Below, in pieces: positions 1 through 46,197 of a stretch of DNA of 46,197 nucleotides. The notes beneath the pieces were generated by a model. That model was not told the origin of the DNA, ran no database searches, and saw only the letters and a program-made list of their open reading frames with translations. The stretch covers positions 1 to 46,197 of the IMG/VR virus record IMGVR_UViG_3300037961_004792; one strand, 5' to 3'. Position 1 is the first letter of the stretch. Each line of letters begins with the position of its first letter. The stretch comes from a virus. The translations under genes and the position numbers were made by a program.

Positions 1-303
1 ATCATTGACGGATTTATGGCTGATTTTAGTAGCTATGAAAAAACCCCAACTAAAAAATTCTTACACGACAGAGGACATAAAAAGATTTTACCCATAACAT
101 ATACGCCTGATTTTGTCGATACACAAAACCCTCCTCGTTACATAATAGAATGTAAAGGAAATCCAAACGAAAGGTTTCCTTTGGTCTGGAAGCTATTTAA
201 ACGCTATATAAAGCTAAATGATTGGAGAACAGACCTATTTGTACCAAGAAATCAAAAAGATTGCTTAGAAGTCATTAAAATAATAAAAGAAAAATATTAT
301 TAA
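1..303 (+). CDS. PD-(D/E)XK nuclease-like protein, 5' end cut by window edge
   Basis: The frame is open to the first base of the window, so the first ATG (position 16) need not be the true start. Counting from that ATG, Y29-T-P-D-F33 followed by I44-E-C-K-G48 matches the PD...ExK active site of small phage nucleases such as T7 endonuclease I and DUF1064 proteins: D32, E45 and K47 would be the metal and catalytic residues. Such enzymes cut branched or concatemeric DNA during replication, recombination or packaging. The gene is convergent with the giant internal-protein gene and the two stop codons abut, with no terminator hairpin between them. The family placement rests on a short motif; a replication-gene cluster probably continues to the left. 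Confidence 0.6.
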   Translation: MIDGFMADFSSYEKTPTKKFLHDRGHKKILPITYTPDFVDTQNPPRYIIECKGNPNERFPLVWKLFKRYIKLNDWRTDLFVPRNQKDCLEVIKIIKEKYY

Positions 304-3300
304 TTATTTTTTTGGTCTAGGGTCGTTTCCAGTTAGCCTGATGTATTCTAAATCTGGTTTACTACTCAAAAAGTATTTATCAATATTTCTTTCAAGTATA
401 TCTGCATATCTGTCTATGTCAGCTCTGGGTCCTGGAGCAATCACCGCCAAAATTCTAAGCTTATAAAGAAGTTGTGTTGCTTTTTGTAAATCTTCTCTCA
501 TTGGCTCATTATGAGCTGTAACATAACCAATCTTATCAGGAAAAGCTCCACCTGATTTTGTTAAGTACCCATCCTTTAATTGACCTGCTCTTCTTATACC
601 ATCAATAGACTCAATTGCAATACCGTAATACCCTGCGTTTTTTGAAATCATATTAATAACACCGTCAGTGGTTCCGCTTTTTTTCAGGTCTGCAGAAATA
701 AACTCACTTATATCAGTTCCAAGACCTTCATTAAGCTCTCTAATTATTAAATCTTCAAAAATATCAGGAATAGGTGCAGGTTGTAGTGTTGATATTAAAT
801 CTTTAGCAGTTGACTCAATAACACTATAAAGTTTTTTTGCGCTAAACTTATTTTCATATTCAAGCTCGTATTTACTTATAGCATTTCCAAAGGCATCCTG
901 CGCTGTATACATGTTTTGAAAACCTATAAGTTGATTATACGCCTCTAATGATTCAGCTCCTGGTATTCCTTCTGGAAAATTAGTAGGGTCAAAGTTTTCT
1001 GCTGCTTCTATTATAGGTAGTCCTAAGCCATATCTATTTTCTCCTAAAAACCTTGTTACCCCACCCCACTCTTCAATATCATCATCATCAATACCCATCA
1101 AAAGACCATAAACGCCAACCAGTCCTGTGGCATACGCAACATTACCTAAATTTTTTATACCACCATAAGTAATAATTTCAGCAGCTTTACCTCTAAGCCT
1201 TGCTGCAGCCATTTCTTTTTGGTCTAACGGCATATCAGGGTCTAGTAAAATACTATACGCATTAATTGCATCTTGTTTTGCGTTTATTATAAATCTATGA
1301 AAAGGAAATAAAACTTTAGTTAATACTACGTTTTTGTCAATCATTGTTCCTGAATTTCTATTCATATACACTCCAGCCTCTCCTGATTTTGAAGTTTGTC
1401 TCATTGTTTCAGAAACTCTAGCGTCTGCATGATTGATTGCGTCTATGTTTGGATTTGCATTTTGTTTTTGCCACCAAGCATCTAAATCAGAGATGTCTTC
1501 TCCTTTAGATAGCATGTAGTCTAAATAGTGAGCTTCAAAAGCAGTGTTTGCAGCTGCAGCATCAGCATTTGCTAAAAATAAATCTAATGCTGTTTCATTG
1601 GAACTAGCAAGAAGATTTACAAACTTATCAAAAGCCATATCTCCAGCCTTCAAAACATTTTTAAATACTTTTTGTACTTTGCTATCATTAGGGTCTAAAT
1701 TAAAAGCTGTTAAATAATATGACGGACTGTAGTTTTTAGTTAAATCTAAAGATAACTCTGACCTTTTTGCGTTTCTCAATCCAGTTCTTGATTTCATATA
1801 TATATTTGACAACCTACCATTATTGCTGTTAAGTCCTAGTTTGTCTAAAACCATAGCGCCAAAATTGCTCGATAAATTTCCATTATTATATCCAGCTGTG
1901 AATGTAATAAACTGTGCGCTTCTTTGTCTAAGATAATTTCTTGCTCTATCATTTCTAATCAAAGGTGATGTACCAGCTAATGCACTTGCAAACTGACTAA
2001 TTGGCTGTGTAAATCTTGTAAGAGCTACAGCACCAACAGTACCATACATAAGGTTTCCTAGTTTTGGAAGTTTTGCTCCTTTCGACGATGTAATATCTAT
2101 AGATGTTCGATTGAAGTCTCTAACTTGCTCTTCAAAATAATTAAGTCTGTTTTGAAGACCAATCATCAACATGTCTTTTACCTGACCATCTTCAAAAAGA
2201 TTACCAAACTCTTCGCTTTTAGAAACCATATCCAAAATTAAAAAGTTATTATAAGCTTTTGAATCCATCATTACTCCAGAGTATGCATTGTATGCATTAT
2301 CAAAATACATTCCTAAATCCAACCTTAGTTCATCACTTAAATTTTCTGGCCTTGTAACATCTTTTAAATTATTAGCATTGACTTGACCTTCTAATTTACT
2401 TACACCTAAATAATCATTTTTAACTATACCTCTTTCGTTTCTTAAAAATCCTGGAGTATATGTTCCTCTAGAATAGAAAAATTGATTTTCATTATTACCT
2501 TTATAATCAGACATTCTTCTTTTGGTGTCATCAAATGTTCCATCGAATCTACCTGCTATTCTATCAATAGCATTTAAGTTAAATGGCAATGCGTTTTTAG
2601 CAACGTCAGCAAAAGAATTTGCTTGGTATAATTCTAATCTATTTACTATTGTACTTAACGTGTTGAATTTTGCTAAATACTCATCTTTTTTAACGCTGAA
2701 TTGACCCTTAATACTTTCATAATCTTTTCTTGCTAAATCAAGTTCTTGTAGTATTAAGTTTTTTGCTCTAATAAATTCTAAGTCTACACCATTAATATCT
2801 AATTCACCACTTTCTCTTTTTAACATATGCAGTAAATACATTTCATATGAGTTTTCAAGACTATTTGGATTACCCATATCTTTATATCTATGCTTCCACT
2901 TGCTTCTATGCTTATTATCTTTTGCCCAAGCTTTATAATCTTGAATCCATGAGGCTTTATCCTGTTTTTTATGCAGACCACCTAATTGTTCGGCCTCTGC
3001 AGACAACCTTAATCCTTCTCTTACTACATCAGCTAAAGGACCTCTAATGTTTTCGTCTTTAATTATGGTGTTTAAAAGCTGGTCTAAAGTGTATGATTCT
3101 TGACTTGCGTATAAATAATTTGAAAAGTTGATTACTAAAGCAGCAAGGCTTTTACCCCCAACATTTATTTTTAATTTACTATCACCAGCTAACGCTGTAA
3201 TTTTACCTATAATATCTTGAGCATCAAGCATTGCTTCTACCTTTCCAAACTTAGGAACTCTTCCATCTTTGAGGTCATTAAAATATTCAATGAAAATATC

Positions 3301-6300
3301 AAACTGGTCTCCCATTCTGTTTTTGAGATTACCATCCTTGTTAAGGTTTTCTAATCTATTAAAAATAGATGCGTTTCTTTTATTGTTATCATCTTCTTGA
3401 CTTATTGGTATAGGACCTTTAGTTTCATCTGGAGATTCTTGAAGAGGCAACTCTCCTATTGTCACTTGTCTCTGACGCGCTTGATTAATAGAACTATTTA
3501 AATCAAACTCATTTCTTTCTGAAGGCGAAACTACATTATATACAATAGGTTCAACACCAAAAGTTCCAAAAGAGTTGATATCATTAGCTTCTCTTTTGCC
3601 TTTTCTTATGTCTTCGAGGTAAAGCTCTCCTGCTCTTATCATCACCTCTTCGCTTTCATAATCAACTTTTACTTCAAAATTTTCAAGACCTTTTTCTTTT
3701 GCTTCATTGGTTTGTTCTTCCAATATTTGTTTTGCAGCCTTGTCTTTGTATTGATTTTGAACTACTTCTTCAGCAAAGTAAATACCAAGCTCTGATGGAT
3801 ATTTAGAAAGCATGTCATTTGTTTCTGCTCTTAATTTTTCCATCTCTGTTTCAGCTGCATCTCTTGCGCTAGGAGATGCGTCTTGATTGCTTCTTACATC
3901 ATTCAAAGCAACCATTCTTTGAAAGTTTTTCATGAACAAAATTTTATCTCCGTCAGTCATTTCTAAAAGAAGTTCAGCTCTTCTTTGTTCATGCTTTCCT
4001 ATTTGAAACTCTATATCTGACAATCCTGACAAAAGAGTTTGATACTCTAAACTATTTTGTAAATATTTTTCTTTGTCCTTAATTCTTTTGTCTTTAAGAA
4101 CCCTTTCTTCAAACAATTTTATTTCGGCAGATTTTGTCATGTGGTCAAAGTGAATGTTTCCGCTTTGCCCATCTAAAACCTCTAAGTTTTGTAATATAAT
4201 ATTGTCTCCAGCTTTTCTTATTTTTGGATTTTGTAGCTGACGTATAGCTACACCACTTCCATAAGAACTTATTGTTGTAATAATACCAGTCTCTAACATT
4301 ATTTTATTTAGCTCCTGTTGATTGTACTCTTTAACTCCAGAAACAACATCAATCATATAATTATTAAATGCAATAAGACCTTCTTCTTTAAGTTCGTTTT
4401 TTAATAACTCTTTGTCTACCCCAAAAGTTCTATTCAGTGTTTTAATAATACCATTGTTGAATGACTTTGTGTATTGAGTAACAAATTTGTTTAATTCAGT
4501 TTTGGACATTTTATCCATAGCTGTTTTGTTACCCATTAATCCTTTAAAGTATTTATATGTAAACAAAGAAGTAACAGCTACTTCCTGACCACTCTTAAGT
4601 AAAGAAAGCATTCTCTTTTCAGCTCCTGACATATCTAGTATAGCTTGTTCTTCTGGGGATATGTACTCGCCTCTTTTTTTCTTTTCTAATACTCCGTGTT
4701 TTAAATCATCATAATTTCTTAGTGACCCACCATATCCACTAACTCCCACTGCAATCATTCCTAGTTTTGGGTTTAATACAAACAGTGCCGTAGTAGCTAC
4801 ACTACCTCCTACAGGTTCAGCAGTCTTGGCAAAAAATTCACCTACACTACCTGAATCCATAATGTCTCCTTCAAACTGCGGAAGGTATCTGTCTTTTATA
4901 TCTTTAAAAACTTCAGGATTTAAAGGGTTGACGTGTTCAAGACCTGGCAATCCGCCTAATCCATAAACTAAAACACTTGCTTGTTCTGGCTTTAATCCCA
5001 TGCCGACTAATGAATCATATACAATATAGTTAGCATTAACAAGTATTTCTTGACCACCAAATACAACTGATTGAGCCCAGTTTTCTACATTTTCAATACC
5101 AGCTCCAATTGATTCACCTAAAGGGTAATCGAATCTAAAAGACTCTTGTTTAGCTACAAGACCTTTTGCTTGGTCTATATAATACCCTAGATTCCCATAG
5201 TCTTCTCCATTCCCAACTTCTAATGTTTGTCTTCCAGCTCTAACATCCATAACGAAATCGTAATCATATATGTTGTTCAAAAGTTCTGCGTATGAAGATG
5301 CTCTACCGTTTATTTTGATGCCATCTGTAGGAACGTTAGCTTCATTGAATCCCATTTTTTTAAACTCATTCATCAATTCAGGAGTAGCATTTTGAAATAG
5401 ATTATATCTATTTGTTGCTCTCAAAAGATGGGTAATACTATTAGCAGCAGTTATTTTTTTTGCTTGCAAGTCTCGTCTTAAATGATTTATTTTTTGTTGT
5501 AAGTCACTTGTTGTTTTTATGTCAAAAATTTCATAATCTTTATCCAATAACAACTGAAAGTCTCTATCATTTAAAGGTTGTACGTTCTTGCCTAGTTTTT
5601 GATTTATCTGTTCGTATAAATATTTTTTATCGCTGCCTGGTGATTCTCTAAACTGCTCAAATGCATTTAAATGAATTTCCATTTTGCTATAAAAATCATG
5701 CTCTCCATCCATATTGAGGGCATGCACCATAGCATTACTTAAATCTTCTTCATACTTACTTATATTGAAAGTTCCATTATCAAAATAATAATCTTGTGAC
5801 CTGCCAAATAAAGAAGATAGAAAAATTGTATTGACGTCTTTTGGCTGTGTAAAATTAGCTGTTTGTCTTGCTATAAAGTCAGGTAGTCTATCCTCTGGTG
5901 TTAAAGAAAAGGTAGAAACTAAGTTCTCACTCATTACCTTCTCTCCTTTGATGAGTAAATCTTGAAACTCAACTAAAGCTTCTTTCATTAAAGTTTCTAC
6001 TGGCTTGCTTTGTGGGTCTAAAGCATTTAACCCTGCCAGCCTTGATTGGTAGCTTGGTGTATAAAGTTGTAATTGAATTGGTTGACCCTCACCCTGCATA
6101 GATACCATTATTTGGTCTGAACCGATACCCATAGGTGTAGCCTTAATACCATAAGCCTGAAACCTTTGGTTTATAACTTGTGCTGCTTCCTCTTCGCCCA
6201 TTGATATAAACGAATTGTTTAATCCATAAACACTACGTCTAAAAAGCATTTCACCTTGAAACAATGGGTTTGGATTACTGGCTTTGTAAAGCTTTTTCCA

Positions 6301-6933
6301 TGACCCTTCTCCAAAAGCAATCGCAGCGTCTTTATCATCACCAAACTCTACAACTTCGCCTCTTTTTTTAGCTTCATTGTATGCTTGCTTCCAAGGTTTA
6401 TCCATGTATTTAGTAACCCATGTTCCGTCTTTGTCTTGAAATAATGTTGGGAATCCAACCCAAGAGCCATTAGAAAGCTGTTCTGCTCTCATTAAATGCG
6501 TGGAATGTCTAGTGTCTCCGTCTTCGTCTTGATAAGTGTATTGTCCTACTCTTGCTTTAGCTTGTGGTGGGTCAATCTTTATGGGATTTAAGTCCAATGA
6601 AGAACTTTCTTCTTCCGAAATTAAGGGTGATACCGTAGGAGTATTGCCGACTTGATTTTTTTTTTCAGGGGGCTGGTTTTCAATTTGTGGTGGTTGGTCT
6701 ACATTTTTTAGTAATGAGGCATATATCATTTGAATTTTTGCATCGTCAGCAGCTCCTGAACCAGACTGCATATGAATTGACGGCAATAAAGCTTTAAAGT
6801 TTTTGTTGTTTACAAAATTAGCTGCATCACTCTTTGACAAAACTTTTCCGTTTTGAGCGTACATATCTATTAAAAACTTTTCAGCTTTTGCCTTATCTAT
6901 AAGTGGGTCCTGTACTGGTGTGTTCACAATCAT
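304..6933 (-). CDS. Giant internal virion (DNA ejection) protein, 2209 aa
   Basis: This is the last and largest gene of the virion block, placed after two smaller internal proteins as in the T7 14-15-16 order, which suggests a DNA-ejection or internal core protein. Around residues 130-215 is a short module I recognise from other phage structural proteins: STHLM, then GFPTLF, then GEGSWKKLY. Most of the chain is charged and helical. Membrane-compatible, Gly/Ala-rich stretches lie near residues 705-735, 1628-1655 and 1928-1948, which fits a protein that enters the host envelope. I see no lytic transglycosylase signature and no DxDxD RNA-polymerase motif, although crAss-like phages carry giant virion RNA polymerases in a similar place. 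The role is inferred from size, order and composition. Confidence 0.7.
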   Translation of the reverse strand: MIVNTPVQDPLIDKAKAEKFLIDMYAQNGKVLSKSDAANFVNNKNFKALLPSIHMQSGSGAADDAKIQMIYASLLKNVDQPPQIENQPPEKKNQVGNTPTVSPLISEEESSSLDLNPIKIDPPQAKARVGQYTYQDEDGDTRHSTHLMRAEQLSNGSWVGFPTLFQDKDGTWVTKYMDKPWKQAYNEAKKRGEVVEFGDDKDAAIAFGEGSWKKLYKASNPNPLFQGEMLFRRSVYGLNNSFISMGEEEAAQVINQRFQAYGIKATPMGIGSDQIMVSMQGEGQPIQLQLYTPSYQSRLAGLNALDPQSKPVETLMKEALVEFQDLLIKGEKVMSENLVSTFSLTPEDRLPDFIARQTANFTQPKDVNTIFLSSLFGRSQDYYFDNGTFNISKYEEDLSNAMVHALNMDGEHDFYSKMEIHLNAFEQFRESPGSDKKYLYEQINQKLGKNVQPLNDRDFQLLLDKDYEIFDIKTTSDLQQKINHLRRDLQAKKITAANSITHLLRATNRYNLFQNATPELMNEFKKMGFNEANVPTDGIKINGRASSYAELLNNIYDYDFVMDVRAGRQTLEVGNGEDYGNLGYYIDQAKGLVAKQESFRFDYPLGESIGAGIENVENWAQSVVFGGQEILVNANYIVYDSLVGMGLKPEQASVLVYGLGGLPGLEHVNPLNPEVFKDIKDRYLPQFEGDIMDSGSVGEFFAKTAEPVGGSVATTALFVLNPKLGMIAVGVSGYGGSLRNYDDLKHGVLEKKKRGEYISPEEQAILDMSGAEKRMLSLLKSGQEVAVTSLFTYKYFKGLMGNKTAMDKMSKTELNKFVTQYTKSFNNGIIKTLNRTFGVDKELLKNELKEEGLIAFNNYMIDVVSGVKEYNQQELNKIMLETGIITTISSYGSGVAIRQLQNPKIRKAGDNIILQNLEVLDGQSGNIHFDHMTKSAEIKLFEERVLKDKRIKDKEKYLQNSLEYQTLLSGLSDIEFQIGKHEQRRAELLLEMTDGDKILFMKNFQRMVALNDVRSNQDASPSARDAAETEMEKLRAETNDMLSKYPSELGIYFAEEVVQNQYKDKAAKQILEEQTNEAKEKGLENFEVKVDYESEEVMIRAGELYLEDIRKGKREANDINSFGTFGVEPIVYNVVSPSERNEFDLNSSINQARQRQVTIGELPLQESPDETKGPIPISQEDDNNKRNASIFNRLENLNKDGNLKNRMGDQFDIFIEYFNDLKDGRVPKFGKVEAMLDAQDIIGKITALAGDSKLKINVGGKSLAALVINFSNYLYASQESYTLDQLLNTIIKDENIRGPLADVVREGLRLSAEAEQLGGLHKKQDKASWIQDYKAWAKDNKHRSKWKHRYKDMGNPNSLENSYEMYLLHMLKRESGELDINGVDLEFIRAKNLILQELDLARKDYESIKGQFSVKKDEYLAKFNTLSTIVNRLELYQANSFADVAKNALPFNLNAIDRIAGRFDGTFDDTKRRMSDYKGNNENQFFYSRGTYTPGFLRNERGIVKNDYLGVSKLEGQVNANNLKDVTRPENLSDELRLDLGMYFDNAYNAYSGVMMDSKAYNNFLILDMVSKSEEFGNLFEDGQVKDMLMIGLQNRLNYFEEQVRDFNRTSIDITSSKGAKLPKLGNLMYGTVGAVALTRFTQPISQFASALAGTSPLIRNDRARNYLRQRSAQFITFTAGYNNGNLSSNFGAMVLDKLGLNSNNGRLSNIYMKSRTGLRNAKRSELSLDLTKNYSPSYYLTAFNLDPNDSKVQKVFKNVLKAGDMAFDKFVNLLASSNETALDLFLANADAAAANTAFEAHYLDYMLSKGEDISDLDAWWQKQNANPNIDAINHADARVSETMRQTSKSGEAGVYMNRNSGTMIDKNVVLTKVLFPFHRFIINAKQDAINAYSILLDPDMPLDQKEMAAARLRGKAAEIITYGGIKNLGNVAYATGLVGVYGLLMGIDDDDIEEWGGVTRFLGENRYGLGLPIIEAAENFDPTNFPEGIPGAESLEAYNQLIGFQNMYTAQDAFGNAISKYELEYENKFSAKKLYSVIESTAKDLISTLQPAPIPDIFEDLIIRELNEGLGTDISEFISADLKKSGTTDGVINMISKNAGYYGIAIESIDGIRRAGQLKDGYLTKSGGAFPDKIGYVTAHNEPMREDLQKATQLLYKLRILAVIAPGPRADIDRYADILERNIDKYFLSSKPDLEYIRLTGNDPRPKK

Positions 6934-6942
6934 AACTGTGTA

Positions 6943-8808
6943 TTAACGTGCTTTAGTGTATTGAAAAATCGCCATTCCTGTTCTGTTATCTGATTCCTTG
7001 AATCCATTGTCTTTTGCCCATTCTCTAAAGTCTTTTAATTCTGACCACATCTTCTGGTACATTTTTTTCAATTGAGAATCGTTAAGTAAATCCGTAGAGG
7101 AAGTAAAGTAGTTTTTACTAGTGCTTTCTATTTCTCCTCCATCTTTGCCTGCAACTGGCTGTATCACTTTCTTATCCTTTTTGGTACCACCAAGAGCGTC
7201 ACCCATAAGACTAATACTATATCTTACTTCGCCATCAACCACATGCTCTATAGCTGAAATTTGATTTATATTTTCTATCTCATTTCCTCCTCCATCTATA
7301 AACTGCATGTCTTCAAAAACGCTTCCAAAATCTTCATAAGCAAGTAATCCAACTCCGCTCAAAGCACTAGGGTCACTGCCCAAGTTTTGATGTAGGTTGT
7401 TTAGTTTTGGGAATTGAGAAACATCTATTTTATTTACCTTTCCATTATTTTGAAGTTGAACTTCCATTTGACTTATATCCAAACCTTTCCCTGCATCTTG
7501 ATTATTTTCAATTCTTTGTTGTGCAAGAGAGCTTACAGACATAATATAGTTTAAACCATCAAGATTACTCGAGAATCCGTCTCCAGATGAATTTAATAAC
7601 ACTTGTGGCACAAAAGAAGATGGCATTGATGGTGTTTTCTTTGTCGGCTTGCTTGGGTCGGTTGCTTTATCTCTGAACTCCTTATAATCAACATTAAATG
7701 AAGTGTAGATTCTGTTACGAATCATACCTCTGACAAGCTCTTTTTGTTTTTCACTAAGCACTATGTCTCCTTCATTTGTAGACCTAATTAAATCCACTGC
7801 ATCAGCCTCTGTAAATGTAATTATGTCACCATTTACATCATATAAACCACCATAGGCAGCTTGATTTACTGAATCTTTAGCAAGGCCATCAAAACCAGAA
7901 TGGTGAACAGCTCTCATATTCATTTGGTCGTATGCTATTGACATGAGCTGGTCATCGTCTAAAGATAAAATTTTGTTTTCAACTGCCGTCATAACATTCT
8001 TCATTCCAGCAGGGTCAAAATGCTTTCCATAAATAGAAACTGAACCAAGTACTTGTCCTGAGCTATATGGTATTAGTTCGTTGGAGGTTGGGTCTATAAA
8101 ACCTTTTTCACCAATATTTCTTTCAAATTGAGATACAAACTTTTCAGTATCAAAAGCCTTATAACTTTTATAGTCATTGTCTACTAACGCGCTTAATGGT
8201 TTATTAACTGTTGTAGTAGTTATTTTACCATCAGCTTTATCTCCGTCTTGTACCTGTGAAGTTACAGCTACATATAATTTACCATCATTACCTCTGAATG
8301 GTCGGAATGATTGTTTTGCTACAGTAGGAACCAATTCTTGGTTTTGATTCATTACATATACTGTTGGAGCTACATCTTGACTTCTCATTATACCAAAATT
8401 GTATTGGTCAAGAGTAAGATTAGATAAACCTCCACCATCTACACCTTTTCTAATAACTTCATTGTTATCATTAACTTTTGTAAGTAATGCTGATACTTGA
8501 TTTGCTTCATTTACTGATAAGCTCTTTACATAAGCTGCGTCTCCTCTTGTGGCGATTCCAGCTCTGTTCTGGTCATGTGTGTTTGAGAGGTTGTTTCTGA
8601 TAAGGTTAGCAAAACCATAAGTTAGATTATTAAGGTCTGTTGAGTTTGTAGCTACAAATTTAGAGGCATCAGTTACTTCTTGCAACTGTTCAGCTCTTTC
8701 TGCACGAACTTTATTTTTGGCTTCTTGTACAGCTATCTTACCCTGAAGGTACATGTTAGCTGCACCCTGGTAATCTGCTTCTAATGCTTTATATCTAAAT
8801 CTGGACAT
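6943..8808 (-). CDS. Internal virion / ejection protein, 621 aa
   Basis: This gene lies between the 251-residue and 2209-residue internal proteins, with gaps of only 3 and 9 bases, so it is surely co-expressed with them. The N-terminal 60 residues are Ala/Glu/Lys-rich and helical (start MSRFRYKALEADYQG). The middle is mixed alpha/beta with many Asn and Asp, and the C-terminus is basic and aromatic. There is no signal peptide or clear membrane segment. By position and size it resembles T7 gp15 (747 aa), the middle ejection protein, but I see no sequence motif that proves this. It could instead be a crAss-like cargo protein stored in the capsid or tail muzzle. Confidence 0.55.
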   Translation of the reverse strand: MSRFRYKALEADYQGAANMYLQGKIAVQEAKNKVRAERAEQLQEVTDASKFVATNSTDLNNLTYGFANLIRNNLSNTHDQNRAGIATRGDAAYVKSLSVNEANQVSALLTKVNDNNEVIRKGVDGGGLSNLTLDQYNFGIMRSQDVAPTVYVMNQNQELVPTVAKQSFRPFRGNDGKLYVAVTSQVQDGDKADGKITTTTVNKPLSALVDNDYKSYKAFDTEKFVSQFERNIGEKGFIDPTSNELIPYSSGQVLGSVSIYGKHFDPAGMKNVMTAVENKILSLDDDQLMSIAYDQMNMRAVHHSGFDGLAKDSVNQAAYGGLYDVNGDIITFTEADAVDLIRSTNEGDIVLSEKQKELVRGMIRNRIYTSFNVDYKEFRDKATDPSKPTKKTPSMPSSFVPQVLLNSSGDGFSSNLDGLNYIMSVSSLAQQRIENNQDAGKGLDISQMEVQLQNNGKVNKIDVSQFPKLNNLHQNLGSDPSALSGVGLLAYEDFGSVFEDMQFIDGGGNEIENINQISAIEHVVDGEVRYSISLMGDALGGTKKDKKVIQPVAGKDGGEIESTSKNYFTSSTDLLNDSQLKKMYQKMWSELKDFREWAKDNGFKESDNRTGMAIFQYTKAR

Positions 8809-8811
8809 ATC

Positions 8812-9567
8812 TTAAAAAATACTTTTAAAAAATCCACCAATAGCGCCCAAACCTTTACCAAGCATTCTAGGAGCAAAACTTACAGCTTTTCCTACATCTG
8901 TGTTAAAAAAACCACCACCAGCGTCTCTAATTAATTGCCTTCTTTCTCCGAAACTTTGACCTTCACTCAAATAATCAGCTCCAATACCATGTTTTTTCAT
9001 TCTTCTTTGCTGTCTTAGATTCCTTTCAGCTCCTGGTTCATTACCTTTGTTTGTTTCGTCAAGTTCACTTGCTGCTCCTGCAGACATCATCATACTTCCA
9101 AGACCCATGATTGCGCTAGTTTGTGCTTGTTCTCCAGCCTGTATCTGTGAACGAGCTCTATCTTCAGTGTTTATATCTCTCTGCTCTTGCATCCCTCTTC
9201 TAACCTGAAAGTCTTCTGCTTTTTTCATTTCTAAACCAAAAAGCTTATCTCCCATAGAAGCCATAACTTGTTGTTGTTGTCCACCTGCTTGTTGTTGTGC
9301 ATTTTGCATCATAGCAATAGCTTCGCTACCTCCTAAACCAGATGCTACATCTTGTGCTCTTGATTGATTTTGGTTAATCATATTCATCTGCATCTGTTCC
9401 ATTGCTAAACTTGGCTTTACGTTATCGTATGCGCCTATGCTTAAATCTTGATACTCAAGCTTGTTTAAGTCTCTTCTTCCTTCGGCAGCTGTTCTGCTAC
9501 CACTCATAAACCCCTTTACAGCGCCTGCTGCAGATGTTAATAAACCTAAAGTTGTTAGAAATGCCAT
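8812..9567 (-). CDS. Small internal virion protein, T7 gp14-like in position
   Basis: A 251-residue protein with a Gly/Ala-rich N-terminus (MAFLTTLGLLTSAAGAVKGF), a Gln/Met-rich helical centre around residues 55-160, a second small-residue hydrophobic patch (IMGLGSMMMSAGAA), and a C-terminus ending in GGFFKSIF. This composition (membrane-active ends with a Gln-rich coiled-coil core) is typical of the smallest ejection protein in short-tailed phages. It is the first of three genes in the probable ejection module. A TATATTTG promoter-like element lies 20 bases upstream, so the module may have its own transcript. Confidence 0.55.
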   Translation of the reverse strand: MAFLTTLGLLTSAAGAVKGFMSGSRTAAEGRRDLNKLEYQDLSIGAYDNVKPSLAMEQMQMNMINQNQSRAQDVASGLGGSEAIAMMQNAQQQAGGQQQQVMASMGDKLFGLEMKKAEDFQVRRGMQEQRDINTEDRARSQIQAGEQAQTSAIMGLGSMMMSAGAASELDETNKGNEPGAERNLRQQRRMKKHGIGADYLSEGQSFGERRQLIRDAGGGFFNTDVGKAVSFAPRMLGKGLGAIGGFFKSIF

Positions 9568-9586
9568 ATTTTTATTCTAGTTACCA

Positions 9587-9594
9587 CAAATATA
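9587..9594 (-). promoter_or_regulatory. Putative Bacteroidota -7 promoter element (TATATTTG)
   Basis: The minus strand reads TATATTTG in the 33-base gap before the 251-residue internal protein, matching the Bacteroidota TAnnTTTG consensus. A start near 9580 would give a leader of about a dozen bases. I do not see a well-spaced -33 TTTG. Confidence 0.4.
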
Positions 9595-9600
9595 CAAAAT

Positions 9601-10326
9601 TTACATGTAGCTCTTGACAACCTCGCTGTCTACAGCGAACAACTCAACGAAGGAGTTGCTGTCATTTGTCAGTTTTACTTTTGCAAAATAACCTCTAAGA
9701 CCAAAAGACTCTGCTTCTGGGTTTTTAGCTATGAAACAAAAGTTGCCTACACTAGGTGTATTTGTACTTGTGTTTGTTGTTATTATGTTGTCTGTTATAG
9801 TAGAAATTGAACCTATAATTTTTGTGCTTCCGTCATTGAAATACAGAACATCCGACTCTGATATTTGGTTTGGTATGTTGTCTGTAAATCTATAGCGATT
9901 AGCAGTAGGTATTTCTTGCAAATTACCTAATCCTTGTATAGATAATTCATTAAAATTTAAAGTATCTGAACTTAATCTTCTAATGTAAGCATGTTTAAAT
10001 CCTTCTTTGTCTAGGAACTTACCTGCAGGCACAACACCACTTTCTAAGTCTGTATCTACTGTTGCTGTCCAATTAGAGCTGTTAGTCTCTAACTTTAAAT
10101 TTTTAAATATTTTTATATCAGATGGGCCTTCATTTACTGCAAACTCTACATAGCAACCATATTTTTGATTGTAGAAACTTGTTCTTGCTCCATCATCATG
10201 TATGTATAGGTTACCTTCACTAAAAGTGTAAAACCTATTACCTAATCTTGTCATCCAGTCAGGCTCATAAGAATGGAATGAAGTCCAGCCGTTATTTAAT
10301 TCGTCAAATGTTATTGTTGTTGCCAT
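9601..10326 (-). CDS. Tail/muzzle-associated structural protein, 241 aa
   Basis: The start overlaps the stop of the 1768-residue tail protein by one base (TAATG), which implies translational coupling. The first 60 residues (FHSYEPDWMTRLGNRFYTF, then NLYIHDD) form an aromatic beta-rich module that I associate with muzzle or stabilization proteins of crAss-like and other Bacteroidota podoviruses. The rest is beta-rich with no transmembrane segment or signal peptide. It most likely assembles at the distal tail with the protein encoded just upstream. No enzymatic motif is visible. Confidence 0.55.
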   Translation of the reverse strand: MATTITFDELNNGWTSFHSYEPDWMTRLGNRFYTFSEGNLYIHDDGARTSFYNQKYGCYVEFAVNEGPSDIKIFKNLKLETNSSNWTATVDTDLESGVVPAGKFLDKEGFKHAYIRRLSSDTLNFNELSIQGLGNLQEIPTANRYRFTDNIPNQISESDVLYFNDGSTKIIGSISTITDNIITTNTSTNTPSVGNFCFIAKNPEAESFGLRGYFAKVKLTNDSNSFVELFAVDSEVVKSYM

Positions 10327-13300
10327 TATCCATCATCTTTTATGACAGGCCATGTGCTCCCTGCAGGAGTATAGCCCATGTCGTTTAACATTTTTGTAAC
10401 CCAATACAGATAATAGTATTCCCACTTATCAAATCTATCTGTTGTACTGCCTGGTTTGAAAGGAGCTTGACTATCATCTATACTTCCTCCAGTTTTAATT
10501 GTATCTTCAATATCAAACTCTACTCTTAAAACATTTTGAGAAAATTCAGATGACAAGCCGTTTGTTCCTGAATAATTTCCATCTCCGTTAGAAACAGCTT
10601 GTAAAAATAGTTTAAAATCATTATCTCCATCGACTTGAAAAACACCACCCCTATAATAATTAGAGTTACCAGCATTTTTAGTTGATATAAAATCCTTAAA
10701 CCCTCCTGTGGGTGGATTCCCAGTTCCTATAACGTCAGTTTCGTAAGTCGTCGTTCTAGCTTCAGAATCAGTGAAACTGGTGTCATGGTAACCATTCTCT
10801 GCTTCATCCTGAAAGACTAACACTATAACATTTTCTGCATCAGAAGGAAAATTTCCTGCACCTAGCGCTTCTGGTCCTCTTAACGCTTGAAACGTTCTCT
10901 CTCTTTGAACAGGAGTGCCCCCTAAATGGTTTGTATTACTAACTGTTACATGTGAGTCATACTCTGTAGAGCCATTGTCTGATGACCCAGGCGCATATAT
11001 ATTTTGTATCTCTGCTTTTAAAGAGTTTGAAGCCATTGCATTCAAAGCGTCTCCTGTATCGTTCATAGAACCAGATGAGTCAAAATAGAAATATATATAA
11101 GTATCAACTGTTAAAGCTAAAGCTTGTGTCGAAACAGTACCCACTGCTTTACATGCCCCATCTCTAGTAACCTCATAGATAAACGAATCATTTAAAGTTG
11201 TTCCTTCATTGTGCTGATATGTTATTGTGTTGTCAGAATTAACTGTTGCTGTTCCTGAAGTAGGAGGTGTTTGAATAGTCAAAGTAAATGGAGAGGGTAC
11301 TGTGTCGTTTTGTAAGACATCAATAACCACACTACCTCCGTTTGTAATTCCTGTTATAGTATCAGGAACTATATTAGGAAGTGCATCCACATAGTTGTAA
11401 ACTATATATAAGTTATCTGCAGGTGACGATATATCAAAATCAAAGGTTATTTTATTTACTTCATTGTCTGAATCAGATTCGCTTGTGTCTATATCAGGGT
11501 AGGTTGCTAAAGCTTTTATTTGGTCTACAGTTAGTCCGCTTGCTGGGCTTATTAAATAACCTAAACTATTACATATATTAAAATCTCCTGTGTGATAGTT
11601 TAATTGTTTTACTGAACGGACAGTTATTACGTCTCCGTCTGCAGGAACATAAGTGCTTCCCACATCACCAGTAAATGATTGGTTTCTTGTAAGACCACTT
11701 GCTAAAAAAACATCATCTTCAGACCAATGTGCATTTGTTCCTACTTGATATTTGTTTTGTATCGTTTGATTCGCCTCATCTGTATCGTTGATAACAATCT
11801 GCGTTACTTTTCTTTGTGCTGCTACAGGACAACCAAGTGTTATATCACCTGTTGAAGTTGCACCTGAAGTTACTGTTACTGTAGCAGTTGGATGTGTTGA
11901 AAGAGCACTTGATGTTACAGGAAAACTAATAGAGCCTGCATTCGCTACAAATCCACTTGTACTTGGATATGTTATACCATAATAATCAACTTTTACAGTC
12001 CACATCATGGCGCTATTAGACTGAAAGTTATTCCATGAAACAGTAGCTGTTCCTGGCGTTGTTCCTAACTTATAAACAAAACTGTATGTGGTTCCAGATT
12101 CTATTGTTTTTGTAACGATGGAGCCGCAATCATACACTAAAGCTTCGGCAGGCTTATCATCTGTGTTCATAGACAACACATATTGATGGTGTTTTGGGTC
12201 AAACCCACCTACATTATAAGCGTCTTTATACTGCCATAGAGTGTTTTTAAAATATGATTTCATTCCATAATATGATATTGGTGTAATACCATCATTACCA
12301 AGTCTTAAAACAGTTCCTCTGTTTGCATCTGTAAAGTACATTCTACCTGCGTAAAAAGCAAAACTTTCTGGATTTTCAGAAATACCATATTCACCAGAAA
12401 AAGGAACTTCCTGTCCCAAAACAGATTCAATTTTTGTTAAAGATGCGCTTCCGTCAGCTGAATGTAAAAGTGATTTTCCAAATAAAACTTTTGACACCCT
12501 GTCCTCTTGAAATATTATTAAATCCTGCTCACGTGAAAATATTTTTTGAACACTACCGTAGCTTTGGTCTAAATTTTTTCTAATACCTCTTGATGCATTA
12601 AACTCATTGAGCGCATTGTAAGAACTCATTTGGTTTATAGTAGAAGAGTGAATTAATGTAGTTTCTAGTTTTCTTCTTTTATACCCTTCTAATAAAGCTA
12701 TATTTGGCCTCAAATCTAAATCTAAAAATGGAGAGTTTCTCTCATCTCTAATCTGAATACTTTCAACTCCATTTCCAAAAACAAAACAGTTACCTGTTGA
12801 TAGTGTAAGTTTTGCATCTTGCGACGATGTTTGATTTTGTTTATTTCCTAAATGGAATCCACCTGCTATTTCAAAACACTCTTCTGTTTCGTAAAAAATT
12901 TCTGATTCATTATCGTCTGGGTCTGTTTCAAAAACAATAATACCATTTACTAGTATTAATGATATATTAAATTCGCCCCAACCTCTTTCTAGTTTTCTTG
13001 TAAACTCTGTGCTTTTAACATTAACAGTATGTCTTATACCATTACCGTTGCTGTTCGTCGCGCCTTCTGTTCCAAATTGCAAATGAAACTGATTATCAGG
13101 GTCTGCATAATATGTTTGGACAACTCCATCAATTTCAGGCTTTTCCCATGCTGTTTCAGCTATTAAAAACTTTTCAAAACCAGACATAGTGTCGTCACCT
13201 ACGTAAGAGTCGCCTGAAACAAATTCTTCATTATAGTATCTTCCATCATCTCCATCAGAGTCTGCTCCTTCCCATGCTTCAAACGCAATTTTAATTCTAC

Positions 13301-15632
13301 TACCTATACCTATGGTAAGGTGGTTATATACTGTGCTGCCACCAGAATCTCCTTTTACTTGCGCTAATCCAAACTCATTATCTACAGGAAGAGTCCGATT
13401 TACATGCCCTCTACATGAATTGCTCAAGCCCCAAGGAACATGGTCAGAACCATTGTATTCTGCAAAATTATTAGGGTCAAAATCCATTTTAAATCCAACT
13501 GGTTTTATTTTCATAAATACACCAGGTATTTCTTTTATTGGATTATCTGCTGCATCTCTATTGCCTTCTATCCAACCCTCATCTGGGTCGTCATTATCAA
13601 ACCTCTTAACCTCTTCATCCATTTTTGTTTTAGTAGCAACTTCTAAAACCTTAACTTTTACCTCTCTATTTAGATGACCATTGTCATCAGATTTGACTAA
13701 AAGATTAGTGCCTTCTTCAACTTTACCTATATTGTTACCAGTTAACAAAATCCACCTATACAGCCCATCCTCATAAAATATTGTACTGTATAAGGTGAAG
13801 TGTAGTTTTTTAGTCATTTTTATAAAAAACTTATACCTATCTGCCCAGTATGGTGGCTTATGTTTTACAGTAATCTCTGCTTGATTTAAATCAATAGAGT
13901 TTTCTACTGGTATAAAAATTTCAGGCGAATTGTTTCCTTCTTTCACTACAGAAGGTAAAACCGTACTATATCTTCCGTATTCATCTAAATATACAAGTCC
14001 AAATTCATAAGAACGATTACTTTTTAAAGAAAGCGTGTTAGAGGATTCTCTAAGTGTAAACACAGAGTCATCTGTAAATTTAAATTGCTCTTCTTTTGTA
14101 GAAGTATCGCCATCTGCTGTTGAAGAGTCAGAAGGGGTGTTGTCAATCGTATAGGTTATCTTTGGAGCTTTTATTGTAATACTTGTCGATGTACTACTAG
14201 CTAAAGTAAAACTCCCATATTGTGTGGTTACACTGTTTGGCGGAGGTGTAGTATTTACCAAAGAAGCGAAATTGTTTGAGAGTGCAGATAAAAGTTGTTG
14301 TAAATCTGCGCTATCATCAAACGCTGCTGCATTTGCATAAGTTTCCGTAAGCTTTACGGCGTTATCAAGCTCTGCTGTTCCGTTAAAGTGTGATGGGTCT
14401 GTAGATGTGTCTTCATCGGATTCTAGGTCTGCTCCAACGTATAAGTAATAATTTTTTTCTAATTCAACATTAGTTAAATCCAAAGTCATTTCAGTTTTAT
14501 CAGAACTGAAGGTTACTGTTCCTATATTACCTTCAAATGTTGTAGATTTTTTTTCTGCAAAATAATTGGTAGCTATGAAGTCAGCATCACTCTCATTTTC
14601 TTTTAAGTCATACTGTGTTGTTATGTTTCCAAAAACAATTCTGTTTTCAATAAACTCTTGTGCTTTTGCCGTGAGAGGTACGTCATCAAATATTCTAGAT
14701 ATTTCATCATCTGGCAATGCTTTATATATTTTCTTATTACTAAAAACTACGCTTTTCTCTATCTCATCTATAAAGCCACTTTCTTTTTTATTTAAAGTTT
14801 CAGCTATGAAACAAGTAGGGTTCTGGGTCATTTTAAAAACAATCTGAATGTCAGTCACCCTTTTATCTCCAGTATTGAATTTGATTTGATATGAATTAAA
14901 TATATTGACCATAGCTTTATTTTCCATGGTCGCATAATCAAAATCAAAATCACCTGGCGTAAATTGATAATTAGAAAAAGATGATAACGCAGAGTACTCG
15001 CCATCTAAATATTTATACCTATACGCAAATGCAAAAAAGTTTTCTTTAACTGAATTTTCAAAAGCTGTAGGTGTGTTAAAAGGTGTAACAAGTGGAGCAA
15101 AACGTGGAGGTTTCTTGTATAGACTTATATCGTCTTCCACAAAGTTGTTTTCTCCAAAAGTTTTTGCTCTTGTGATATTTACACTTCTAGGTGGATTTAA
15201 TCCGTCTGTAAAAAGCAACAGCTTCTTGCTATCATATGTGTTTAAAATAATGTTAGCTCCTGTTATTTTATAATCCTTATTAAAGTTTAAAACTTGTTTT
15301 GAAGGCTCTCTTGTGTCTCTTAATACAGTTGCTGTAACTGTATTTTTTGCATCATATTCATATATAAATGAATGCCCTAAAGAGTTTACAACAAACCAAT
15401 ATATTTTTTCATTAGCTTCATCATTTACAGAGCCTATTGTTATAGGATTGTTAGATGTCTGATTGAATGTAAGTTGTTTATTTCCTAACGTGTTTTCAAT
15501 TGCTCCAGCGTCTGACCCCTCTGTGTTAAGCACACGTATGTTAAGGGCGTCTGTATATCCACCTTTTGGAACAAGCCTTTCATCAAGGTCTTTGTTCATT
15601 TTACCGTTAGAAAAATTGTTGTTTATTTTCAT
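10326..15632 (-). CDS. Large tail muzzle/stabilization-type protein with Ig-like and vWA-like C-terminus, 1768 aa
   Basis: The N-terminus (GKMNKDLDERLVP) and the following segment match what I remember of the stabilization or muzzle proteins of crAss-like phages, which form the nozzle below the portal and adaptor rings. After about 1200 residues of beta-rich sequence comes an Ig/cadherin-like module at about 1425-1505 (VVIDVLQNDT, GTATVNSDNTITY, DSFIYEV). A von Willebrand A-like region follows: a MIDAS-type DSSGS at 1518-1522 behind a hydrophobic strand (YIYFYF), and a later VLVFQDEAENG with D1609. The last 50 residues are aromatic (EYYYLYWVTKML). Ig-like domains are common phage decorations; a vWA-like domain is not. 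It probably exposes a metal-dependent adhesion surface, which is inference. The stop overlaps the next start. Confidence 0.7.
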   Translation of the reverse strand: MKINNNFSNGKMNKDLDERLVPKGGYTDALNIRVLNTEGSDAGAIENTLGNKQLTFNQTSNNPITIGSVNDEANEKIYWFVVNSLGHSFIYEYDAKNTVTATVLRDTREPSKQVLNFNKDYKITGANIILNTYDSKKLLLFTDGLNPPRSVNITRAKTFGENNFVEDDISLYKKPPRFAPLVTPFNTPTAFENSVKENFFAFAYRYKYLDGEYSALSSFSNYQFTPGDFDFDYATMENKAMVNIFNSYQIKFNTGDKRVTDIQIVFKMTQNPTCFIAETLNKKESGFIDEIEKSVVFSNKKIYKALPDDEISRIFDDVPLTAKAQEFIENRIVFGNITTQYDLKENESDADFIATNYFAEKKSTTFEGNIGTVTFSSDKTEMTLDLTNVELEKNYYLYVGADLESDEDTSTDPSHFNGTAELDNAVKLTETYANAAAFDDSADLQQLLSALSNNFASLVNTTPPPNSVTTQYGSFTLASSTSTSITIKAPKITYTIDNTPSDSSTADGDTSTKEEQFKFTDDSVFTLRESSNTLSLKSNRSYEFGLVYLDEYGRYSTVLPSVVKEGNNSPEIFIPVENSIDLNQAEITVKHKPPYWADRYKFFIKMTKKLHFTLYSTIFYEDGLYRWILLTGNNIGKVEEGTNLLVKSDDNGHLNREVKVKVLEVATKTKMDEEVKRFDNDDPDEGWIEGNRDAADNPIKEIPGVFMKIKPVGFKMDFDPNNFAEYNGSDHVPWGLSNSCRGHVNRTLPVDNEFGLAQVKGDSGGSTVYNHLTIGIGSRIKIAFEAWEGADSDGDDGRYYNEEFVSGDSYVGDDTMSGFEKFLIAETAWEKPEIDGVVQTYYADPDNQFHLQFGTEGATNSNGNGIRHTVNVKSTEFTRKLERGWGEFNISLILVNGIIVFETDPDDNESEIFYETEECFEIAGGFHLGNKQNQTSSQDAKLTLSTGNCFVFGNGVESIQIRDERNSPFLDLDLRPNIALLEGYKRRKLETTLIHSSTINQMSSYNALNEFNASRGIRKNLDQSYGSVQKIFSREQDLIIFQEDRVSKVLFGKSLLHSADGSASLTKIESVLGQEVPFSGEYGISENPESFAFYAGRMYFTDANRGTVLRLGNDGITPISYYGMKSYFKNTLWQYKDAYNVGGFDPKHHQYVLSMNTDDKPAEALVYDCGSIVTKTIESGTTYSFVYKLGTTPGTATVSWNNFQSNSAMMWTVKVDYYGITYPSTSGFVANAGSISFPVTSSALSTHPTATVTVTSGATSTGDITLGCPVAAQRKVTQIVINDTDEANQTIQNKYQVGTNAHWSEDDVFLASGLTRNQSFTGDVGSTYVPADGDVITVRSVKQLNYHTGDFNICNSLGYLISPASGLTVDQIKALATYPDIDTSESDSDNEVNKITFDFDISSPADNLYIVYNYVDALPNIVPDTITGITNGGSVVIDVLQNDTVPSPFTLTIQTPPTSGTATVNSDNTITYQHNEGTTLNDSFIYEVTRDGACKAVGTVSTQALALTVDTYIYFYFDSSGSMNDTGDALNAMASNSLKAEIQNIYAPGSSDNGSTEYDSHVTVSNTNHLGGTPVQRERTFQALRGPEALGAGNFPSDAENVIVLVFQDEAENGYHDTSFTDSEARTTTYETDVIGTGNPPTGGFKDFISTKNAGNSNYYRGGVFQVDGDNDFKLFLQAVSNGDGNYSGTNGLSSEFSQNVLRVEFDIEDTIKTGGSIDDSQAPFKPGSTTDRFDKWEYYYLYWVTKMLNDMGYTPAGSTWPVIKDDG

Positions 15633-15633
15633 G

Positions 15634-16521
15634 TTACTTTATCCACTTATCTCTACCTCTTAAACTCTGTGTAAGCTCTCCTAGCTTTATAGAGTTAAGT
15701 CTAATTTTAGCATTTCTCAAAGATGCGGAAGCTTGTTTTTGAGCTCTCCTAACTATAAATTCTTGAACACCAAATTTAGATTTTAAGACGCAGGATTGCA
15801 GATAGTCATACATAAAATTTTCGGCAAGCTTGTGTACTTTTATTTCATTATCGGCAGCAGAATATAATCCATCCGAAACATACTCAATAATTATATTTTT
15901 ATCTTTTAGGTCTGAACTAAAAAGTATATATCCTTGATTCTTGTCTATCAGATAACTACCATTAGCATTGCCAGATGCAGTATCTAAACCAAATCTTTTA
16001 CCAAGCAGGTTTGTGTCAGGTTTACTAACATTATCTCCTGTTTGTTCTCTCCAGTTAGTTTCAATGACTGGAGTACCTTGTAACGCTTGATTGTTAGAGT
16101 CAATTAATAAGTTTTTTTCAACATCATTATCTTGTAAGTATGATTTAGTGATTTTTGAGTTATAGTTTTGTGGTATCATGTGAGTTAAACCATCGTCTCC
16201 TACATATGATATTTTCACTAAACTTACAAAGTCATGAGGTAAGTGCATTTTTAGTGTTTGAGGAATCTCTGCCTCAAATCCAACTATTTCTCTTAAAGCA
16301 TCATAATGAAGCTCTTGTATACCTCTTTTTGCATGAAAAACAATTTCGTTTCTATCAACTTTATTAATCACTTTATCATCTCCAACATATGATATTAGAA
16401 AATTATTTATGATGTCATCTAGCAATAAATATTGATATGTACCCCAATTTTCAAATGCTGGGTTATTACCATTATTTTGGTAGTATTCTCTTTGTGTAAT
16501 ATTTACTCCTACTTTTGGCAT
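15634..16521 (-). CDS. Neck/tail adaptor (tail tubular-like) protein, 295 aa
   Basis: The segment from residue 25 on (NWGTYQYLLLDDIINNF, then HAKRGIQELHYDALREI) is one I recognise from the ring or tail-tubular proteins of crAss-like phages and marine Bacteroidota podoviruses, often compared with P22 gp4. The mix of two N-terminal helices, a central beta region and a helical C-terminus (AQKQASASLRNAKIRL) fits an adaptor that docks on the portal. It sits between another adaptor-like gene (2-base gap) and the muzzle protein (1-base gap), the expected order of the neck. No catalytic motif is seen. Confidence 0.65.
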   Translation of the reverse strand: MPKVGVNITQREYYQNNGNNPAFENWGTYQYLLLDDIINNFLISYVGDDKVINKVDRNEIVFHAKRGIQELHYDALREIVGFEAEIPQTLKMHLPHDFVSLVKISYVGDDGLTHMIPQNYNSKITKSYLQDNDVEKNLLIDSNNQALQGTPVIETNWREQTGDNVSKPDTNLLGKRFGLDTASGNANGSYLIDKNQGYILFSSDLKDKNIIIEYVSDGLYSAADNEIKVHKLAENFMYDYLQSCVLKSKFGVQEFIVRRAQKQASASLRNAKIRLNSIKLGELTQSLRGRDKWIK

Positions 16522-16523
16522 AA

Positions 16524-17264
16524 TTATCTACTTTCTTTTTGAAATTGTTGGCTTTCTAAATCTTTTGCTGCTTTTGCAATATCTACATCTCTAATACTCA
16601 ATCCAGCTAAAGTACATATTTTGTATACTAGTTCTGTTTCATCAGATGCTGGTATTTCAAATTGTGTACTAGTGCTTGAGTTGTAAACAGGGTCAGAATC
16701 AACAGTAGTATATCCCCAATGAGGGTCAACTGGCTTTCTAATATAATTCATAACAAGTGGTATTTCTGTACCTTGCGGTGTAGCATCTGTATACGAAATA
16801 CTAGTTGGTCTAGCAAAAATGTTTAAACCCTCTCTTTTATATATTGGATATGTTAAAGAGGGAGGTGTAAGATTGCTGTTCACAATCATATCAAACTTGT
16901 GACCTTGCAGTTGTTGAAGTACTTTATTGTTATAGGTAATATTTATAAGCTTATAAAAGTTAGATGGCAAAGTAAAATAATCATCATCTGAATCTGCTGC
17001 AGTTCCAACTATTGTGTAGTTTAATGTTTCCCTAGCAGTAAAAATGTCTATTTTATTTTGAATCTGCGCTACAGAATCACCATAACCCAAAGATTTTTTC
17101 CTTGTGTTTTGTGCAAGTATAGCACTAGAATAATCAGAGAAATAAGCCTCAAAGATTTCAAGTTGTGCTTGTTTTGCAAAAAAATCGAACTCTGATGGGG
17201 TAATGTATCCTCTGTTATCTTTATTAAGTAAAAATAAAACCGTGTTTCTTACGCTGTTTATCAT
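16524..17264 (-). CDS. Head-tail connector/adaptor protein, 246 aa
   Basis: The N-terminal helical pair (VRNTVLFLLNKDNRGYITP, then FDFFAKQAQLEIFEAYF) is characteristic of a connector family in crAss-like and related Bacteroidota phages. A beta-rich middle contains FTLPSNFYKLINITY, and the C-terminal helix (AAKDLESQQFQKES) would contact neighbouring subunits. It is the first gene after the two terminator-like hairpins that follow the capsid region, and its leader carries one of them plus a promoter-like element. It probably forms a dodecameric ring under the portal. Confidence 0.62.
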   Translation of the reverse strand: MINSVRNTVLFLLNKDNRGYITPSEFDFFAKQAQLEIFEAYFSDYSSAILAQNTRKKSLGYGDSVAQIQNKIDIFTARETLNYTIVGTAADSDDDYFTLPSNFYKLINITYNNKVLQQLQGHKFDMIVNSNLTPPSLTYPIYKREGLNIFARPTSISYTDATPQGTEIPLVMNYIRKPVDPHWGYTTVDSDPVYNSSTSTQFEIPASDETELVYKICTLAGLSIRDVDIAKAAKDLESQQFQKESR

Positions 17265-17289
17265 AAGATATATTTTCTACAAAAATACT

Positions 17290-17318
17290 AAAAAAAGAGG
17301 TCACATTTCTGCAACCTC
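17290..17318 (-). terminator. Hairpin plus U-tract terminator in the leader of the connector gene
   Basis: On the minus strand GAGGTT (17318-17313) pairs with GACCTC (17302-17297) across a 10-base loop and is followed directly by seven T (17296-17290 region). It ends the transcript of the 259-residue protein gene, but it also lies between a TATCTTTG element (17359..17366) and the connector start at 17264, so it may act as an attenuator. Confidence 0.6.
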
Positions 17319-17358
17319 CTTAACCCAATCACGGTAATTCAAAATGAAAAATTCTACG

Positions 17359-17366
17359 CAAAGATA
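17359..17366 (-). promoter_or_regulatory. Putative promoter element (TATCTTTG) upstream of the connector gene
   Basis: A perfect TAnnTTTG match on the minus strand in the 120-base gap before the connector gene. Transcription from here would pass through the hairpin at 17290-17318 before reaching the coding region. No clear -33 box is seen at the usual spacing. Confidence 0.38.
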
Positions 17367-17384
17367 ATTAAATAATTATATATA

Positions 17385-18164
17385 CTATAAACTATTGGTT
17401 ATCTTTTGTAAAACATCAAGTCCTTCGTCTGTTTTAAAGAATAGTGCTAAGGCTGAATAAACGTTTTCACCAAAAGGCGCTACGATTACTTTTTTCTTCT
17501 TATTATTAGACCAAACAACTGTTCTGTTGTCTGCTTTAATATGTAGTACACCCATCTCTACAGCACGAACCGCTATATTTCTAAGTTTTAAGTTTTCATC
17601 ATCTACTAAATCCATAAATTCACCTGGGTTTGTTTTAGCCCAAATAATCATATCTCTTCGTAGTTCAGATGAAGTCATATTAGATACATTTACACCAGAG
17701 CCTTTCATTACAACTCTAGCTATAGCTTCTAATTCTTCAATTGGTAAATCTTTAGCCATGATTTGTGCATCAAGCGCAGATACCATTTCATCTACATCTT
17801 CTTTTGCATTTTTTTCTTTATCCAGCTCAAAAAATATTTTATCATAGTCTGGATGCATGAATAAAAACTTCTGAAGATTAACATTAAAATCCTCTACAAT
17901 TAATTTTCCATTTTCAAAAATAATAGGCTCTAATGTAGCTACACCATCTTGCTCATCTACAAAAGGTGAGATTTGGTTTGTTGCATACCTTAAAGCTCTA
18001 TTGATTGAACCATCAAAATATGTGAGAGGTTTTGATGATGTATGTTTTACAGAAATCATGTGTCTGATAGGCATTTTACCGCCTTTTAAAATGAAAACCC
18101 TTGTCTTTCTTTGAAGGTTTGGGAAAAGAGATGCATACCCTTTTTTTGTGGTTTTTGTTGACAT
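17385..18164 (-). CDS. Head-associated protein of unknown function, 259 aa
   Basis: I place the start at 18164 (MSTKTTKKGYASLFPN) rather than at an in-frame ATG 54 bases upstream. The upstream option would overlap the capsid terminator hairpin and adds a Leu/Phe-rich stretch that looks like translated leader. The protein is soluble, basic at the N-terminus (RKTRVFILKGGKM), acidic in the middle, and ends in an alpha/beta region. A segment near residue 190 (LRNIAVRAVEMGVLHIKADN) hints at a helical DNA- or protein-binding region. It lies directly after the capsid gene and is bracketed by two terminators, so it is probably made at a level below capsid. I do not recognise a characterised family. 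Confidence 0.6.
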   Translation of the reverse strand: MSTKTTKKGYASLFPNLQRKTRVFILKGGKMPIRHMISVKHTSSKPLTYFDGSINRALRYATNQISPFVDEQDGVATLEPIIFENGKLIVEDFNVNLQKFLFMHPDYDKIFFELDKEKNAKEDVDEMVSALDAQIMAKDLPIEELEAIARVVMKGSGVNVSNMTSSELRRDMIIWAKTNPGEFMDLVDDENLKLRNIAVRAVEMGVLHIKADNRTVVWSNNKKKKVIVAPFGENVYSALALFFKTDEGLDVLQKITNSL

Positions 18165-18186
18165 TATATTATATTTTAATTTAATT

Positions 18187-18216
18187 AAAAAAAAGGGGAG
18201 AAGAAAACTCCTCCCC
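18187..18216 (-). terminator. Rho-independent terminator after the major capsid gene
   Basis: The minus strand reads GGGGAG (18216-18211), a 10-base AT-rich loop, then CTCCCC (18200-18195), followed by eight T (18194-18187). It begins eight bases after the capsid stop codon. Incomplete termination would let RNA polymerase continue into the next gene at a lower level, a common way of setting capsid to minor-protein ratios. Confidence 0.8.
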
Positions 18217-18224
18217 ATTTATTA

Positions 18225-19610
18225 TTATTGCATCAATAAGAAGTTGTTTACTCCCATTGTACATAAAGCTCTTTCTGATAAGAAATGAACTTCCATGTTA
18301 TCTTTGTCGCTAGTCATAGCTCCACCTGCTGAACCAACTACCCAAGACTTATATTTTCTGTCTTCAGTAGGAGATACTCGGTATCTAACGTGTAAGAATG
18401 GTCTCTTAGCGTTTTCTCCAAGTACTTGGTCATAGATAGTTACTGTACCAGCTGGAACAAGGATTCCATCAACGCCACCGATATTACCTCTAGTAGTAGC
18501 GTCATTTAAGTATTTCCAGTCACTCTTATAGAAATCATATCCAATTCTAAATCCAGAGAAACCTAGATTAAGAGCCATATCTTCGTCATTGTCAAATAGA
18601 CCATAAGAAGATGTAGAAGCTCCTGAATTGTTTTGAGCTGCAAGAACTGTGTCAATCTTGAAAGAAGTGTCTCTGTTTACAAACAGTACATTTTCTTGGA
18701 TTGCTCCTTCTTTATCAAGAACTTTAGCAATGTTCTCTAAGTCAGTTCTATCTCCGATATCACCTGTAGATACATTACCATTATTTTCGATTTCATAGAA
18801 CAAACCTTTAGTACCTTTGTATCCAGCTGTTGCTGCTCCTGAACCAGAAGCTGCAGGCTCGCCTTCTACCATAGACATTTCAAGATAGTCTTCAAATCGA
18901 AGTCTTGTTTCGTGCTCTGACTTCAGATACCATAAGTATCCAGAAGCACCATTTTCTGTTGCTACTTCAACCCAACCTACGTGAGCCATTTCTGAACCAC
19001 TTACTTCATATTTATCTTTGATGATAATTGGGTTGTTTTCTTTAGCCTCGAAATCAGCTTCAAGAGAACCAACCATACCATTAGTTCCTTTTTTAAATTC
19101 AGAACCGTATACGAAGATTGTTACGTTGTCAGAAGCATCAAAAGGACCATTTCCATCAGTACCAGCCTGGTGAAGTAAGTCTTTAGATGCATAAGTTACA
19201 ACATCTACAGCGTTAGCAGCAGAAGCGTCTGTTACTAAACATACAGCTTGAGAACCAGCTTTTGAAACAATGATTGTTTGGTTAGCTCTTAAGTTGTGAC
19301 CTGTAATAGCGATAGTATTTAAATCTGTAATACTACCTGATGCTTGAATGTGTAATCTTCCTTGCTCACTCCACTTAATTAAATCAGAGCTTGAAGGAAT
19401 TTCTGCGCCTACCATTCGTAAGAATGATGCAATTGACCTGTTGCCATATCTTTCAAACTCTTTTTCATACAAATCTGGAAGATATTGTTGCGCAAATGTA
19501 TAGTCGCTGTTAGAGAGGTAGTTAGCATTTCCTAACGACTTCCCTGGTGCAGGTGTCAATGAGGTGCTTCCACCTATCGAACCATTTGCAAAATTAATTG
19601 ATTGTGCCAT
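18225..19610 (-). CDS. Major capsid protein, 461 aa
   Basis: Position (scaffold, capsid, strong terminator) and sequence identify the capsid protein. The N-terminal region contains YLPDLYEKEFERYGNRSI and VGAEIPSSSDLIKWSEQGRL, which I recognise from major capsid proteins of marine flavobacterial and crAss-like phages. The length and alpha/beta composition suit an HK97-type fold with an inserted beta-rich domain around residues 90-160. The C-terminal half contains RVSPTEDRKYKSWVVGSAGG, typical of a P-domain strand. There is no evidence for a protease or a cleaved delta domain; scaffolding is supplied separately. The leader is A/T-rich without a Shine-Dalgarno sequence. Confidence 0.85.
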   Translation of the reverse strand: MAQSINFANGSIGGSTSLTPAPGKSLGNANYLSNSDYTFAQQYLPDLYEKEFERYGNRSIASFLRMVGAEIPSSSDLIKWSEQGRLHIQASGSITDLNTIAITGHNLRANQTIIVSKAGSQAVCLVTDASAANAVDVVTYASKDLLHQAGTDGNGPFDASDNVTIFVYGSEFKKGTNGMVGSLEADFEAKENNPIIIKDKYEVSGSEMAHVGWVEVATENGASGYLWYLKSEHETRLRFEDYLEMSMVEGEPAASGSGAATAGYKGTKGLFYEIENNGNVSTGDIGDRTDLENIAKVLDKEGAIQENVLFVNRDTSFKIDTVLAAQNNSGASTSSYGLFDNDEDMALNLGFSGFRIGYDFYKSDWKYLNDATTRGNIGGVDGILVPAGTVTIYDQVLGENAKRPFLHVRYRVSPTEDRKYKSWVVGSAGGAMTSDKDNMEVHFLSERALCTMGVNNFLLMQ

Positions 19611-19629
19611 TTTTTAAAATTTTTAATAT

Positions 19630-20790
19630 TTAACGTTTTTTAATTTTCAATCCAGAACTAAAAGCAGAATCGTCATTTAAGACTCTAAATTTAGCACCTG
19701 GTTTGGAAGAATCAACGTTAGTTCGCATATCCATATTTATATTTTTTCCATCTCTAACAACATCATTGACCGCATCTGCTTTGCCTTGTTCGTAAAAAAA
19801 CTTGGCGTATGCATCAGGGTTCATTGCCATTGATAGAGCTGTATGGTATTTACTAGCGTCTTTCAAAAGACCATCCTCATCAACGTGTTTGTTGATAAAG
19901 TTTCCTAAATCACTGTTTGTATCATAAACAGCTTTCTTGTCTTTTGGTTTGAACATAAGCTTCTTACCGCCTAAATTGAACTCAAAACCTTTGAATTCGT
20001 CGTTAAAAAGCTTTGATGATTTTTCTTGAAAAACATCTCGCTGACGCTTTGTAAAATCAGCTTGCTTCTTTTGTTCCTCCTGGTAATCATTATAAAAACT
20101 ATAAGCTTTTTTATAATCCTCTGGTACAGTCTCGGCACTTGACTCAAGAGGAGCTTTGTATTTTTCCTTGAGATTATTAAAATACTCTTTAGCTTTAAAT
20201 AATTCTTTCTTTTTTTCCAGAACCTTTCCTTTTATGTCGTTTTCATCTGCATCTTCATCATAACCAAATTTTTGGTCTATTAAATATGATACATCAGAAT
20301 CATCAAGTCCAGGATTAGATTCTTTCATATAATTACGTAGTATTTCGTCATCTGATACAGCTTCTATATCTTGTTGAAGCTTAACATAATCTGATAAACC
20401 ACGTTTAGTATCTTTTTTATATTCAAGATACTTTTCAACTTCTTCTGGAAGTTGTTGTTTTTCTTCAGTATTTGAAAGAACGTCTTTCAGCTTATCAACA
20501 TTCATATCGAAATTATCTGTTAGATATTCGTTGATAAGTTGCTCTTTAGTGATTTTTTGTTCTGGCTGCTCTTCTTCTTCTTCTTTCTTTTCTTCTACAA
20601 CCTCAACTTCTTCACTAGTTTCCTTTTCCTCAACAACTTGTTCAGTTGTCTCTTCTGCTTTTGCTTCAACTTCTTTTGTCTCTTCAGCTTTAGCAGATTC
20701 TTTTTTTTCCTTATGCTCTTTTTGAATTTCTTCTGGAGACTTACTAAGGTCTACTTTAAAGTCTACTGACTCGTCGTTATTGTTACTCAT
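19630..20790 (-). CDS. Capsid scaffolding protein, 386 aa
   Basis: The gene is immediately upstream of the capsid gene with a 19-base gap. Residues about 20-80 are extremely Glu/Lys/Val-rich and probably disordered or coiled coil. The middle is helical and charged. The C-terminus is basic (DDSAFSSGLKIKKR), as in scaffold proteins whose basic tail binds the capsid protein. The segment YEQGKADAVNDVVRDGKNI near residue 330 also resembles scaffold proteins of Bacteroidota phages. It would direct procapsid assembly and then leave. A TATTTTTG promoter-like element lies 24 bases upstream, so scaffold and capsid may form one high-level transcript ending at 18187. Confidence 0.75.
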   Translation of the reverse strand: MSNNNDESVDFKVDLSKSPEEIQKEHKEKKESAKAEETKEVEAKAEETTEQVVEEKETSEEVEVVEEKKEEEEEQPEQKITKEQLINEYLTDNFDMNVDKLKDVLSNTEEKQQLPEEVEKYLEYKKDTKRGLSDYVKLQQDIEAVSDDEILRNYMKESNPGLDDSDVSYLIDQKFGYDEDADENDIKGKVLEKKKELFKAKEYFNNLKEKYKAPLESSAETVPEDYKKAYSFYNDYQEEQKKQADFTKRQRDVFQEKSSKLFNDEFKGFEFNLGGKKLMFKPKDKKAVYDTNSDLGNFINKHVDEDGLLKDASKYHTALSMAMNPDAYAKFFYEQGKADAVNDVVRDGKNINMDMRTNVDSSKPGAKFRVLNDDSAFSSGLKIKKR

Positions 20791-20813
20791 ATTTAATTTA
20801 ATTTAAGTTTATA

Positions 20814-20821
20814 CAAAAATA
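20814..20821 (-). promoter_or_regulatory. Putative promoter element (TATTTTTG) for the scaffold-capsid unit
   Basis: The minus strand has TATTTTTG in the 38-base gap between portal and scaffold genes, matching TAnnTTTG. The resulting transcript would carry scaffold and capsid and stop at the hairpin at 18187-18216. Confidence 0.4.
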
Positions 20822-20828
20822 ATACAAT

Positions 20829-23282
20829 TTACATTATGTTTTTCTGGGCCATCATTTGCTTAACGGCTTCCATTGGGTTAGCTGGGTTTGGATTTTCTTT
20901 TTCTTCCTCAAACTCCTGTGCTGGTAAATCTTTTTTTCTTTGTTCTATAAGCTTGCTTTGTTGTGAAGCTTGAATTTTTGTTCTTTCGTCTTTTCTATCT
21001 TCCTTAACTGCTTCTCTTGATTTTATAGCGCTAACTTCTGCTGATTTCACTTTACCCTCTAACTCATACTTCATTTGAAGGAGCTTCATATCTATTTCTG
21101 CTTGTTGCTGCATCCTTTGGGATTCAAGCTGTGCTTCCATCTGCATTAGTTGTGATTTTGTTTGTGCTTTCATTTGCTCTTCTTGCATTCTTGATTGAGA
21201 AGCTGCCTGCGAAGACTGTACATTAGATTGTGTTTGCAATTGCATCGCAGTTTTTTGTTTTTCCATATCAAGAACTTCTTTCCTTTGCTTTTTCACTTTC
21301 AATAAAGTGTTTGCAAGGTTTACATTGTTGATAGACCTCACATCAATAGCATCATCTAAGTCTATTGCTTTTGCTTGTAAAGATTGTTGAATGTTTTGCT
21401 CAAGCATTTGTTTTTCTTCTTCATCTGGCTCTAAATCTATATAAATACCAAAATCGTGTAAGTGAAGTTCTAAAATATCCTGCACAATTGTAAGGTTGTT
21501 TTTACCTATCATTCTAGCAAAGCTTTCTGCAAATGTTGAATATTGAAGAATATCTGATATTCTACATGACAGCGCCTCACAAAGACGTCTTGTTAAGAAT
21601 ATACCAGATTGGATTATATGTCTCGTAGCAGTGTTACTATTCAGGGCAGCTAATTTTTGTATTCCAACCAATGAATACTTATCAGGCTGACTTCCATCTC
21701 TAGCTTCATTTATGCCTGTTACAGCTCTAATCATATTAAGTTGATAATTGTACATATTTATTAAGCTGCTAATTTTAGCATTTGAACCAGAGCTTGTTAA
21801 CTCTTGTATTGGTATTCTAGCGTTATTAAACTCTCCATCTTCCGTGTAACTTCTACCTACAACACTACCAGTTTGGAAGTACATTGATAAAGCTTCAGAC
21901 GGATTATATGACGCACCATTACCTAAATCAACACTATTAAGACCGTCTGCATCAATAAAAACACCATCTGGTATCATTTTTTGAACTACTTGTTGTAGCT
22001 TCAAGTGTACCAACTGTATTTGGTCAGCAAAAGGTATCATTCTTTTAACTAAAGAATCAATCTTACCTTTTGACATTTTAATAGCATTTACAATATATGG
22101 TGGTATAGTTTTTTGAAAAGAAGATTTTGGTCTAACCATGTTTTGCATCAACTCCCACTTTAGAATCGTATTTGTTCCTAAAACCATAACTCCTTCATAC
22201 CAAACATCTATTCTTCTAGAAACTCTTTTGAATCTTGCTTTTTCTGATTGAGGAGGGTTGAAAGAATCATCTTTTCTTAATGCTTTTTCTGCTCCGTTTG
22301 TAGTTTCTTTTATTTTATAAACTACTTCTGAATCTGTTTTGTAACAGAAATACAGTAAAGAAACATTGGATTTATCTAATCCACTTTGTGCCTGTAAATT
22401 AATTGTGCTTTTATAGCCATCATATCTTGATGCTGTTTTTGCAATAGATTCCAACTCTTCTTGTGTAAGAGCAGGATTAATTTTTTTTAATTCTGTTACA
22501 TGTACGGATTTAACTTCTCCAAAATAATAACAGTCTCCAAAGTTTGGGTCTTGAGTTGGAGAGTATACAAAATTTACAGGGTCTACATACTCCACTCTAA
22601 CACCATCATGAACATCAAAAGAATGCTTGACAACTGACATACCTAAAACAACATTGTCTTCGTCAACACGTCTTTTTATTTCATCATATCTATTGTGCTC
22701 TAACAGTGTTTGTAAAGCAACTTCTTGAGCAACCTCCACTCCTTGCTTATACCTTAACTTCATATAAAGGTCAAGCTCTTCATTTGTTTGAGGTAGTTGA
22801 CTCTCATCAAAATTAAAAGCATCGACTCCTGTGTTTTCTTTAATAATTTTCAATGGCTCATATGCTATCATATCTGCTTCCATCTCTTGTCTAAAAAGAG
22901 CTCTGTCCTCACTTGATAACTCGTCTATAGCCTCAACATTTATATCAAACATTCTGTTTGATATTCCATTAACAACAATGTCAACAAATTTGGGTATAAT
23001 TGGAACAGGTGTCCAATCTAAATTCAAATAAGATAAATCACCATTAACCGATAATTCATTTTTGTATTTTTCTATAGGCTGTTCACCACGCGCATATAAT
23101 CTTCTAGATAAGAACTCTGACCTTATCTCTCCGTATAAGGAACTTCCATAATCTCTAGAAAACCACTCTGATTCTATCGCCCTTCCAACTCTTAATCCAT
23201 ATTCCATCGAAGATTTTTCTTCGTCTGGTGAAAATTGGTTAGGGAAACCTGCGTATGAGCCTAACTTAGGTTTATTTATCAT
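20829..23282 (-). CDS. Portal protein, 817 aa
   Basis: The gene follows the large terminase by two bases, the usual portal position. The segment LYARGEQPIEKYKNEL, then DLSYLNLDWTPVPIIPKFVD, is characteristic of portal proteins of crAss-like and marine Bacteroidota podoviruses. The chain is long for a portal (T7 gp8 is about 536). The C-terminal 170 residues are Gln/Met/Lys-rich (MQLQTQSNVQSS, MEAQLESQRMQQQ) and form a probable coiled-coil barrel inside the capsid. A dodecamer would form the DNA channel at one capsid vertex and hold the terminase, then the adaptor rings encoded downstream. Confidence 0.85.
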   Translation of the reverse strand: MINKPKLGSYAGFPNQFSPDEEKSSMEYGLRVGRAIESEWFSRDYGSSLYGEIRSEFLSRRLYARGEQPIEKYKNELSVNGDLSYLNLDWTPVPIIPKFVDIVVNGISNRMFDINVEAIDELSSEDRALFRQEMEADMIAYEPLKIIKENTGVDAFNFDESQLPQTNEELDLYMKLRYKQGVEVAQEVALQTLLEHNRYDEIKRRVDEDNVVLGMSVVKHSFDVHDGVRVEYVDPVNFVYSPTQDPNFGDCYYFGEVKSVHVTELKKINPALTQEELESIAKTASRYDGYKSTINLQAQSGLDKSNVSLLYFCYKTDSEVVYKIKETTNGAEKALRKDDSFNPPQSEKARFKRVSRRIDVWYEGVMVLGTNTILKWELMQNMVRPKSSFQKTIPPYIVNAIKMSKGKIDSLVKRMIPFADQIQLVHLKLQQVVQKMIPDGVFIDADGLNSVDLGNGASYNPSEALSMYFQTGSVVGRSYTEDGEFNNARIPIQELTSSGSNAKISSLINMYNYQLNMIRAVTGINEARDGSQPDKYSLVGIQKLAALNSNTATRHIIQSGIFLTRRLCEALSCRISDILQYSTFAESFARMIGKNNLTIVQDILELHLHDFGIYIDLEPDEEEKQMLEQNIQQSLQAKAIDLDDAIDVRSINNVNLANTLLKVKKQRKEVLDMEKQKTAMQLQTQSNVQSSQAASQSRMQEEQMKAQTKSQLMQMEAQLESQRMQQQAEIDMKLLQMKYELEGKVKSAEVSAIKSREAVKEDRKDERTKIQASQQSKLIEQRKKDLPAQEFEEEKENPNPANPMEAVKQMMAQKNIM

Positions 23283-23284
23283 AA

Positions 23285-25516
23285 TTATTTAATAATTTCG
23301 CTAACAAATCCTTTGTTACTGTATTTTGCAAAGTTAATATTTATTTGATTATGTTTTCTAAAGGTTGTCTTTTGCTTACTCTGATTACCCATGATTGCTA
23401 ACCCTGAACTAATAGAGGCATCATACCTTGTTCTATTGTTAATATCATAGTTAGACCAATCTAGTAAAGTCCTGTTAAAAAACATGTTCCCACAAGAACC
23501 ATAATCAATGTTCTGTTCATCAGAAATCACGCCAACATAGTTTTCAATATAACCTTCAATTGCTTCAGCGTGTACTGAAATTACAGCAGATGATGAGGGT
23601 ATACCTCCCAACTCTTTTTCAGATTTTGATAATACATTTTTATGTTTATCAGGTCTATTCATTGAAAAACCTCTATATCCTCTTTCTTTTAAATAATATA
23701 GTAATCTTGGCTTATTGTTTTCTGCAAGTATAGGCATTCCATAAAACACTATAGCCATCAAAACATCTTCATAAAAAAGTTCTGCTGTAGGTGGTCTGGA
23801 TATGTATTCTAGAAAAAATGAGTTTGTAGGGCCATCATCCATATGAAACTTTGTCATACCATGTAATGCTCCTTTAGAACCTCCGCCACCTACTACACCT
23901 GATATGTCATATGAGTCACATCCAAATGTACCCATATGTGCATTACCAGGATATTTATGAAACCCTCTTACCTCTACGTTGTTCATTATTTTTCCGTCAG
24001 GTATCCACGTAATTCTAAACCTCCCTTTATTGTCTGGGGCCCAAACAACCTCTGTATCTCTTTCTCCGTTTTTCCAATAGAAATTACCTCTATATATACT
24101 TGATTTTATAACAAACGAATCATTATAATCTATTTGCTCATATATCTTAGTAAGATTGAATATTGTGTTTTTTGATTCATCTCTAAAAGCATGAGATTCT
24201 GTTCTTGGGAACTGTCTATAAAACTCATTAAGAGCATCTTGGTCGTTTTTAAAACCATCTACTTCATTCTCCCAATGCTCTATAACCCCTGTTTCAATTA
24301 TATCTTTATGTGGTCCAAAAGTTTCTTTTGTTGGTGTTTCAAATACTGGCATTCCATATTCATCTATAAACCCTTCGTAGTTCCATTCCATAGGAATAAA
24401 TAAAGAATAAAGTCCAGAATTAGTTTGTCCATTTTTGTTTCTTTCAGTTACATTAGAATCCTCATATAACTTTTTAAAATTATCCCCACCCTTATCTAGT
24501 GCATTTGAAGTTGAGCCCATCATACATTTCCCAACTACCCTTGAACCTAATCTTAAAGTTGTTTTTGTTACCCTCCAGTTGTTTAATATGTTATCTGGTC
24601 TTTCCCATTTACCTGATTCATCATGAACAAGTAACTTTAATTTTTCTCCATCATAAGAGTTGTCTCCAGTATTTTTCCAATCTATAGTTGTATCTAATCC
24701 TGTAAGTTCTTCAGGTTTATCACTGGAAGAGATGGTAAGTTTTCTCCTGGTAAGTTTAGAGGCTGGTACTCTATAGGCAAGTTCTGTTTTTGGTCTATCC
24801 ATTCCATCTTGAATTGGCTTGAAGAAGAATGGGTAGTTGACGGATATAGGTACAACTTTATCTGTGAACATTTTTTTAGCATCGGCACCAGATTTGGACA
24901 ATATCCCAAAGCGTGAGTCTGATGATATTGTTGCAAGGTTAACCGTTTCCCCAGACGCCATGAAAGAAAATCCTGAACGTCTGTTTTTGAGATAGCACAT
25001 TCCATAACACCTGTTGTCTGCTTTACAAGCTTCCCAGAAAATATAGAATAATCTATTGGCTTCTCTAAACTCTGGGAACCCCACATCAATCTTACTCCAC
25101 TGCAAGTACATGTAATGAGTGCCAGTAATATAAGTAGGCTTGCTTTTATTATAAAACCAAAACCCTTGTTCTCTTTTAACAAATTCGTTTTCAATGTAAT
25201 CAATGTATTTATCTTTAAAATCTTGAGGATAATCTCTCCAATCAAAAATAGTTTGAATTCTTTTCAAATCTTTTGGATATGCAGTTACCTCCCATTTATT
25301 ATTATCAAACTTATGAACTTTATCTGGTTTTTTAGGTAAAGCTATTTTTAAGTTCTGTATTTGATACACTTCTCCTATTTGCCCTGTTTTTGAAATCACC
25401 ACAACATCATGCTGTTTGTCATAGCCATATGACCAACCTTTTTGTTTGTTTTTTTGTTGTATAATCTTTTTGTCAATATGATTTACAACAGCATAAAGTG
25501 TTTGTTGGTGTTTCAT
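23285..25516 (-). CDS. terL: Terminase large subunit, 743 aa
   Basis: This is the packaging ATPase and nuclease. Residues 177-185 (KNRRSGFSF) form a deviant Walker A in which Lys177 comes first, as in lambda gpA (KSARVGYSK). LLVHDESG supplies Walker B with D299 and catalytic E300; KCMMGSTSN is a probable coupling motif. In the C-terminal half, GCDSYD with D534 is the likely first metal ligand of the RNase H-fold nuclease. About 130 extra N-terminal residues precede the ATPase domain (LYAVVNHIDKKIIQQKNKQK). Its start overlaps the stop of the 93-residue upstream gene by four bases (ATGA), suggesting coupled synthesis with a small terminase. Confidence 0.9.
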   Translation of the reverse strand: MKHQQTLYAVVNHIDKKIIQQKNKQKGWSYGYDKQHDVVVISKTGQIGEVYQIQNLKIALPKKPDKVHKFDNNKWEVTAYPKDLKRIQTIFDWRDYPQDFKDKYIDYIENEFVKREQGFWFYNKSKPTYITGTHYMYLQWSKIDVGFPEFREANRLFYIFWEACKADNRCYGMCYLKNRRSGFSFMASGETVNLATISSDSRFGILSKSGADAKKMFTDKVVPISVNYPFFFKPIQDGMDRPKTELAYRVPASKLTRRKLTISSSDKPEELTGLDTTIDWKNTGDNSYDGEKLKLLVHDESGKWERPDNILNNWRVTKTTLRLGSRVVGKCMMGSTSNALDKGGDNFKKLYEDSNVTERNKNGQTNSGLYSLFIPMEWNYEGFIDEYGMPVFETPTKETFGPHKDIIETGVIEHWENEVDGFKNDQDALNEFYRQFPRTESHAFRDESKNTIFNLTKIYEQIDYNDSFVIKSSIYRGNFYWKNGERDTEVVWAPDNKGRFRITWIPDGKIMNNVEVRGFHKYPGNAHMGTFGCDSYDISGVVGGGGSKGALHGMTKFHMDDGPTNSFFLEYISRPPTAELFYEDVLMAIVFYGMPILAENNKPRLLYYLKERGYRGFSMNRPDKHKNVLSKSEKELGGIPSSSAVISVHAEAIEGYIENYVGVISDEQNIDYGSCGNMFFNRTLLDWSNYDINNRTRYDASISSGLAIMGNQSKQKTTFRKHNQININFAKYSNKGFVSEIIK

Positions 25517-25794
25517 TTAGAACGTCTTTCTGCAAAACCAGAAAAAGCTTTTTTCTCTTCTTCTTTTGGTTTTCCGTCTATCATTGCTTTTTCTTGCTCT
25601 ATCCTATTTAGTATTTCAAAAGCATCAAAGATTGCTAGTTTTTTTGTTGCAGCTGCGTTTTTTAATCTATCGGCTGCTAGTTCATCATCTGGGTCTGGTT
25701 TTATTATTTCTTCTTCTGCTACTTTAATTAGCTCTTTTACAGCTTCATGACCAGCTTTAATGATTCTTTCTTTGATTTGATTTACATTTTTCAT
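25513..25794 (-). CDS. Putative small terminase-like protein, 93 aa
   Basis: A short, highly charged helical protein (IKERIIKAGHEAVKELIKVA, then DDELAADRLKNAAATKKLAI) whose stop overlaps the terL start by ATGA. Position and helix-rich build suit the oligomerisation part of a small terminase, which recognises viral DNA and regulates the ATPase. However, no N-terminal helix-turn-helix is evident, so DNA recognition may lie elsewhere. It could also be an unrelated chaperone of the terminase. Confidence 0.45.
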   Translation of the reverse strand: MKNVNQIKERIIKAGHEAVKELIKVAEEEIIKPDPDDELAADRLKNAAATKKLAIFDAFEILNRIEQEKAMIDGKPKEEEKKAFSGFAERRSK

Positions 25795-25806
25795 TATGCT
25801 ATAAAG

Positions 25807-26367
25807 TTAATTTAAAATAGTACATATATCGTTAGCCCTCATTCTATAAAGTTTCTCATCATTAATAACGAACTCATACTCGCTGTCTTTAGTGAAGTTT
25901 ACTTTATTACCCTCTTCGACACCAAGTTTGTCTAATATCTTATTACCATAAACAAGAACTCCTGTATTTAACTCTTCTCCCTCTTCATGTAAATACTTGT
26001 TTTCTAGCTCTATAGGTTTTATAAAACAATAATCCCCTACCGAGTTCCATCTTTCTCCATCATGAAAAAGATAAAACTGATAAGGGTCAATAAAATATAT
26101 ATTGTCTTTGAAATAGTTTGGAGACTTTCTTGGCCTTCCTTTCATATCGTAATAAATACGAAAGACATTGTGATGCACTATCAAAGTGTCACCAACCTTT
26201 ATATCTCCTTTATATTTTGAAGGGACATGTAAAACTTCCGCAAACCGATTTACATGTTTATGGTTTTCAACCGTAGAATTGACTATAATTTCTTTACCTG
26301 CTAAGGTAATTTTGTTTTTATAATGCTCTCCTTTCGGTTTAATAAGAAAGAAAAAAGGAGATTTCAT
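25807..26367 (-). CDS. GroES-like protein with two apparent repeats, 186 aa
   Basis: Both halves read like the GroES barrel. The first has FFFLIKP at 5-11, a region KEIIVNSTV (25-33) that could be a mobile loop, and IKVGDTLIVHH at 56-66. The second has YCFIKPIEL at 113-121, GVLVYGN at 136-142, GVEEGNKVNFTK at 149-160 and EKLYRMRANDICTI at 171-184, which parallels the GroES ending (EEVLIMSESDILAIV). The protein is about twice the length of GroES. It lies in the packaging operon, two genes before terL, far from the groES at 44532. It may be a capsid-assembly co-chaperonin in the sense of T4 gp31, or only share the fold. It overlaps its upstream neighbour by one base (TAATG). Confidence 0.55.
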   Translation of the reverse strand: MKSPFFFLIKPKGEHYKNKITLAGKEIIVNSTVENHKHVNRFAEVLHVPSKYKGDIKVGDTLIVHHNVFRIYYDMKGRPRKSPNYFKDNIYFIDPYQFYLFHDGERWNSVGDYCFIKPIELENKYLHEEGEELNTGVLVYGNKILDKLGVEEGNKVNFTKDSEYEFVINDEKLYRMRANDICTILN

Positions 26368-26591
26368 TAGAAGTTTATATTAAACTCTATAGAAACTGGT
26401 ATATTTTTATTAAACTCTTTCCACGCGAACACTTCATCATCTTTCTGAACATATACAAGATAAGAATCAGATTCTTTTTTATAATCTATCAAACTTATTG
26501 TATAGCTGCCACCTAAAACCTCTTGCCCAACAATGTAATGCATGGCGCTAGATTTATAATCAGCTCCTATTGATATTTTACGAATTTGCAT
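26367..26591 (-). CDS. Small beta-rich protein of unknown function, 74 aa
   Basis: A compact alternating beta pattern (SYTISLIDYKKESDSYLVYV, then FAWKEFNKNIPVSIEFNINF) without signal peptide or catalytic motif. The gene overlaps the upstream 85-residue gene by 14 bases and its stop overlaps the next start by one base. The sequence resembles short proteins I have seen before terminase genes in marine flavobacterial phages; no function is known to me. Confidence 0.6.
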   Translation of the reverse strand: MQIRKISIGADYKSSAMHYIVGQEVLGGSYTISLIDYKKESDSYLVYVQKDDEVFAWKEFNKNIPVSIEFNINF

Positions 26592-26835
26592 CTTTTGGAG
26601 GTTCTTCTAAAGTGAACTCCCCTGAATCAAGATTTACAGTGCCTTTTCCGTGTTTTTCTTCTAAAGAAACCATTGCTCCTGTAAGCTCTGCTGTTACCTT
26701 ATGGAATTCTCCTAATAATTTTGATTTGTGTGCTTCAATCCCCCCAACTTCAAGTTGAAGATTTTGCTGTGCTCCTCTCAACCTTTTTAAAGTTTCAAGT
26801 GCTTCTTTTTCTATTATTATAGGTTTTTTTGCCAT
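26578..26835 (-). CDS. Short coiled-coil protein of unknown function, 85 aa
   Basis: Residues 8-62 form a continuous amphipathic helix (EKEALETLKRLRGAQQNLQL), likely an oligomeric coiled coil, followed by a short acidic tail. It is the first gene of the packaging operon, 27 bases after a TAnnTTTG element. Such small helical proteins often precede terminase genes in marine phages. It could be a second candidate for the small terminase, but no DNA-binding motif is visible. Confidence 0.6.
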   Translation of the reverse strand: MAKKPIIIEKEALETLKRLRGAQQNLQLEVGGIEAHKSKLLGEFHKVTAELTGAMVSLEEKHGKGTVNLDSGEFTLEEPPKDANS

Positions 26836-26861
26836 TTTATTAAATATTAAATTTTATTATA

Positions 26862-26869
26862 CAAATATA
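26862..26869 (-). promoter_or_regulatory. Putative promoter element (TATATTTG) for the packaging operon
   Basis: The minus strand reads TATATTTG in the 49-base gap upstream of the 85-residue gene; a start near 26855 would leave a 20-base leader. The gap separates the fibre array from the terminase-portal group, so this element probably opens the packaging transcript. Confidence 0.45.
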
Positions 26870-26884
26870 AACAAAAATTGTTTA

Positions 26885-27496
26885 TTAAGTAAACACAACA
26901 GACACTGTAGAGCCAGAACTTGTACCAAATGGATTAGATGTTGTGTATTTTCTCCATGAAAGACTACCAGACGCTGTGAATGTACTAGAGCCTCCTTGAG
27001 ATTGTCCATTTATAGACAAACCACTAAACGTTGGTCTTGAACCACTAAAAACAATGTTTAAATAATTACTATTCTGCCAATACAAAGCGGTAATTGTGCC
27101 AAATGTACTAGAGCCTAAACTAGAACTTATACTTCCCATGTTAGGGAAAAAACTACTACCATAACCATAAAAGAAAGAACTGTATATGTTATCTACGCCT
27201 GTAGTTATAGTACCAGAAGCTAAGGCCGTTGTTAAATCATGGTCATAAGCATAAAACTCCCCCATAGAGTGTGGTGTTGAACCGTCAGGTCTATTGGAGC
27301 TTGAGTTCGCTGTATTTATAGAATCAAATCCACCTGCACCTGTACTCATGTTTTTTAAAGATATTGGCATAGCATAAAAGGTAGCGTAGGTGGTTCCACT
27401 TCCAATTGGTTGGGGAATAGTATTATTATAGTTAGAAATTTCTAGCTCTTTAGCTATACCAAACAGTGATAAAGAGCCGCTTGAAGGTACCGCCAT
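26885..27496 (-). CDS. Tail/virion surface protein, 203 aa
   Basis: The start MAVPSSGSLSLFGIAKEL is a recurrent opening of phage tail-surface proteins (PSSG..SL..I..E). The remainder is very Ser/Gly/Thr-rich and beta-forming, with no charged core, which fits a fibrous or globular receptor-contact domain ending in beta strands (SGSTVSVVFT). It is the last gene of the fibre array, one base from the preceding gene. I see no enzymatic motif. Confidence 0.6.
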   Translation of the reverse strand: MAVPSSGSLSLFGIAKELEISNYNNTIPQPIGSGTTYATFYAMPISLKNMSTGAGGFDSINTANSSSNRPDGSTPHSMGEFYAYDHDLTTALASGTITTGVDNIYSSFFYGYGSSFFPNMGSISSSLGSSTFGTITALYWQNSNYLNIVFSGSRPTFSGLSINGQSQGGSSTFTASGSLSWRKYTTSNPFGTSSGSTVSVVFT

Positions 27497-27497
27497 G

Positions 27498-27815
27498 TTA
27501 CCAAGGTTTAGGTAAGTCTTCTCTCTTTGGTACTTGAAGTTCTGTTATTTGCGTATCTATATGTGTTTTGTATGCATTGAATTCGTCAGAAGCTGCAGTA
27601 ACCCATCCCTTTACATCGCTTTCTGTTAAATCATCAAACTCAATAAAATTATTTTCATCATATTGAACATCTAGAAAAGCTAAAACTTCAGCTTCAGTTC
27701 CATCATCTGCAACTCCCTTGAGTTTATATAATACACCACAAACCACCTTTTCTTTACCATTTAAAGTAGGTGCTCCTTCAAGTTTTTGTATATCGAAAGT
27801 GTATGTTGTTGCCAT
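27498..27815 (-). CDS. Small fibre-associated protein (DUF7936-like), 105 aa
   Basis: An acidic protein directly after the S74-containing fibre gene. An N-terminal beta region (VVCGVLYKLKGVADDGTEAE) is followed by EFDDLTESDVKGWV and a helix containing ITELQVPK. This layout resembles a family seen in cyanophages and other marine phages near tail-fibre genes (DUF7936 from memory). It may assist fibre assembly or be a minor tail component; its role is unproven. Confidence 0.5.
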   Translation of the reverse strand: MATTYTFDIQKLEGAPTLNGKEKVVCGVLYKLKGVADDGTEAEVLAFLDVQYDENNFIEFDDLTESDVKGWVTAASDEFNAYKTHIDTQITELQVPKREDLPKPW

Positions 27816-27818
27816 AGT

Positions 27819-30800
27819 TTATTTATCTTTTAATTTTTCCTCTAAGATACGAACTTTTTCAGTTAGTTCTTTTACAGCTTCAATTAATACTCCAACCATG
27901 TTACCATATGCAACAGCCTTGTGTCCATCTGATTCTTTTGTTGTAACAACTTCAGGTATAACTTCCTCCACCTCTTGAGCAATAACTCCCATCATAGTTT
28001 TGTCAGTTGAGCCCTCATCTGTTCTTTTGTATGTAACACCTCTAAGTTTATTTACTTTATCTAGTGCATCAGGTATTGTCTCAATGTCTTTCTTAACTCT
28101 TATATCAGAATACGCTACAATATCGTGTGAAGCATATATAGATGTGTTACTTACATTTCCACTTACATCTAAAGTATAATCAGGTGTACTGTCATTTATA
28201 CCTACTCTACCAGTATTAGTAATAGTAAATCTTTCAGACCCCATGTAAAATCTAAATCTGTCAGAATCACACCTTAGAGTTTGTATTGCATCTGAAGCTG
28301 TCTCAAATTGAGAACCTCTATTTCCAGAGCTAAAATTAAACCTTGTGGTTGCATTAAAATCACAAGTGCTACTAAAAGAAGCAGATGTTCCAGAAATACC
28401 TGCGCTATGATAAAGCGTGGAGCCTGTTACAGTTAATCTGTGTGCATAATCAGATGTGCTTCCGTCACTGGTATGAAAATCAATATATCTACCAACTTCC
28501 ATAACACCATCACTTCCTATAAATGCATTTACTCCATATCTATTTCCACTAGAAGATTCAGTCAGTGCTGATGGTATACTTAAAGTTTTTGAAGTTAATC
28601 CAGTAACGTGACCATACCCATCAAGAGTTACATCTTGAATTACAGTATTACCTGAATTATTTACAGAGCTCTGGCTAGAGGTATCGTCATGAGATATTGA
28701 TATTGTTGTATTACTAGATTGATTTGCTGTGAAAGTTCCTGAACCACCTAAAGCTCCTGTGCCTTGTACTGTAAGAGTTCCGTTGTTTACAGTTGGTATT
28801 GTTGGTTTATTAGTTAAGTTGTTGTAGCTGATACTAATGTTTGCAGTACCATCAAAACTTGTCCCAGCGATTGTTCTTGCTGTTGTAAGTTTGTCTGCGT
28901 TAGGGTGATAATTATCGTGAAATGCTTTATATTGAGTTGTAGTTCCGCCAAGATACATTTCGCCAGTACTAATCATACCGCCGTTGATAACATTGTCTAA
29001 ATCTACTCTACAAGACTCTGAAAAGCTTGACCAACTAGAAACATCTCCTGGGTCAGTTGCATCAGCAACCCAATCTTTAATAACCCATCCTGATTGTTGA
29101 GCATTACCACCAACAATGGCAACGTAAACAGCGTTACTGGTAGCGTCAACATATACTTGTAAAGCAGCACCATCATAAGTACTATTTTCTTTTATTCTTA
29201 TATATCTAAAGTTTGTACCACTGTATCTTGAATTCGCTAAAACAGTAATATCATTTGAACTATTAGTACCAAAGTGATGGCTTGCATTAAATAATACAGA
29301 TTGATGGTCACCACTTGCAGTATCCCATATTTGAAACTCTCCTAATGCCCTATCCCCAGTATTTGTTGCAATTGTATACCAACCAACCGCAAGGTTACTA
29401 GCAGAATGGCTTTCTATATAACCTCTATCAAAAAAGGTTTGCATTTCAGACTCTGTATAATACCTGCCATCTAAGTTCACAGAACCCAGTGATGTAACGT
29501 GTCCGTATCCATCTAAAGTAACATCTTGTATAACCGTACCACTACTGTTGTTAATAGAGCTCTGGCTCGATGTGTCGTCATGTGATATACTAATTGTGGT
29601 ATTACCACTTTGGTTGGCGGTAAATGTACCACTGCCTCCTAGTGCGCCAGTTCCTTGAACTGTTAATGTGCCGTTGTTTACAGTTGGTGCTGTTACGGTT
29701 TCAGTTGCTGTTGCAATACCTGTTACGTGACCATTACTATCAAGAGTAATATCTTGTATATAAGTTCTTCCAGAGTTGTTTGAAGAACTAGCAGCAGAAA
29801 TATTTGGATGTGCTGTTAAGAAAGCAGAAGCATGATTACCATCAAGAGTATCAGCGTCTAGGCCATTTCCTGAACCTTCATCTGCTGTTGTTAACACTCT
29901 ATTAGTACCCACTTGCAATGTAGCTCCAGTACCACTTACCCTTAATATATTATCAGACGCATCATCTACTACAGTTAAAGTAATATTACCTGATGAGCCA
30001 CCACCAAAAACAATACCTTCTCCTGGGTCGTTTATTGATAATTGATTAACTCCACTTATATTAAAATTACTTCCTGATATACCATTAGTGAGTGTCAAGC
30101 CTGATATACCTCCTGAAGCAACTAAACCACCACTAAATGTTGTAGATGTTGATGTAGAAGCGCCTCTTCCAGTAACAGTAGCTAATGTATCTGATTCTGA
30201 TGTTAAAAAACCAGACGCTGAACCTGTCGCAAGACCAGTGACATGTCCATTAGAATCTAGTGTTATATCTTGAATAAATGTATTTCCACTATTATTTGAA
30301 CTACTTGCTGCAGAAATATTTGGGTGAGCTGTAAGGAAGGCAGATGCGTGTTGACCATCTAAAGTATCAGCATCTAGACCTGAACCTGAACCATCATTAC
30401 CAGTGTTCCATAATTTATATTCAGTAGCTTGAACATAGCCAGTAGGTGCTGATGTACTGCCACTATTTGAATCATATGGTGATATACTACCATCACTTAT
30501 ATGAGCTGTAGCAGTTAATTCTGCAAATTGACCAACTCTAACATATATATCTGTAGCACTTGTACCAACATCTACTTGTCCTACTTCGTCAACAACTTCA
30601 TCTGTGGCACTAGCATTATAATAAACTATATCGTAATTATTGTCATTATTTAATTGACCAACAATTTTACCAAAAGCTGGCAAAGCATTATCACCATAAG
30701 ATGTACTTCTACCTGCTATTTCAATTATAAACCTTGACGATTGGCTTCCGCTAATTCTAGCTATTCTATAATATTGATTACTAGAGGATGTTGTATTTTG

Positions 30801-31862
30801 TAAAGCCCTCCAACTGTGAAAAGCATTAGCGCCATCACTTGAAAAACCATCATCTGCCTGTAATCTTCCTTCTACGGTTACATCTCCTTCAAATGTACCA
30901 CCAGCTTTTAACACGTATCTATTATCAGATTCAGATTCTGTAAAGTATCTGCTGTCTAGATTTACAGAACCTAAAGATGTTACATGTCCATACGTGTCTA
31001 ATGTTACATCTTGTATAACTGTACCGCTACTATTATTTACAGAACTTTGAGATGATGTGTCAGAGTGTGATAAGGTTATTGTAGTATTACTACTTTGGTT
31101 AGCTCCGAAAGTTCCAGAACCAGTCAATCCACTTGAACCAGTAACAGTTAAAACACCATTATATGTTCTGTTTAAAGAAGCCCAAGATTGAATAACACCT
31201 GTACTTGAGTTAACTAGAGGAACAGTAACTGCACTTCCTGATGTGTTAGGAGAAGAGCCAGCTATAGAAGTCAATTTTATGCTAGGCATTGTGGTTTGAG
31301 GAAAATTACTAAACGTTGTTTTTCTAACAACATTATTATCTCCATTTCCTGTGCCATCTGCTATATCACTAAAAGGAATAAAATCTCCTGAAGCAGGAGT
31401 GTAGGCATTATTCATTTCGATATAGTTGTTTGTGCCGTCTATATCTAAATTCAAAGTAGCGCTACCACTTGTTGAGCCACCGTGTAAGCCAGCACCTGCA
31501 ACAACTGCAGTAATATCACCTCCACTTGTAGAAACACTTTCCCAAGCAACACCAGAACCAGTAGACGTTAATACTTGTCCGTCTGAACCTTGTGCTCCAT
31601 TTATCTTAAAGTTTTTTGCATCTACGTAACCTTGAACAACTAAGTTTGAAGTATTGCCCCCAGTTGGCGCTCCTACTGTCATCACTCCATTGTTTCCAGT
31701 TTGTAGAAAAAGCTGGTTATTATATGAAGTAAAAACAAAGTTAGTAGAATATTGAAAATTAAGTTGAGATACCTCCGCAGGTGCTCCAACAGTTAACCTT
31801 GGTGAGCCTGTCTCGAATGTAGCCCCAAGAATGTCTGTGGTTGATAATACTTTAATCGCCAT
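27819..31862 (-). CDS. Tail fibre with C-terminal S74 intramolecular chaperone, 1347 aa
   Basis: The last 96 residues form a Peptidase_S74 (endosialidase-type) domain. S1252-D-I-R-V-K1257 provides the Ser-Lys pair for self-cleavage, followed by MGVIAQEVEEVIPEVV and a terminal coiled coil (EAVKELTEKVRILEEKLK). The domain trimerises the fibre and is then cut off. The body is Ser/Thr/Gly/Asn-rich beta repeat with internal duplications of two sequence units. The N-terminal 100 residues (MAIKVLSTTDILGATF) presumably attach to the tail. The protein probably carries receptor specificity, for example for capsule or surface glycans, but no hydrolase motif is visible. Confidence 0.85.
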   Translation of the reverse strand: MAIKVLSTTDILGATFETGSPRLTVGAPAEVSQLNFQYSTNFVFTSYNNQLFLQTGNNGVMTVGAPTGGNTSNLVVQGYVDAKNFKINGAQGSDGQVLTSTGSGVAWESVSTSGGDITAVVAGAGLHGGSTSGSATLNLDIDGTNNYIEMNNAYTPASGDFIPFSDIADGTGNGDNNVVRKTTFSNFPQTTMPSIKLTSIAGSSPNTSGSAVTVPLVNSSTGVIQSWASLNRTYNGVLTVTGSSGLTGSGTFGANQSSNTTITLSHSDTSSQSSVNNSSGTVIQDVTLDTYGHVTSLGSVNLDSRYFTESESDNRYVLKAGGTFEGDVTVEGRLQADDGFSSDGANAFHSWRALQNTTSSSNQYYRIARISGSQSSRFIIEIAGRSTSYGDNALPAFGKIVGQLNNDNNYDIVYYNASATDEVVDEVGQVDVGTSATDIYVRVGQFAELTATAHISDGSISPYDSNSGSTSAPTGYVQATEYKLWNTGNDGSGSGLDADTLDGQHASAFLTAHPNISAASSSNNSGNTFIQDITLDSNGHVTGLATGSASGFLTSESDTLATVTGRGASTSTSTTFSGGLVASGGISGLTLTNGISGSNFNISGVNQLSINDPGEGIVFGGGSSGNITLTVVDDASDNILRVSGTGATLQVGTNRVLTTADEGSGNGLDADTLDGNHASAFLTAHPNISAASSSNNSGRTYIQDITLDSNGHVTGIATATETVTAPTVNNGTLTVQGTGALGGSGTFTANQSGNTTISISHDDTSSQSSINNSSGTVIQDVTLDGYGHVTSLGSVNLDGRYYTESEMQTFFDRGYIESHSASNLAVGWYTIATNTGDRALGEFQIWDTASGDHQSVLFNASHHFGTNSSNDITVLANSRYSGTNFRYIRIKENSTYDGAALQVYVDATSNAVYVAIVGGNAQQSGWVIKDWVADATDPGDVSSWSSFSESCRVDLDNVINGGMISTGEMYLGGTTTQYKAFHDNYHPNADKLTTARTIAGTSFDGTANISISYNNLTNKPTIPTVNNGTLTVQGTGALGGSGTFTANQSSNTTISISHDDTSSQSSVNNSGNTVIQDVTLDGYGHVTGLTSKTLSIPSALTESSSGNRYGVNAFIGSDGVMEVGRYIDFHTSDGSTSDYAHRLTVTGSTLYHSAGISGTSASFSSTCDFNATTRFNFSSGNRGSQFETASDAIQTLRCDSDRFRFYMGSERFTITNTGRVGINDSTPDYTLDVSGNVSNTSIYASHDIVAYSDIRVKKDIETIPDALDKVNKLRGVTYKRTDEGSTDKTMMGVIAQEVEEVIPEVVTTKESDGHKAVAYGNMVGVLIEAVKELTEKVRILEEKLKDK
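28593..31172 (-). repeat. Three dispersed coding repeats inside the S74 fibre gene
   Basis: The unit GTFTANQS.NTTI..SH.DTSSQSS.NNS..TVIQDVTLD.YGHVT occurs at about 30939-31172, 29450-29692 and 28593-28797. The last two copies differ at only a few residues, while many third codon positions differ, so the protein is conserved more strongly than the DNA. Confidence 0.8.
29722..30390 (-). repeat. Second duplicated coding unit in the S74 fibre gene
   Basis: Two copies (about 29722-29876 and 30237-30390) encode LDADTLDG.HASAFLTAHPN followed by ISAASSSNNSG and the strand IQDITLDSNGHVTG. Nucleotide differences are mostly synonymous. Confidence 0.75.
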
Positions 31863-31872
31863 TTCATTTTAA

Positions 31873-33690
31873 TTACATTACTTTCTGTATCAGGACTCTA
31901 TAATCATCGTCTGTTACTGAACTAGCAAATGCAACTTTAACTGTACCGTTTGTTGGTCTTGTGATATCACATAAGACTGTATCATATGTTGGTGTCCCAG
32001 CTGATATATCGACTACTTGAACAATAACATCAAACGACGCAAGACCATGTGTAACTGTGTACGTATTACTTGATTTTGTCACAGCCCCCTCATTAGCATC
32101 TAAATTTACAGCAAAACCTGTAGCAGCTAATTGATTATCTACATGCGCTTTTAGTCCTGCTGGTGTAACAGCTCTAGCAGTATCTGTACCAGTTGTACAT
32201 TCCGAGTTTGTTGCTAATTCAAGAACTCCTCTTTTTGTTGTTGACCCTTGAACAACATTAAATTCTAATTTATTGAGTGAAGGGTTTGTTATTGTTACCC
32301 CACCATGCTCGGAGGTTGTACTTAAAAATTCTACCGTTTCAGCACTTGCTACAGACGAGCCACCTGCAGTATTACTTCCATCTAATTTTAAGTTCCATCC
32401 GACATAATTATCAGCTCCACCTAAATCTGCAAGAGTTAATGTTCTTGTAGACGCCGCTGTAATTACACCATCAGTTAAAGTTATATCGTCAATAACTGTT
32501 GCTCCTGATGTTGTTATATCATCATCTGTTCCAATTGTTGGGTTGTATTCACCTGTTATTGGAATATTGTAATATGTTGAACCGTTATTAGTAAACTGCC
32601 ATCTGTCACCATCTTCTTTAAAGTTTAGTAAAACGTTGTTAGAATTACCTCTTTCAACCTCAATACCAGACAATAATGAACTTGCTGGAGAACCTGTTTG
32701 ATTTTTATTAAGTACTATTATATTATCTTCAATTGTTAAATTGGTAGTGTCAATAGTTGTGGTACTTCCATTTACAGTAAGGTCTCCAGAAATTGTTATG
32801 TTCCCACTAAATGTTCTTGCGCCACCAATAGTATCGTTAAGAGTGAATATGATTGCTTCTGAACCTACTGTTGTGGTTTCTGTAATTGTAATTGCATCAT
32901 CATCTCCTGTAAACGTTACAGCATCATCATCTCCAGCACTTGCGTCTAATTGTAAGATTGCCGTATTTGCCGCACCAGCTGCAACTTTTAAATCATATGT
33001 TGTATTGACATTGTCAGATGCTGGTATTGTAACTGTTTTTGTGTTTACTGCAGTAATGTGACCTCTTGCATTCGATGTTATGCTATCAATAGCTGTAAAT
33101 GTACCACCATATGATGGAGAAGCGGTTGAAGTTGTATTACTTCTAGAAACATCTGCGTGACCTATAGTTAATGTGTCAGTTGCTGAAACCGTCCCTTCTA
33201 TTTCGTCTGTTGCAGTTACAGTTAATGTATTTCCTGAAGCAATGGCTTGTGTGTTGCTTCCGTCACTAATAGTCCATCCTGAATACGATGAGATAGATTG
33301 TGTTGTAATGGCTGTTATTCTACCTTGTGCATCTACTGTGATTCTTGGAACAGCACTTGACGAACCATGTGTTCCTGCTGTAATAAGGTCTGTTAACCCT
33401 AATGTAACAGAAAACGCTCCTGAAGATGATGTTGCAGAGCCAGCTTCAACTTCTAATCCTGTTCCTGCATTGACTGTTACAGACGAAATATCACCTGAAC
33501 CATCTAATGTAACCCAATAGTTGGTGTTTGCTCCATTGTGAAACTTTATTGCATTATCAGCTGAATTATAAATAAGTCTACCCTCGTAGTCTGAACCTGC
33601 AAGTACAGGGTCTGATGTTACAACATCTATCTTTGCATTTTTGAGTTCTAGATTTTCTAGAGATATGTTGTGTAAAAATTTTATAGCCAT
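31873..33690 (-). CDS. Tail fibre protein, 605 aa
   Basis: The Ser/Thr/Asp-rich repetitive beta architecture (GTHGSSSAVPRITVDAQGRI, then TIDTTNLTIEDNIIVLNKNQ) is typical of phage tail fibres of marine myoviruses and podoviruses. The N-terminus (MAIKFLHNISLENLELKNAK) is a plausible attachment region and shares MAIK with the neighbouring large fibre. Near the C-terminus AVTPAGLKAHVDNQ and YTVTHGLASFDVIVQVVD match the common fibre-tip pattern in which a Thr-His-Gly-Leu strand precedes a distal beta domain. No S74 chaperone is present, so trimerisation must depend on the tip itself or another protein. Confidence 0.8.
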   Translation of the reverse strand: MAIKFLHNISLENLELKNAKIDVVTSDPVLAGSDYEGRLIYNSADNAIKFHNGANTNYWVTLDGSGDISSVTVNAGTGLEVEAGSATSSSGAFSVTLGLTDLITAGTHGSSSAVPRITVDAQGRITAITTQSISSYSGWTISDGSNTQAIASGNTLTVTATDEIEGTVSATDTLTIGHADVSRSNTTSTASPSYGGTFTAIDSITSNARGHITAVNTKTVTIPASDNVNTTYDLKVAAGAANTAILQLDASAGDDDAVTFTGDDDAITITETTTVGSEAIIFTLNDTIGGARTFSGNITISGDLTVNGSTTTIDTTNLTIEDNIIVLNKNQTGSPASSLLSGIEVERGNSNNVLLNFKEDGDRWQFTNNGSTYYNIPITGEYNPTIGTDDDITTSGATVIDDITLTDGVITAASTRTLTLADLGGADNYVGWNLKLDGSNTAGGSSVASAETVEFLSTTSEHGGVTITNPSLNKLEFNVVQGSTTKRGVLELATNSECTTGTDTARAVTPAGLKAHVDNQLAATGFAVNLDANEGAVTKSSNTYTVTHGLASFDVIVQVVDISAGTPTYDTVLCDITRPTNGTVKVAFASSVTDDDYRVLIQKVM

Positions 33691-33701
33691 TCTTAATATT
33701 T

Positions 33702-34415
33702 TTAGTTAAAATATGCAATTCCTGAAACAGGAAGTGCAAATTTTATTGTAACGTTGTTTGAGTCGTCATACTCTACTTTTCCAATAACTTTATTATCATT
33801 AGCATCAACAACAGTGACACTAGGTTTTTTGTTTAAGCCATGTTCCATTGACCATGTTGCTGATGGAGTTGGTTGTGGCACTGCTTTGTGCTTATCAAAA
33901 TCATCAACCCTAAACACCAACAAAGATAATAAATAATCCTTTTCAACTTCTAGACTACCACTACCCCCTTTATAAGTAAGGTTTATATCATAAAGACTTG
34001 TGTCAGAAGAATTTTGCGTAGAGGAATTCCAAACATAAACACCAAAATTAGAAGTGTCGTCTGCTTGTTTAATTAAAACCATACTTGTTTCAATTGCTTC
34101 ATAAAAATCGCTAACGTCTATATTTTGGTCTGCTAAAGTATTCCTGTGTATTTTTATATTCGACAAAGCTGAAAAAGCTACAGTAGCTCCTTGGTCTACA
34201 GCAGATTCAAAATATCCATAAGTAATGGTTTTTCCAGATGGCCTAACATAAGTGTATCTAGAGCCATGCCCTTGTACTACTCCGCTTTTATTTAGAAACC
34301 CAAATAAATCAGATACCTTGTAATTCTTAGTGATAGTACCAGCAGAGTCTGTACCTATAACTTTATCATTAGTAGTTATATCGGTATCAAGTGCATAAGT
34401 GCTTATTCTGGCCAT
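33702..34415 (-). CDS. Short tail fibre/adhesin protein, 237 aa
   Basis: The first 35 residues (MARISTYALDTDITTNDKVI, then TKNYKVSDL) are closely similar to the start of the 483-residue fibre at 39839..41290, so both probably bind the same virion socket. The C-terminal 55 residues (WSMEHGLNKKPSVTVVD, ending in SGIAYFN) match a widespread fibre-tip motif. The middle is beta-rich. It is the first fibre gene after the lysis group, with a TATCTTTG promoter-like element 16 bases upstream. Confidence 0.75.
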   Translation of the reverse strand: MARISTYALDTDITTNDKVIGTDSAGTITKNYKVSDLFGFLNKSGVVQGHGSRYTYVRPSGKTITYGYFESAVDQGATVAFSALSNIKIHRNTLADQNIDVSDFYEAIETSMVLIKQADDTSNFGVYVWNSSTQNSSDTSLYDINLTYKGGSGSLEVEKDYLLSLLVFRVDDFDKHKAVPQPTPSATWSMEHGLNKKPSVTVVDANDNKVIGKVEYDDSNNVTIKFALPVSGIAYFN

Positions 34416-34430
34416 ATTATTCTTTTAATG

Positions 34431-34438
34431 CAAAGATA
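34431..34438 (-). promoter_or_regulatory. Putative promoter element (TATCTTTG) for the fibre array
   Basis: A perfect TAnnTTTG match on the minus strand just before the 237-residue fibre gene. The leader would be under 15 bases. No convincing -33 element is seen. Confidence 0.42.
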
Positions 34439-34456
34439 ATATTTTAAAGAGTATAA

Positions 34457-34591
34457 TTATCTACCCTGACCCCTGTATAGTTTTAAATAATTTTTAGAGC
34501 CCTTGCATTTAGACGTTTTAGTCTTAGAATGAACTCCTGGTCTTTTCTTTCTTTTTTTCTCTACGTAAGGGCGAAATATTATTTTTGCCAT
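34457..34591 (-). CDS. Small basic virion-type protein, 44 aa
   Basis: The reading frame starts at 34591 on the minus strand, where its ATG shares one base with the stop of the holin gene (TAATG). The product is strongly basic, with VEKKRKKRPGVHSKTKTSK in the first half and YLKLYRGQGR at the end. I recognise this RPG.HSK...YRGQG pattern from small proteins in marine phages. It may bind nucleic acid or serve as a minor virion protein; no function is established to my knowledge. Confidence 0.7.
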   Translation of the reverse strand: MAKIIFRPYVEKKRKKRPGVHSKTKTSKCKGSKNYLKLYRGQGR

Positions 34592-35046
34592 TATTTATTT
34601 TTGATGCTTTGGAACTTTTCTGCCCCACGACTTCCGAAGTAGGCTACATAGACGGTAACAAGAAGTGTCTGAAGTAAATCTACCCATCCAGCTGACACTT
34701 GAAAACTCCATTCAAAACTATCTAGTATTATTAAAAGTACCATTGATATAGTTAAAAATATAAGACTCATCGGTCTTGTGTTTTTCGACAACCATGAATC
34801 TGATTTCATGTCTGAATCCCATCTCTTAGAAACCTCTTGCATTTCAATTATATCCATTTCCAAAAGCTTCATTGCTTTTTCTTTATCTTCTGGAGGTAAA
34901 GAGTCATCTTTTGATATTAAGTTCTTTACAACACCTAAAACACCGTTGTCAGGCAACACATCACCAACTGTACCTAAAATACCTGGTGCTGCTTTACTTA
35001 AAAATTTGCCAACCTTCGTGTCCTTGAATTTCTTTTTATTGCTCAT
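34591..35046 (-). CDS. Holin, 3TM-type family, 151 aa
   Basis: The N-terminal half is a soluble charged region. RWDSDMKSDSWLSKNTRPMS at 75-94 is the signature seen before the membrane part of many phage holins. Two membrane spans follow at about 93-109 and 122-138, and the C-terminus is basic. It would form the inner-membrane lesion that starts lysis. The start overlaps the stop of the endolysin gene by four bases, giving a linked endolysin-holin pair. Confidence 0.8.
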   Translation of the reverse strand: MSNKKKFKDTKVGKFLSKAAPGILGTVGDVLPDNGVLGVVKNLISKDDSLPPEDKEKAMKLLEMDIIEMQEVSKRWDSDMKSDSWLSKNTRPMSLIFLTISMVLLIILDSFEWSFQVSAGWVDLLQTLLVTVYVAYFGSRGAEKFQSIKNK

Positions 35047-35507
35047 ATTACTGCATATTTTGTTTTACCATTATCCTTATAAGCTTTCAAACACCTGTTT
35101 CTATTTTTTTGCGCATCTACATATGAAACATGAATCCAGTTTGGATTTTTATCGTCTCCAAACTCCCATATTAATTGGTCGAAATCTAGATTTTCTTTTA
35201 TATACATATACATTTCAGCATTTGTTTTGTGTCCATATACGTCATCTAAATCCATCGCTTGACCTTTACAATGCTGGCTGGTTTTACTTCCTCCAATAGC
35301 ACGATTTAATTCTGGAGACCTGAAGAAAGAATTTATTTTTATTGGTCCTCCTACCCACGCTCTTAAAGGTTGAAAAATCATTTCAGCTATAGTAAACATA
35401 CTTGCCAACTGTTCTTCATTAGGCGTGTTTTCTATTCCTTTTCTTTTTGCTGTTTGTGAGTGTATTGATTCTTTATAAGATATGTTTTTTGATATTTTAT
35501 CAGTCAT
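35043..35507 (-). CDS. Endolysin, M15-type peptidase, 154 aa
   Basis: Residues 59-86 contain FFRSPELNRAIGG and SQHCKGQAMDLDD, the SxHxxGxAxD zinc-binding motif of peptidase M15 D-Ala-D-Ala or L-Ala-D-Glu cleaving enzymes; H79 and D86 are ligands, and H126 in WIHVS is the third. It would cut peptide stems in the host cell wall. There is no signal peptide, so it depends on the holin. The gene lies four bases after the outer-membrane-like protein and overlaps the holin start. Confidence 0.88.
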   Translation of the reverse strand: MTDKISKNISYKESIHSQTAKRKGIENTPNEEQLASMFTIAEMIFQPLRAWVGGPIKINSFFRSPELNRAIGGSKTSQHCKGQAMDLDDVYGHKTNAEMYMYIKENLDFDQLIWEFGDDKNPNWIHVSYVDAQKNRNRCLKAYKDNGKTKYAVI

Positions 35508-35511
35508 TATA

Positions 35512-36714
35512 TTATAGTTGTACGTTTATTCCAAAGTTAGTAGCATATATCTTACTATCCCAAAATTGAGTGTATTCACCTTCAATAAATATTCCAAGCT
35601 TTCTTCCTACCTTCCAACCAAACATAACCCCTGCTTGATAGTCATCCCATTGCTCTCCTCCAAGCATATCATTGTGTCCACCTTTACCCCAGCTATTTCT
35701 ATGTAGATAACTAAAGTCTTCGTTACCTGCTACATATTTGTGATGTGGTAGTATCCAGTTTCCATATGCATGTAACCAAAAGTTTCTTTTGTAGTGATAG
35801 AAGTCAAATCCAACTATGGGTGCTATCTCCGCAAAAGGGTCTAGCTCTGCCCATCTTTCTTTATTAAACCTATTCATTAACTCAAAATAAACATCGTCTC
35901 TAAATTGAATATCCGAATAAGCAACTATTTCCCCACCTTCATCTATCCAATACCAATCATATGTTTGGTTTCCAAATTCATCTTGAGACTGGTAATATAT
36001 GTCATCATATCCGTATAGATATCCTAATTCCCACCAATTATTTACAGGAACTTCTATTTGACCACCCTGTCCATTATCAATAAATTCTGTTTCGTTAAGC
36101 CATATTTCGATTGGGTTATATCCATAAGGTTGCTGATGAGTTCTCCAGATTGCGCCCACTGAAATACTAAACTTTTTACCTATGGGTAATCTTCCTCTAA
36201 TTTCACCAGATTTATATTCAAATCCTACATTACCTGACTCTCTGCTTTCAAACTTTATAATATGATATTTTCCTGTGTGTCTAACAAAAAGCCTTTGGTT
36301 ATCAAATTCATCTCCGTTTACTCTTTGTTTTTCCCAATGCAATAAATACTCAAGACCCTTGACGGCTGCAGTTGGCGCAGACAAAGCCATTGTATTCTCA
36401 TCTTCTCCTATACCATTATAAAAGTTAGCTCCTTTTATTTCGTAGTCGAATCTTGCTATTTTTCTAATACCAACACCAAACCTATAGTCATGAGGATGAT
36501 ATACTGTTTCATCTATAACTGTTGGAACTTCGTAGAGGTTGTCTGGATTTGTTCTAATGAAATACTCCTTTGATTCCATTTTTGCATTTCCAACATTACC
36601 AGCTGCATATACGGTACCATATTTTAAAAAGTCCTTATACAGGTCTTTGAAAAAGTTTTGACCATTTGAAGTTATTGGTAATAAAAAAATAAGTAGGTAT
36701 AATAATTGTTTCAT
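35512..36714 (-). CDS. Exported outer-membrane-barrel-like protein, 400 aa
   Basis: A clear signal peptide (MKQLLYLLIFLLPITSNGQ, cleavage before N20) precedes a mature chain rich in aromatic and alternating residues. Strand pairs such as RRFGVG-type turns, YWIDEGGEIVAYSDIQF and GVMFGWKVGRKLGIFIEGEY continue to the end (YATNFGINVQL), as in outer-membrane beta barrels. Export of a phage protein to the host outer membrane could block superinfection, help outer-membrane rupture in place of spanins, or alter release. It lies between the thioredoxin-like and endolysin genes with gaps of four bases, so it is expressed with the lysis group. No known family is assigned. Confidence 0.65.
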   Translation of the reverse strand: MKQLLYLLIFLLPITSNGQNFFKDLYKDFLKYGTVYAAGNVGNAKMESKEYFIRTNPDNLYEVPTVIDETVYHPHDYRFGVGIRKIARFDYEIKGANFYNGIGEDENTMALSAPTAAVKGLEYLLHWEKQRVNGDEFDNQRLFVRHTGKYHIIKFESRESGNVGFEYKSGEIRGRLPIGKKFSISVGAIWRTHQQPYGYNPIEIWLNETEFIDNGQGGQIEVPVNNWWELGYLYGYDDIYYQSQDEFGNQTYDWYWIDEGGEIVAYSDIQFRDDVYFELMNRFNKERWAELDPFAEIAPIVGFDFYHYKRNFWLHAYGNWILPHHKYVAGNEDFSYLHRNSWGKGGHNDMLGGEQWDDYQAGVMFGWKVGRKLGIFIEGEYTQFWDSKIYATNFGINVQL

Positions 36715-36718
36715 GAGG

Positions 36719-37060
36719 TTAAAATTTGTTTCCGATGATTTCTTCTATTTCTTCAAGTATTTTTTGTTCACAATCATCTGGCAGCTTGAGGGATATTCCG
36801 CTCTCAACTCTCATGATTTCATCGCCATTATGGTACAAAATAATTGTAGGTAAATATTTTATTTTCTCTTTTTCAAAAGTCTCTTTCTTATCAGTAATAT
36901 AAAAGGTATAAACATTATGGTCTCTGAATTTTTTTAAAGAAATTTCTGAATCTTTTGTGAATGGGGCACTAAATTGAACTACTGATATATCATCTTTAAA
37001 GTTCTGGCTATAGCCTGTAGCTAATGTCAAAAAAAAGACAATATATTTTAAAGCTTTCAT
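36719..37060 (-). CDS. Exported thioredoxin-fold protein lacking the CxxC motif, 113 aa
   Basis: Residues 1-19 (MKALKYIVFFLTLATGYSQ) form a flavobacterial-style signal peptide. The mature part follows a thioredoxin pattern: strand VVQFSAPFT, then YTFYITDK, then the cis-proline strand YLPTIILYHNGDEI with P71. At the usual WCxxC site the sequence is SAPFTKDS, so it has no redox cysteines. It may bind a periplasmic partner rather than catalyse disulphide exchange. The stop lies next to the outer-membrane-like gene and the start overlaps the upstream gene by four bases. Confidence 0.6.
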   Translation of the reverse strand: MKALKYIVFFLTLATGYSQNFKDDISVVQFSAPFTKDSEISLKKFRDHNVYTFYITDKKETFEKEKIKYLPTIILYHNGDEIMRVESGISLKLPDDCEQKILEEIEEIIGNKF

Positions 37061-37362
37061 CTTGTTTTGCTAATTTCATACAATCTCTCTTCCATCTTAG
37101 CTAAGGATTCTTTTATTTCTGAAACATCTCCTTTTACAGTAGTGACATCTAAATCTATCTTTTCGATAGTGCTTCTAACTAATTCATCTTTATACTGAAA
37201 CTCTATGGAGCTGACTTCAGGTTTTGGTTCTGTCATGGCTAAAGCTATTTCGCTTTTTAATGTGAAATACATAGTTGCTAAAGATATTGTAAAGCCTACT
37301 ACAAGACCGAGAGTTTTTAAATCTAGAGTGAGTTTAGTGTTTTCTGATACTTCAGTTGCCAT
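37057..37362 (-). CDS. Single-pass membrane protein with periplasmic coiled coil, 101 aa
   Basis: I set the start at 37362 (MATEVSENTK), since an earlier in-frame ATG would overlap the upstream gene by over 70 bases and add an unlikely segment. A transmembrane span (LGLVVGFTISLATMYFTL) near residues 19-36 is followed by about 60 residues of charged helix (VKGDVSEIKESLAKMEERLY). This layout fits an inner-membrane spanin-like or holin-regulating protein. It lies in the lysis group. Confidence 0.6.
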   Translation of the reverse strand: MATEVSENTKLTLDLKTLGLVVGFTISLATMYFTLKSEIALAMTEPKPEVSSIEFQYKDELVRSTIEKIDLDVTTVKGDVSEIKESLAKMEERLYEISKTR

Positions 37363-37363
37363 T

Positions 37364-37684
37364 TTATTTACCTTTATTTTTGTTAATGATACTAAAATAC
37401 TCTGAAGACAAAAGACTGGAAGTTTTCTTTCCGTCACTACTAGTAGTTTCTTTTTGAAACATAGCGTTTTTTATGGGGAAGGCGTCTTCAAAATTGCCTG
37501 TGAAGTTTGTAACGTTTGACTTATGGGTATTGTAGTCAGGTGAAAAGATAACTGTATCCTGTGCAGTTATATTGTGACCGCTTTCTTTCAAAGCATTTAC
37601 TCTTGCTTTGTATTTGTTTAAAAATGGAGTTTGACTTTTGCCGTTGCTACTAAATCTGTATTTTTTTCCGTTACCGTTGCCCAT
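37364..37684 (-). CDS. Uncharacterised hydrophilic protein, 106 aa
   Basis: The protein is basic at both ends and rich in Ser, Asn and Lys (MGNGNGKKYRFSSNGKSQ, ending IINKNKGK). I see no recognised domain, membrane span or signal peptide, and it may be partly disordered. It fits tightly between neighbours (3 bases upstream, 1 base downstream after start correction), which supports it as a gene. No function is proposed. Confidence 0.55.
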   Translation of the reverse strand: MGNGNGKKYRFSSNGKSQTPFLNKYKARVNALKESGHNITAQDTVIFSPDYNTHKSNVTNFTGNFEDAFPIKNAMFQKETTSSDGKKTSSLLSSEYFSIINKNKGK

Positions 37685-37687
37685 AAT

Positions 37688-37933
37688 TTATTTCTTTTTT
37701 CCCCCACCTCTAGCTCTATTAGCTTTTTGACTTTCTAAAACTAATCTACTGCCTCTGTGAGAACAATCCAACTTATCACCTTTTCGTGATTTCTTGTTTT
37801 TTCTATTAAATAAATTACATTCAATTCTTTTTCGCACAGCTTCTTTTTTCTTCTGTGCTTTTGCGCTAGTTTTTCTATGTTTTTTCCTAGCTTTTGGGTT
37901 GTCTCTGTAATACTTTGCGGTTCTGCTTAACAT
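37688..37933 (-). CDS. Small highly basic protein, 81 aa
   Basis: Almost half of the residues are Lys or Arg (KYYRDNPKARKKHRKTSAKA). Cys39 is near the centre, and KGDKLDCSHRGSRLVLES, which follows, keeps a GD..DCSH pattern I associate with a recurrent phage and giant-virus family that has the TAKYY..NP opening. It may condense or bind nucleic acid inside the virion. A catalytic HNH site is not evident. Confidence 0.6.
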   Translation of the reverse strand: MLSRTAKYYRDNPKARKKHRKTSAKAQKKKEAVRKRIECNLFNRKNKKSRKGDKLDCSHRGSRLVLESQKANRARGGGKKK

Positions 37934-37941
37934 AGTTTCCT

Positions 37942-38091
37942 TTATTTGTAAGGAAACATTCTGTTAAGTGAATCTCTTCGCTCACTACATCCACATGGTT
38001 TCCCCATTTTTTTTGAAATAGTTTCAACTACTTTTTTTACGCCTGTAGCTTTTGTAACTCTTTCTATAGTATCTCCTAATCCTTTATCCAT
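37942..38091 (-). CDS. Conserved mini-protein, 49 aa
   Basis: The frame begins MDKGLGDTIERVTKATGVKK and contains GKPCGCSERRDSLNRMFPY near the end. I recognise the combination of an amphipathic helix with a CGC..R...LN..FP tail from short proteins in Bacteroidota phages. Its ATG shares one base with the stop of the 46-residue gene (TAATG), strong support for translation. The Cys pair could bind metal; the role is unknown. Confidence 0.72.
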   Translation of the reverse strand: MDKGLGDTIERVTKATGVKKVVETISKKMGKPCGCSERRDSLNRMFPYK

Positions 38092-38231
38092 TATTTTTTA
38101 CACTTACAAAGTTTGTTTGGACAAGAATCAACGTCTACCGTTAACTTTACTAAAATACTATTCCACTTGCATTGTAGCTTACACCAAAATGCTGAAATCC
38201 AATTACCTATTTTTACAAAAAACTTTCCCAT
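38091..38231 (-). CDS. Cys-rich mini-protein, 46 aa
   Basis: The product starts MGKFFVKIGNWISAFWCKLQ, a Trp/Phe-rich amphipathic stretch that could lie on a membrane, and ends VDVDSCPNKLCKCKK with three clustered cysteines. Its stop and the next ATG share a base. The only sizeable gap nearby (38232-38262) is upstream of it and contains a TAAATTTG sequence that could be a weak promoter. I recall similar CPNKLC tails in marine phages; the function is unknown. Confidence 0.68.
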   Translation of the reverse strand: MGKFFVKIGNWISAFWCKLQCKWNSILVKLTVDVDSCPNKLCKCKK

Positions 38232-38262
38232 TTTTCTTTTTTACAAATTTAATAAATTATTG

Positions 38263-38697
38263 TTAAGTATTTTGAGGGCAATTGCACCCATCATCTTTTA
38301 ATATATTAGTGACGTTTGCAGTTGCTTTATCTGGATTTATAATCTTTCCACCTATGTTGTAAACCTTTTGTGCGTCTTTGACTATACCTTCAATATTTCC
38401 TCTAGAAACATTTTTTGCAAGACCTAATCCTGCTTTTACAATTCTACCTAAATTAGTGTTTATTGTTTTGTCTTCGATTTGTTCTTTTACATTTTTAACA
38501 TCAGAAATAAGTTCGGTAAGTTGAGTTCTCCCTCCCCTTTGTTCTCTGATAGCACTACGAGTATTTTGTCTGATAGCTTGCTTTTCTTCACGAGAAGAAG
38601 CATTCTTCAAATCTTGTCTTCGTTGTCTTCTTAAATTTTTGATGTTTTGCCTTTTATCTTTATTATTAGGCAACTCTATTCCAAACAAATCACTCAT
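38263..38697 (-). CDS. Basic helical protein of unknown function, 144 aa
   Basis: The first 60 residues are Arg/Gln/Lys-rich helix (IKNLRRQRRQDLKNASSREE). A helical Val/Ile/Lys part follows, and the chain ends KDDGCNCPQNT. The CNC pair recalls the Cys-rich tails of the two neighbouring mini-proteins. It may bind nucleic acid or a virion partner. It is packed four bases from the upstream gene; no domain is recognised. Confidence 0.58.
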   Translation of the reverse strand: MSDLFGIELPNNKDKRQNIKNLRRQRRQDLKNASSREEKQAIRQNTRSAIREQRGGRTQLTELISDVKNVKEQIEDKTINTNLGRIVKAGLGLAKNVSRGNIEGIVKDAQKVYNIGGKIINPDKATANVTNILKDDGCNCPQNT

Positions 38698-38700
38698 ATC

Positions 38701-38991
38701 TTAATATTTACCTCTTCTTCCTTTCGGACTACTTTTTTTACTTCCACCTTTTCCTGCCCATAAAGTTTTACAAGCCCAGTATCTAGCTGTTAATTTACTT
38801 TTAGCTGTTGAACATTTATGTCTTGCCTTAAAGGATTTTCTTGCTGCATCAGAATAATTATGACCATAACCCTTTGCGCCAAAATGAATTAGCTTTTCTT
38901 TACCGCCTTCACAGGCTTTAACCATTTTTTTCTTTCCTGCTCTGTCTGATGGCCTTGGTTTATTACAAGGCATTTTACTTTTATCTGCCAT
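38701..38991 (-). CDS. Small basic virion-type protein, KSFKARH family, 96 aa
   Basis: The core motif EGGKEKLIHFGAKGYGHN, then ARRKSFKARHKCSTAKSKL, and AYW-like RYWACKTLW, belongs to a family widespread in marine phages and some giant viruses. The C-terminus is Gly/Lys/Arg-rich. Five cysteines are present (in MPCNKP, KACEGG, HKCS and WACK among them), more than I recall in relatives. The likely role is a DNA-binding or virion-packaged protein, though none is experimentally known to me. Confidence 0.7.
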   Translation of the reverse strand: MADKSKMPCNKPRPSDRAGKKKMVKACEGGKEKLIHFGAKGYGHNYSDAARKSFKARHKCSTAKSKLTARYWACKTLWAGKGGSKKSSPKGRRGKY

Positions 38992-38993
38992 AA

Positions 38994-39839
38994 TTAATTG
39001 TCTTTACAAAATCTAATTGGTACATAAACGTCATTAGTGCCTGGTGAAAATTCCATAGGGGCATATTTCATATACCTTTTTGATGCTTGATTACTAAAAT
39101 TTACATAATAATATACAGTACGGTTTTGTGTACCAGCATTAACTTTAAGAACATTATTGTCATTTGCAAACATCCAAAAATTTGCAGCTTGTTGGTCATT
39201 GAATTGACCAGGTCCTACCCAAATAAAACCACCATTATTCGTATCCTGTCCTCTTCCAAAAACCTGAATATTTAATCCACTTTGATTAGCGTTAGTATGG
39301 TCTGACACGGTAAAATTCACATTCCCACTAGGGTGTGGACTTGAAGTACTTGTGTCATATCCATTAGCTGATGTTAATGCACTGGAATGAATATTAAACC
39401 TTCTCGGATTTATTTTATCAGTACTACTTAGACAATTATCGCTAAAAACAGATTGCCAGTCGGTTTCTGTTGGTTTTCTGAATCCTGATGGAGGGTTTAC
39501 TACTTGAGCAGCCCACTCATTATAAAAAAGACCCATGTGTGAATTGCTTGAGTCGAAATTGAAATATGCAGCAGCATATTCACTTGCATTATTTTTTGCA
39601 ATTGCTTGTGAAGCAGTTTGTACAATTGGTATTGTAACTGCAGAACCGCTGACTGTTCCTGATGTTTCTGATGAATTTACTGTTGTCCATATTCGTGCTG
39701 AACAAGGAATTATTACTGAATTTGTTGGAAGGTTAGGCCACAACAATGTAGACCCTTTATATATTTTTACCACATTAGAAGTGCCTAGTTTTATTTTTCC
39801 TTCAGCTGGTATTGAGCTTCCAATTCTAAAATCAGCCAT
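38994..39839 (-). CDS. Tail adhesin with FISUMP-like/lectin-like segment, 281 aa
   Basis: The first 36 residues (FRIGSSIPAEGKIKLG, VVKIYKG, LLWPN) are a short attachment module used by phage surface proteins. Around residues 105-130, YNEWAAQVVNPPSGFRKPTE followed by TDWQSVF resembles the FISUMP signature (cPsGwrvPTdaEW) of C-type-lectin-like proteins common in Bacteroidota. The rest is beta-rich with many Asn and Ser and ends PIRFCKDN. It is likely a receptor-binding accessory. Its start overlaps the stop of the 483-residue fibre by one base. Confidence 0.6.
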   Translation of the reverse strand: MADFRIGSSIPAEGKIKLGTSNVVKIYKGSTLLWPNLPTNSVIIPCSARIWTTVNSSETSGTVSGSAVTIPIVQTASQAIAKNNASEYAAAYFNFDSSNSHMGLFYNEWAAQVVNPPSGFRKPTETDWQSVFSDNCLSSTDKINPRRFNIHSSALTSANGYDTSTSSPHPSGNVNFTVSDHTNANQSGLNIQVFGRGQDTNNGGFIWVGPGQFNDQQAANFWMFANDNNVLKVNAGTQNRTVYYYVNFSNQASKRYMKYAPMEFSPGTNDVYVPIRFCKDN

Positions 39840-41290
39840 TATACAATAATATAAAGTTTAGATGCGTCTTTAGTGAGAGCATCATATTGTGCTTGTGTTA
39901 CCGTTTCAATACCTGAAACTGCAGTTTGTCCAGCTCCAGCTGTTGCTGCGATATAACCTTGACCTGTTACAAAATCATAAATTTGGTCTCCTGTAGCTAA
40001 AGCTGTTCCATTATCTGCTGGCGCACCTGTTACAATGCTTAATGCTGGTGCTGGTGAGGCTTGTGATACTGTAATTTGACCTGTAGTAGCAGAGGTTACG
40101 CCTGTAACTGTACCACCTGATGTATTTGTTGGAACTTGCCATGTACCATCTCCTCTTAAAAAAGTTGTGTTTGAACCACCAGCAGGTACGTGACCAACGT
40201 TTGATGTTCCATTGTATGCCATTGATTTAACAGAAACGCTGTTATTTGATGTTGTTACATCAATTGGAGTTCCTGAAGATGTTCCAGGTGCAACTTCATC
40301 AACTGCTGTAATTGGGGAACTCGGCAGGGAAGTCAATTTTACTTTATCAGCTGCACTCATAACACCTGCTGATGAAGCGGTGGCTACATTTATAGTTCCG
40401 TTTGCACCATCTGATGAATTAACTACAACATTTGAGGAGTTATGGGTTATTGATATGTTAGTAGTAACATTGCTTACTTTACTATTAAAAGTACTCCAGT
40501 CTGTTGAGGATAAAAATCCATTAGAACTTGCTGAAGCTTGTGTAATACCTAAAGTAAAGCTGCTAGCGTTACTAGCTCCACCTGACAGGGGAGCATTAGT
40601 TGTAATGCTCACTGTACCAGACCCCGAACCAGCACTTCCGTTTGCTGCAGCCGTGACTCTTCCTAACGCATCTACTGTAATGTTTGCATTTGTATAACTT
40701 CCTGCTGTTACACCTGAATTTTGTAGTGATATTACAGGTGTTGCTCCTCCTGAAGAAAGGACTGGAGCTGTTGCTGTAACAGCTGTAACGGCACTTGTAA
40801 CAAAGTTTTGGTTTCCAATATATGTAAATACATCTCCACCAGTTACAAGCCCTGTGTTTCCTGATGCTACACTACCTGCAACCACAGTGATTATTGGAGC
40901 TGTAGTTGTTTGTGCGACTGTTAATTTGTTTGTGTCTGCAGAAGTTACTGATGTAACAGTTCCTGTTCCACCACTACCACCACTACCAGATGACGCAATA
41001 GTTATAGAGTTTGTGCTTGCGTCTGTTAAAAGAGTGACGTTAGCTCCTGCGACAAGTGTTAATGCAGTATTTGGGTCAGCTGCATCAACTGTACTTTGAC
41101 CAGAAACTACTATACTACCAAACCCATCAAAAGACCCACTTGAAGAAAGGCTTGATGAAAAATAAGAGTCTAGTGCGCTTATTCTATAGTTTTTAGTAGC
41201 ATTATCCGCACCAGTTGCACCATCACTTCCAATAACAATATCTTCTGGATTAATAGTGCCGTCAGTTTGATATGTATGTATTCTTGCCAT
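39839..41290 (-). CDS. Tail fibre protein, 483 aa
   Basis: The N-terminus (MARIHTYQTDGTINPEDIVI, then TKNYRISAL) matches that of the short fibre at 33702..34415. A Gly/Ser/Thr/Ala-rich repeat body follows, with typical fibre phrases (GFLSSTDWSTFNSK, HVPAGGSNTTFLRGDGTWQV) and the common ending VTQAQYDALTKDASKLYIIV. There is no chaperone domain or enzyme motif. It is apparently an alternative or additional fibre, in a second locus separated from the main array by the lysis group. Confidence 0.8.
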   Translation of the reverse strand: MARIHTYQTDGTINPEDIVIGSDGATGADNATKNYRISALDSYFSSSLSSSGSFDGFGSIVVSGQSTVDAADPNTALTLVAGANVTLLTDASTNSITIASSGSGGSGGTGTVTSVTSADTNKLTVAQTTTAPIITVVAGSVASGNTGLVTGGDVFTYIGNQNFVTSAVTAVTATAPVLSSGGATPVISLQNSGVTAGSYTNANITVDALGRVTAAANGSAGSGSGTVSITTNAPLSGGASNASSFTLGITQASASSNGFLSSTDWSTFNSKVSNVTTNISITHNSSNVVVNSSDGANGTINVATASSAGVMSAADKVKLTSLPSSPITAVDEVAPGTSSGTPIDVTTSNNSVSVKSMAYNGTSNVGHVPAGGSNTTFLRGDGTWQVPTNTSGGTVTGVTSATTGQITVSQASPAPALSIVTGAPADNGTALATGDQIYDFVTGQGYIAATAGAGQTAVSGIETVTQAQYDALTKDASKLYIIV

Positions 41291-41296
41291 AATTTT

Positions 41297-41551
41297 TTAT
41301 CTCTTTGTATATTTTTTAGTCACCCTACCTGCTTTTGTGTTAGCAACAACTGTTTTACCTTTTGCTCCTGCACGTTTCTTTTTTCTAGCCGTCTTAGCTC
41401 TTTCAGCTTTTGACATGCTTCTAGCTTTCGCTAAGGGTAAACATCTGTCTGGATTCTTTTTGTTCTTGCTAGTACCACACTCTCCAAGTATAGAGCCGTC
41501 AGTACCGATACGAACCCACTTCTCTTTTCTCCATTTAGCTAATTCACCCAT
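41297..41551 (-). CDS. Small basic protein, DUF6321-like, 84 aa
   Basis: KWVRIGTDGSILGECGTSKN followed by KKNPDRCLPLAKARSMSKAE, then a Lys/Arg-rich tail (KKKRAGAKGKTVVANTK), is a pattern I recognise from marine phages and algal giant viruses (DUF6321 from memory). The two cysteines in ECGTS and DRCLP are conserved in that family. It may be a DNA-binding or packaged virion protein. It overlaps the upstream membrane-protein gene by one base. Confidence 0.72.
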   Translation of the reverse strand: MGELAKWRKEKWVRIGTDGSILGECGTSKNKKNPDRCLPLAKARSMSKAERAKTARKKKRAGAKGKTVVANTKAGRVTKKYTKR

Positions 41552-41913
41552 TACTTTTTAAAACTTGTGAACTTAAACGTTTCTCCAGTAATTGCTAATT
41601 TGTCAATTACTTCTGTTTGAAGGTCTCTTAGTAATAGCTCCAGCTTGTCTTTTTCAATAACCATTTGGCTTACTTTATCCTCTAAAGCTTCATTTTTAGC
41701 TTTTAGTGATTCTACCTCTTCTGGGTTTTTTCCAATAAAAGTGTAAATCACTACACTTAATGAACCTACTAGCATACCAACAATAACTTTAAAAATATCG
41801 TTGTTGGTTTCTGGTATTTCAAAAAAAGCTAAAAAGAGCAAAAGCCCCATGACTAAGACAAAAACTGTTGCTGCACCTATGTAGCCCCTTAGTTCTTTAT
41901 CTTTCAAAATCAT
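41551..41913 (-). CDS. Two-span membrane protein with coiled-coil tail, 120 aa
   Basis: Two transmembrane spans (residues about 12-31, ATVFVLVMGLLLFLAFF, and 40-62, FKVIVGMLVGSLSVVIYTFI) are followed by GKNPEEVESLKAKNEALEDK and a long coiled coil. This is the layout of class II holins or of holin-associated proteins in marine phages. It lies outside the endolysin-holin pair, so a second holin, antiholin or membrane anchor is equally possible. The start overlaps the previous stop by four bases (ATGA). Confidence 0.6.
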   Translation of the reverse strand: MILKDKELRGYIGAATVFVLVMGLLLFLAFFEIPETNNDIFKVIVGMLVGSLSVVIYTFIGKNPEEVESLKAKNEALEDKVSQMVIEKDKLELLLRDLQTEVIDKLAITGETFKFTSFKK

Positions 41914-41993
41914 TTTTTCTTTTTTTTCTTTTTTTTCTTTTTCATTGCCTTTTTCTTAGGCTTTGAACCGTATGTTGCGCTTCCGTATGGCAT
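41910..41993 (-). CDS. Poly-lysine mini-protein, 27 aa
   Basis: The frame starts MPYGSATYGSKPKKKAMKK and ends in a run of ten lysines. The opening resembles the MP.G.GTYGSK short proteins of marine phages. Its stop overlaps the start of the two-span membrane protein (ATGA). Its lysine codons contain two in-frame A AAA AAG heptamers just before the stop, and the -1 frame runs directly into the downstream gene. It is tiny, so translation is likely but unproven. Confidence 0.55.
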   Translation of the reverse strand: MPYGSATYGSKPKKKAMKKKKKKKKKK

Positions 41994-41996
41994 AAC

Positions 41997-42113
41997 TTAT
42001 CCTTTTTTAATTTTACGTAATTTTTTAAAATCTGCACCTGTTATTTTATTAAAAGGTGGTGCTAACCTTGCAATTTTCATCTGCTTTGCAGAAAGCTTTT
42101 TTTTATGCTTCAT
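41997..42113 (-). CDS. Small basic mini-protein, 38 aa
   Basis: The frame starts MKHKKKLSAKQMKIARLAPP and continues NKITGADFKKLRKIKKG. The pattern KLS.KQ.KIA..APP.NKIT..D...LR is one I recognise from marine phage mini-proteins. Its start overlaps the stop of the 41-residue gene (ATGA) and its stop lies three bases before the next ATG. The function is unknown; nucleic-acid binding is plausible. Confidence 0.7.
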   Translation of the reverse strand: MKHKKKLSAKQMKIARLAPPFNKITGADFKKLRKIKKG

Positions 42114-42235
42114 TTCTTTTTATTCATTTTTTGCATATCCTTAATATGCTTGTCAATAATTTTTGATTGCTTCAAATGCATCGCTGATGCTTTTTTTAAT
42201 TCTGAAACTACTTTTTTTAATTGTGAGTGTTGCAT
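42110..42235 (-). CDS. Small helical basic mini-protein, 41 aa
   Basis: The frame begins MQHSQLKKVVSELKKASAMH and forms one amphipathic helix throughout (KQSKIIDKHIKDMQ), ending in lysines. The HSQLKKVV.ELK.AS..H pattern recurs in marine phages. It has an ATGA overlap with the downstream mini-gene and a two-base gap to the upstream one. It may oligomerise or bind nucleic acid; no role is established. Confidence 0.68.
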   Translation of the reverse strand: MQHSQLKKVVSELKKASAMHLKQSKIIDKHIKDMQKMNKKK

Positions 42236-42237
42236 GA

Positions 42238-42408
42238 TTATTTTTTCTTTTTTTTAGCTCCTTTAGCGTAATTAGGGTCTTTACAATACTTACTTGCAGC
42301 CATATTAGCATATGCTGATGGATAGGTATCAAAAGTTCTTTTTGCCCATGCTATTCCAGCTGCGCAAATTTTATTACCCTTTTTTCTTTTTTTAAGCTTA
42401 CTTGCCAT
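42238..42408 (-). CDS. Small basic protein, KICAAGIAWAKRTF family, 56 aa
   Basis: The core KICAAGIAWAKRTFDTYPSA, then YANMAASKYCKDPNYAKG, is a strongly conserved short phage family that I recognise. Two cysteines (Cys14 and Cys42) are within it and both ends are lysine-rich. It overlaps the 291-residue gene by 11 bases. It is a probable nucleic-acid-binding or virion-packaged protein with no known function. An in-frame A AAA AAG heptamer lies near its end. Confidence 0.72.
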   Translation of the reverse strand: MASKLKKRKKGNKICAAGIAWAKRTFDTYPSAYANMAASKYCKDPNYAKGAKKKKK

Positions 42409-43273
42409 TTTTCTTATTTCTTAAATAATGCTGATGTATTGCAAGCTTTGGCTTATCACCAGTATCCTTGTGAGCACCATAGTTCATTACAGAATACTTA
42501 ATTCTTCCTGAATCAGCATATTTGAATTTTTGATTGCCTTGTGCCTGGTCAAATCTATTAAGCATTGCTGGAAGCTGTTCTTTAACAAAACCTGGAGCTT
42601 GATTAACTTTCTTCTTCATAATCTTGTTTGCTTTTTTGAAAGCTCTATCTTCTCTTCTCGCAGCACGTCTGTCCATTCTCGCTGCTTTTTTATCAGCTCT
42701 TTTTGTCAGTCTTGCTGTTTTTCTTGCAACTCTTGAATCAAATCTTTCAGCTACTCTTGCTATTCTATCTGTACTAGCACCCTTTTCTGCAAGTTTCATG
42801 ATTTTATTAGCCTTTTTGACTTCTAAATTACTTGCTTTTGTAAAGGCCTTTTTTACTAAGTGGTCACGTTTTTTATCTCCTTTATATTCAAGATAATCAC
42901 TTTTTGTAAGTCCTTTAGTAAGTGTAGTGTGAATCTGGTCAATTCCTTTAGCTCCTTTATCAGCTGACTTGAAAAACTTATCGTTTCCGCTTATAGCGTT
43001 TTTCATTTGAGAGTGTTGTCTCATGTTTCTGATACTACCATCGTTATATTGATGGCCAGTGGCAAATGGATTTGAAGAAACTCTTTGATTTGATGGCGGA
43101 GCTGGTGCATTTACAATATTTCCTCCTCCTCCATAAAGTTTAAACCTGCTAGCCACATATCCATAAGGGCCGCTTGTTTTTTGAAAAGGAGTACCGACTT
43201 CACGCCCCTGATTATCTCTTTGTGCGAATTGGTTTCCAGTCTTTCTAAAAGATGGTATTTTTGGTCTAGGCAT
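42398..43273 (-). CDS. Lys/Arg-rich putative virion protein, 291 aa
   Basis: The N-terminal 90 residues are Pro/Gly/Asn-rich and probably extended (APAPPSNQRVSSNPF). The middle 110 residues are dominated by Lys, Arg and Ala (KADKKAARMDRRAARREDRA), a histone-like helix-forming composition. The C-terminus ends HYLRNKKNGK. It may help compact DNA or line the capsid. It is the first gene of the minus-strand late group and follows a TATCTTTG element by 20 bases. Confidence 0.6.
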   Translation of the reverse strand: MPRPKIPSFRKTGNQFAQRDNQGREVGTPFQKTSGPYGYVASRFKLYGGGGNIVNAPAPPSNQRVSSNPFATGHQYNDGSIRNMRQHSQMKNAISGNDKFFKSADKGAKGIDQIHTTLTKGLTKSDYLEYKGDKKRDHLVKKAFTKASNLEVKKANKIMKLAEKGASTDRIARVAERFDSRVARKTARLTKRADKKAARMDRRAARREDRAFKKANKIMKKKVNQAPGFVKEQLPAMLNRFDQAQGNQKFKYADSGRIKYSVMNYGAHKDTGDKPKLAIHQHYLRNKKNGK

Positions 43274-43293
43274 AACTTCTAATTTTATAGAAA

Positions 43294-43301
43294 CAAAGAT
43301 A
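43294..43301 (-). promoter_or_regulatory. Putative late promoter element (TATCTTTG) for the minus-strand group
   Basis: A perfect TAnnTTTG match in the 68-base divergent region upstream of the 291-residue gene. The leader would be about 14 bases. Confidence 0.48.
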
Positions 43302-43319
43302 AGTAAAAATTGTTTTCAT

Positions 43320-43327
43320 TATTTTTG
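43320..43327 (+). promoter_or_regulatory. Putative promoter element (TATTTTTG) for the plus-strand regulator gene
   Basis: A TAnnTTTG match 14 bases before the ATG at 43342, in the same 68-base region as the opposing element at 43294-43301. The two start regions are back to back, so a protein bound between them could affect both. Confidence 0.38.
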
Positions 43328-43341
43328 CCTATATTATTCAA

Positions 43342-43827
43342 ATGCAAGTCAAATATTATAAAAGAGGAAAAAGTAAAAAGATTAAAAGACAGCCTAGGTC
43401 TCGTTCTTATAATTTTTTAAAATACTATAGAGTTGTTAGGTATTATATAAAAAGAAAATACAATATAACTTTAATGGAGTTGGATATGCTTTTATATCTA
43501 TACGATATGCCTTATTTCAAAAAAGATGACTTTAATTATTACGGAAACACCATGTCTTGGGATAAAAAGCGTTTTTATGATATGATTAAAAAGGGTTTGA
43601 TAAAAGAGTGGAGGCCTGGAAAAGAAAAGTATGCTTTGTCAAAAATGTTTGAATTAACACATTTGGGTAAAACCATATGTTTGATAACATATAAAAAACT
43701 TTTAGGTGAAGAAAAGATATCAGAAGAAGCTCGCTCTAATCCTGTGTTTAAGAAAGAATCTTACATGGATAAGGTTTATAAGAATGTAATAGAAAAAATG
43801 AACTCTAGACAAGCTTCTGATAATTAA
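43342..43827 (+). CDS. Winged-helix-like DNA-binding protein, 161 aa
   Basis: The N-terminal 40 residues are very basic (YYKRGKSKKIKRQPRSRSYN). Residues 41-120 (ITLMELDMLLYLYDMPYFKK, then KKRFYDMIKKGLIKEWRPGK and ALSKMFELTHLGK) follow the MarR-type helix-turn-helix and wing pattern. It is the only complete plus-strand gene in the window. Its 3' end overlaps the 248-residue minus-strand gene by 23 bases in convergent orientation. It may control the divergent late transcription unit. This is inference from fold and position. Confidence 0.6.
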   Translation: MQVKYYKRGKSKKIKRQPRSRSYNFLKYYRVVRYYIKRKYNITLMELDMLLYLYDMPYFKKDDFNYYGNTMSWDKKRFYDMIKKGLIKEWRPGKEKYALSKMFELTHLGKTICLITYKKLLGEEKISEEARSNPVFKKESYMDKVYKNVIEKMNSRQASDN

Positions 43828-44551
43828 CTATTGCTTGTTTTAATACGGAGTAATCTCTGATTGATGTTATTTCTTTTAGTTTTCTCATTTTAAGTTTACT
43901 TCCGCCTTCAGTTAAAACATCTATAGCTTCTATTGCTTTTGCTATCATGTTTTCTTTTCTTATCTCTTTGTTTGCTGATGCAATAGACTTTAGTATATCT
44001 TCCTTAAAATACCACCTAACTAAATGCCTGGTCGTTTCCAAAACTTCTGCAACCTTTGAAATTGTAATCTTTTCTTTTTTAAACCAAAGTTCTTCAATAA
44101 CACTGCTGATTCTATCTTCTGATGGTTTTTCTTTTGCAGATATTAACTGTCCAACAATTTTCATTTTAGTTTTTCTGTCAAACATTTTTGATGGATTGAA
44201 TATTATTTTTCTATATCTAGCACAATATGGCTTTTTTTTGATACGGTGTACTCTTTCAACCATATCTTCTACTCTTGAATTACCATAGGTTCTTATAATG
44301 TGTCCACTTCCTCTGTCGGACAAAACAGAGAAAAATCGTTTCATTTTTGATAATTTGAATTCTGGGTTTAGCCAAATAAACTTTTCAGCTATATATTCCA
44401 GCTCTGCAAATGAATTTATCTTTCTTGTGGTTCTGTAAAGGCTATAGTACTCTACACCATCTGGAAAAAACAGATAGTCCGCCCCTTTAAATATAAAAGA
44501 GGACTCCATGATGATTCTATGTCTTTCGTAATCAAATAGGGGTATTAGCAT
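43805..44551 (-). CDS. Helix-turn-helix protein of unknown function, 248 aa
   Basis: Residues 162-185 (ITISKVAEVLETTRHLVRWY) form a clear helix-turn-helix. A second possible one is at 219-243 (SKLKMRKLKEITSIRDYS, then LKQAI). The N-terminal 120 residues are aromatic and basic with HRIKKKPYCARYRKIIF. The start at 44551 overlaps groES by 20 bases; ATG 44509 (MESSFIFKG) is an alternative. It could be a late transcription regulator or an initiator-like protein. It follows the chaperonin genes in the same direction. Confidence 0.55.
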   Translation of the reverse strand: MLIPLFDYERHRIIMESSFIFKGADYLFFPDGVEYYSLYRTTRKINSFAELEYIAEKFIWLNPEFKLSKMKRFFSVLSDRGSGHIIRTYGNSRVEDMVERVHRIKKKPYCARYRKIIFNPSKMFDRKTKMKIVGQLISAKEKPSEDRISSVIEELWFKKEKITISKVAEVLETTRHLVRWYFKEDILKSIASANKEIRKENMIAKAIEAIDVLTEGGSKLKMRKLKEITSIRDYSVLKQAIVNYQKLV

Positions 44552-44810
44552 CGTCTAGCATCACTACCACATCTCTTTCTCGTATGGCCTTGTATTTTTC
44601 TCCTTTGATTCTGATATCACTACCAGCTACTTTATCAAAGTAAACAACCATCCCTTCTTTCACTTCTTTTACAAGTTCTCCTATTGTAATGACTTTTCCA
44701 ATGATGTATCTAACGTTTAAATCAGATTTATCGCTAATAATTAAACCTAATTCGTTTTTTTGGTATACCTCACCGTCTTCAACAATGATAAAATCTCCTA
44801 CTGCTTTCAT
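44532..44810 (-). CDS. groES: Co-chaperonin GroES, 92 aa
   Basis: The sequence fits the GroES barrel: FIIVEDGEV at 7-15, a mobile loop with G22-L23-I24-I25 in place of the GIVL of bacterial GroES, then IIGKVITIG at 36-44, VKEGMVVYFDKVAGSDIRI at 50-68 and YKAIRERDVVVML at 73-85. A heptameric lid for the chaperonin encoded upstream is expected. The order is groEL, a 71-residue gene, groES, the reverse of the usual bacterial groES-groEL. Its start overlaps the 71-residue gene by four bases (ATGA). Confidence 0.8.
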   Translation of the reverse strand: MKAVGDFIIVEDGEVYQKNELGLIISDKSDLNVRYIIGKVITIGELVKEVKEGMVVYFDKVAGSDIRIKGEKYKAIRERDVVVMLDDANTPI

Positions 44811-45022
44811 TGAGTTTGTGGTAATTTAGGTGCTCTTTTATAATTAACGTTCTTTTTTTTCTCATCATTGATATTCCACTTCGTTATTACGTCACCCTCT
44901 AAGTCAATCACCGTATACCCATGTCTTGTTAAAAGCTCAATAGAACTGTGAAGTTTTCTTACTTCTTCCCTATAGTCCTCGAAAATTTGATTTGAAATTG
45001 CTTCGTGTGTATGTTCACTCAT
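44807..45022 (-). CDS. Small protein between groEL and groES, 71 aa
   Basis: The product is helical with a charged N-terminal part (NQIFEDYREEVRKLHSSIEL) and a short beta segment (YTVIDLEGDVITKWNI), then a basic Pro-containing tail. It has no known domain. It lies five bases after the groEL stop and overlaps the groES start, so it is co-translated with the chaperonin pair. A role as a chaperonin adaptor is possible but unsupported. Confidence 0.55.
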   Translation of the reverse strand: MSEHTHEAISNQIFEDYREEVRKLHSSIELLTRHGYTVIDLEGDVITKWNINDEKKKNVNYKRAPKLPQTQ

Positions 45023-45027
45023 AATAT

Positions 45028-46197
45028 TTAATTTTTGTTTGTTTTTATTCGTTTATTTGAAATTACGCATGATGTTGTTAGAATTATACCAGCAACTGAT
45101 GCTGAATTCATAACTGCGTTCTTGGTAACCTTAAAAGGGTCAATAATCCCCATTTTAAACATATTACCAAATTTTTTGTTCTTTACATCAAACCCCATGT
45201 CTTTGTTTGAGTTTTTTACTTTCTCAAGTAGTTCAATGTAATCTTGTCCAGAGTTCTCAATGATGCGCTGAAACACAACAGGCAAACAACTCCAAACGAC
45301 CCCATATCCTATTAAAAAAGAATCAGAACGGCCTCGCGGAGGTTTTTTCGCGATTTTTTTGTTATATGCGTTCATTAGTGCAATCCCTCCACCAGCAACT
45401 ATACCCTGTTCAAGCGCAGCTTTAGTTGCATGGATGGAGTCATCTACTCTATCTTTCTTTTCTTTTAGCTCTACTTCAGAATTACCAGCAAGCTTGATGG
45501 TTGCTACACCACCTGCTAATTTTGATAATCTATCCTGTAAATGCCATTTAATAGATTTATTCTTTGTTTTTCTTATTTCTGTGTTGAGGTATTCAATGAT
45601 TTCGTCTTTTTGTGGGTTGACTTGCTCATCAAACACCAAAATCGTTTCATTACTGTCTGAAATCATTTGCTTACATGTACCAAGATACGATGCGTCTATA
45701 TTTTGCATGGAATCACCAGACATCTCTGAAATAATCTTAGCACCTGTCATAAGTGCTAAATCTTCCAATAATTCAAACCTACCGATACCAATACCTTCAG
45801 GTTGGAAGAAATTAGCTGTTAAATTCTTTTTATTTATGTTTTGAGCTATAAATAGCTTTACCCTATCATCTAAATCAGCTATAATTAGAAGTGGGCGCTT
45901 TTGTTTGATTGATTGTTCAAATGCAAAGTGTAGTCTTTCATGCATGTCAATCTTAGTATCACTAATAACAATAAGTGGATTTTGAAACTCTACTGTCTTT
46001 TTTCTAAGATTATTTACACTAAATGGTGTTCCGTACCCTCTTTTGATTCTTGTACCATTAGTTATTTCAGTATAATCTTCGCCTGTTGCAGAGTCGTCCA
46101 TTGTTACAACTCCGTTCTTCCCAACTTTATTGTATGCGTCAGCAATCATGTTTCCTAAGTACTGGTCTCCATTTGCTGAAATAGTAGCAACCTCCAC
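45028..46197 (-). CDS. groEL: Chaperonin GroEL, 5' end outside window
   Basis: The visible 389 residues match GroEL from about E. coli residue 148 on (VATISANGDQYLG, then KVGKNGVVTMDD). They cover the apical domain, the second intermediate part and the C-terminal equatorial domain. RVDDSIHATKAALEQGIVAG keeps the catalytic aspartate (residue 253 of the fragment, equal to D398), and FKMGIIDPFKVTKNAVMNSA is the equatorial helix. The apical segment APGFGDRRK is replaced by QPEGIGIGRFELLED, and the protein ends KRIKTNKN without the GGM tail. It is therefore divergent but apparently functional. The 5' end lies outside the right edge, so the first codon shown (GTG) is not the true start. Confidence 0.88.
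   Translation of the reverse strand: MEVATISANGDQYLGNMIADAYNKVGKNGVVTMDDSATGEDYTEITNGTRIKRGYGTPFSVNNLRKKTVEFQNPLIVISDTKIDMHERLHFAFEQSIKQKRPLLIIADLDDRVKLFIAQNINKKNLTANFFQPEGIGIGRFELLEDLALMTGAKIISEMSGDSMQNIDASYLGTCKQMISDSNETILVFDEQVNPQKDEIIEYLNTEIRKTKNKSIKWHLQDRLSKLAGGVATIKLAGNSEVELKEKKDRVDDSIHATKAALEQGIVAGGGIALMNAYNKKIAKKPPRGRSDSFLIGYGVVWSCLPVVFQRIIENSGQDYIELLEKVKNSNKDMGFDVKNKKFGNMFKMGIIDPFKVTKNAVMNSASVAGIILTTSCVISNKRIKTNKN

Follow-up and report, generated by a model that had tools for sequence, protein, structure and literature searches.

Why would a phage encode a group I chaperonin of its own, and what would close its cage? The question is raised by the IMG/VR viral record IMGVR_UViG_3300037961_004792, a stretch of 46,197 bases that was analyzed over its whole length and is called the window here. 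A sequence-only reading had described GroEL, a 71-aa protein and GroES in one tight operon of a viral genome, and the open reading frames together with Pfam and PHROG assignments bear this out for the minus strand between positions 44532 and 46197. The groEL and 71-aa genes are spaced by 5 nt, the 71-aa gene overlaps groES by 4 nt, and groES overlaps the adjoining 248-aa gene by 20 nt. The viral content of the remaining window consists of terminase, portal, virion and tail proteins. The genes concerned are listed below.

45028 to 46197, minus strand: groEL, C-terminal 389 of 532 residues, 5' end beyond the contig end (Pfam, PHROG)
44807 to 45022, minus strand: 71-aa protein from a family of small, wandering phage genes, between groEL and groES
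44532 to 44810, minus strand: groES, 92 aa, without the roof hairpin, GLII mobile-loop motif kept (Pfam, PHROG)
43805 to 44551, minus strand: 248-aa protein with no assigned function, beside groES in close relatives too
43342 to 43827, plus strand: 161-aa convergent gene, PHROG 17028 (function not named)
25807 to 26367, minus strand: 186-aa predicted tandem double-Cpn10 protein (Cpn20-like), PHROG 13932 'co-chaperonin GroES', two genes upstream of the terminase large subunit (TerL)
25513 to 25794, minus strand: 93-aa gene between the tandem co-chaperonin gene and TerL, 57% identical to its counterpart in phage ctfjg026
23285 to 25516, minus strand: TerL, 63% identical to that of ctfjg026
20829 to 23282, minus strand: portal protein
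18225 to 19610, minus strand: virion structural protein of 461 aa (PHROG 13704), a candidate for the major capsid protein

To judge whether the phage GroEL is a complete protein, its truncated 5' end was checked for a frameshifted remnant. The 389 residues present in the window match Pfam Cpn60 (PF00118) well above the cut-off (E = 1.5e-35) and PHROG 5725 'chaperonin groEL' (E = 3.8e-86). The related contig L002 (IMG/VR 3300030395_001615) is 99.9% identical to the window over 9,167 nt and carries at positions 737 to 2335 an intact groEL, a 532-aa ORF that starts from ATG and is free of frameshifts. The gene is likewise intact in six further contigs (L003 to L008), and the cut in the window is the end of the contig. 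The cultured phages with related TerL infect Flavobacteriia, and the host is therefore likely a member of the Bacteroidota. The Bacteroidota-type promoter motif TAnnTTTG was found 12 times in L002 versus 17 matches expected by chance, with none within the 370 nt before groEL in that contig.

All catalytic and nucleotide positions tested in the alignment are conserved (D52, G86-T90 including D87, D398, G414/G415 and D495), and the full-length Cpn60 sequence with its ATPase motifs (D52, GDGTT, D398, GG 414-415, D495) places the protein among the group I chaperonins (GroEL/Cpn60). The GGM tail is missing, as had been stated. The APGFGDRRK segment, said to be lacking as well, has diverged but is not deleted, with VKAPGFGDRRK aligning with FQPEGIGIGRF. 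Bacterial members typically have a hydrophobic apical groove that receives clients and GroES; this feature, left out of the family assignment criteria, is not found in the phage GroEL. Positions L234, L259, V263, V264 and F204 do not vary among the tabulated bacterial sequences, whereas the window clade has H, K, A/T, Q and S there, respectively. The inter-ring positions K105, A109, E434, R452, E461, S463 and V464 are also not conserved in the viral clade. Judged from these alignments, the protein appears to be a working ATPase with an altered client and lid surface, and its binding specificity has probably changed.

We then asked how exceptional a phage-encoded pair is. The sequence-only reading had called a complete pair much less usual than a single chaperonin gene, which does not hold: a scan with the GroEL alignment returned at least 591 viral contigs with relatives, and in 79 of the best 80 loci groES lies immediately 3' of groEL, overlapping it in 76 of these. 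Phages from aquatic habitats commonly carry such a barrel with a shortened lid. The reversal of the bacterial groES-groEL order, also pointed out in that reading, was confirmed, and the operon is kept in L002 to L008. Both genes are annotated in elemo, ctfjg026, immuto and phi38:1. The order is groEL then groES in ctfjg026, groES-groEL in immuto, and groES, a 90-aa gene and groEL in phi38:1. Among the matches listed are 68 records of Flavobacterium elemo phages, and the one opened shows groEL followed by groES. Some phages have been described to carry both genes (PMC7185714), and both are reported for phage Panino (PMC11590407); on how usual a complete phage pair is, Bracher et al. (2017) is also cited. 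The groEL-groES pair in phages is thus already known, and the original claim is an ordinary one.

Several known systems can be set beside the window. Caudoviricetes sp. ctfjg026 (MW202828) shares the gene order, GroEL (36% identity), GroES (41%), TerL (63%), a convergent gene of the 161-aa type and a tandem GroES gene beside TerL, the latter annotated as 'hypothetical protein'. Unlike the window, it has neither the middle gene nor the 248-aa gene. The homologue of the 161-aa gene that follows groES in this phage is 37% identical and is annotated as 'repressor protein'. The cultured Flavobacterium phage elemo (Elemovirus) resembles the window in having groEL then groES and a 'cpn10' gene near TerL; its GroEL is about 39% identical and it lacks a middle gene. 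Cellulophaga phage phi38:1 (Pervagoviridae) has a small gene between the pair and a tandem GroES gene beside TerL. However, its order is the bacterial one, ES to EL, and the searches run did not link its 90-aa intervening gene to the 71-aa family. For the phage-encoded single-ring chaperonins EL gp146, OBP gp246 and AR9 gp228, activity without a co-chaperonin is reported (PMC9598537), whereas the window has groES directly downstream of its groEL. The GroEL of the Bacillus jumbo phage PBS1, among the matches listed, is 25% identical to that of the window.

The 92-aa GroES matches Pfam Cpn10 (PF00166) with 37.9 bits versus a cut-off of 21.1 (E = 1.9e-9). Its mobile loop retains the hydrophobic tripeptide, with GLII aligned to GIVL of Escherichia coli. 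In the alignment it has about 8 to 9 residues fewer than E. coli GroES and the solved GroES structures at the place of the roof β-hairpin, which typically closes the dome and is missing here. This roofless form is general across the viral groEL-groES clade, with 21 residues between the aligned landmarks of the roof region in most viral GroES sequences. The alignment with gp31 and GroES shows the same absence of the roof loops as in T4 gp31, where it leads to a wider opening that is thought to aid the folding of the ~56-kDa capsid protein gp23 (PMC6318259). Since gp31 lacks the roof too, the hairpin is not needed for co-chaperonin function. T4 gp31 works with the GroEL of the host, whereas the window phage has its own GroEL and, in addition, a second, tandem co-chaperonin.

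This second GroES-like gene (25807 to 26367, minus strand) had been missed in the sequence-only reading. The 186-aa product matches PHROG 13932 with E = 2.7e-21. An AlphaFold2 model based on an alignment of 52 relatives reached a pLDDT of 89.6 and a pTM of 0.81, and its best match in the PDB is chain 7ekq_R, Cpn20 of Chlamydomonas, with 206 alignment columns for a query of 186 aa (probability 1.00, E = 4.8e-5, TM 0.60/0.58). The 31 matches at ranks 2 to 32 are GroES/Cpn10 chains throughout, and in a viral structure library the model matches 'Chaperonin cpn10' of phage phi18:3 over 200 columns. At the level of profiles, the C-terminal half matches GroES (hhalign 88.9%, E = 2.4e-6), while the N-terminal half has no match to the GroES profile (hhalign 9.7%), and in that half it is the fold that supports the double-domain reading. 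The model confidently predicts two Cpn10 folds in tandem that resemble Cpn20 over the whole length.

In domain 1 the loop is 30 residues long and includes a hydrophobic stretch. That of domain 2 mostly has 11 to 13 residues in the window lineage and lacks the hydrophobic tripeptide, which suggests that this domain may not bind GroEL there. A mobile loop in both domains, as used to define Cpn20, is accordingly not found in the window lineage, and we liken the predicted protein to Cpn20 in its possible action without classing it as Cpn20. The C-terminal domain of the tandem protein of Pachyviridae, in contrast, has a long loop with the hydrophobic sequence SLIYIP and passes the Pfam Cpn10 cut-off. 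Chloroplasts also have a tandem double-Cpn10 protein, Cpn20, beside a single Cpn10, and mixed Cpn10/Cpn20 rings are their favored native form (PMC5780408). The window protein differs from chloroplast Cpn20 in its phage origin, in an identity of 16% and in a domain 2 without the usual mobile loop.

Relatives of the tandem gene occur in at least 584 viral contigs. The gene lies shortly 5' of TerL in 79 of 80 loci inspected, and several records already label it 'cpn10' or 'co-chaperonin GroES'. No paper describing a tandem GroES in phages was found in the literature searched; outside that search lies Marine et al. 2017 (ISME J), reportedly the main survey of viral chaperonins, which may already describe parts of the finding.

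To determine whether the two co-chaperonins and GroEL go together, their co-occurrence was analyzed. The tandem gene is present in 22 of 23 longer records with a groEL of the window type, the exception being a 30-kb fragment. Conversely, groEL is present in 16 of 20 records with the tandem gene, and the four exceptions are fragments of 12 to 39 kb. Among cultured phages with related TerL, all three (GroEL, small GroES and tandem protein) are present in elemo, ctfjg026, phi38:1 and Panino, and none of them in Gundel_1. The complete genomes of the Pachyviridae phages phi13:2, phi19:3, phi18:3 and phi46:3 encode both co-chaperonins but no GroEL, which indicates that the two co-chaperonins go together even without a phage barrel. 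The loop of the single GroES of Pachyviridae, seen in phi13:2, is of the canonical type with GIII. In part, the co-occurrence is shared ancestry. A simple reading of the long C-domain loop in Pachyviridae versus the short one in the window lineage would be co-evolution of lid and barrel.

Taken together, we consider it rather likely that the phage encodes a dedicated group I chaperonin for virion proteins, consisting of GroEL, a roofless gp31-like GroES and a Cpn20-like second co-chaperonin. The computed part of this explanation comprises the intact genes, the ATPase residues, the missing roof hairpin, the remodelled groove, the predicted fold and the co-occurrence. From these we infer a tandem protein that serves as a lid, alone or in mixture, the fit of the lid to the phage GroEL, a mixed ring and the client. 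GroEL, driven by ATP, would enclose a virion protein under a roofless lid, and the roofless GroES would give an open-topped and probably roomier cage. The client would most likely be a virion protein of middle size, either the 461-aa candidate capsid protein or a different one. A GroEL-GroES cage has a capacity of about 60 kDa. A role in the folding of virion proteins, as had been proposed from the sequence, is plausible, but the 2209-aa protein named there as an example is for reasons of cage size an unlikely enclosed client.

The tandem co-chaperonin may build a mixed ring together with the small GroES, form a separate lid, or act as an assembly factor of the same fold. Three double domains and one single domain would add up to seven, which is one arithmetic solution for a mixed ring, and the Pachyviridae, without a GroEL of their own, would have to use that of the host. 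That a mixed ring of tandem and single Cpn10 proteins, asymmetric, roofless and evolved independently of the hetero-oligomeric chloroplast lids, caps the chaperonin (in Pachyviridae the host GroEL) over a virion client can be put forward tentatively, as a possible but doubtful elaboration.

The tandem protein could instead share no more than its fold with GroES and serve packaging or head morphogenesis, perhaps as an accessory of the terminase or the portal, in which case only the small roofless GroES would be used by the chaperonin. The nearly constant position of the gene near TerL and away from groEL and the short mobile loop of the C-domain in the GroEL-bearing lineages are consistent with this possibility. 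However, the tandem gene is present together with the small GroES, and both are absent in Gundel_1. The long SLIYIP-containing loop of the Pachyviridae C-domain, scoring above the Pfam Cpn10 cut-off, and the whole-length match to the Cpn20 co-chaperonin also argue for a lid, and we regard a pure packaging role as somewhat unlikely.

The phage chaperonin could also provide a general back-up of host folding during infection, in the sense of stress relief or host takeover, for which the complete GroEL/GroES set with its intact ATPase site would be suited. A general back-up is, however, difficult to reconcile with the window clade, where the five apical hydrophobic residues are replaced, which argues against broad client binding. 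Moreover, the gene for the tandem co-chaperonin remains in the virion gene cluster in phages without groEL as well. We therefore consider this role unlikely and retain the dedicated virion-protein chaperonin as the preferred explanation.

The 71-aa gene had been presented as an extra small gene between the pair, and we analyzed its distribution. In the close clade of the window, six contigs carry it at the groEL/groES junction, as do three contigs of a different GroEL clade (L110 to L112, with only the groES side visible in L112), and it is absent from the operons of L006 to L008. Members of the family number at least 132 in viral contigs and mostly lie away from chaperonin genes; in the remaining members these genes are absent from the available stretch, and the family gene lies, for example, beside replication-type genes. 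Unrelated ORFs occupy the groEL/groES junction in L093, L096 and phi38:1, and L005 has a second, partial 71-aa copy there. Between L002 and L003, dS is 2.17 in the 71-aa gene versus 0.23 to 0.52 in the flanking genes, with a dN/dS of 0.12, which reflects allele exchange by recombination under purifying selection. The L003 allele is 86% identical to that of L004 at the amino acid level, compared with 61 to 78% for the other L003 genes. Fast evolution by positive selection was rejected on the basis of the same dN/dS and dS values.

The AlphaFold model of the 71-aa protein (pLDDT 76) shows a 27-residue helix followed by a short hairpin. Its comparison with the PDB gave no match below E = 4.7, and neither a PHROG family nor a match in cultured phages was found. 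That the protein is a third chaperonin component, an adaptor or an assembly factor would agree with its place in the two GroEL clades and with the purifying selection. Its absence from L006 to L008, the many family members in stretches without groEL/groES, the other ORFs at the junction and the lack of a fold match make this very improbable. A chaperonin component was hence rejected on presence and absence, genomic context and the recombination signal. As judged from these sequence comparisons, the 71-aa gene does not belong to the conserved pair and is instead an accessory phage gene or passenger at an insertion-prone junction.

The origin of the phage GroEL was analyzed in a tree of 58 rows, 31 of them cellular GroELs; elemo, L009 and L075 were dropped by the motif and length filter. 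The window GroEL falls inside a viral-only clade with long branches. Support is 100/100 for the five close relatives, 97/89 for 20 viral rows including the phages with groEL-groES order, and 100/98 for 22 rows when phi38:1 and immuto are added. Other phage GroELs lie among the relatives of their hosts, those of Vibrio phages with gammaproteobacteria and that of Bacteroides phage DAC23 with Bacteroidales. A single origin of all phage GroELs was rejected (p-AU 0.0002). Grouping the viral clade with Bacteroidota while placing DAC23 on the other side gave a p-AU of 0.013, and DAC23 nests in Bacteroidota. The grouping of the viral clade with Bacteroidota including DAC23 is already in the best tree (support 60/74), a weak indication of a distant link to Bacteroidota, with an old origin possible. 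Although capture of host GroEL is seen in the Vibrio phages and DAC23, a recent capture of the pair, a bacterial contaminant or an assembly chimera is extremely unlikely here, given the long-branched viral-only clade and the operon kept in several independent contigs (among L002 to L008) with GroEL identities of 69 to 78%; the pair is real.

What is possibly new is the three-part set of GroEL, small GroES and tandem protein. Should the tandem protein prove to be a lid, double-Cpn10 lids would have been reached separately by phages and chloroplasts. The cultured phages elemo, phi38:1 and Pachyviridae are tractable for the study of an even-numbered or mixed lid on a seven-fold barrel. With a roofless lid, an altered groove and relatives in which both lids occur without groEL, a gp31-like re-tooling of the host chaperonin for capsid folding becomes testable in these phages.

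The GroELs of the Vibrio phages pv27, D506, 2.275.O and VP-1 (L267, L269, L270 and L272) and of Bacteroides phage DAC23 (L268) cluster with gammaproteobacterial and Bacteroidales GroELs. Therefore, GroEL was captured by these phages separately from the clade of the window.

At the groEL-groES junction of the viral contig L093, an ORF of ~127 aa (L093:1912-2319) was found, representing further cargo at this site. Judged by eye from its GHGWHKD...H motif, it reads like a 2-oxoglutarate/Fe(II) oxygenase. In the related viral contig L005 (4545-4990), the small middle gene is present as one copy and a second, shortened copy (48 aa), separated by a small ORF that possibly encodes a membrane protein.

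The following further features of the window, all on the minus strand, were considered:

304-6933, 2209-aa protein, named an ejection protein in the sequence-only reading (a putative role)
25807-26367, second GroES-like gene, a tandem (double) one, close to the gene of the large terminase
33702-34415 and 39839-41290, two proteins with a similar N-terminus (~30 residues, MARI.TY...D..IG(T/S)D)
36719-37060, 113-aa protein whose N-terminus resembles a signal peptide and which, by eye, looks like a thioredoxin
42238-42408, 56-aa basic protein, KICAAGIAWAKRTFDTYPSAYANMAASKYC

The 56-aa protein is extremely conserved, having the same sequence in the relatives L002, L003 and L005 despite a GroEL difference of ~22%. 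The 113-aa protein is kept in L004 and L005. The shared N-terminal segment recurs in L004, L005 and L007, and is possibly a common virion anchor for exchangeable fibre parts. No match to the 2209-aa protein was obtained in a PHROG search at E 0.001.

The tandem GroES-like gene had been overlooked in the sequence-only reading and belongs to the main finding. Both a small GroES-like gene and the tandem gene are present in the complete genomes of the Cellulophaga phages phi13:2, phi19:3, phi18:3 and phi46:3 (Pachyviridae; L358-L361), from which GroEL is absent, suggesting that in these phages the host GroEL is served by two phage lids.
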